From positions 1 to 34,314 of the IMG/VR virus record IMGVR_UViG_3300029319_000215: a DNA stretch of 34,314 nt, one strand, 5' to 3'. A program made the position numbers and the translations under genes. Of this stretch, positions 1 to 34,314 are shown one piece after another; positions within the stretch are counted from its first letter, which is position 1; every line of letters starts with the position of its first letter. The notes under the pieces were generated by a model that did not search any database, was not told where the DNA came from, and worked only from the letters and a program-made list of their open reading frames with translations. Origin of the DNA: a virus.

Positions 1-1443
1 AAGGTGTATATGTTTGTGGGTAGAGCGAAAACTTGGGGTAGTACAGATGTACCACCCACAGGAGAACCTCTTGATAGTTTCGAGTATGCGAGGACTTCCT
101 ATGGTGACTCCGTTGCATTTAAGCGTGTTGACATATCCGATACTGCTCTAGTAATACCTAGAGTTGATTGGGTGGATCCTACTAAAACAACTGGTGGAGT
201 AGGACGTACATACTCTATGTACAAACCTGATTATGCACCAACAAAAACTACTGCAAACGGTTCTTCCAGACTGTATGACAGTAACTTCTATGTTATGAAC
301 TCAGACTTCAATGTCTATAAGTGTCTTTATAATGGTGAGAGTCCTGAGTTTCCAAGAGGACGCCCTTCTTTGGTAGAACCAACAGGAACTTCAACAACTA
401 TTATTGAAACATCAGATAGTCCTGGCGTATATTCATACAGATGGAAATATCTTTACACTATTGACGCAGATAACATTCTAAAGTTTGTTACTTCAGAGTT
501 TATTCCCGTATTGTCAAATTCACTTGTAAAATCTGCTGCAAACTCAGGATCTGTTGATACTGTTGTTATCAATAATGCAGGAACTGGTTATAATAACGGA
601 ACGTTTACCAATGTTCCTATTCGTGGTGACTATAATATTAATGGTGGAACTCAAGCACTTTGCACAGTTACAATTGTATCTGGTTCCATATCTTCCGTGA
701 CGATTACACAAGCGGGTTCTGGATATAGTTTTGCATCTATAGATGTAAGTCTCATTACTAACGTTGGTAATGGATCTAATGCTGCTCTTGACGTTGTTCT
801 TCCTCCTAACGGTGGACATGGTTTTGATTCTGTAAGAGAATTGGGTGCGTATCGTTTGATGTTTGCTAGTAAGTTAGAAACTACTAGTGCATTTATTGAT
901 TTTCCTAATGACTTGACTTATAGAAGAGTTGGTCTCGTATTAAATCCTACTGATTACAACACTACAACTGTTTGTAGTCAGAATACTAGATCTGCTGTAA
1001 AAGCATTGATATTCCCACAGGCAGGTTCTGGAACACCTACTGGTACATTTGCACCAGGTGAAACCATCACCCAAGCAACTACAAATGCAAAGGGACTAGT
1101 TGTATCGTATGATGCAACAACTAAAGTGTTAAAGTATTATCAAGATTCGGTTGACGGGACAGTTAATGGAAACGTAATTCCGTTTTCTGGTTCTAATCAA
1201 ATTACTGGATCTGCAAGTTCTTATACTGCAACACCAAATGGATCTTTTGGAACATCATCCGTTCCATTAACACAGATAACTATAGGTGTATCTGTTTATG
1301 AATTAGGTTTATCATTTGTCGAAGGTTATGCCAACGAAGAAATTGAATTAAACTCAGGTGAAATTTTATACCTAGATAATAGGATCCCGATCACTCGTTC
1401 GGCAGACCAAAACGAAGAGCTAAAAGTAGTAATTGAATTCTAA
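1..1443 (+). CDS. 8: Baseplate wedge protein gp8 homologue, 5' end missing
   Basis: Likely the T4 gp8-type baseplate wedge subunit, which sits in the wedge around the hub. The frame is open to the first base, and T4 gp8 has roughly 35 residues before the matching FxxFGR-like segment, so the true start lies upstream. Counting from the GTG at 4: FVGRAKTW (4-11) and VIPRVDW (50-56) match T4 FVTFGRSEPW and VIPRRDW. YRWKYLYTI (145-153) followed by EFIPV (165-169), and the C-terminal GEILYLDNRIPI (452-463) with a final QNEELKVVIEF, match the corresponding T4 landmarks. T4 gp8 is 334 residues; this copy exceeds 479 because of two insertions. One is a G-x-G-Y repeat block (about 184-265); the other is an F-x-x-GETI module (about 349-404). 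Both resemble modules in the fibre genes downstream. The next gene starts directly after the TAA, so the two are probably co-translated. Confidence 0.85.
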   Translation, partial: KVYMFVGRAKTWGSTDVPPTGEPLDSFEYARTSYGDSVAFKRVDISDTALVIPRVDWVDPTKTTGGVGRTYSMYKPDYAPTKTTANGSSRLYDSNFYVMNSDFNVYKCLYNGESPEFPRGRPSLVEPTGTSTTIIETSDSPGVYSYRWKYLYTIDADNILKFVTSEFIPVLSNSLVKSAANSGSVDTVVINNAGTGYNNGTFTNVPIRGDYNINGGTQALCTVTIVSGSISSVTITQAGSGYSFASIDVSLITNVGNGSNAALDVVLPPNGGHGFDSVRELGAYRLMFASKLETTSAFIDFPNDLTYRRVGLVLNPTDYNTTTVCSQNTRSAVKALIFPQAGSGTPTGTFAPGETITQATTNAKGLVVSYDATTKVLKYYQDSVDGTVNGNVIPFSGSNQITGSASSYTATPNGSFGTSSVPLTQITIGVSVYELGLSFVEGYANEEIELNSGEILYLDNRIPITRSADQNEELKVVIEF

Positions 1444-4400
1444 ATGGCACAGAATACGAACCTCAACATAGCTCCTTACTTCGATGACTTCGATAAAAGT
1501 AAAGGGTTTCTGAAAGTATTATTTAAACCTGGCTTTCCTGTACAAGCTAGGGAACTTACTACGCTGCAAACTTTATTGCAAGATCAGATAGACACATTTG
1601 GTCAAGGTGTTTATAAAGAAGGTTCTATGGTGGTGCCAGGTGGTATTACTTTGAACAAAGACGTGTCATGTATATTAATTCAAAACAGTTATCTTAACTT
1701 AGACGTAGAAAATTATAGAACTGCTTTAGATGGCACAATTATTAAAGGATCTACCTCTGGTGTTCGTGCTCGTATATTGTTTTCAATAAGTGCTGCTACA
1801 TCTACAAGAAGCAATATTACATTTTATCTTAATTACTTACAAAAAGCAGACGATAATGAGACTAGCACATTTTCTGCAGGAGAGACATTTACTTGCGAAA
1901 GCGATATAACTTATGCATCAACCACTATTGCAGCTGGTACACCAGTAGCACAGTTACTTAACTCTGCTGCTACATCAATAGGTTCTACTGCTAGTATAGG
2001 TGCAGGAGTCTTCTTTACAAGAGGATATTTTGTAAATGTTGCAGAACAAACTATTATCTTAGATCAGTATGATACTAACCCATCATACAAAGTTGGTCTA
2101 AAAGTAGAAGAAAGGATTGTAACTGCTGATGAAGACGCAACATTATATGATAATGCTATAGGAAGCACAAACTTCTCAGCACCTGGTGCAGATAGGTTTA
2201 AGATTACACTAACATTAGTTAAAAAATTACTAACATCTCCAAACGCAGCAGACTTTATTGAGTTATTAAGAACCAACGTCGGTGAAGTAGAAAAGAAGGT
2301 AGAACGTAGTGATCTAGGATTTATAAATGATATTCTAGCAACTAGAACAAAAGAAGAATCTGGTAATTACTATGTCAAGAAATTTAAGATAGATGCAAAA
2401 GAAAATCTAGATGATGGATTTAATGGCGGTATATATCAATCTACAGATACAACATCTGGTGGAGCAACTCCAACTGAAGATAAATTATCACTACAGTTAT
2501 CTTCAGGTTGTGCGTATGTTCAGGGTTACAGAACTGAAAGAATATCTACGTCATATAAAGATGTAGAAAAACCAAGAACATTTACTACAGAAGTGAATAA
2601 AACAGTTACCTCTGACTTTGGTAACTTTGTTTTGATGACAAATATGGTTGAAGCACCAGCTCTATACTCATCAATAGCATTGAGAGAGTCTGCGGGTGGT
2701 CCTACTGTAGGTGTAACAAGATGTCTTAATGTATCATACGAGTCAGGATCTCAGGCAGCTGGTGCTACTGATTCGGTATATCGTGTAAACGTAATTGACA
2801 CACAGTTCTATACAAAAATAACTACAACAGGATCAGTATCTGGAACTCAAGGAGATTATGTCGTAGGTGCTAACAGTGGTGCTACAGGATTTATTGCTGC
2901 AACAGTGTCTTCAAGCACTACAACATATTTGTATGGAACAAACGGAACATTTATAGCAGGAGAGCAACTAAAGAAAAATACTGCAGGAGGTTCAACATAT
3001 GCTACGATTGCTTCTAGCGGTGTTAGGACTTATGGATTTGGTGATATTAAACAATATGCATTCAACGCTAATGGAACTGCTGATGCATTACTAGATGTCA
3101 AAGTCGCATTGCCTGGCTCAGGTCCTATTCTATCAGGTCATTCTGGAGGATCTGCAACAATTACATCTACACTGTCTAACTTTAAGTCTCAATTGAGAGT
3201 AGGAGACATAGTAGAGTTTTCAAATAATGGTGCATCTCACAAAGCAACTGTTACTGCTGTAACTAATAATTTTAATATTAATATTACTCGTATTGGTTCT
3301 ACTACACTTTCTAATGGTGCAGTAATTGGTGACATAATTAGAACTCGTCCAGAATTAAAAGAAGGTACTAAGAAACAACTTCTTACACCACTTGGATATG
3401 CAGCAATCAAAGACACTAATAATGGTGGTACAATAAACCCATCAGGACGTTTTAGAACATCAGTTGCTGTCACAGGTATTAGTAGTACATCTGTATCAGT
3501 CACAGCAGGATCTGGTCTTCAGTGGGTAAATGCAACAGATAATGATAGTTTTATTGTAATCGTCACCAGTGGAACAGGTGATGGACAAATTATGTCTAAT
3601 GGTAATGGATTTACAACCAGTAGTGTCAATGCGTCATCAGCATCACTTACATTCAGTTCAGCACCTTCATCTATCATTGCAATAGGAACTGTAGTAAGTT
3701 CAGATAGATCTGGTAAAGCAAAAACTACAGAAAGAATGAAGGTTTTAGAGATCAATGACTCTCTAGGATCATCAAATGGTTTAACTCAAGTAACTGGTGG
3801 ATTTGGAACCAGAATAGAAGATAGTTCTATATCTCTTGGTTGTGCTGACGTATTTAAGATTAAAGCAATATATGAGTCTACAGATTCATCTACTCCTCAA
3901 ATTCCATATTTTGAGTATACAAACTTATTAGGTTCTCTCTCTATAGATGAAGTAATAGAAGGTGTTGCTTCTGGTTCAAGAGGAAGAATTGTTTCTACTA
4001 CAGGTAATAGAATATACTACATTCCTGTTGAGGATGATAAATTTACAGATGGTGAGGACATGACTTCACCTAATGCTACATTTAAAATTGTATCTGGGGG
4101 TCTTGTAGAAGGTGGTACAGATATTACTGATAATTTTGACCTAGATGATGGTCAAAGAGATCAATTCTATGATTATTCTAGAATTAATAGAAAAGCTGGA
4201 GTAGCAGCACCAACACATAAGTTACTTGTTATATTTGATAGATTTTTTACTTCTAATGGTACTAATCCATATACTGTTGATTCTTACAATGCAGGAGATT
4301 ATAAAATTATTCCATCTTATGAAGGAACTGAGTTACGAGATGTAATTGATTTTCGTCCAATAGTTCCACAGCAAATAAGTGGTAGTGGAACTCAATCATC

Positions 4401-7400
4401 TCCGTTTACATTGACAACTACAAAATATTTTGATTTTGTCAATAGAGCATTTACAAGTAATGAGGTTGGAATACCTGGCATTAGTGATACTACTACATTG
4501 AGTTTACAGTATTATCTACCTCGTGTTGATAAGTTATTCCTCAGTAAAGAAAGTATATTCCAAATTGTAAAAGGTGCACCTAATAGAAGACCAGAGGCAC
4601 CAGAAGATTTAGAAGACGCAATGCTTTTAGCAACTGTGTCATATGCTCCTTATGTGTTTGATGTAGATAAAGATGTTACTATTGTAGAAACAAACTTTAA
4701 GAGATATACATTTAGAGATATACAAGTATTAGAGGATAGAATCAAGACATTAGAATACTATACACAATTATCTCTACTTGAAAGTGACACTGCAAATATG
4801 CAGATCAGAGACGCTAGTGGTTTAGATAGATTTAAGAATGGTTTTATTGTAGATAATTTTGCAAGTCTCTCTACTGCTGATACACTACACCCTGATTATA
4901 GAGTATCCACTGACTTTGAGAGAGGACAGATGCGTCCTGCTCACTATACTACACAGGTTCCTCTACAATACAGCACAAGTAGTACAAATGTACAGCAAAC
5001 GGATGACATCGTAACACTTCCATACGCATCTACTGTATTAATTGATCAACCATACGCATCAGCTGTGGAAAACGTTAACCCATTTAACGTATTTACATAC
5101 ACTGGTGATCTTGAGTTATTTCCAGAGTCAGATAACTGGGTAGATACCAAGTCACTCAATCCTGTTAAAGGTCCTGTTGTAGAAGGTAACTTCTTGACTA
5201 CAGTTAGAGAATACAATGCAGATCAAAATGGTTTCTCTCCTATACATTGGAACTCATGGAAAACCACATGGACTGGAACTGACGTTAATAAACAAGTAGG
5301 TGCATGGCGTGATCCTGGCGGAAAGGGTAGAAGACAGGAACGTAGAACTATTAATACTACAACTACAACTACCACAAAACAATCAAGAACAGGTGTAAGA
5401 TATAGAGTTACTCCTGTAATTGAGCAACAGTCATTGGGTAGTAAGGTTGTATCAGTAGAGCATATTCAGTTCATGCGTTCTAGAAACATTGAATTTGTAT
5501 GTCAGAAACTAAAACCAAGAACTAAGTTTTTTGCATTCTTTGATGGTATTGCAATACCTAAAAAACTAATTACACCTAAGATAATTGGTGTTATTAAAGA
5601 TCCAAGCACAGATTCTAAGACAAATAACATTCCATTCCAAATAGGAGAAACAGTTTATGTCAAAAAAGGAAACAAGAAATTTAGGTTTAAGGCAAGAATA
5701 TCAGCTCCTAACGAGAATATTTCAATTAACCCTCTTGATGGCACTGACATAAGCACAACAACTGATTATACTTCTAACTTGACCTTTATTAACATTGATA
5801 CTAAATCACTAGCAGATCAAGTAAAAGGTAATTACTATGGTTCTCCTAAATTAAATGATTACTTAGTTGGAGAAACAAGTGGTGCAGTTGCCAAAGTTTC
5901 TAGTAAGGATTTGATTACAGACAAGAAGGGTAATCTTAGAGGTTCATTCTTTATTGATGATCCAAGCAAGTCTGGTAGTCTTAAATTTAAGACTGGAACA
6001 AAACTATTCAGACTTAGTGATGATAAAAGTGATAGTAAAGTTGTAGGAGTATCAGACTCTAGCGGTGAGGCAGAATTTAGTTCATCAGGTATTTTACAGA
6101 CAACACAAGAAACAATTATATCTGTCAGAAATGCTAAAGTTACATCTGAGGCACAATTTGATGCTAGAACTCTAGTAAATGTTACAGAGACTAAGAGCGA
6201 AGAGACTAGATGGGTTGACCCACTAGCACAAACATTCTTAGTAGAAGATTCTACTCTTGAGGGTGGAGTGTTCTTAACTAAGATTGATATATTCTTCTTC
6301 ACTAAGGATGAGGAGATTCCTGTTGCATTGGATATTAGAACAGTAGTAAATGGTAATCCAACACAGACAGTATTACCATTCTCTAAAGTTGTTAAGCAAG
6401 CAGAAGACGTATTTACATCTGCAGACGCTTCTAAACCAACTACATTTACATTCAAAGCACCTGTATTCATACCATACAGAACAGAGCATGCTATGGTATT
6501 GACATCAGATTCTAACCAGTATAAAGTATTCATCTCATTATTAGGTAATGATGCTATTGACGCTGCACACATTGGAGAGAAAATCTCTGAACAACCATAT
6601 ATCGGTGTCTTATTCAAGTCTCAAAATGCGTCTACTTGGACTCCTTCTCAATATGAGGACTTGATGTTTAAGATTTACAGAGCAGAATTTACATTACCAA
6701 GCACAGCATCACCTTCTAGACTTCTCTTAGAAAATGGTGAGTTGGGTGAAAGTAATGGTGGATCATTGAACTTAGGAACAAACTCACTTAAAACGACTGC
6801 GGGTAGTGATCTAATCAGAATATTCCACAGTAATCATGGAATGCAATCAACACTTAACTACTTAAAACTTAGTGGTGTCATATCAGAGGTAGCAAATAGT
6901 CAACTTGCATCGGGATTAAGTTCTACAGACACTAGTTGTGAGATTGCAGAAAATAATGGATTCCATACTACTATAGGTGGTTCTGCTGCAAGTTCATCAA
7001 ATCCTGGTTTTATTAGAATTCTTGGTGCTGCTGAGGATGGTAGTGAAGATGAAATTATTGCATACTCTGGATTAAGTGGAATTAATAATAAACAAGTTAA
7101 CTTTATTACTAACGGTAGAAACCATACTGGAACATCTGGATCATCAACTGGAAAGTCACATGCATCTGGTGCGATAGTAGAGTGTTATAACTTTGATGGC
7201 ATACCTCTTACTAAAATTAATAAGACACATAGCAGCGGTGTTCAGTCAATTAATAGTCCACATAGTTACAACTTACAAATTTCTGGTGTCAATGCAGGAA
7301 CTGGTATACAGGGTGGTGGTGGAAACATAGTTGCATCTCAAAACGTTCCATGGGATGTTCTTACACCACAAATCCAAAGTCAAATAGAACCTAGAACTAG

Positions 7401-8082
7401 CATGGTTGCTAGAGTTCAAGGAACAAGTGGTACATCTTGCGGACCTTTCCCATCAGGATCTAGTGCTGAAACATCTTTTGTAAAAGACAGTGATTTCCAA
7501 GATGTAACTATTGGAGAAGAAAACTACTTCCCTGCTACTAAGATAGTTGCAAACCAAATTAATGAAATTAACAGAATGAATAGTGTTAAGTCACTTACTC
7601 TTGAATTAAATCTTGATTCTGAAGTATCACACTTATCACCTGTTGTTGACTTGACCAGATGTGATGTGATTACAACTGCAAATATAATCAATAATATTGA
7701 ACCCACAGCTGGTATTGGTGGAGAGTGTGCAGGAAATTATATCACTAAGGTTGCTAGAATGGATAAGAGTGCTACTGGATTGAAGGTTATGCTTGCTGCA
7801 AATACTTGGACTGATTCTAAGATTGTAGTGATGTATAAACTAATTCCTGTTGGTTATGTAGATAGTTTAGATGAACTACCATTCCAAATGTTCAATACTA
7901 CAGGAAGACCAGATAGCGGTGAGTTGGTTCCACAAAACGATCTAGTCAACTTTACAGATTACGAATATACTGTAGAAGACGTAGATGAGTTTGACGGATT
8001 CCAGATTAAGATAAGTTTACTAAATTACAATCAACCATATATACCAAGAGTCAAAGATTTAAGAGGAATCGCACTAGCATAA
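1444..8082 (+). CDS. DUF4815-type giant virion structural protein (baseplate/fibre attachment)
   Basis: A 2212-residue structural protein. The N-terminus (PYFDDF at 12-17, then FKPGFPVQARELTTLQ at about 27-42, and a conserved GSMVVPGG) is the signature I know from DUF4815 proteins of marine T4-like phages. Further family landmarks are a poly-Thr stretch near 1302-1310, FMRSRNIEF near 1343 followed by a KPRTKFFAFFDG segment, and DPLAQTFLVED near 1591 leading into an FFFTKDEEIP strand region. The middle holds several modules of the F-x-x-GE-x-I...SGA-x-G type, as in gp8 and the fibres. It occupies the place where T4 has genes 9 and 10, so a role at the baseplate periphery, possibly anchoring fibres, is inferred from position. 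The ATG directly follows the gp8 stop; the last base of its own stop is the first base of the next start codon (TAATG). Enzymatic motifs were not seen. Confidence 0.8.
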   Translation: MAQNTNLNIAPYFDDFDKSKGFLKVLFKPGFPVQARELTTLQTLLQDQIDTFGQGVYKEGSMVVPGGITLNKDVSCILIQNSYLNLDVENYRTALDGTIIKGSTSGVRARILFSISAATSTRSNITFYLNYLQKADDNETSTFSAGETFTCESDITYASTTIAAGTPVAQLLNSAATSIGSTASIGAGVFFTRGYFVNVAEQTIILDQYDTNPSYKVGLKVEERIVTADEDATLYDNAIGSTNFSAPGADRFKITLTLVKKLLTSPNAADFIELLRTNVGEVEKKVERSDLGFINDILATRTKEESGNYYVKKFKIDAKENLDDGFNGGIYQSTDTTSGGATPTEDKLSLQLSSGCAYVQGYRTERISTSYKDVEKPRTFTTEVNKTVTSDFGNFVLMTNMVEAPALYSSIALRESAGGPTVGVTRCLNVSYESGSQAAGATDSVYRVNVIDTQFYTKITTTGSVSGTQGDYVVGANSGATGFIAATVSSSTTTYLYGTNGTFIAGEQLKKNTAGGSTYATIASSGVRTYGFGDIKQYAFNANGTADALLDVKVALPGSGPILSGHSGGSATITSTLSNFKSQLRVGDIVEFSNNGASHKATVTAVTNNFNINITRIGSTTLSNGAVIGDIIRTRPELKEGTKKQLLTPLGYAAIKDTNNGGTINPSGRFRTSVAVTGISSTSVSVTAGSGLQWVNATDNDSFIVIVTSGTGDGQIMSNGNGFTTSSVNASSASLTFSSAPSSIIAIGTVVSSDRSGKAKTTERMKVLEINDSLGSSNGLTQVTGGFGTRIEDSSISLGCADVFKIKAIYESTDSSTPQIPYFEYTNLLGSLSIDEVIEGVASGSRGRIVSTTGNRIYYIPVEDDKFTDGEDMTSPNATFKIVSGGLVEGGTDITDNFDLDDGQRDQFYDYSRINRKAGVAAPTHKLLVIFDRFFTSNGTNPYTVDSYNAGDYKIIPSYEGTELRDVIDFRPIVPQQISGSGTQSSPFTLTTTKYFDFVNRAFTSNEVGIPGISDTTTLSLQYYLPRVDKLFLSKESIFQIVKGAPNRRPEAPEDLEDAMLLATVSYAPYVFDVDKDVTIVETNFKRYTFRDIQVLEDRIKTLEYYTQLSLLESDTANMQIRDASGLDRFKNGFIVDNFASLSTADTLHPDYRVSTDFERGQMRPAHYTTQVPLQYSTSSTNVQQTDDIVTLPYASTVLIDQPYASAVENVNPFNVFTYTGDLELFPESDNWVDTKSLNPVKGPVVEGNFLTTVREYNADQNGFSPIHWNSWKTTWTGTDVNKQVGAWRDPGGKGRRQERRTINTTTTTTTKQSRTGVRYRVTPVIEQQSLGSKVVSVEHIQFMRSRNIEFVCQKLKPRTKFFAFFDGIAIPKKLITPKIIGVIKDPSTDSKTNNIPFQIGETVYVKKGNKKFRFKARISAPNENISINPLDGTDISTTTDYTSNLTFINIDTKSLADQVKGNYYGSPKLNDYLVGETSGAVAKVSSKDLITDKKGNLRGSFFIDDPSKSGSLKFKTGTKLFRLSDDKSDSKVVGVSDSSGEAEFSSSGILQTTQETIISVRNAKVTSEAQFDARTLVNVTETKSEETRWVDPLAQTFLVEDSTLEGGVFLTKIDIFFFTKDEEIPVALDIRTVVNGNPTQTVLPFSKVVKQAEDVFTSADASKPTTFTFKAPVFIPYRTEHAMVLTSDSNQYKVFISLLGNDAIDAAHIGEKISEQPYIGVLFKSQNASTWTPSQYEDLMFKIYRAEFTLPSTASPSRLLLENGELGESNGGSLNLGTNSLKTTAGSDLIRIFHSNHGMQSTLNYLKLSGVISEVANSQLASGLSSTDTSCEIAENNGFHTTIGGSAASSSNPGFIRILGAAEDGSEDEIIAYSGLSGINNKQVNFITNGRNHTGTSGSSTGKSHASGAIVECYNFDGIPLTKINKTHSSGVQSINSPHSYNLQISGVNAGTGIQGGGGNIVASQNVPWDVLTPQIQSQIEPRTSMVARVQGTSGTSCGPFPSGSSAETSFVKDSDFQDVTIGEENYFPATKIVANQINEINRMNSVKSLTLELNLDSEVSHLSPVVDLTRCDVITTANIINNIEPTAGIGGECAGNYITKVARMDKSATGLKVMLAANTWTDSKIVVMYKLIPVGYVDSLDELPFQMFNTTGRPDSGELVPQNDLVNFTDYEYTVEDVDEFDGFQIKISLLNYNQPYIPRVKDLRGIALA

Positions 8083-8300
8083 TGGAAGAGATTGAGCTTA
8101 TCCCTGTTGAGGGTCACAATTCCCTTGGCAGGGATCCTGCGTCTAACGCAATAGTCAATACAGATACCACAGAGTATGATGCTTACATAAAAGCAAGAGC
8201 AAATGCAAAGAAAAAGGATAATACCTTGAAAGAATTGCAAAACGAAGTTGCTGAACTGAAGGCACTTGTAAAAGACTTAATTAAGAAAGAGGATAAATAA
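8082..8300 (+). CDS. Small coiled-coil protein (72 aa)
   Basis: Starts within the stop codon of the upstream structural gene (TAATG overlap), which indicates translational coupling. The N-terminal half is acidic and polar. From about residue 35 the sequence is Lys/Glu/Leu-rich with a heptad-like pattern (LKELQNEVAELKALVKDLI, about 49-67), predicting a short coiled coil. No signal peptide or membrane segment is visible. Similar small ORFs with C-terminal coiled coils are common in this part of marine T4-like genomes, but I do not recognise a named function. A minor virion component or assembly helper is a guess from context. The final codons GAT AAA TAA contain a late-promoter motif for the next transcript. 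Confidence 0.7.
   Translation: MEEIELIPVEGHNSLGRDPASNAIVNTDTTEYDAYIKARANAKKKDNTLKELQNEVAELKALVKDLIKKEDK
8292..8299 (+). promoter_or_regulatory. T4-like late promoter (GATAAATA)
   Basis: GATAAATA matches the NATAAATA form of the T4-type late promoter (T4 consensus TATAAATA). It overlaps the stop codon of the coiled-coil gene and lies about 35 bases before the ATG at 8335. A transcript starting a few bases downstream would have a leader of about 30 bases. Confidence 0.6.
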
Positions 8301-8307
8301 AGTTAAG

Positions 8308-8314
8308 CTAAATA
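8308..8314 (+). promoter_or_regulatory. Second possible late promoter (CTAAATA)
   Basis: CTAAATA lies in the same short intergenic gap, 20 bases before the ATG at 8335. The same heptamer stands before the gene at 32202. It could be an alternative to GATAAATA at 8292; only one may be used. Confidence 0.35.
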
Positions 8315-8334
8315 TTATATGGAATTCTTAGAGA

Positions 8335-8673
8335 ATGGCAAGTGCTGTATCCAATCTACTAATATATCAAGGTTCTGACTTTATCATCGACTTTACAGTT
8401 GAAAACGATAATGGCACAGATTTTAATCTGACTGGGTATTCAGCAGCGTGTTTGATAAAAAAGCACTATACAAGTAGCACTTCGCAAACAGTGACTGCTG
8501 CAGTTTTATCTCCTGCTACAAGTGGAAGAATACAACTGTCTCTAACAAATTCACAAACCGCTGCTATGAAAAGTGGTCGGTATGTATATGACGTCGTAAT
8601 AACTTCTAGCACAGGACTTAAATCCAGAGTCTTAGAAGGTTCAGTAAGCGTACTTGAGGGGGTAACACTTTAA
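8335..8673 (+). CDS. BppU-like beta-sandwich virion protein (112 aa)
   Basis: A compact all-beta protein. The order QGSDFIIDFTVEN (11-23), a NLTGYSAACLIKK strand pair, a SGRIQLSLTNSQTAAM segment, then SGRYVYDVVITS and a RVLEGSVSVLEGVT end matches the common phage family resembling the N-terminal domain of the baseplate upper protein BppU. In that family a GxIxLxLt...t..L..GxYvYDl pattern recurs. Such domains usually act as adaptors between baseplate and fibre or receptor-binding proteins. It is the first gene after a late promoter and is followed without spacing by two further structural genes (ATG right after its TAA). The function is inferred from fold-like pattern and context. Confidence 0.6.
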   Translation: MASAVSNLLIYQGSDFIIDFTVENDNGTDFNLTGYSAACLIKKHYTSSTSQTVTAAVLSPATSGRIQLSLTNSQTAAMKSGRYVYDVVITSSTGLKSRVLEGSVSVLEGVTL

Positions 8674-8895
8674 ATGGCAAGACTAAGATTCGGAGACCAA
8701 TCAGTCCCAAGAGTCACTCGTGTAGCAACAGGTGGTGGCGGTGGAACAATTGGAGGAATGTCAGACGTAGATTTGACAGACACATCACAAGGTGGACTAG
8801 CAGAAGGTTCAGTGCTTGTGTATGACTCAGCAGCAACAAGATTCGTTGCAACAAATGTATTAAACAACATCACAGTTAATGGGGGTAGCTTCTAA
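8674..8895 (+). CDS. Short fibre-associated protein (73 aa)
   Basis: The ATG directly follows the previous stop and its own stop shares a base with the next start. A GAGGGGG ribosome-binding stretch lies at 8656-8662. The protein has a basic N-terminus, a Gly-rich hinge (GGGGGTIGG, about 19-27), and a DVDLTDTSQGGLAEGSVLVY segment followed by an aromatic strand and AT-NVLNNI. The DVDLT...G.VLvYD motif is a frequent piece of phage fibre chains, seen here as a stand-alone protein. It may be a trimerising linker that docks on the fibre encoded next; this is inference. Confidence 0.65.
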   Translation: MARLRFGDQSVPRVTRVATGGGGGTIGGMSDVDLTDTSQGGLAEGSVLVYDSAATRFVATNVLNNITVNGGSF

Positions 8896-10574
8896 TGGCA
8901 TCCAATATTCTAATTAAAAGGAGTACTGGTTCAACCGCACCTGGCACAATTACGTTTGGTGAACTCGCCATTACGACAGGAGCAAACGGTACTCAAGCAA
9001 ACGCAGGAGACAGACTATTTGTTGGAGACAACAATGGTGCTGCACAGATTGTAGGTGGTAGATACTTTATGGACATGTTGGATCATGTTCATGGAACAGT
9101 TACAGCAAGTTCTGCTGCTATCGTAGACAGTAATTCAAAGGTTGACCAGTGGTTAGTAGATGACATTGAGTTAAATGCTAACGTAATAACAACTTCCACA
9201 ACAGATGCTGACCTCATCTTACGTGCAAATGGTACAGGTAAATTGGTCATCGAAGATGGACAAGAATTAGAATTTGGAACTACAGGAGATGTAGAACTCT
9301 CATTCAATGACTCAGATGCAGTTTTAGACATCAAGCGTGTAGCAGGAACCCCCGACTTGCGTATCGCTGATGATATGAAACTAAACTTTGGTAACACAAA
9401 GGATGCTTCTATCAGATATGATGAGACAACTTCTGATAAGATCCAAGTAGAAGGTGCAGATTGGAACTATGCAACTGGTGTCCAAGTTAACTTTGCAGAC
9501 ACCACAGACGCTTCTAATGTTGCCACAGCGGGTGTTACATTTGCGGGTGGTATTGGTGTAGCAGCGACTGCATACATCAAAGACTTAAATGTAGATGATA
9601 ACACAACTATTGGAACAGCATCTGGAGACTCTCTAACAGTCAACGCAACAACTACATTCCAAAATGAGGTAACCTTCAATGGAACTACAAACATTGCGGG
9701 TAATACATCTCAGACTGGTAAAATTGAGATTGATAACCTTAAGTTAGATGGTAATACACTATCTACTATAAACTCTGTTCAAGAATTGATACTTGACCCT
9801 GACCCTACAACTGATGCGGGCGGTCTTGTTGTTATTAAAGGTGACCTACAGATTGATGGAACTACAACTACAGTGAACTCTGCTTCAATGTCAGTTAATG
9901 ATCCTACAATTGAATTAGGAGATCCAACAACTCCTGTTACACTGACTGCAGAAGCAACTGGTGGTCAGGCAGTGGTGGTTGTAGATGCCATAGATCAATT
10001 ACAAGTTGGTGACGCAGTTACATCATCAACAGCTGGTATTCCTGGCAGCACAGTCATTAACTCAATCAATACTGGAACTAAGGCAGTTACTTTAAGCAAT
10101 AACTTATCTCAGACAATGGCAGCTGGTTCTGTTCTTGTCACAGTAAGTGGTGCTGATGATCAATTAGATCGTGGTGTTAAGGTTCACTACAACGCATCTG
10201 GAACTAATCAGTTTGGTTTCTTTGGTTATGACCGTACAGGTGGTGCTGATGGAGCTGGTGCATGGACATTCATTGAAAATGCAACAGATACTAACACCGT
10301 ATTTGGTGTTACAGGAGATCGTGGTACAGTTGTATTAGGTGATCTAGAACTAGATACAGACCTTGAGGTTCAGTATGGTGGAACAGGTGTAGGAACATTT
10401 ACATCCAAAGGTATCCTATATGGTAATGGCACAGGTGCTTTACAGGTAACTGCAGAAGCAAACATGGCATCACCTGGCACAGGAACTGATGTATCAACAT
10501 CATTCCAAATTCTTACAGTAACTGCAACAGGAGTTCCTGTATGGACTGACACAATCGACGGTGGAACTTTTTGA
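8895..10574 (+). CDS. Tail fibre-like structural protein (559 aa)
   Basis: The N-terminus (ILIKRSTGSTAPGTITFGEL, 4-23, then RLFVGDNNGA) matches the Mtd N-terminal-type module that opens many phage fibre proteins (IKRS...P..L..GElA....LfvGd). The rest is repetitive beta-strand sequence: ADLILRANGTGKLVI, EFGTTGDVELSF and further strands of the kind found in long trimeric fibres. A GGTGVGTFTSKGILYGNGTG motif stands near residues 495-514. No Cys-rich or enzymatic motif is visible. A likely structural role is a medium-length fibre or the proximal part of a longer one, with neighbours providing the adaptor and the distal parts. GGGGGTAG at 8881-8888 serves as ribosome-binding site. A TGA stop ends the gene. 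Confidence 0.7.
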   Translation: MASNILIKRSTGSTAPGTITFGELAITTGANGTQANAGDRLFVGDNNGAAQIVGGRYFMDMLDHVHGTVTASSAAIVDSNSKVDQWLVDDIELNANVITTSTTDADLILRANGTGKLVIEDGQELEFGTTGDVELSFNDSDAVLDIKRVAGTPDLRIADDMKLNFGNTKDASIRYDETTSDKIQVEGADWNYATGVQVNFADTTDASNVATAGVTFAGGIGVAATAYIKDLNVDDNTTIGTASGDSLTVNATTTFQNEVTFNGTTNIAGNTSQTGKIEIDNLKLDGNTLSTINSVQELILDPDPTTDAGGLVVIKGDLQIDGTTTTVNSASMSVNDPTIELGDPTTPVTLTAEATGGQAVVVVDAIDQLQVGDAVTSSTAGIPGSTVINSINTGTKAVTLSNNLSQTMAAGSVLVTVSGADDQLDRGVKVHYNASGTNQFGFFGYDRTGGADGAGAWTFIENATDTNTVFGVTGDRGTVVLGDLELDTDLEVQYGGTGVGTFTSKGILYGNGTGALQVTAEANMASPGTGTDVSTSFQILTVTATGVPVWTDTIDGGTF

Positions 10575-10587
10575 CACTTAACTAATC

Positions 10588-10794
10588 ATGAATGCACAAA
10601 TTGTTATTAACACATTACAAAAAAAAATTTCTGAATTGACACTGATAAATGTAATGATGGAGGCACAAATCCAAGACTTACAAAATCAGTTAAATAGTAT
10701 GAACTCTGAACAATTAACTGAGAATGCTTTAGATGGCAACGAAAATCAAACTAAAGAGATCGACAGTAGCAGCGACAGTCCCGACGACTTCTAA
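10588..10794 (+). CDS. Small coiled-coil protein overlapping the next gene (68 aa)
   Basis: Residues 1-38 are a clear amphipathic helix with heptad spacing (INTLQKKISELTLINVMMEA then QIQDLQNQLNSMN). The tail is Ser/Asp/Glu-rich (DSSSDSPDDF). The last 62 bases overlap the start of the 2414-residue fibre gene in another frame; the fibre start is fixed by its conserved N-terminus, so the overlap appears real. Comparable small coiled-coil genes stand at 8082 and 33214. Function unknown; a fibre-assembly helper is only a guess. A spurious ORF is the main alternative, but the regular heptads argue against it. Confidence 0.6.
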   Translation: MNAQIVINTLQKKISELTLINVMMEAQIQDLQNQLNSMNSEQLTENALDGNENQTKEIDSSSDSPDDF

Positions 10795-13700
10795 TTTAGT
10801 AGACGGTGAGGTAGCTCTTAATATAGCGGATAAGAAATTATACGCTCGAAACGGATCAAATATAATTGAGGTAGCAAACCAAAAACCTAATACAGGTGAA
10901 GTTGTTACTACTATGTTCTCCACTGACATTACGAATGGTCAGGGGAATACTTTTTATGTTGCTACAGTAGGTTCAGATAACAATACTCTTGCAAATGGTG
11001 GTGCTGCAGGATTACATCCAGACACACCTTTTCTTACTATTACAAAAGCACTCTCAACTGCAACTTCGGGAGATACTATTATAGTTGCACCAGGTGAGTA
11101 TCAGGAAGCATTCCCAATGACAGTTCCTGATGGTGTTACATTACGTGGAACAAACCTAAGATCTACACAGGTTAAACCAACAAACGCAACAAGTTCTAAT
11201 ACTGCGTTTATAATGTCTGGTGACTCACATATCTCAGACTTAACAATCAAAGATTTCTTTTATGATAGTGTCAATGATGATGGATATGCATTTGAAGTAG
11301 TATCAAGTATGAACTCTACACAGAGTCCATATATTGAGAGAATCACAGTAAATACAAAAGGTAGCGTAACTTCTGGTTCAGATCCTTATGGGTATGCACA
11401 GGGAGATGCAGGACGTGGTGCTAAGTTAGATGGTGCAAATCTAAATGCTGCATCACTGCATAGTTCTGTTCTATTCAATGAGTGTACATTCATAACACCT
11501 AATCAAGTTGGTGTAAAGATCACTAACGGTATGCGTGTAGAGTGGTTGAATTGCTTCAACTATTTTGCATCCATTGGTATACAAGGTGTTCAAGGTGCTA
11601 CAGGTAAAGCTGGCACAGGACAAACCAGATTAAAATTTGGTGGTGTTAGTGGAACATTTTCTACATCTGAAATTGCATATCAGTTTGAAAATAGTTTTCA
11701 GTCAGGAACATACTCACACAGTGGTGGCACTACAACAGTCACAAGAAATGGGCATGGTTTAAGTCAAGGTGATACAGTTTTAGCTACTTGGGAAGGATTA
11801 TTTGGTAGTTTTTATCCAGTAGCATCAGTAGTTGACGCAAATAATTTTACTATTACTGTAACTCTAGGAACCACTGGTAATGTAACTTATAAGAAAGCAG
11901 TTGCAACTGGAACTGTCGCAAGTAACGATGGAACTTATGTATTCATCAATGGTAAAGGAACTGGAGCATTTACAACAGTCAATAAACCAACTAAAACACT
12001 AAGTAGATTTGGTGACTCACAGTTAGACACAGCACAAAAGAAATTTGGAACAGCATCTATATTATTAGACGGAACTGAAGATAACGTTAAAGTTCCAACT
12101 GATGAGGACTTTGGATTTGGAACAGCAAACTGGTGTTTAGAAGCATTTATAAGACCTGGCAGTGTATCAGGTATACAAAGAATATTTGATCTTAGAGATA
12201 ATTCTGCCACAGATACAGCACCTACAATGTATCTTAATGGAACCACTTTACATTATGCAGTAGGAAATACATCACAAATTAGTGGTGGAACTTTAGCAAC
12301 TGGAACTTTCTATCATGTCGCTGTTGCTAGAAATAACGGAACCACAAAATTATTCTTAGATGGAACTGAGTTAGGAACATATACAGACGCTAATAATTAT
12401 GGAACTACAAAACCTGTTATTATAGGTTCTGATTATCAAGCATCTCCTACAGAAGCATTTAACGGACATGTTGATGAGGTAAGAATTAGTAAGGCATCTG
12501 CTCGTTTCACTGCAGGATTTACTCCTACAACAACTGAATATAGTTCAGATATCAATACAGTTCTACTACTACATGCTAACGGAACAGACGCCTCTACGAC
12601 CTTCACAGACGTCTCTGGTGGAACATCTGATATTAGATCTAGCGGTGGTGATTCTGCTACATCTGTTATCACTGCTGACTACTCAGCATTTGGTGCTGAA
12701 ATGCGTTCAGTTGCATCTGCATGTGTATATGGACAGAAAGGTATACAAGCAGATGGTTCTGGTGTAAAACTTATAATGACAGCACATAACTTCGGTTATG
12801 TTGGATCTGGTTCAGACTTTACAAACGACCCATCTCTTGCTATACAGGCAAATGAAGTAGAAGAACTTAACAATGGTAAAGTTTTATATTCTTCTACAGA
12901 CCAAGATGGTGACTTCCGTGTTGGTGATGCATTTACTGTAGACCAAGAGACTGGTAACGTAGCTTTTGCTGCTACATCAACAGCTCAGTCTGCTGCAAAC
13001 ATTACATTAAGTGATGCAACTGGAACAACTAATATTTTCCCTGCATATATTGAGACTGGTAACTTAAGAATTGCGGGTAACAGTATAACTTCTACCACTG
13101 GTCAGGTAATCGTTGACCCCTCTGGTCAAGAAGACTTTGTGGTTAACGCTGAAACAATCGTTAAAGAAGCAATTTATTTTGATGTTAACAAGTCAATATC
13201 ATTTGGTAGCACAACTCAAGGTGCTTTGAAAATTGGTGGATTTGGTGGATCTACAGTATTTGGATCATCAGAAGCATCTAACTTCTCTACAAGATCATTT
13301 GTTGTTCTTAAAAATGGTATTGGATCTGTCACTATAACTGGTGCGGGAACAGGATATGTAGGTGGATCGCAACCAACATCAGTATTTTCTAATCCTTTCG
13401 AGATAGCAACTGCTAGTACCACTCTTGCTACAACTGGAACTCTTAAGTCAGTTACTTTATCTACTAGAGGATCAGGATATACTACTCCACCAACTGTTTC
13501 TTTTAGTGCAGGAGGTGGAACTGGAGAGGCAAACTTATCAACTGGTGGTAGATTAGAGGCAATAACTGTTGGCGACGGTGGAAGTGGATACTCAGCATCC
13601 CCAACTGTAACTGTTGGTGCAGCACCACAGATTGCATTTTCTGCAGACGCAACTACAGTAGATACGACTGCAAACACAATCACAATAAATGCTCATCCAT

Positions 13701-16700
13701 TTGAGACTGCTGATCAGGTAACATTCGATTCATCAACTATTGATGCAGCTGCAGTTGCACCTACTGGTCTTACAGATCAAAGCACATATTATATTATTCG
13801 TGTTGATGCTGATACTATCAAAGTTGCATCATCTGAATCAAATGCAAACAATGGAACGGAGGTTGGCATAAGTGCAACTGGTTCTGGTGGTATGTTCTTC
13901 AAAGGAGTAGATGCAGTTATAGGAGCAGTCACAGTTACTGCAGGAGAAATTACTGCAATTGCAGTGACAACTAAGGGTAGTGGATATAACACAACTCCAG
14001 AAATTACTATTACTGACTCTAGTGGAACTGGAGCTCTTGCTACTGGAGTTCATGGTAGAGCAGTTGATAGTGTTACTCTAGTTGAAGTAGGGTCATATAC
14101 ATTTGGAAACGCTCCTAATATTTCATTTACCAATGCAACTGGCGACACAACTGGATCTGGAGCAGCAGGAAACGCAGTATTAGGATTTGCAATAGCATCT
14201 GTATCTTTAGACACTCAAGGTTTAGGATACAGAAACCTTCCCACTGTGAGTATAACTGGAAGTCCAACTATTGAGGCAACAATCACTCCAGTATTAGATG
14301 AGCAAACTGGTAAAATCGCATCATTATCATTAGATGTTGCGGGTGATGGATATGAGTCTAATCCTACAGTTACATTAGTAGGTGGTGGTGGAACAGGTGC
14401 GGTAATTAATGTTGACATTCAACCTGTAGCAGGAACCATAACTTCATCAGGATCTGGATACACAGCTGGAACATACACTGGAGTACAGTTTACAGGTGGA
14501 TCTGCAACCACTGTTTTTGCTAGTGCAGACTTCGTAGTTCCTGGTCTTCAAGGAAGTATAACAAATGGTGGATCTGGATATACAGATGCGGGCGATGCAT
14601 ATAGTGTTACTTTCAGAAACGCACCAACAACAACTTATACTATGACAGTTGTTCAGAGAGCGAAGTTAGATATATCTTCTGTTACTGGAACATTTGCGGT
14701 AGGTAATACTGTTACTGGTTCTGGAACTGGAAATGGTCAAGGAACTGTAACTCTTGTTCAACCAACATACCTTTACTTAAGTAATGTTACTGGTACATTT
14801 GAGGGTGGTGGTACAGAGACAGTATCAAATGGTAGTGGAGCATCAGCAACGGTTGATATATCCCAATCTTCCGTTAATAGATTTTTAGTTAATGGTGTTG
14901 AAGGACAAAGCATTACAATGATTGACGATAATACATATCGTTTAGATACATCAGATGCTTCTAATGTTGGTCACCCAATAGCGTTGGGAGTGGGTGTTAC
15001 TGGATTAGTAGGAAGACAATATAGAAATGTTGGAGATGCGGGTTCTTACTATGAAATTACTGTAGGACCTTCAGTATCTGCAGAATCAACAGATTCATAT
15101 ATTAACTGCACAAATCATGGTCAAACCATGATAGAACCTGGCGTTCTTACATTTACTACTGGAACAGCAGGACAAAGTGGAACCAATATGCAAGCAGAAG
15201 CTACTGTTAGTGGTGGTGCTGTGACTGCAATTAATATTACATCACAGGGTGAAAATGTTAAACTAAATGATGTATTAATAATTGAGGATGATGAACTTGG
15301 TGGAGGTGGTGGTTCTGGATTCCAATATACCATTCAATCAAACAATACAGGTATTACTTCAGTAACAAATATATCAACAACTGGTGAAGGGTATCAAGTA
15401 GGTGACGTTCTTAGTGTTGATGATGCCAATGTTGGTGGTGGAGGTGGATCAGGATTCCAATTTACTACTAATCAGGTAGGATTTGCAAGTGCTGCTACGA
15501 TTAATGAGGGTGGTCAGGCATTTGAATTATCTGACACATTAATCTTAGGTCTTGTTGGTGGAACAGGTATTGCTCAAGGAACTGGATTAGCATTATCAAT
15601 AGCAACTTTAAATCCAGTAAAATCTCTAGAATTATCTCAAGCTGGTGACTTTACTCTTGGTGAAGCTGGTTCTAATCAAGTTTTGATAAGACCAGATGGA
15701 CAACTATCCACAGCAACATGGAGTATTAACTCATCAGGTTTAGCAAGTTTAACTGGATTAACAAGTTCTGGAAATGTTTCTATAACTGGAACTTTAGGTG
15801 TAACTTCAACAGCAACCTTTACAAGCATGGCGACCTTCAATGGTGGCATAACTGTTAATGGTGCTGATTCATCAATAGACAGAGCAAATATAAAAATACT
15901 AGATGGAACTGCAGGAGCACCTTCTCTTACTTTTTCAGATGCATCTTCTAACACAACAGGATTCTTTAAACAAGATGCCAATAAAATTGGTATTTCATTC
16001 TCTGGAACTGAAGGAATTAGATTAGATGGAACAAATTATATTGATACAAAAGGACTAGCAATTGATTCAACTCTTGGTGCTACTAGTCCATTCTTTAAAG
16101 TAGAAACAACAACACCAAAATTAAATATTGGAACTGCAGCTACCAATATTGCAATTAATAATGCGACTACAATATTAACCGAGGGAACTGATATTGATGT
16201 TCCTTTAACATTTGATACTAAAGGTGGTGGAGATTATACATTTAAGGGTGGTGCAAACGTTGACTTTATTATTGATGATGGAACCACAGAAGTATTCAAA
16301 TTAGAAACATCTACAGCAACTGCATTATTCAGTGGTAATTTAGATGCAGGAAAATTAAGAATTAGACAAAATGTTGTAAGTAACAACAGTGGAACTGCAA
16401 CAAGGTCATTTGGTGAAGTTCTTGCGTTATCAGTTACAGGAACAGGATCTGGGTATACTAACGGAACATATACGCAAACTGCTACAACAAGTAATGGTAT
16501 AGGAACTGGACTAACAGTTGATGTTACAGTTTCTGGTGGAGATTTTACAGCAGTAACAGTATATGATAAAGGTCAAAATTATAAGGTTGGAGATAATATC
16601 ACAATCGCTGCAGTGGGTGGTGGAAGTGGAAGAACAGTAACTGTGACAGATATTGATGGTCAGGGTGTTGTATTAAAACCCTCAGCAGGAGCTAGTGTTT

Positions 16701-17977
16701 TAGTTGATTCTACTGGTTCTCTTGTAATTCCATCAGGAACTACAAACGAGCGTCCTGTTGCTCAAGATCGTATTACAGGTGCTATTAGATTCAACTCTAC
16801 ACAGTTGCAGTTTGAAGGTTTTAACGGAAGTGACTTTGTTTCTCTTGGTGGTGTTCGTGACGTTGACCAAGATACTTACATATTAACTGAGTCTGCACCG
16901 AGTGCCGACGAAGATACATTTGAGTTCTACGCAGCTGGTGTTAATAACATTTCTCTTAATAACACTACGCTGACATTCAGACAGAATATGACTACCACAA
17001 AGTATGATACCTCTCATACTGCTACGATTGATGGTGGTTATACTTTAAATGGAACTACATTTGGAACTAATCCATTTAATGTTACTAACTTAGGATCTGC
17101 TGTATTTACAGTCAGAAGTAAAAATGATATTGAAGTCAATGGTGGTTTAAGATTACGTAACGTTCCTTCTCAGGGTGTTGCTTCTAGTATTGACTCAGCA
17201 ACTATTACACAAACTGCTACTGCATACACAGCATCAACAACATTTACAGGTCTTGCAACTACAGCACAGATTGAGGGTCAAGGATTAACTGTTGATGTCG
17301 TAACCAATGGTGCAGGAACAATCACATCTATTTCAATCAATACGGGTGGAACAGGATATGAAAACGGAGAAACAATACAAATTGCAGGAACCTTATTAGG
17401 TGGTCAAACTCCTGCAAATGATGTTACATTTAAACTTGATGGAATTACTGGTGGATCTGCAGCAATTACTAGATTAGATGTTCTACAACAAGAATATATA
17501 ACACAATTAGATGCAAAACCACTTATCAATTTAGATGCAACTGGTTCAGAAGCGGGTTGGAAAATAAACAGAGGATGGGCTGCAGGAGCATCTAACTATT
17601 TGACAGTATTTGATTCTACTGCAACATTCATGGAATTGGATGACTGTCGTGTAGAAGGTGGTCAGTTAACATCGTTCCCAACTACTGCAAGTATTGTACA
17701 GTTTGATAGAACTGCATACAAAGGAGCAAAAACTCTTGTAACTATTGAAAGTGATGATGGTAAAGTTCATATGCTTGAAGTTACAACTGTTTGTGCTGCA
17801 GGATCAACTACTGCACATACTACAATTACAAATTCAATAACTTCTGATAACAATTTGATGGATGCTACTGTTGCTGTTGTTGGTTCTAACGTGACTCTAT
17901 CACTAGCAAAATCTAGTGCTGCTACATCATCATCAAACTTTACTGGTAGATTTACAACTACTAAGGTTAAAGCATAA
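10733..17977 (+). CDS. Giant tail fibre protein with beta-helix and LamG-like domains (2414 aa)
   Basis: Mosaic fibre. Residues 1-47 are an Mtd N-terminal-like module (IKLKRSTVAATVP, then GEVALN and KLYARNG). Residues about 73-310 read as a right-handed beta-helix of the pectate-lyase/DUF1565 type (FYVATVGSDNN, TITKALSTATSGDTIIVAPG, then VPDGVTLRGTNL). A GHGL-type module follows, then a LamG/concanavalin-like domain at about 431-623 (FGTASILLDG, WCLEAFIRPG, YHVAVARNNGTTKLFLDGTE, HVDEVRISK). At about 717-745 is a STDQDGDFRVGDAF motif shared in form with the next giant fibre. Residues about 863-1620 are a long array of G-x-G-Y beta repeats. The region 1650-2044 has classic fibre strands ending in an RITGAIRFNSTQLQFEGFNG module that is repeated in the short adhesins downstream. 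The start is supported by the conserved N-terminus although it overlaps the preceding gene by 62 bases. Likely a long host-binding or structural fibre. Confidence 0.75.
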   Translation: MATKIKLKRSTVAATVPTTSNLVDGEVALNIADKKLYARNGSNIIEVANQKPNTGEVVTTMFSTDITNGQGNTFYVATVGSDNNTLANGGAAGLHPDTPFLTITKALSTATSGDTIIVAPGEYQEAFPMTVPDGVTLRGTNLRSTQVKPTNATSSNTAFIMSGDSHISDLTIKDFFYDSVNDDGYAFEVVSSMNSTQSPYIERITVNTKGSVTSGSDPYGYAQGDAGRGAKLDGANLNAASLHSSVLFNECTFITPNQVGVKITNGMRVEWLNCFNYFASIGIQGVQGATGKAGTGQTRLKFGGVSGTFSTSEIAYQFENSFQSGTYSHSGGTTTVTRNGHGLSQGDTVLATWEGLFGSFYPVASVVDANNFTITVTLGTTGNVTYKKAVATGTVASNDGTYVFINGKGTGAFTTVNKPTKTLSRFGDSQLDTAQKKFGTASILLDGTEDNVKVPTDEDFGFGTANWCLEAFIRPGSVSGIQRIFDLRDNSATDTAPTMYLNGTTLHYAVGNTSQISGGTLATGTFYHVAVARNNGTTKLFLDGTELGTYTDANNYGTTKPVIIGSDYQASPTEAFNGHVDEVRISKASARFTAGFTPTTTEYSSDINTVLLLHANGTDASTTFTDVSGGTSDIRSSGGDSATSVITADYSAFGAEMRSVASACVYGQKGIQADGSGVKLIMTAHNFGYVGSGSDFTNDPSLAIQANEVEELNNGKVLYSSTDQDGDFRVGDAFTVDQETGNVAFAATSTAQSAANITLSDATGTTNIFPAYIETGNLRIAGNSITSTTGQVIVDPSGQEDFVVNAETIVKEAIYFDVNKSISFGSTTQGALKIGGFGGSTVFGSSEASNFSTRSFVVLKNGIGSVTITGAGTGYVGGSQPTSVFSNPFEIATASTTLATTGTLKSVTLSTRGSGYTTPPTVSFSAGGGTGEANLSTGGRLEAITVGDGGSGYSASPTVTVGAAPQIAFSADATTVDTTANTITINAHPFETADQVTFDSSTIDAAAVAPTGLTDQSTYYIIRVDADTIKVASSESNANNGTEVGISATGSGGMFFKGVDAVIGAVTVTAGEITAIAVTTKGSGYNTTPEITITDSSGTGALATGVHGRAVDSVTLVEVGSYTFGNAPNISFTNATGDTTGSGAAGNAVLGFAIASVSLDTQGLGYRNLPTVSITGSPTIEATITPVLDEQTGKIASLSLDVAGDGYESNPTVTLVGGGGTGAVINVDIQPVAGTITSSGSGYTAGTYTGVQFTGGSATTVFASADFVVPGLQGSITNGGSGYTDAGDAYSVTFRNAPTTTYTMTVVQRAKLDISSVTGTFAVGNTVTGSGTGNGQGTVTLVQPTYLYLSNVTGTFEGGGTETVSNGSGASATVDISQSSVNRFLVNGVEGQSITMIDDNTYRLDTSDASNVGHPIALGVGVTGLVGRQYRNVGDAGSYYEITVGPSVSAESTDSYINCTNHGQTMIEPGVLTFTTGTAGQSGTNMQAEATVSGGAVTAINITSQGENVKLNDVLIIEDDELGGGGGSGFQYTIQSNNTGITSVTNISTTGEGYQVGDVLSVDDANVGGGGGSGFQFTTNQVGFASAATINEGGQAFELSDTLILGLVGGTGIAQGTGLALSIATLNPVKSLELSQAGDFTLGEAGSNQVLIRPDGQLSTATWSINSSGLASLTGLTSSGNVSITGTLGVTSTATFTSMATFNGGITVNGADSSIDRANIKILDGTAGAPSLTFSDASSNTTGFFKQDANKIGISFSGTEGIRLDGTNYIDTKGLAIDSTLGATSPFFKVETTTPKLNIGTAATNIAINNATTILTEGTDIDVPLTFDTKGGGDYTFKGGANVDFIIDDGTTEVFKLETSTATALFSGNLDAGKLRIRQNVVSNNSGTATRSFGEVLALSVTGTGSGYTNGTYTQTATTSNGIGTGLTVDVTVSGGDFTAVTVYDKGQNYKVGDNITIAAVGGGSGRTVTVTDIDGQGVVLKPSAGASVLVDSTGSLVIPSGTTNERPVAQDRITGAIRFNSTQLQFEGFNGSDFVSLGGVRDVDQDTYILTESAPSADEDTFEFYAAGVNNISLNNTTLTFRQNMTTTKYDTSHTATIDGGYTLNGTTFGTNPFNVTNLGSAVFTVRSKNDIEVNGGLRLRNVPSQGVASSIDSATITQTATAYTASTTFTGLATTAQIEGQGLTVDVVTNGAGTITSISINTGGTGYENGETIQIAGTLLGGQTPANDVTFKLDGITGGSAAITRLDVLQQEYITQLDAKPLINLDATGSEAGWKINRGWAAGASNYLTVFDSTATFMELDDCRVEGGQLTSFPTTASIVQFDRTAYKGAKTLVTIESDDGKVHMLEVTTVCAAGSTTAHTTITNSITSDNNLMDATVAVVGSNVTLSLAKSSAATSSSNFTGRFTTTKVKA
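13316..15570 (+). repeat. Array of G-x-G-Y beta-strand repeats in the 2414-aa fibre
   Basis: Divergent protein-level repeats of the form ...VTITGAGTGY..., RGSGYTTPPTVSFS, GGSGYSASPTVTV, KGSGYNTTPEITI, GLGYRNLPTVSI, DGYESNPTVTL, GSGYTAGTY, GSGYTDAGD. Two near-identical copies of a GGGGGSGFQ-containing unit follow (about 15300 and 15430). The DNA copies have drifted, so this is an old repeat family, not a recent tandem duplication. Similar units occur in gp8 and in the 3455-aa fibre. Confidence 0.75.
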
Positions 17978-17980
17978 ATA
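17973..17980 (+). promoter_or_regulatory. T4-like late promoter (CATAAATA)
   Basis: CATAAATA, one base from the T4 late consensus, overlaps the TAA stop of the 2414-residue fibre gene. It lies 29 bases upstream of the ATG at 18002. The arrangement is the same as at 8292 and 33702. Confidence 0.6.
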
Positions 17981-18001
17981 ACATCTAGGTAATCCAAGAC
18001 C

Positions 18002-18535
18002 ATGCCAACAAAGAATTTTTCATCAATAGGAGGATATGCAGTAGACGCTACTGAGGTAGTTAATACTGACAGAGCTCTGAAAAATATCTCTGCTATGCAT
18101 ATGGTAAGTAATCATTTTACTGATGCAAACAAAGATATTTTTATTCTTAAAAGGCAAACTGATGCTGCCAATAATACACAGCAGTTATCATTAGACGGAA
18201 CCACACCTCTTGCGGGAAACACACCACCATTAGCAAACGACTCTGTTTCTTTTGCTAGTGCAACAGTTTTTGGACAAGAGACGACGACAAATATATATGT
18301 TTATGCAGCAAAATTTGATCTTGTAATTACTACAACAGCTGGAGGTATTCCCACCGTTGCTTCTGAAAGGAAAATCATCGTTAGAAACAATCCGCCAGGT
18401 CAGGAAACATGGGATGTAGTGCCATTTGCCACACAAATTGGTGCAGCACCATTTCTCACATTCCAAGTGTCAAGTGTGACAACCTCATCTACTGTAAAGT
18501 GGGTAGGAAATTTAGAATTAACAGTCGTATCATAA
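18002..18535 (+). CDS. Virion-associated protein preceding the giant fibre (177 aa)
   Basis: Not recognised by family. Residues 1-50 (FSSIGGYAVDATEVVNTDRA and HMVSNHF) are mixed alpha/beta. The rest is beta-rich, with many Thr/Val strands (TNIYVYAAKFDLVITTT, KIIVRNNPPGQETWDVVPF, TVKWVGNLELTVVS), which would suit a jelly-roll-like domain. There is no signal peptide, membrane segment or catalytic motif. It follows a late promoter and is separated by only 15 bases from the 3455-residue fibre gene, which has AGGA at 18542-18545 as ribosome-binding site. A role as fibre connector or small head domain is plausible from position only. Confidence 0.6.
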   Translation: MPTKNFSSIGGYAVDATEVVNTDRALKNISAMHMVSNHFTDANKDIFILKRQTDAANNTQQLSLDGTTPLAGNTPPLANDSVSFASATVFGQETTTNIYVYAAKFDLVITTTAGGIPTVASERKIIVRNNPPGQETWDVVPFATQIGAAPFLTFQVSSVTTSSTVKWVGNLELTVVS

Positions 18536-18550
18536 CCTTATAGGAACGAA

Positions 18551-21500
18551 ATGAGTTTTCAGATTAATACCGACCAACAGCGAATAGAAGCTAGCGGAAC
18601 AAAAGCGACGGGAAATTGGATCAATGCCACATACAGCAGGACATCAGCTGGCGTTGGTAACATCGTTTCTATCGCACACGGTATAGTAGGGACAGAAAAA
18701 TTATACATTGACTTTACGAGTGGTGGTGAAGTAGATGGTGAATTTACAGTAACTAAGGTAGATGACGATAATTTAAGTTTTGTAGGATCAGCAAATAGTG
18801 TAATTACTGCGGGTGCGACTCTAGCATACAAAAGAGTAAGATCATTAAGTATTCAAGGAGATGAGTCACTAGAAATATCTGTTGGTCAGGGTGCATTAGA
18901 AAAAGACGCATTATTCATAAACAAAAACGCACAAGAAAACGTCAGAGTTGGTATCAATACTACCGATCCTCAGTTTGAACTAGACGTTGAAGGGCAGATT
19001 AGAACGACTCGTTCTATCATTTCTGATACTGCACAGGTAACAAACCTTGATATTGACACTATCATCAACCCTGCGTTGAATCTTCGTGCTCCAAACCTTG
19101 TTAACTTTGAAGATACAGACGTTACAAGTCCTACTTTTGGAACTACATTCTTTCCACAAGCAGACACACCACCTCTAAGTGACCAGTCCAGAAGGGTTGC
19201 TACCACTGATTTTGTATACCAAGTTGCTACTAATGACACTGGTGGTCGTGTATATGTATCACAAACTATTGGTAATGATGAAAACGATGGTCGTTCAGCT
19301 GCAAGACCAGTTCAAACAGTTAAGAAGGCAGCACAAATTGCTTACGGATTGCAGAAAGCAGTTCCAGATCCAAGTGACGAATACGTAACTATTATTGTAT
19401 CTGGTGGTGAGTATCTAGAAGATAACCCTATATCACTTCCTAGAAACTGTTCACTTGTTGGTGACAACTTAAGAAGAGTTATTCTTAGACCTCAGAACCA
19501 AGATCGTCACATGATCAAGGCGTCTAATGAAACATATATTTTTGGTGTTGTATTCAGAGACGCATTACAGAACTCATCAGACCCACAAAGCACAGTAATT
19601 CATACTTGGAAGTATGCCTTTGTGTTTGACGACAAACAAAGATTATACTACGAACCAGAAATAGCACAGATTCCTGCAGTGCCTGGCGACAAGTATCGTG
19701 GTGATAACATATTTAAGATTACATTTACCAACCACACAGGTGATAATGTAACTCTACAAACTGGATACTTTGTACAAGGTGGATCTTCAGGAACACAGGG
19801 TGTGATTCAGGCAGTCAACTTTACAGGTCCTCAAGCATCACCATACTCTACAGGTGACGTAACTGTTCTTATTACATCAGGTGTTAGTGATGTATTCCAA
19901 GACGCTGAAAAAGTATTCTACGATGCAACATCACTTGCTAATATTATTACTGATATTAATAACCCAAGTGTATCAGATAGATTTGACGTTGCAGATGCTG
20001 AGTCATTAAGACCAGAATTAGAGACAATCTCTAACCAGATTTATCAACACACTGTTGATACAGAAAGAGAAACAGTATCATTTAGAGGCAGTCTTAATTA
20101 TATTGATGTTGCACTTGATAGAATTACAATTACAGGACACGGTTTTGTAACTGGTGATAATGTAGTATACGATAAAGATGAAAATACAAACCCATTGCCA
20201 GGTCTTCTTGATGGCACACGTTATTGGGTAAGAAAGGTAGATGATAATACTATTGAATTGTATGACCTAGAAGCAAATGCTATTGCTGCAACAAGTATAA
20301 CTCAGGGTAAAAAAGATCTTACTGGTGTATCTCCTGACGATAAATTCCATCAGTTGACAACTGGTAATGTGATGCCAGAAGATAATCACATTTATGTTAC
20401 CAATCATCAGTATACAACAGGGGATGGTGTTATCTATCGTGCAGGAAAGATGGGTGCGATAGGTGGTCTTGTTGATGGCACTGCATACTTCGTATATAAA
20501 GAAAGTGATAACTGGTTTAGACTTGCATCATCTGCTGCTAACGCAACACAAAAAGATGCATCTGGTGCTGACGATCCAGTAACATTACCTATAACATCTC
20601 CAGGATTAGGTTTCCAAAGATTTGAATTACAAAACAAGTTGCTATCAATTTCAACTATTGATACCTCAACTAACACTATAGCAACTTATCAAGGTCCTAT
20701 CTTTACTCTTGCTAGTTCTAGTATATCATCTGACTTCCATGATTATGAAGTTGGACAAGAAGTTAACATCTATGGTTTCCAAAACAGTGCAATAAATTTT
20801 GGAACATCAACTAATAGTGCATACACAATTAGTGGTGGATTAATTACAATCCAAATTACTAATGTTGATAACACATTGACAAGTGCCTTCTTTGGTAATA
20901 TGCAAACCCTTGGGCAAGCTGGTGTTACATTCAGTTTTCCTGGTGCTGATGATAGATTTAGTAAGACATATCTTATTGGAAACTGGAGCACAGGATCTGG
21001 AACTCCATCATTACCTGGCAACTCAGATTTAGGTTTAGGATACGCAAGATATAACAGTTCCAATACTACAATTACATTTGTTTTAAAACAAGCAAATATT
21101 GATACTGCTAGTGATGTAACATCATCATCTGGATCTGGCGTTTCTGTTCTTGATAACCTTGCAGATCTTAATGGTAGAAAATATATCACACATCGTATAG
21201 AGCGTGCCGATGGTTACTCACTACAGTTTGTTGTAAGAGCAAACATATCAAATGTTGGAACTTCTATCAACCCAACTGGTAACCAAACTGTTGTTGGTTC
21301 TAATAACTATGTCTTAGCATCTCTACGTAACTCACCATATGGATTTACCAAGATCAATCAGAGTGATAGATTCAGAGATGGTGCTGAAAATATCAAGAGA
21401 AATCAAGAGTTTATTGCAGAGGAGGCAGTTGCATATGTCAAATATTACTATGAATCATCCCTTACTCGTGGTACTGCACTTACTATTGGTGGAACAAATT

Positions 21501-24500
21501 TTGGACAAGTAGCACCAACAGTAGCAAGAGCATTTACATCATTCTCTGTAACTGGTAATAAAGCAGTAATTAAGGTTCAGAAAGGACATAACTTATATCC
21601 TAACTTTAGTCAACACACACCTACCAATGCATCATATACACCTGGCAACGGTAACTTCACAGTAACTGTTAATGGTCATGGATTCCAAGTTGGTGATTTA
21701 ATTAAATTTGATGCGGGTGCAATCGTAATGACTTGTGCCACAGATAGCAACCAGACAAATCATCCATATCCTAGAGGTGGAGACCCTGCATTTGATAGAT
21801 GGTTAAAGATTGATTCTAAAACAACAAATACATTTACTGTTAATGTTGGTGTTTCATCTGATACCTCAACACATGCATTTGTAAGTGCAGGAACTAATTC
21901 TGTTAAGAAAGCACTAACAACTGTAACTATTGCGGGTGCAAGTAACTCATCATTAAATGGAACTTATGGTATTAGCGACATATATGATGATAGAGAATTT
22001 ACCATAGATCTACATGATAGTTCATTAAATGGTCAGACTGGAACTGGTGGAACATTTACAGATCTACAACAACCATTTAGAACTCCAAATAGTCTTCCAG
22101 TAGATAACAAATACGGTGATGTCTCTGAGTTACTATTTGGTAACGCAGATATGATTGCAGATTATGCAGTCAATAAAATGCTTGCTGCAAATCCAAGTTA
22201 TACAATACCTACAGGTAACACTGCATGCTATGATGATGTAAGAGACTTTATACAGAAGTGTGTAGCACATAACCTCAAGTGGGGTGGTAACGACAGAGTA
22301 TATGATCAGGCAAAATTCTATATTGATCCTGGCTTCTCATTAACAAGAGATCGTTATGCAGAAGTATTTGGATATGCAAAAGATGCTTGTATTTTAGCAG
22401 GAAGAAATCTACCTCTATACAGAAATCCTTACGCTACAAAATTACAGTATTATCATAATGCAACTTTAGATGTAGGTGCAGGAACAGTTCGTCGTGACGC
22501 TGCAACTCTAATACAGAAGAACTTAAATCTAATTGCATTTGAATCAGTTCAAAGATACAACATTGATAACCCATCACACAATGTGCCTGGTGGAAATCAG
22601 AACTGTATTGATGACGTATTAGATCTATTAAGAACTGTTGTATACAACCTAGCATACGGTGGTAACGAACAAGTTTATGATGCTGCTGCCTTATATACAT
22701 CATCCACATTCCTAGACGGGGAAGAGACAGAATCCCGTGCAGTATTCCAGATAGCAAAGACACTTGCTAGAACAGTTGCTATTAGTGACAGCATTGGAAC
22801 TATAGAGGGTAATCATGGATTTACTCAGGTTCTTGATAATAACAATAAAGGAACTACAGTAGAGCAAGGAATTATTGATGACTTCTTCACAATCGTTGAT
22901 ACTGCGATTGCCAACGATAACATGGCACATGCCACTAGAACGGTTGCAACCAATCCTTCCTGTGCAAACGTTATCTCAGCAATAGAAACCTTCTTTAACA
23001 CAGTTACAACAGCGATAGGAAGCGGTTCTACACCTGGCAACGTTAACATTACAAGAACATCTTCATCTGGCGATCAGCAGTGTATTGATGACACAATGAA
23101 GATTCTTAGAGCATTCCAATATGATCTAAGATATGGTGGTAACCAGAAGACTGTAGAAGCAGCAAACTTATACATTTCTGGTGCTAGTGGAGTTCAGCAC
23201 GTTGCAACTGAGGTCACATATACTCGTGCAATATTTGCTGCAGCAAAAGAATTAGCAATAGATGCAATAAGAAATAATTTAGAGCAAGGTCAATTCTCAC
23301 AAATATTACCAGAGGGAAATGGTTCTATTACTGTAGATTCATCTGCACCTGAGTGTGCTAACGTCGTATCCGCATTAGTTACAAACTGGGGTATTCTAGA
23401 CAACGTATTGTCTAGCGGTAATGCATACAGTGGAACAGTAACAAATCCTGATCCTCTAATTACAGAACAAGATGCACAAAAATATAGTTTCCCACTTGTA
23501 AATACATTCCTAGATCTTCCAGTTATTGAAGCATCACCTTACATTCAGAACTCTTCACTTATATCGTTCCTTGGTGGTTCTGGTTGTGAAATTGATGGTG
23601 CTAAAGTTGCTACACCTAACGTTCCTAGACCTGGCTTAAAACAGAATGCACAAGGTGCTACTGTTGCACAGTTTGACCCACAGGGTAAATCAATGGTTGC
23701 AAACGCATTCACCATTATATGTTTTGGTGGAACTGCGTACAACGTAAGTAATGATGGTTATACACAGTTAGTGTCTGTGTTTGCTATCTTCTGTCAGGAC
23801 GGTATCTTAACACAGTCTGGTGGATATGCTTCTGTAACCAACTCTGCATCCAACTTCGGAACATATTCTCTTCGTGCAACTGGATTCAGAGCAGAAGCAT
23901 ATTCATTTGATGTTGGTGTTATTGATTCTATTACAGATGACGTTGATGGCAATGGAGTTGCAACAGGTAGACAAGTTGTACAGGTATCTGGAACAACTCT
24001 AACAGGTATTCCTGTTGAAGATTATATTATCAAAATTGATGGATATACACCTACTGACCCTGCTGTTGAGCACATTATTCTAGAGACAGAACTTGTTTCT
24101 GGTGCACCTGGCACACAGATTGTCGCTAAGATTACAACAAACCGTTCGATGGATTACTCTGATGGTAGTAATCGTTATCAGTCAAATGCTGATCCTAGTT
24201 TTGCTGCAGGAAGTTTACCACTAAGTAATCTTGTTAATGCAACAATTAGATTCCATAGACCATCTGTTACTAACTCCTCATCTCATACTTGGGAATATGC
24301 AGGATCAGGTAACACTTACGCTGCGTTACCACAAAACGGTGGTGTTGGGCAAGGATCAGCATTTGAAGCAGCAGAAGAAAAATTTGGACAGGTTTATACA
24401 TCAGGAACTAACGAGTTTGGTGACTTTAAAGTTGGTAACTTTGTTACAATCTTCAACAGAACTGGTGCTATTAGTTTCGTTGGAACTGTTAGTATCTCTG

Positions 24501-27500
24501 AACTATCATCTATTAAGATTGTTGGTGGTGACATCACAATTACAGGATTCTCATCTGATGATAACTTAGGTGGAACATTTGCATCTGATAGTTTACTACC
24601 TACACAGGCATCTGTTAGAGATTATATTTCAAACAACTTAGGACCTTACCTCAACCAACCATACTCTACAAACGCAGTTCCATCTGCACTTGTTCAGTTA
24701 ACATCATCTGGTAAGATTAACATTGACCAGATCCCTGCTCTACGTCCATTCAATATTACATCTGTTGCATCTACAGCAGAAAGACTTGCTATTGAGGATG
24801 CTAATGCGGGTGACATTGCAATTGAAACAACAGCAACAACATTTGATGTTCCAAATGCATCATTCAATTTATCTAATGATAATATTACAATTGCATCTCA
24901 TGGTGTTAATACTGGAGACTTACTAACATATACACAAGGTTCCAGTCCTGTTGGTGGATTGTCAACTAACGTCAATTACTATGCTATTAAAGTAGATGAC
25001 AATACAATTCAACTTGCAACTACAGAATCAAATGCTAATAGTGGAAATCAAATTGATTTGACTACTGGTGGTGCAGGAACCCATACACTTAAGACTCAAG
25101 GTGTTGCAATATCCTACATCCTTGAAAATGATCTTGAGAGTCAGTTCCTAGCATTCCAACCTAATAGTGCAGTTCAGTTTACTAATGGAAACATTATTGT
25201 TGGTAGTTCTACAACTGCTCGTGGTGTTGTAACCAATTACAATGATGGTCAAATATTTAACTTTGTTATCAGCACAGCTGGAAGTGGATACACTGGTGAT
25301 TTCCCTCTAACAATATCTGCACCTGGTGGATCTGGTGTGCAAGCAGCTGCTACAGCAAACGTTGTTAATGGTGCAGTAACTAAAGTTACTATTACTAATC
25401 CTGGTTCTGGATACTTTACACAACCCACAATACAAGTTCAAACCTCTCCTAGTGGTGCTTCTAATAATGCAGTCATTGCTGCACAAATAGAGGCACGTGT
25501 CAGTATTGATATTGCAAATAATATTAAGTTTGATGCGGGTGACTTTATACTTGATCAAGCAAATGCAAACGAAGGCACAGGAACATACAGTCAAAGTGGC
25601 ACTACCATTACTATCACTGAAAACTCACATGGTTTATCTAACGCTGCTCTAGTATACATTGACTTTACAAGTGGTGGTGCATCTGATGGATTCTATACCA
25701 TCTCACTAATAAATGGTAATCAATATTCTGTAACCTCTGCATCTAGTGGAACCAATAGTGGTAACATGGCAAGGAAGAGAATTATTGACCTTACCAGAGT
25801 TATTAACACATCTGCAACAAACGCTGCAAACTGGACACAGTTAACATCAACAAACATTGATGCTTCTAACATTGTTGCGGGTATTGTTGACCCAGAAAGA
25901 TTAGCGGGTAAAGGTGCTGCAAACTCATTCTCATTCTTACGTGGTGATTCATCATGGGAGTATGCATTACAATCAATTAGACCTACTACACAAGATGCAA
26001 TAGTTATTGGTGGTTCTTTATCAGATAGTAGTTACATTGACAGTATTACAATTACTAATGGTGGAACAGGATATACAAATGGAACTTACCAGAACATTCC
26101 AATGGGCGGTGGTAATGTTTCTATTAGTAGTGATAATGTTGCTCGTGCAACATATATTGTATCTGGTGGAACTATTACATCTGCTACTGTTACTGACGCA
26201 GGAACAGGATATACAGGAGACTTCTCTGTAACCATACCTAGCGAACTTGGTGGTGGTTCTGGTGCAATACTTGCTGCAGTTAAGGGAACAATTAACCGTT
26301 CATTTGGTAATATCGAAATTGATATTAGAAAGGGTAATTCTTTAACATCTAGTGCATTTGTTTATGGTAACTACGGTGTCTTCAGATTTAGAAAAGATGT
26401 TACTAACCAAGCACTTGGTAACCAGACAGAAGGTGGATTTGTCATTGACAATGCAGGAACTGTTTCTATTGATCAAGGTCCTGGCTCTGAACTTAATGCT
26501 GACAGACTAGATGGTAACCAAGGTTCATTCTATCAAGATGCGGGTAACTTAACTCAAGGAACATTAGATCCTGCAAGACTTCTAAACACCACATATGCGA
26601 TATCTATATCAGGTACTGCTGACACTGCAAACTTAGTATTTAACGAGACTGCATCTCTTACATCTAACCCATCTCCTGCACAGGCAGGAAACGGTGTTGG
26701 TGCTGCACTTAGAAATAACAGTGCTGATGGTCTTAATGATGGTGGAACTACACACGGTGTAGTAACCTACAGAAGACAAGCAACTGGTAATGCTTCTACT
26801 CAATTAGGATTTACAGATAACAATAATCTATACATCAGAGGAAACAGTGGTAACGCTGCAGTTTACTCTAACTGGTTCAAGATCTGGTCTGCATCTAACG
26901 ATGGTGCAGGAAGTGGATTGGATGCTGACGTCATGGACGGAAAGCAAGGTCTATGGTATCAGACAGGTTATAACATAGGTGACACACGTGGTGGAATCAA
27001 TGCACCTATTGGTGACATGTTCTTACCAGAAGTTCTTGGTCAAGACAAGATGGTCTTTGAGAACTTCTACGTTAATGACACAGGTAATAAATTTACACTA
27101 TACATTCCAGACTTCCATTGTAATAGTGGTGTTGGTGGTAACATCAACAATGGTGGAACATACACTATCTACTCTGATGTAGGTGCAACTAATAACATTG
27201 GTTCTATCGTAGTTGATAGTTCTGGTGGTGTTCAAGAAAAGACACACACAACTGGTGAGATATATTCATTAGTTACTGGAACAATATCATTTGTAGGTGC
27301 AAATACAAATGCAAACATTTACATCTTCGGACCTAATCCTGGCACAAAATGGACTGTATCTTCATCAAACAAAGTTTCTGGTGGATCTACACAAATATTT
27401 GGATTACGTGATAATGCAAATGGTGCTAAATTACAGATTGGTAAAGCATCAGTATCTACAACACCAACAATAGACTTTAGATCATCTGGTCAAGCACCAA

Positions 27501-28918
27501 ATTATGACGTTCAAATGATTGTCTCTGGTGGTAATGGAACAGATGGTAATGGAACAATCAGATTCAACGCATCAGACTTTACTTTCAATGGTAACACTGT
27601 ATGGCATAGTGGTAACGATGGTTCAACATCTCAGCTAGACGCTCATTACTTAGATGGTTATGTTCAGTCAACATCTGCTACAGGTAATACAATCGCACGT
27701 AGAGATGGATCAGGACACTTAACAGTTAATGACTTAACAGCTGATCAAGGTATTTTCTCAAACAACGGTGCAGGAACATTAAGTCTTGCAGATGGTAATG
27801 GTATTACTCTTGGTAAGTCTACAACTAACACATTAGCATTAAAGGGTAAAGGATCATCCTCTGTTGGTTACGTTAAATTTGGTAATGATAGCAATGCCTT
27901 TGGTTGGAATGGCACACATCTATCCTACAACAACGTATACTTCCGTAGTGGTTATATCGGTATTGGAGAAAGCAATCCTGGTGCACCATTAGAAATTAAG
28001 AGAGATGGAACTGCACTAAACTTATGGGCAGAGTTTACAACAGGTGGAACTAATGATGGTCGTATACAGTTTGGAACCAGTGGCGGTTCTCCACAAATTA
28101 CCTTTGACGATATCGCTAATGATGTTGGATGGGCAATAGGTGTTGATGATGCTAACGTATCATGGTTCTGTATTAAGGGATTCGCAACACCTGGTTCTGT
28201 TGGTTACTTAGCAACTCAAGGTTCTACTGGATCTTGTAACTTAGCAATCTATCAACCTACTGGTAGATGGTTTATCAACAAAGCGGGTTCTACAGGATCT
28301 GGTTCTAGAATAAACGTTGGTGGAACTATTGAAACTGACAGTCAACTTAAATCTACAGTTGCAACTGGAACCGCACCATTGGCAGTAACATCAACTACTA
28401 AAGTTACTAACCTTAACGCAGACTTACTTGATGGTTATACTGCATTGGGTCTTCCATACTTAGGTGGTAGTGTTAACGTTTGGATCTCTGATGATGGTGG
28501 TCAGGAGAGATTCTACTTCTCTAATAATTCTCATACATACTTTAGAACTGGTTCTGATTTCTTCTTTAGGAATAATGGTAACAGTGGTATAGGTTCACTT
28601 AATGATAATGGTTGTTGGACAATTTATAGTGGTAGTGATCAAACTCAGTCAACATACGGTATAGAAGTTAGACAATTAAATGGTCTTAACTTGAATGCAT
28701 CTGAAGGTCTATCATCTGGTCAGAAGTCAACAGTATTAAGAGCTGGTGGAGACAAACAGTGGATTGATAGTTACGGTGTATTCAAGAGAAATAGACAGAC
28801 TGTTGCAGAAAATATTACGGTTGCATCTACTGACAACTGTATGACCGCTGGTCCTATCACTATAAATAATGGAACAACGATAACAATAGCAGACGGTGGT
28901 TCTTGGAGCGTAGTTTAA
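18551..28918 (+). CDS. Giant mosaic tail fibre protein (3455 aa)
   Basis: At 10.4 kb this is the largest gene here. Residues 1-90 form a GHGL-like module (IAHGIVGTEKLYIDFTSGG); a VRVGINTTDPQFELDVEG fibre motif follows at about 130-150. Residues about 233-360 are a beta-helix opening (YVSQTIGNDENDGRSAARP, IIVSGGEYLEDNP, LVGDNLRR). From about 941 to 1620 the sequence turns alpha-helical (NIKRNQEFIAEEAVAYVKYY) with repeated C-x-DD...YNL-x-YGGN motifs. Residues about 1673-1785 form another beta-helix piece (FLGGSGCEIDGAKV, then NDGYTQLVSVFAIFCQDGIL). A QVYTSGTNEFGDFKVGNFV motif, more GHGL and G-x-G-Y modules and four LNAD-x-LDG repeats (26488-28440) lead to the C-terminus, which includes a second GIGESNPGAPLEIKRDG motif. 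No autoprotease motif was noticed. Probably the long tail fibre or its main shaft. Confidence 0.75.
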   Translation: MSFQINTDQQRIEASGTKATGNWINATYSRTSAGVGNIVSIAHGIVGTEKLYIDFTSGGEVDGEFTVTKVDDDNLSFVGSANSVITAGATLAYKRVRSLSIQGDESLEISVGQGALEKDALFINKNAQENVRVGINTTDPQFELDVEGQIRTTRSIISDTAQVTNLDIDTIINPALNLRAPNLVNFEDTDVTSPTFGTTFFPQADTPPLSDQSRRVATTDFVYQVATNDTGGRVYVSQTIGNDENDGRSAARPVQTVKKAAQIAYGLQKAVPDPSDEYVTIIVSGGEYLEDNPISLPRNCSLVGDNLRRVILRPQNQDRHMIKASNETYIFGVVFRDALQNSSDPQSTVIHTWKYAFVFDDKQRLYYEPEIAQIPAVPGDKYRGDNIFKITFTNHTGDNVTLQTGYFVQGGSSGTQGVIQAVNFTGPQASPYSTGDVTVLITSGVSDVFQDAEKVFYDATSLANIITDINNPSVSDRFDVADAESLRPELETISNQIYQHTVDTERETVSFRGSLNYIDVALDRITITGHGFVTGDNVVYDKDENTNPLPGLLDGTRYWVRKVDDNTIELYDLEANAIAATSITQGKKDLTGVSPDDKFHQLTTGNVMPEDNHIYVTNHQYTTGDGVIYRAGKMGAIGGLVDGTAYFVYKESDNWFRLASSAANATQKDASGADDPVTLPITSPGLGFQRFELQNKLLSISTIDTSTNTIATYQGPIFTLASSSISSDFHDYEVGQEVNIYGFQNSAINFGTSTNSAYTISGGLITIQITNVDNTLTSAFFGNMQTLGQAGVTFSFPGADDRFSKTYLIGNWSTGSGTPSLPGNSDLGLGYARYNSSNTTITFVLKQANIDTASDVTSSSGSGVSVLDNLADLNGRKYITHRIERADGYSLQFVVRANISNVGTSINPTGNQTVVGSNNYVLASLRNSPYGFTKINQSDRFRDGAENIKRNQEFIAEEAVAYVKYYYESSLTRGTALTIGGTNFGQVAPTVARAFTSFSVTGNKAVIKVQKGHNLYPNFSQHTPTNASYTPGNGNFTVTVNGHGFQVGDLIKFDAGAIVMTCATDSNQTNHPYPRGGDPAFDRWLKIDSKTTNTFTVNVGVSSDTSTHAFVSAGTNSVKKALTTVTIAGASNSSLNGTYGISDIYDDREFTIDLHDSSLNGQTGTGGTFTDLQQPFRTPNSLPVDNKYGDVSELLFGNADMIADYAVNKMLAANPSYTIPTGNTACYDDVRDFIQKCVAHNLKWGGNDRVYDQAKFYIDPGFSLTRDRYAEVFGYAKDACILAGRNLPLYRNPYATKLQYYHNATLDVGAGTVRRDAATLIQKNLNLIAFESVQRYNIDNPSHNVPGGNQNCIDDVLDLLRTVVYNLAYGGNEQVYDAAALYTSSTFLDGEETESRAVFQIAKTLARTVAISDSIGTIEGNHGFTQVLDNNNKGTTVEQGIIDDFFTIVDTAIANDNMAHATRTVATNPSCANVISAIETFFNTVTTAIGSGSTPGNVNITRTSSSGDQQCIDDTMKILRAFQYDLRYGGNQKTVEAANLYISGASGVQHVATEVTYTRAIFAAAKELAIDAIRNNLEQGQFSQILPEGNGSITVDSSAPECANVVSALVTNWGILDNVLSSGNAYSGTVTNPDPLITEQDAQKYSFPLVNTFLDLPVIEASPYIQNSSLISFLGGSGCEIDGAKVATPNVPRPGLKQNAQGATVAQFDPQGKSMVANAFTIICFGGTAYNVSNDGYTQLVSVFAIFCQDGILTQSGGYASVTNSASNFGTYSLRATGFRAEAYSFDVGVIDSITDDVDGNGVATGRQVVQVSGTTLTGIPVEDYIIKIDGYTPTDPAVEHIILETELVSGAPGTQIVAKITTNRSMDYSDGSNRYQSNADPSFAAGSLPLSNLVNATIRFHRPSVTNSSSHTWEYAGSGNTYAALPQNGGVGQGSAFEAAEEKFGQVYTSGTNEFGDFKVGNFVTIFNRTGAISFVGTVSISELSSIKIVGGDITITGFSSDDNLGGTFASDSLLPTQASVRDYISNNLGPYLNQPYSTNAVPSALVQLTSSGKINIDQIPALRPFNITSVASTAERLAIEDANAGDIAIETTATTFDVPNASFNLSNDNITIASHGVNTGDLLTYTQGSSPVGGLSTNVNYYAIKVDDNTIQLATTESNANSGNQIDLTTGGAGTHTLKTQGVAISYILENDLESQFLAFQPNSAVQFTNGNIIVGSSTTARGVVTNYNDGQIFNFVISTAGSGYTGDFPLTISAPGGSGVQAAATANVVNGAVTKVTITNPGSGYFTQPTIQVQTSPSGASNNAVIAAQIEARVSIDIANNIKFDAGDFILDQANANEGTGTYSQSGTTITITENSHGLSNAALVYIDFTSGGASDGFYTISLINGNQYSVTSASSGTNSGNMARKRIIDLTRVINTSATNAANWTQLTSTNIDASNIVAGIVDPERLAGKGAANSFSFLRGDSSWEYALQSIRPTTQDAIVIGGSLSDSSYIDSITITNGGTGYTNGTYQNIPMGGGNVSISSDNVARATYIVSGGTITSATVTDAGTGYTGDFSVTIPSELGGGSGAILAAVKGTINRSFGNIEIDIRKGNSLTSSAFVYGNYGVFRFRKDVTNQALGNQTEGGFVIDNAGTVSIDQGPGSELNADRLDGNQGSFYQDAGNLTQGTLDPARLLNTTYAISISGTADTANLVFNETASLTSNPSPAQAGNGVGAALRNNSADGLNDGGTTHGVVTYRRQATGNASTQLGFTDNNNLYIRGNSGNAAVYSNWFKIWSASNDGAGSGLDADVMDGKQGLWYQTGYNIGDTRGGINAPIGDMFLPEVLGQDKMVFENFYVNDTGNKFTLYIPDFHCNSGVGGNINNGGTYTIYSDVGATNNIGSIVVDSSGGVQEKTHTTGEIYSLVTGTISFVGANTNANIYIFGPNPGTKWTVSSSNKVSGGSTQIFGLRDNANGAKLQIGKASVSTTPTIDFRSSGQAPNYDVQMIVSGGNGTDGNGTIRFNASDFTFNGNTVWHSGNDGSTSQLDAHYLDGYVQSTSATGNTIARRDGSGHLTVNDLTADQGIFSNNGAGTLSLADGNGITLGKSTTNTLALKGKGSSSVGYVKFGNDSNAFGWNGTHLSYNNVYFRSGYIGIGESNPGAPLEIKRDGTALNLWAEFTTGGTNDGRIQFGTSGGSPQITFDDIANDVGWAIGVDDANVSWFCIKGFATPGSVGYLATQGSTGSCNLAIYQPTGRWFINKAGSTGSGSRINVGGTIETDSQLKSTVATGTAPLAVTSTTKVTNLNADLLDGYTALGLPYLGGSVNVWISDDGGQERFYFSNNSHTYFRTGSDFFFRNNGNSGIGSLNDNGCWTIYSGSDQTQSTYGIEVRQLNGLNLNASEGLSSGQKSTVLRAGGDKQWIDSYGVFKRNRQTVAENITVASTDNCMTAGPITINNGTTITIADGGSWSVV
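22140..23420 (+). repeat. Alpha-helical C-x-DD / YGGN repeats inside the 3455-aa fibre
   Basis: Three units carry C-x-DD followed about 20 residues later by a (Y/W)GGN motif and an AxxY: CYDDVRDFI (Cys about 1226, KWGGNDRVYDQAKFYI), CIDDVLDLL (Cys about 1352, AYGGNEQVYDAAALY) and CIDDTMKIL (Cys about 1511, RYGGNQKTVEAANLYI). Two half-units read P-x-CANV-x-SA (Cys about 1471 and 1602). Spacing between equivalent cysteines is 126-159 residues. Confidence 0.75.
26488..28440 (+). repeat. Four (L)NAD-x-LDG fibre repeats near the C-terminus of the 3455-aa fibre
   Basis: LNADRLDGNQGSFYQ (26488), LDADVMDGKQGLWYQ (26918), LDAHYLDGY (27634) and LNADLLDGY (28412) are copies of a motif common in trimeric phage tail fibres. 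They mark the distal shaft. Confidence 0.7.
28861..28868 (+). promoter_or_regulatory. T4 late promoter, exact consensus TATAAATA
   Basis: TATAAATA is an exact match to the T4 late consensus. It lies inside the last codons of the giant fibre gene, 52 bases before the ATG at 28920, where the adhesin cassette begins. A start a few bases downstream gives a leader of about 45 bases that contains GGAG (28905-28908). The coding frame also needs an Ile-Asn-Asn here, so chance is possible. Confidence 0.5.
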
Positions 28919-28919
28919 A

Positions 28920-29789
28920 ATGAGTACTATTAGCGTTCATGACGTAAAGGGTTTTAGCACATATAACAATACTGTTAGAATTCCAAACGGACATAAACTT
29001 GACATTGCAGGAGATTTAAAAATTCCTAGTCATACAACAGCAACACGACCTACTGCAGAGGTTGGAGCGATAGGTTTCAATACAACATTGGAGATATTGG
29101 AAATATATGTAGAAGTTAATGGAGTAGCTGAATGGTATGCTTTATCTAAAGCAGCACCTGATGGAGAAACTGCGGACTCAGCTGCAGCATCTGGATATCA
29201 ATTAGCACAAGATTATCCAGAAAAGTCTAGTGGATATTATTGGATTAAGTCTCAATCTATGCCTCAAGCACTTCAGATGTGGGTAGACATGGTTGAAGAG
29301 GGTGGTGGATATGACATGTATGCTATTACTGGTGGAACTAGTGTTAACGATGCAAGAAATAGTCACAGTGGTACTGCTCTTGGTTTAGACTTAGTATATC
29401 CAAGATCTAAAGAACATTGGAGAGCACAAGTAAACTTTGTTCGTAATCAACTTGGTCAAACTGGCGGTAACCTAAGAAGTTACTTTGTAACGCCAGGAAA
29501 AATCTGGAATACTAGTGCAGGAAACTATACTGGTTATGTAATGAGAAATCCACAATTCTATGGTAACGGTGTCCCCGCAAATAGTTGGAGAACTGGAGAT
29601 GGTGGAAGATGGTGGTTGAGAGACAATACTTATTCTGAACCAAACGGAAACTACACACCATATTCCTTCTTGTATTTCTGGAGTAGTTACCCACCTGATA
29701 ATTACAATGGTCAAGACATGTTGTTTGACGATGCAGGTACAAGATCTACTGGAGGCAACTACTTAGTATCCACTAATGCAAAACCTTAA
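28920..29789 (+). CDS. Short tail fibre/adhesin with fibrinogen-like C-terminal domain (289 aa)
   Basis: First of four short adhesin genes. Residues 1-80 are an attachment-type module (VRIPNGHKLDIAGDLKIP, RPTAEVGAIGFNTTLEILEI and a following Trp-Tyr), similar in layout to the end of the 2414-residue fibre. From about residue 103, SGYYWIKSQSMPQALQMWVD and EEGGGYDMYAI echo the opening of fibrinogen-related domains (G-x-YWI-x-P ... VYCDM-x-x-x-GGGW). GGRWWLRDN...PNGNYTPYSF near 226-245 echoes their conserved WW...NG-x-Y segment. Fibrinogen-like heads bind glycans or acetylated groups in other systems, so receptor binding is inferred. The cysteines of animal fibrinogen domains are absent. GGAG at 28905-28908 precedes the ATG. 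Confidence 0.6.
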   Translation: MSTISVHDVKGFSTYNNTVRIPNGHKLDIAGDLKIPSHTTATRPTAEVGAIGFNTTLEILEIYVEVNGVAEWYALSKAAPDGETADSAAASGYQLAQDYPEKSSGYYWIKSQSMPQALQMWVDMVEEGGGYDMYAITGGTSVNDARNSHSGTALGLDLVYPRSKEHWRAQVNFVRNQLGQTGGNLRSYFVTPGKIWNTSAGNYTGYVMRNPQFYGNGVPANSWRTGDGGRWWLRDNTYSEPNGNYTPYSFLYFWSSYPPDNYNGQDMLFDDAGTRSTGGNYLVSTNAKP

Positions 29790-29794
29790 TTATT

Positions 29795-30073
29795 ATGGAA
29801 TATCCAACTACATCAAAGTCTGACTTATCTACATGGATGGAGGAGAAAAATCTCCAAATGAGTCAGTATCTTCATAAAGCAGAAACTGAATATACTCTAG
29901 ATTTACTACATAAACTATGGGAAGATCTTGATTCTGGAGTTATTCCAAATAAAGCAGCATCTAAGTTTTATCAAGAGGTGAAGTCAAGAAAGGATGCAAA
30001 TCCAGCTCCCTTTGACATCGAAGAATATAAAGCTATAGATTTTTCCAAAATTATTGAAGAGTTACCTGACTAA
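29795..30073 (+). CDS. Small helical protein within the adhesin cassette (92 aa)
   Basis: Not recognised. Acidic, Cys-free and predicted almost wholly alpha-helical (LSTWMEEKNLQMSQYLHKAE, YTLDLLHKLWEDLDSG, KAASKFYQEVKSRKD), with a C-terminal acidic tail (SKIIEELPD). It lies 5 bases after one adhesin gene and 2 bases before the next, so it is surely co-transcribed with them. Helical proteins of this size next to fibre genes are often assembly chaperones (compare the T4 gp38/gp57 idea), but no sequence match to those was seen. Confidence 0.6.
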   Translation: MEYPTTSKSDLSTWMEEKNLQMSQYLHKAETEYTLDLLHKLWEDLDSGVIPNKAASKFYQEVKSRKDANPAPFDIEEYKAIDFSKIIEELPD

Positions 30074-30075
30074 CA

Positions 30076-31119
30076 ATGGCAAGAATTAAAGTTGACGAAA
30101 TTACAAATTTAGCAGAGAATGGAAATGTATCATTCCCTAATGGTGGTGCTAGTTTTTCGGGGAACGTAAGTGTTGGTGGTTCTCTTACTGCTGACAGTGT
30201 TAACGCTAGTATCGCACTAAAAAATTTTACTAATGCTGAATTACCCTCATCTGGTAATACAGTAGGAACTCTTGTTTGGAATTCTGATGTTCAAGAAGTT
30301 CAAGTTTGGGATGGAGAGGCTTGGGTAAAACTCAACAATCCCTACAAAGATGTTGATGCTACATCAGTAGAGGCATTTTGGGATGGTGCTGCTGACCAAG
30401 TTAGCGGTAATGTTTGGTTTTCTAAAAGACAACATCCAAACGTTTCTCATGCCAACTGTACTATGATTAACAATCCTGTTTACAGTCCTTCTGTGCCAGG
30501 TGGAGATGGTTCTATTGGATTCTGGAATTTTAATGGTAGTAACCAGTATGGTTGGATCAATGATCTAAACTATTCTAATGGTGGTAATCATGGTCCTGAT
30601 AATAATGGAAGACTATCAAATTTTACAATGGGCATCTGGTTTAGAACTACATATGGAACTCCTAACACAGGTGGTGGTTGGGACTCTGGAAACTGGTCAT
30701 GGTTAGACTGGGATAGATCAGAAGTTATTTCTTGGAACATAGGTACTGCGGGTAAACTACAGTTTTCTGGTTATGCTAACACAGGTGGTTATTGGGATAT
30801 CACAGGTGATAGGACATATAATGATGGTCAGTGGCATTTTGGAGTTTGCACAGTATCTTCAACTAACAACCAAGTAAAATTTTATGGAGACGGAACTGCA
30901 GACGGAACACGTAGTGTAAACCACTCTTACTTCGGTGCAAGAACTAGACGTTGGGGATTTATTGGTGATGGTTCAGAAGCGGGTGGTAATAATAGTAGTA
31001 GAAACAACGTTTACTATGATGGTGACATTGCACAACTATTTTTAATCAACGAAGTTTGGACTGATGAAAAGATATTAACTCATTACAATAAAACTAAAGG
31101 ACGTTTTGGTCTTTCATAA
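30076..31119 (+). CDS. Short tail fibre/adhesin with LamG-like C-terminal domain (347 aa)
   Basis: Residues 1-90 form a module shared with the next gene: MARIKVDEIT, VSFPNGGASFSGNVSVGGSL, then VGTLVWNSDVQEVQVWDGEA and a Trp. From about residue 150 to the end is a concanavalin/LamG-like lectin domain. It starts at IGFWNFNGSNQYGWI, continues with a FTMGIWFRT strand and WHFGVCTVSSTNNQVKFYGD, and closes with IAQLFLINEVWTDEKILTHY and NKTKGRFG, the usual ending of such domains. Carbohydrate binding on the host surface is the likely role. GAAGAG (30056-30061) may act as ribosome-binding site, 14 bases from the ATG. Confidence 0.7.
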   Translation: MARIKVDEITNLAENGNVSFPNGGASFSGNVSVGGSLTADSVNASIALKNFTNAELPSSGNTVGTLVWNSDVQEVQVWDGEAWVKLNNPYKDVDATSVEAFWDGAADQVSGNVWFSKRQHPNVSHANCTMINNPVYSPSVPGGDGSIGFWNFNGSNQYGWINDLNYSNGGNHGPDNNGRLSNFTMGIWFRTTYGTPNTGGGWDSGNWSWLDWDRSEVISWNIGTAGKLQFSGYANTGGYWDITGDRTYNDGQWHFGVCTVSSTNNQVKFYGDGTADGTRSVNHSYFGARTRRWGFIGDGSEAGGNNSSRNNVYYDGDIAQLFLINEVWTDEKILTHYNKTKGRFGLS

Positions 31120-31121
31120 AA

Positions 31122-32096
31122 ATGGCATCCAAAGTTAAAGTTAACGAATTTACAACAACTTCGGGAAGTGGATCAGTAGCATTTGCAAAAGGTGGTGCTG
31201 ATATGACTGGAGATATGAGTGTTAATGGCACGTTATCTTTAGATTCTTTGGGTGGTGCGATTACTGTAAAATCATATACACAAGCTGGAAAACCATCAAA
31301 TCCTGCAATAGGAACTGTTATTTGGAATACAAGCACTAACAGAATAGAAATTTGGAATGGAAATTTATGGACAAGAATGGATGAACCTGGCGGACAGTTT
31401 CCTACCAATGGGTTAGTAGTTCATCTAGATGCAACAGATACAAACTCATATAATGGTTCTGGAACTGTTTGGACAGACCTTAGTGGAAATGGTAACAATT
31501 TTAATATTGTTGCAAGTGCACATAGAGGTGCTACAGGAGATAAAAAAGCATACATGGACTTCCAAGGAAGTTATGGAATGGCAAAAAATAGTGGAGATAT
31601 TTCTCTAAGTGGTGATGTTACTTATGCTTGCGTAACTAGAATACGAAATTCTACAAGCACATGGAGAACACTTACTAGATCATACAGTGCAGACCATCAT
31701 GTTATTGTACAATCTGGTGCATGGAATATTGGAATGTATGACAATAACAGTGTAGGATTTAGGGGAACTGGATTTTCACAACAGAATTTATCAGGTTATA
31801 GAAGTAATAGTTTTATGACAATGATATGGAGATGGAATGCTACAACTGATAGTCCAACGTATGAGTTTAGTGTAAATGGAGAAGTTCTAGGAACTATTAG
31901 AGATTCTAATGCCAGATACAATAGAGGTTTTGGATCTATTGGTGGATATCATTCAAACAATCAAACACCTAGTAGTGGATCTCAGTATTGGGGAGACATA
32001 AGAATGTTTGCAGCATGGAATAGAAGAATAACTAACTCAGAGGTAGTTGAAATAGTAAATGCTATGAGGAGTAGAGGGTATCTACAAGACCCATAA
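31122..32096 (+). CDS. Short tail fibre/adhesin with a second LamG-like domain (324 aa)
   Basis: The N-terminal module is paralogous to the preceding gene: VKVNEFTTTSGSGSVAFAKG, GDMSVNGTLSLDSLGGAI, IGTVIWNTSTNRIEIWNG and a following Trp. The C-terminal domain (about 98-324) opens with NGLVVHLDATDTNSYNGSG and WTDLSGNGNNF, a typical LamG/concanavalin start. It continues with a FMTMIWRWN strand and a SVNGEVLGTIRDS hairpin, and ends in IRMFAAWNRRITNSEVVEI. The LamG part is clearly different in sequence from that of the neighbour, so only the N-terminal module is closely shared. The ATG lies 2 bases after the previous stop. Confidence 0.7.
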   Translation: MASKVKVNEFTTTSGSGSVAFAKGGADMTGDMSVNGTLSLDSLGGAITVKSYTQAGKPSNPAIGTVIWNTSTNRIEIWNGNLWTRMDEPGGQFPTNGLVVHLDATDTNSYNGSGTVWTDLSGNGNNFNIVASAHRGATGDKKAYMDFQGSYGMAKNSGDISLSGDVTYACVTRIRNSTSTWRTLTRSYSADHHVIVQSGAWNIGMYDNNSVGFRGTGFSQQNLSGYRSNSFMTMIWRWNATTDSPTYEFSVNGEVLGTIRDSNARYNRGFGSIGGYHSNNQTPSSGSQYWGDIRMFAAWNRRITNSEVVEIVNAMRSRGYLQDP

Positions 32097-32201
32097 TCAA
32101 AATTGGTTTTTAGATTTAAGAATAACAGAAAAAATTTTTTGGGTAATTTTTCCCTATAAGGTTTTTCGTCTAAATAAGATTGTATAACTATACTTTATGA
32201 T
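32097..32201 (+). other. Intergenic spacer of 105 bases with A/T tracts
   Basis: Longest non-coding gap in the window. It holds an A6T6 tract (32129-32140). A weak AT-only 7-bp stem is possible (32130-32136 with 32145-32151), and a GGG...CCC pair lies at 32141-32154. I see no convincing GC-rich terminator hairpin. The downstream part carries the CTAAATA late-promoter motif. Confidence 0.5.
32170..32176 (+). promoter_or_regulatory. Late promoter candidate (CTAAATA)
   Basis: CTAAATA lies in a real intergenic gap, 25 bases before the ATG at 32202. It matches the heptamer at 8308 and the T4-type late motif in six of seven positions. It would give the last fibrinogen-like adhesin its own transcript. 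Confidence 0.5.
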
Positions 32202-33164
32202 ATGGGAACCGTCAACGCAAATCTATTCTCAGCGAGCACTGGTGTAAAAGTTCCATCTGTAAATGGCACAGGAAATTATCCATCAGGTCTAGGGACTGGT
32301 GATGCAGGATTTATAATTTATGATTCTTCATTAAAGACATTAGTTTTTTGGAATGGAACTCAATGGAATGAGGTTCGTTTCTTAGGTCCTCAGAGTGGAG
32401 CAGATCCAAACTCTGCTATAGTAGATTTTCCTGCATGGATATCTACAGGTCCTGCATCAGGAAACTACTGGGTAAAACCATCTGGATATGGTGGTGCTGC
32501 AGAACAAGTTTATATTGCTGTAAATGACTCTTCTCAATCAGGAATAACATCTGGTGGAGTATGGATTAGAATAAGATATTCGCAAAGTTACTATTCAAGA
32601 GGTGATGCTTGGAGAGGTCAAGGTGGTCTAAGTAACCCAGCTAACCAAAGTTCAACTGCATATAGTGGAAACTTTTCATTTGAACAAAGTGATGCTTGGA
32701 TTGCAGCATTATTGCAACAAGGTAATTTTACAGAAATTAGACAGATATTTGAGTCATGGGGATATGGATCTGTTGGTTGGACGTATGGATCTGGATATAT
32801 GGAATCTAGAGGATTTGATGATGTAAACTATACAAGATGGGGAACGAACTCAAACATTGTTGGTAAAGATTACACTAGAGTCAGTGGTATGTCTCATAGC
32901 ACAAGTTCAATCAATGGTTCATTTAGTAACCCAACTAGTAGAAACACTGACCAAACAGATAGAAACGATAGCACTTGGAGATATGGTAGGTTCTACTTTA
33001 GATATGTTCCGCCAGGTGGTTCTTCAGCATTGCCATTACCTATAAAAGGTATATGGAACGCTGACGTTGATGGTGGATCTGAGCAAAGATACTTCCCATT
33101 CCGTGATTCAGCTGGTGGATGGACTGGTGAAGGTGACAGTAATATTTGGGTCAAGGTTGGTTAA
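32202..33164 (+). CDS. Short tail fibre/adhesin with fibrinogen-like domain (320 aa)
   Basis: Residues 1-60 are the compact attachment module (GVKVPSVNGTG, then AGFIIYDSSLKTLVFWNGTQ and a following Trp). The rest resembles a fibrinogen-related domain: SGNYWVKPSGYGGAAEQVYI (about 85-104), SGGVWIRIRYSQ, and an aromatic-rich middle (WGYGSVGWTYGSGY). The C-terminus (FPFRDSAGGWTGEGDSNIWV) is Gly/Trp-rich, as in phage fibrinogen-like heads. A helical insertion AWIAALLQQGNFTEIRQIFE stands near 165-184. It has its own late promoter and a 105-base upstream gap, unlike the tightly packed genes before it. The Shine-Dalgarno is weak. Receptor binding is inferred. The -35 element of the next promoter overlaps its end. 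Confidence 0.6.
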   Translation: MGTVNANLFSASTGVKVPSVNGTGNYPSGLGTGDAGFIIYDSSLKTLVFWNGTQWNEVRFLGPQSGADPNSAIVDFPAWISTGPASGNYWVKPSGYGGAAEQVYIAVNDSSQSGITSGGVWIRIRYSQSYYSRGDAWRGQGGLSNPANQSSTAYSGNFSFEQSDAWIAALLQQGNFTEIRQIFESWGYGSVGWTYGSGYMESRGFDDVNYTRWGTNSNIVGKDYTRVSGMSHSTSSINGSFSNPTSRNTDQTDRNDSTWRYGRFYFRYVPPGGSSALPLPIKGIWNADVDGGSEQRYFPFRDSAGGWTGEGDSNIWVKVG

Positions 33165-33185
33165 TTATAATTTTTGTGCTATAAT
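33157..33185 (+). promoter_or_regulatory. Sigma70-like extended -10 promoter
   Basis: TTGGTT (33157-33162), a 17-base spacer and TATAAT (33180-33185) preceded by TGC form an extended -10 promoter with a perfect -10 hexamer. It lies just before the coiled-coil gene at 33214. This differs from the late motifs elsewhere and would be read by the unmodified host polymerase. The -35 overlaps the stop codon of the upstream adhesin. Confidence 0.5.
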
Positions 33186-33213
33186 ATATACTATACTCTC
33201 GTAATTCTAAAAC

Positions 33214-33393
33214 ATGGACGCTGAAAAAATGGTCAAAGAGTTTACTGACCAATTGAAAGAACAAAAAGCAACAATCGTAGAACTGGAAAAACAACTAAGC
33301 ACTCGTAAAGAGCAAACGTTGAGACTTGAAGGTGCAATCGAAGCACTTAACATGACACTCAAAGAAGAAGATGCCACTGAAGAAATCAAGTGA
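33214..33393 (+). CDS. Small coiled-coil protein (59 aa)
   Basis: ATG at 33214, TGA at 33391-33393. Almost the whole protein is a charged amphipathic helix (FTDQLKEQKATIVELEKQLS, then RLEGAIEALNMTLKEED) with heptad-spaced Leu/Ile, so a coiled coil is expected. No known family is recognised. The Shine-Dalgarno is poor. Its 3' end overlaps the next gene by 23 bases in another frame. It follows a sigma70-like promoter rather than a late motif, so it may be expressed early or constitutively. A regulatory or assembly role is a guess. Confidence 0.55.
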   Translation: MDAEKMVKEFTDQLKEQKATIVELEKQLSTRKEQTLRLEGAIEALNMTLKEEDATEEIK

Positions 33394-33706
33394 ACTAAGA
33401 CAACAAGAACACGTAAATTCTAGGCAGTTCCATATTAAATTTGATGGAACTGCAGAGACGTGCCCTTACAAAGTGGGAGATCTGTATGATGGTAGAAGTA
33501 TCATATCAATAGGATTCTCCTCAAATTTGTATGGACACTCATATCATTTAATTGTAGAAAGAGATAGAACACACCTAAGAACTAAGTTTGTGTTTGACGA
33601 AAAGCACGATATAAAGTTCTGCAAACCTGTGGAAAGAATGGGTAAGCAAATTTCAGAAGGTGAAGTTCAAAAACTGTTAGCAAAGGCAGGAGACGGAACT
33701 TCATAA
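33371..33706 (+). CDS. Unrecognised protein (111 aa)
   Basis: ATG at 33371 follows a purine-rich AAAGAAGAAG. The start lies inside the coiled-coil gene (23-base overlap). The N-terminus is basic and polar (LKKSSELRQQEHVNSRQ). The middle reads as a small beta-barrel-like fold (FHIKFDG, YKVGDLYDGRSIISIGF, YHLIVERDR, TKFVFDE), followed by a helical C-terminus (ISEGEVQKLLAKAG). Two cysteines (CPYK and FCKP) are not in a metal-binding arrangement I recognise. Its TAA stop is part of the next late promoter. Function unknown. Confidence 0.6.
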   Translation: MPLKKSSELRQQEHVNSRQFHIKFDGTAETCPYKVGDLYDGRSIISIGFSSNLYGHSYHLIVERDRTHLRTKFVFDEKHDIKFCKPVERMGKQISEGEVQKLLAKAGDGTS

Positions 33707-33709
33707 ATA
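33702..33709 (+). promoter_or_regulatory. T4-like late promoter (CATAAATA)
   Basis: Identical to the motif at 17973 and again overlapping the stop codon of the gene before it. It lies about 28 bases before the ATG at 33737 (16 bases before a possible TTG at 33725). Confidence 0.55.
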
Positions 33710-33736
33710 TATCTGAAGGACTTATTGTACCAAAGG

Positions 33737-34314
33737 ATGAAGAAGGTAATAGTAAGGATCAATGACAACTATAGTATAGATCAAGCATGTGCAGAGATCT
33801 TGAAACTATATGGTTACTTATCCTTTGTCGAACAATTCAGATCATTTCAGATGCTTGCTTTTGATTGCCCTGCAGCGTATCAAAGCAATCTTATAAATCA
33901 ACTACGAGCATTAAACGTAGTTAAAAATGCTACATGGGATAAAGAAGTATATCAACTTGATCCTATGCCAGAAATGACATCCTTTACTATGGAAACACCA
34001 GAGAGTGTGACCCTTAATGATGTTGGAGAAACTACTGCGACAAGCAATACCAGAAGTCTAACAACAACTAGTAGTGGAACGATATATGTAAAAGTTCAGA
34101 ATATAAGTGGTAGTGATTACTTTGTGTTCTCACAAACATCTGGTGGAACGTATTCTCGATATTATAATTACAGTGGTTTCATGCAAGGTGGAACCTATAC
34201 ATTTGATCAAAGTGACTCAAGTAATAGTGGACATCCATTTAGATTTTCAGAGACACAAGATGGAACACATACCACAGGTGGAACAGGAGAATTAACTGCA
34301 GGAGTAAGTGTTAC
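33737..34314 (+). CDS. I9-propeptide-like plus cupredoxin-like protein, 3' end missing
   Basis: ATG at 33737; the frame is open to the window end (192 codons). Residues about 2-75 follow the beta-alpha-beta-beta-alpha-beta order of the subtilisin-propeptide/inhibitor I9 fold: KVIVRI strand, SIDQACAEILKLYG helix, FVEQFRSFQMLAFDC hairpin, AAYQSNLINQLRAL helix, NVVKNATWDKEV strand. After a Thr/Ser-rich linker, residues from about 116 (IYVKVQNISGSDYFVF, GGTYTFDQSDSSNSGHPFRF, DGTH) match a cupredoxin-like domain I know from marine phage and bacterial proteins. Its expected C-x-x-H-x-x-x-M ligand part would lie past the window end. An alternative start is TTG at 33725 with GAAGGA (33715-33720) 4 bases upstream, adding four residues; the ATG has no well-spaced Shine-Dalgarno. 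Downstream could be a protease or adhesin. Function uncertain. Confidence 0.6.
   Translation, partial: MKKVIVRINDNYSIDQACAEILKLYGYLSFVEQFRSFQMLAFDCPAAYQSNLINQLRALNVVKNATWDKEVYQLDPMPEMTSFTMETPESVTLNDVGETTATSNTRSLTTTSSGTIYVKVQNISGSDYFVFSQTSGGTYSRYYNYSGFMQGGTYTFDQSDSSNSGHPFRFSETQDGTHTTGGTGELTAGVSV

What the first reader, a model, noticed from the sequence alone, without database searches (positions are those of the whole stretch)
28920..33164. Cassette of four short adhesins with a shared N-terminal module and exchangeable lectin-type heads
Four consecutive fibre genes each open with a 60-90 residue module ending in a G-x-(I/L)-(W/Y/F)-(N/D)...(I/V)-x-(V/I/F)-W-(N/D)-G-x-x-W type motif: VGTLVWNSDVQEVQVWDGEA and IGTVIWNTSTNRIEIWNG in the two LamG genes, AGFIIYDSSLKTLVFWNGTQ in the last, and a looser AIGFNTTLEILEI in the first. 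The heads differ: fibrinogen-like, LamG-like, a divergent LamG-like, fibrinogen-like. The same module also occurs near the end of the 2414-aa giant fibre (RITGAIRFNSTQLQFEGFNG). This looks like a set of interchangeable receptor-binding tips plugging into one common socket, a possible host-range locus.
Basis: partly seen in the sequence, partly recalled or inferred. Interest (0 to 1): 0.62.

Follow-up and report, generated by a model that had tools for sequence, protein, structure and literature searches.

The report
Slot-tagged swappable adhesins of a cyanophage
A virus of the ocean bacterium Prochlorococcus carries a row of small surface-gripping proteins whose gripping ends are exchanged between viruses, while the first few dozen residues stay matched to each gene's place in the row, so each place seems to have its own plug rather than one shared socket.

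Summary
The window is a fragment of a P-HM1/P-HM2/MED4-213-like Prochlorococcus myovirus. Four adhesin genes (F1 28920-29789, F3 30076-31119, F4 31122-32096, F5 32202-33164) lie between a conserved giant fibre and a conserved small gene; a 92-aa gene separates F1 from F3. All four share an N-terminal beta-meander (profile-profile probability 98-99%) followed by different heads: fibrinogen-like (F1, weak), LamG (F3), unassigned (F4), procollagen-propeptide/fibrinogen-like (F5).

Across 118 loci carrying a flanking gene, island content changes while the flanks stay. The 'common socket' needs correcting: the shared meander resembles Mtd_N and collagen XV/XVIII trimerization modules, and the 20-36 residues before it differ by position. 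Slot-A anchors are alike behind different heads (mean 0.65) and unlike last-slot anchors (0.11); nearest neighbours share the slot in 52 of 55 proteins (2 of 5000 head-grouped shuffles as good). Heads change slots: F5's head (73% identical) sits on a slot-A anchor in L032.

Best reading: position tag, trimerizing meander, exchangeable head; one attachment point per slot is inferred. Host-range control is untested; three MED4-infecting isolates share no adhesin head. The locus lies in the known hypervariable host-recognition cluster.

The parts
18551..28918 (+). Giant tail fibre, conserved left flank of the island (PHM1_097 / PHM2_096 homologue)
   Evidence: 77-85% identical segments in P-HM1 and P-HM2; phrog_5342 tail fiber
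28862..28868 (+). Candidate late promoter (TATAAATA at 28861-28868) 51 bp before F1
   Evidence: One of only 4 ATAAATA in the window, all + and just before genes; NATAAATA is the S-PM2 late promoter (PMC2984593)
28920..29789 (+). F1, slot A adhesin, 289 aa, fibrinogen-like head
28920..29027 (+). F1 slot-A anchor, residues 1-36
   Evidence: 50-69% identical in slot-A proteins with other heads
29028..29159 (+). F1 shared beta-meander, residues 37-80
   Evidence: profile comparison; three strands in the F1 model, pLDDT 74-78 there
29160..29786 (+). F1 head, fibrinogen-like
   Evidence: FIBCD1 profile match E=0.0033, two collinear stretches; 87% identical in L116
29795..30073 (+). 92-aa gene of unknown function between F1 and F3
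   Evidence: phrog_20715/phrog_1787; homologues in other islands just before a slot B/C adhesin
30076..31119 (+). F3, slot B adhesin, 347 aa, LamG head
   Evidence: Laminin_G_3 above cut-off
30076..30345 (+). F3 anchor (KVDEIT type, about residues 1-37) and meander
   Evidence: first 36 residues 67-69% identical in P-HM2 098 and L032-L034, whose remainder is unrelated
31122..32096 (+). F4, slot B adhesin, 324 aa, head of unassigned fold (phrog_25721)
   Evidence: N-module 35% identical to F3
32170..32176 (+). CTAAATA, 26 bp before F5, possible weak promoter
   Evidence: speculative
32202..33164 (+). F5, last-slot adhesin, 320 aa, procollagen-propeptide/fibrinogen-like head
   Evidence: model pLDDT 61; VIA Z 9.2
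32202..32381 (+). F5 last-slot anchor (residues 1-20) and meander (21-60)
   Evidence: meander residues 15-59 align to Mtd 5-48 and CBA120 TSP3 583-623
33214..33393 (+). 59-aa coiled-coil-like ORF, homologue of the 61-aa gene that closes the islands of relatives
   Evidence: position as T4-GC 517 in P-HM1
33371..33706 (+). Conserved right flank, 111 aa (T4-GC 518)
   Evidence: 85-91% identical in P-HM1, P-HM2, MED4-213

Best explanation
The locus is an adhesin array with a three-part protein plan. Each gene encodes (1) an N-terminal tag of about 20-36 residues whose sequence depends on the gene's place in the array, (2) a small beta-meander that is common to all and probably trimerizes the protein, and (3) a C-terminal receptor-binding head drawn from a pool of fibrinogen/procollagen-propeptide-like, LamG-like and other heads. 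Phages exchange heads, meander-plus-head, or whole genes while the tag and both flanking genes stay, so the particle presents a changing set of heads on fixed attachment points. Shown by sequence: the shared meander, the slot-dependent tags, the different heads, the change of heads between relatives, the movement of a head between slots. Inferred: trimerization, presence in the virion, a separate physical attachment point for each tag, binding to host surface glycans, any effect on host range.
For: Meander shared and similar in the F5 model to Mtd residues 5-48 (Z 4.3, rmsd 2.2, 41 aa), CBA120 TSP3 (rmsd 1.4, 39 aa, 26% identity) and the collagen XV trimerization domain; profile match to a Gp49 chain in the PDB; weak Mtd_N and DUF7360 Pfam matches. 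Slot-dependent tags: 28-aa similarity between different head families 0.65 within slot A, 0.26 within the last slot, 0.11 between slots; nearest neighbour in the same slot 52 of 55, shuffled 30.2 +- 4.3, and 2 of 5000 when whole head families are shuffled. Head changes: islands between conserved flanks; F1 anchor 53-64% identical to L030, L127, L086, P-HM2 and L032 slot-A proteins whose heads fall in other clusters. Head moving: F5 head 73% identical on a slot-A anchor in L032. Two breakpoints: L030 shares meander and head but not the anchor with F5; L116 shares anchor and head but not the meander with F1. Virion: S-PM2p092-094, three proteins with the same N-region in the same place, are annotated virion structural proteins, and a study reports MS of S-PM2 virions (cited in PMC3037559).
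Against: The trimerization match is of low Z on a 40-residue domain and from a monomer model of mean pLDDT 61. Last-slot anchors are less alike than slot-A anchors, and the three H15 proteins break the rule. Slots were defined by order in metagenome contigs, many related to each other. The slot-A gene is absent in several islands whose giant fibre end is still about 80% like the window's, so no partner for the tag is identified. No proteomics of this phage. Three MED4 isolates share no head.
Confidence: 0.65

Rival explanations
1. One common socket with interchangeable tips: all N-modules dock in the same kind of site and the anchor differences are neutral drift.
For: The meander is common to all, and slot A and B N-regions align over their full length. 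Heads do move between slots.
Against: Anchors are conserved within slot A across unrelated heads (0.65) but not between slots (0.11); drift would follow phylogeny, not position.
Confidence: 0.15
2. The proteins form one composite branched fibre: each adhesin docks on the previous one, and the tags reflect protein-protein order within that complex rather than separate sites on the baseplate.
For: Tags follow gene order; CBA120-type tailspike complexes work this way (general knowledge); a headless 85-aa N-module under purifying selection sits between two adhesins in L016-L023, as a structural adaptor would.
Against: Islands lacking slot A or with a single adhesin exist, so a strict chain is not needed.
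Confidence: 0.25
3. The genes are head-decorating or non-virion proteins, not tail adhesins.
For: Some relatives are filed by PHROGs under 'head and packaging, virion structural protein'.
Against: That category is a loose label; the genes follow the giant tail fibre and precede neck genes, in the region where T4 has its baseplate fibres, and relatives are annotated tail fiber or virion structural protein.
Confidence: 0.08

Closest known systems
Host recognition cluster (HRC) of pelagimyophages and cyanomyophages (PMC7029224)
   Same: Same place (between VrlC and the neck genes), hypervariable, with tail fibres and concanavalin A, Mtd and YadA domains
   Different: The published account describes the region, not a per-slot tag, the meander/head division, or heads moving between slots
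Metaviromic islands of marine phages (PMC3909814)
   Same: Variable islands with tail fibre, lectin-like, fibrinogen-like and Fe(II)-oxygenase genes
   Different: Based on read recruitment; no module boundaries
Mtd of Bordetella phage BPP-1
   Same: N-terminal beta-prism that trimerizes, C-terminal receptor-binding lectin domain (general knowledge); F5 meander aligns to Mtd N-terminus
   Different: Mtd is diversified by a retroelement; here the heads are other folds and whole modules are exchanged
Branched tailspike complex of phage CBA120 (TSP1-4)
   Same: Several neighbouring receptor-binding proteins with different docking N-termini (general knowledge); TSP3 fragment resembles the meander
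   Different: CBA120 heads are enzymes; docking domains here are 20-36 residues, with unknown partners
Island between PHM1_097 and PHM1_103 in P-HM1 / P-HM2 (PMC3037559)
   Same: Direct relatives of this locus
   Different: The paper notes clustered non-shared hypothetical genes, not their adhesin architecture

Membership tests
Host recognition cluster of marine T4-like phages | Lies between VrlC and the neck genes | tested here: met
   VrlC homologue at 1444-8082; gp13-gp15 follow the right flank in P-HM1
Host recognition cluster of marine T4-like phages | Gene content varies between close relatives | tested here: met
   Island 1.8-8.7 kb, different genes between conserved flanks
Mtd (BPP-1 tropism determinant) | Mtd_N domain | tested here: inconclusive
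   3 of 27 modules match PF18454 at E up to 0.1, best 0.0044, below cut-off; F5 meander Z 4.3
Mtd (BPP-1 tropism determinant) | Template/variable repeat pair of a diversity-generating retroelement nearby | tested here: not met
   No direct repeat over 34 nt in 28400-34314; reverse transcriptase elsewhere in the genome not tested
LamG / concanavalin-like lectin (F3) | Pfam Laminin_G_3 above its cut-off | tested here: met
   28.7 bits, cut-off 27.6
LamG / concanavalin-like lectin (F4) | Pfam Laminin_G_3 match | tested here: inconclusive
   No match in F4 or two relatives; fold not predicted
Fibrinogen-related domain (F1) | Profile match with the GGGW and WW...NG.Y motifs | tested here: inconclusive
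   FIBCD1 E=0.0033 with two collinear stretches; no Pfam match; model poor
Fibrillar procollagen C-propeptide / fibrinogen-related fold (F5) | Fold similarity over most of the head | tested here: met
   Z 9.2, rmsd 4.0, 177 residues, well above other rows; Foldseek best E 0.005
Multi-RBP branched complex | Docking of adhesins into one complex through N-terminal domains | not testable with these tools
   No multimer prediction available

The most novel reading that the evidence does not exclude
A positional address code for adhesins: short N-terminal tags specify which of several distinct attachment points an otherwise interchangeable trimeric adhesin occupies, letting phages move heads between positions, with headless modules used as fillers or adaptors.
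Probability: 0.35. Interest if true: 0.62.

Novelty: new variant of a known kind. Interest (0 to 1): 0.45.

Why it matters
Receptor-binding proteins of Prochlorococcus myoviruses are mostly hypothetical genes. A simple rule (position tag, shared trimer module, exchangeable head) would let adhesins and their heads be recognized in cyanophage genomes and metagenomes, and makes the question of which adhesin does what directly testable with isolates such as P-HM1, P-HM2 and MED4-213.

Tried and rejected
A scan with F1 alone found no contig. F5 has no match in isolated phages at E 1e-5 and none by profile in the PDB; F4 has none in the PDB. The F1 model is too poor to use (pLDDT 41), so it was not searched. 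Diversity-generating retroelement: no repeat pair in the island. Tandem or long repeats as recombination sites: none found. First slot test counted the sericin-like H3 genes as first-slot when slot A was missing; repeated without them. A motif pattern match alone was not taken as evidence, since chance matches also occur inside heads. Whether the S-TIM4 evolution experiment mutated the homologous genes could not be read from the main text. The Clokie 2008 S-PM2 proteome paper is not held.

Full report
What the window is. The 34,314-base window is a virus record. Its genes are 77-99% identical to, and in the same order as, those of the Prochlorococcus MED4 phages P-HM1, P-HM2 and MED4-213 outside the gp7-like gene (about 56-71%) and the island discussed here. 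It runs from before VrlC (1444-8082) to the start of the T4-GC 519 gene. It therefore covers most of the region called the host recognition cluster in marine myophages (PMC7029224).

The observation. The four ORFs are there and all carry the motif in their N-terminal part. Profiles of the N-regions of slot A (next to the giant fibre), slot B (middle) and slot C (last) match each other at 98-99% probability; control stretches stay at or below 1.2%. The copy in the 2414-aa protein is supported mainly against slot A (95%). That protein belongs to a baseplate wedge family. A 92-aa gene separates the first and second adhesins.

The heads. F3 has a LamG head above the Pfam cut-off. F1 matches the fibrinogen domain of FIBCD1 in two collinear stretches (E=0.0033). 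The F5 model (mean pLDDT 61) aligns over 177 residues to the procollagen C-propeptide at Z 9.2, with fibrinogen domains next at about Z 4. F4 is unassigned. Heads of related islands include Fibrinogen_C (above cut-off, L127), Laminin_G_3 (L116 twice, L141) and a glycine-rich domain followed by a weak COLFI match (L086).

The island in relatives. Contigs were collected by the flanking genes rather than by the adhesins. Of 118 loci with a flank, 42 have both (some are overlapping loci of the same contig). Between the flanks the island is 1.8-8.7 kb and its content changes. Order: giant fibre, slot A adhesin (may be absent), slot B (LamG adhesins in the window and L128; a four-gene cassette with a 389-aa lead gene in many others; or nothing), slot C adhesin, small genes, 61-aa gene, flank. 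L128 has close relatives of F3 (65%) and F4 (56% over the part present), but a P-HM2-type head in slot A instead of F1's: a natural exchange at a single slot.

Anchor and position. The 28-residue anchors were compared only between proteins with different head families: within slot A mean similarity 0.65, within the last slot 0.26, between slots 0.11. The nearest neighbour is in the same slot for 52 of 55 proteins; shuffled labels give 30.2 +- 4.3, and only 2 of 5000 shuffles that keep head families together do as well. The three exceptions are one family (H15). Slots were read from gene order, not from the anchor itself.

Breakpoints. F1 and L116: anchor 69%, meander 33%, head 87% identical. 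F5 and L030: anchor 20%, meander 56%, head 76%. F5 and L032: head 73% on a slot-A anchor, meander 26%. So exchange can occur on either side of the meander.

The meander. In the F5 model residues 15-59 align with the N-terminus of Mtd (Z 4.3, rmsd 2.2), a piece of CBA120 TSP3 (rmsd 1.4) and the collagen XV trimerization domain. A profile of 28 N-regions matches a Gp49 chain in the PDB (i-Evalue 0.0022), and single members match Mtd_N and DUF7360 weakly. These are small-domain matches; trimerization is an inference.

Function. S-PM2 has three such proteins in the same place, annotated virion structural proteins; the underlying paper was not readable here. P-HM1 and P-HM2 share a slot-A head (75%), P-HM1 and MED4-213 share a last-slot head (84%), and no head is common to all three. 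All three infect MED4, so no single adhesin head of this island is necessary for that host. This does not exclude a role in wider host range.

Verdict. The 'one socket' idea is best replaced by position-specific tags plus a shared trimer-like module. The general phenomenon (variable host-recognition island, exchangeable receptor-binding tips) is known; the tag-by-position pattern appears not to have been described in the papers I could read.

Noticed in passing
islands of related loci, e.g. L058:7226-9800, L141:10302-12528, L027:6598-9503: At least 30 of 88 small non-adhesin island ORFs match 2OG-Fe(II) oxygenase families, plus one sulfotransferase. They sit beside adhesin genes; the window's island has none. 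Modification of the adhesins is one untested idea.
   Followed up: partly
window 29795-30073; L116:12274-12552, L144:6112-6399, L097:3173-3517, L102:2229-2603: The 92-aa gene family recurs just before a slot B or C adhesin; function unknown, an assembly helper is possible.
   Followed up: partly
L018:2633-2890, L016:5747-6004, L020:6840-7097, L022:6978-7235, L023:6780-7037: A stand-alone 85-aa N-module without head, between two adhesins with F3-type heads, with changes mostly at third codon positions.
   Followed up: partly
window 8293, 17974, 28862, 33703: ATAAATA occurs only four times in the window (11 expected), always on the + strand and 15-52 bp before a gene; it fits the NATAAATA late promoter of S-PM2.
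   Followed up: yes
L016:4701-7086, L020:5794-8188, L022:5929-8326, L023:5713-8122: Two adhesins with F3-type LamG heads (60-81% identical to F3) in one island, with different N-regions.
   Followed up: partly
L104:2006-3115: A last-slot adhesin head (H8) with a weak Amidase_2 match, possibly a wall-degrading rather than binding head.
   Followed up: no

Follow-up and report, generated by a model that had tools for sequence, protein, structure and literature searches.

What kind of protein begins at the very end of this viral contig, where a gene runs off the available sequence? The window, that is, the whole stretch of DNA that was analyzed, is the entire IMG/VR contig of 34,314 bases, and its last open reading frame (ORF) (33737 to 34312, plus strand) encodes 192 residues and is open at the contig end. 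An earlier note on this DNA had proposed an inhibitor-I9-like propeptide joined to a cupredoxin-like domain and perhaps followed by a subtilase, and all three parts were recovered in relatives of the protein. The features read at this end of the window are as follows.

33371 to 33706, plus strand: neighbor gene of 111 amino acids, matching phrog_26228 (4.6e-73), with the gene order of phages P-HM1, P-HM2, and MED4-213.
33737 to 33964, plus strand: inhibitor-I9-like propeptide domain, residues 1 to 76, assigned from AlphaFold2, Foldseek, and its place N-terminal to the S8 domain in relatives.
33965 to 34312, plus strand: linker and N-terminal part of cupredoxin 1, residues 77 to 192, from the alignment with 30 relatives; cut by the contig end.
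34232 to 34234, plus strand: codon of His166, the first predicted copper ligand (GHPFRF), with His in 81 of the 81 sequences that have a letter there (83 aligned).

Six phage records, representing three phages listed twice each, had 69 to 78% identity to the ORF product over 91 to 100% of its 192 residues, PHROG phrog_27200 matched it strongly (4.6e-100), and a scan of viral contigs found relatives at 78 viral loci. Together, these matches exclude a chance similarity. The start codon at 33737 is common to the proteins of P-HM2, P-HM1, and MED4-213, which the phage records give as Prochlorococcus phages and whose full-length counterparts have 1827, 1832, and 1840 residues, respectively, in a family with a full-length size of ca. 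1,700 to 1,980 residues. The protein at viral locus L005 is 94% identical to that of the window over the 166 residues that they have in common and reaches the end of the gene; over 498 bases, this comparison gave a dN of 0.029 and a dS of 0.099. Judging from these sequences, the ORF encodes the N-terminal 192 residues of a giant protein from viruses of ocean cyanobacteria, and this giant protein appears to be a self-inhibited protease with built-in copper-binding-type domains. Some other matches of the window protein were discarded: those to antibodies in a PDB sequence search (E of 0.0018 and worse) reflect low-complexity Ser/Thr/Gly similarity, and those to Pfam PKD_6 and STN were under their cutoffs. 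At one locus (L053), a stop or frameshift, either a real break or a sequencing error, divides the gene into open stretches of 1037 and 716 residues.

Read across the relatives, the predicted domain order is I9 propeptide, cupredoxin, S8 subtilase, a second cupredoxin in most members, Ig-like repeats, and a beta-rich C terminus. Of this chain, only the propeptide and the beginning of cupredoxin 1 lie in the window, and the remaining architecture comes from relatives.

For the propeptide, an AlphaFold2 model built from the window's 192 residues and 30 relatives gave a block over residues 1 to 70 with pLDDT values of 84 to 94. The modeled order (strand 2 to 8, helix 14 to 24, strand 29 to 34, strand 39 to 44, helix 52 to 57, and strand 62 to 67) corresponds to a predicted ferredoxin-like beta-alpha-beta-beta-alpha-beta fold. 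The top PDB match of the model in Foldseek was a Tk-subtilisin propeptide complex (2z56_B; E of 0.012; TM of 0.66 by target length), with more subtilisin propeptides at ranks 5, 6, 12, 13, 16 to 18, and 34 (E of 0.012 to 0.1). Both results agree with the earlier proposal that the N-terminal ca. 75 residues are subtilisin propeptide-like, and the ferredoxin-like order at residues 1 to 70 answers its question of whether residues 1 to 80 might fold otherwise. When matches were scored on a DALI-like scale, the propeptides of subtilisin and furin had Z scores of ca. 8 (prosubtilisin, 8.1) and the best ferredoxin-like domain, Mesd, had 9.8; these scores, with the propeptides tied or below, do not set I9 apart from other ferredoxin-like domains. 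No hmmscan match to PF05922 (I9) was found in the window protein or among 43 family members, and an I9 profile search of the PDB returned the Tk-subtilisin propeptide as the second of two matches, at an E value of only 1.6, so the I9 link by sequence alone is weak. It is the context that decides the assignment, because a subtilase follows: the propeptide is N-terminal to the S8 domain in P-HM2, P-HM1, MED4-213, and other relatives.

A proteinase K-like subtilase comes next in all relatives whose sequence was read that far. Since the window stops short of this domain, the catalytic residues were read in relatives, using an alignment of 83 sequences (72 distinct, with S-BM3 and the window included); two of the original 85 stretches, namely, L001 and one of the two parts of L053, were left out. 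PF00082 was found in P-HM1 (5.6e-28; 98.5 bits versus a cutoff of 21.8) and missed in P-HM2 and MED4-213, that is, found in one of the three cultured-phage proteins, and it matched 22 of 43 family members (E of up to 0.1). The P-HM2 protein matched aqualysin-1 (5.4e-14), and the family profile matched aqualysin, proteinase K, and others (best, 5.9e-20), the profile alignment pairing the GHGT, FSNYG, and GTS motifs as well as the WxLDRI sequence at the start. Wherever a letter was present, the catalytic columns were identical: Asp in 80/80, His in 75/75, Asn in 73/73, and Ser in 71/71. The subtilase with an Asp/His/Ser triad that the earlier note had suggested looking for beyond the contig end is thus present in relatives with invariant catalytic residues, and its other option, an I9 domain that stands alone with no protease behind it, is excluded at the family level by the subtilase in all relatives read that far. 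Between the loci L006 and L017, the S8 part had a dN of 0.041 and a dS of 0.374 (dN/dS ratio of ca. 0.11), the ratio being 0.24 for cupredoxin 2 and 0.16 for the remainder; by these substitution rates, the S8 part is under purifying selection.

Within the window, residues 90 to 180 matched phrog_693 (tail fiber; 1.1e-11), and GHPFRF...DGTH lies at residues 165 to 178. The contig ends before the Cys-His-Met strand of cupredoxin 1, leaving only the His166 ligand inside the window, and the full domain was read in P-HM2, P-HM1, MED4-213, and L005. Relatives display the type 1 copper ligand pattern His...Cys-x2-His-x2-Met. In cupredoxin 1, between propeptide and enzyme, the ligands are His in 81/81, Cys in 80/80, His in 80/80, and Met in 79/80, the lone axial exception being a Leu in L005, the nearest relative of the window. 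For cupredoxin 2, behind the enzyme, all four ligands are present in 55/55; this domain is absent in 15 of the 70 proteins running past its place, and it is found at another place in L079 and L080. A third cupredoxin, recognized by motif inside an Ig domain, was seen in 13 of 48 proteins of >1,600 residues and exists in two forms, ending in Gln (seven proteins) or Met (six proteins). PF00127 (Copper-bind) matched 31 of 43 members (best, 1.8e-4), the match of the first member being at cupredoxin 2, and a profile of either module type also matches the other type over the same stretches. Foldseek listed rusticyanin, nitrite reductase, plastocyanin, and amicyanin for a 782-amino-acid model, in a table that does not state which of the two domains was matched. 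The reading of the second domain as cupredoxin-like was therefore borne out by the complete ligand set of the relatives and by these Foldseek matches; the copper ligands anticipated in the earlier note are present in relatives, but with the spacing C-x2-H-x2-M rather than the predicted C-x-x-H-x-x-x-M. By sequence comparison, the cupredoxins of this family are movable inserts with a well-kept ligand set.

How the propeptide may sit relative to the enzyme was assessed with that model, which comprises residues 1 to 782 of L006 and has low pLDDT in its S8 part (block means mostly 23 to 81). The I9 and S8 parts aligned jointly with unprocessed pro-subtilisin E (Z of 17.9; root mean square deviation [rmsd] of 4.0; 281 residues) over model residues 1 to 608, across the cupredoxin insert. 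PCSK9 with its prodomain was the best match (Z of 18.2), within 1 of pro-subtilisin E, and listed chains aligned only from ca. residue 241 on had Z values of 13.2 to 14.1. The propeptide is therefore predicted, from a model with low confidence in S8, to sit on the enzyme as in known zymogens despite an insert of ca. 155 residues. No cupredoxin was among the best 50 structural matches listed for the 782-amino-acid model (VIA-align), though Foldseek listed some; a single domain of a long model can take up an entire structural match list.

The neighborhood of the gene is conserved. The giant-protein gene comes after the 111-residue gene in P-HM1, P-HM2, and MED4-213, and the window has the same order. 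It is directly upstream of gp13 (neck protein) in P-HM1 and P-HM2, where its annotation says only "hypothetical protein, contains PF07686 domain," and the gene at the corresponding downstream place in MED4-213 is annotated as hypothetical. The place before gp13 is occupied in the T4-like cyanophage P-RSM4 by a YadA-domain structural protein. Further upstream in the window, a protein of 347 amino acids (30076 to 31119) has a Laminin_G_3 lectin-type domain at residues 176 to 333 (1.7e-6, just over the cutoff), and an ORF of 320 amino acids (32202 to 33164) had no Pfam or PHROG match at E values of up to 1; P-HM1 and P-HM2 have differing genes in this latter region.

Cupredoxins were also found in other phage subtilases, in several arrangements. 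The S-BM3 homologue, recorded as "peptidase S8" (T4-GC_519), is without cupredoxin 1, its propeptide joining the enzyme by a short linker only, and has one cupredoxin inside S8 before SAGN and another behind the enzyme. In S-H9-1 and ACG-2014e, proteins of 668 and 686 residues, respectively, consist of a propeptide, a subtilase, and a C-terminal cupredoxin. The "proximal tail fiber" of S-CAM1 (KU686192.1, L096:1296-3551) is a subtilase, too, and here a cupredoxin separates the regions of the catalytic Asp and His. The subtilases of S-CAM1, L197, and L219 contain one or two cupredoxins with the Cys-His-Met strand before the His part; from this strand order, the S-CAM1-type domains are apparently circularly permuted. 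To survey the combination, viral contigs were fetched with four subtilase queries, and distinct ORFs ending inside their locus were counted. A cupredoxin was present in 61 of 89 distinct subtilase ORFs (45 behind and 16 before the catalytic Ser) and in 12 of 131 other distinct ORFs of at least 300 amino acids at the same loci, a ratio that is inflated, since three of the four queries came from cupredoxin-bearing subtilases (two from a cupredoxin search and the third, S-BM3, known to have one) and the loci are related. The P value of 1.2e-20 is not a usable probability because queries and relatives are nonindependent. CxxHxxM or CxxHxxL was kept in 60 of the 61 module-bearing subtilase ORFs. 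Among the matches of the cupredoxin-free query S-H38, only one of five further subtilases (S-TIM54) had the module; the gene of S-SCSM1, another of these five, was read except for its last 28 residues.

The module occurs as well in baseplate and fiber-type proteins without a protease. The gp9/gp10-like baseplate wedge proteins of P-RSM4 (gp9, L087:2026-3258) and Syn9 (L102:1023-2243) have a C-terminal cupredoxin that retains both HPF and CxxHxxM, and a cupredoxin-2 query matched 209 phage records, mostly of Synechococcus phages. The 2140-amino-acid virion structural protein of S-TIM54 (L252:2030-8452) contains a subtilase and has a cupredoxin near its end, and S-TIM5 has a protein of 485 amino acids (L090:2050-3507) with a cupredoxin at the corresponding place after the portal gene. 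CxxHxxM was lost in two of eight further proteins from the cupredoxin search (P-RSM6 and the S-WAM1 structural protein). A cellular source of the fusion was not found in genome contigs, which gave 12 of 73 candidate stretches as relatives. Of these 12, 11 are remote subtilases without CxxHxx[MLQ] in the longest forward-strand ORF. The twelfth, contig L236 (PBPE01000110.1; 7 kb), from a marine metagenome-assembled genome (MAG) titled Dehalococcoidia, carries the same phage gene at 69% identity and is most likely a misbinned phage contig.

With moderate confidence, and on the grounds of sequence and models, we favor the reading in which the giant protein is a self-inhibited virion protease, matured by autoprocessing, that would act on host surface or lysis-debris proteins, with the cupredoxins as stabilizing elements. 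Because no signal peptide was seen by eye in the giant protein, the chain would be made in the cyanobacterial cytoplasm, where the I9 domain would fold the protease and block its active site, keeping it harmless during assembly. In the virion, the protein would be located near the neck or tail, since gene order puts it there, and this placement gains support from the other cyanophage subtilases recorded as virion proteins, namely, those of S-SCSM1 ("baseplate wedge subunit (virion protein)") and S-TIM54 (virion structural protein), and from the cupredoxin modules of the gp9/gp10-like baseplate proteins of P-RSM4 and Syn9. Self-cleavage would then release the protease from the I9 domain, and the enzyme, displayed on the particle, would cleave host surface proteins at adsorption or, after lysis, proteins of the debris. 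The cupredoxins would be compact beta modules, most likely binding copper once outside the cell, that stabilize or position enzyme and fiber and are optional, moving between sites; such a general structural role is argued by the wide use of the module in proteins without a protease. We infer the virion location, the proteolytic activity, and the copper binding of the giant protein.

A more specific role for copper, which we regard as improbable, is suggested by the insertion of cupredoxin 1 at the propeptide-enzyme junction, where S-BM3 has a short linker, and by its nearly invariant ligands: copper uptake by this domain, outside the reducing cytoplasm, would shift it and free the protease. 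The several other ways in which cupredoxins are built into phage subtilases (S-BM3, S-CAM1, S-H9-1, and ACG-2014e) and the survey counts (61/89 subtilase ORFs versus 12/131 other ORFs) would fit such gating. However, the survey ratio is biased upward by query choice and related loci, only one of the five subtilases from the S-H38 query has the module, baseplate and fiber proteins have it without a protease, and the axial Met is a Leu in the 94% identical relative of the window. There is a similarly slight chance that marine cyanophages carry copper-responsive virion proteases, in which a blue-copper-type domain, placed at the propeptide-enzyme junction or, in sister families, within or after the enzyme, responds to extracellular copper or redox state by turning on the subtilase. 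If this were true, the subtilase would stay inactive while particles assemble and become active once they are free, and free cyanophage particles would hold protein-bound copper in seawater.

Two other roles for the S8 domain deserve consideration. The prodomain of PCSK9 stays bound permanently, and PCSK9 with its prodomain being the best match of the model (tied within 1 with pro-subtilisin E), together with a chain rich in Ig-like domains typical of binding, would suit an inactive scaffold in which S8 is used as a binding domain; we consider this quite unlikely, given that the catalytic Asp, His, Asn, and Ser do not vary in any sequence, which would be unexpected for a dead enzyme. Unlikely as well is an assembly protease without an outside role, cutting its own chain or neighboring fiber or baseplate proteins in virion maturation. 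The gene does lie among tail fiber and baseplate genes and adjoins gp13, but T4-like cyanophages have a prohead protease, and P-RSM4, with the same morphogenesis genes, has a YadA-type protein in that place instead. One such prohead protease is listed in the S-CREM2 virion (PMC10665884).

Part of this protein had been noted before. Sullivan et al. (2010; PMC3037559) mention, in the passages considered, an S8 peptidase (T4-GC518) that among their cyanophages was only in P-HM1 and P-HM2. GenBank notes of these phages assign GC 519 to the giant-protein gene and GC 518 to its 111-residue neighbor, and the 2010 peptidase appears to be the same gene as that of the giant protein; the propeptide and cupredoxins are not mentioned in those passages of PMC3037559. 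The earlier note knew of no described precedent, which does not hold for the S8 peptidase, already named in PMC3037559 and in the S-BM3 record, but does, within the literature covered, for the propeptide and cupredoxins. A literature search with most subscription journals outside its scope found no account of the propeptide, the copper-type domains, their mobility, or the wider set of phage subtilases, nor any paper on cyanophage with plastocyanin-like or on cupredoxin with bacteriophage tail fiber. A term search of PMC5082946 gave no mention of PHM2_106, and "subtilisin" is used for the tail sheath only in the relevant passages of PMC12796325 and PMC9004378. As far as these sources go, the S8 peptidase in P-HM1 and P-HM2 was known, and what is new is the propeptide together with the recurrent insertion of cupredoxins into phage subtilases.

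Under the favored reading of a self-inhibited virion protease, virus particles may carry the giant protein as an enzyme. The enzymes of phage tails are generally regarded as sugar degrading, and if phages of abundant ocean cyanobacteria had a self-inhibited subtilase, it would suggest how a phage handles host protein barriers. The copper-type domains on phage subtilases and the baseplate raise testable questions, such as whether particles bind copper and whether copper controls the particle enzyme.

Compared with known systems, the giant protein shares with the S8A proteinase K/aqualysin group and its I9 domain the N-terminal propeptide, the WxLDRI N terminus, and the Asp/His/Asn/Ser motifs, whereas the phage family has a cupredoxin of ca. 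155 residues between propeptide and enzyme, no signal peptide by eye, and a long Ig-rich chain in which the enzyme is embedded. The subtilases of S-H9-1, ACG-2014e, S-H38, and S-CREM1 have an I9-like N terminus by eye and an S8 core, as the giant protein does, and some of these stand-alone cyanophage subtilases have a C-terminal cupredoxin; unlike the giant protein, they are 550 to 690 amino acids long and without Ig repeats, and those of S-H38 and S-CREM1 are without the cupredoxin motif. By genome position alone, the giant protein corresponds to fibritin (wac) of T4, the gene of which is directly upstream of gp13, and it is much larger than fibritin. Amicyanin, plastocyanin, and rusticyanin match the model in fold and have a similar ligand pattern, amicyanin having the His...Cys-x2-His-x2-Met spacing. 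In contrast to these proteins, the predicted copper domains of the phages are embedded in structural proteins, and some phage copies have Leu or Gln in place of Met.
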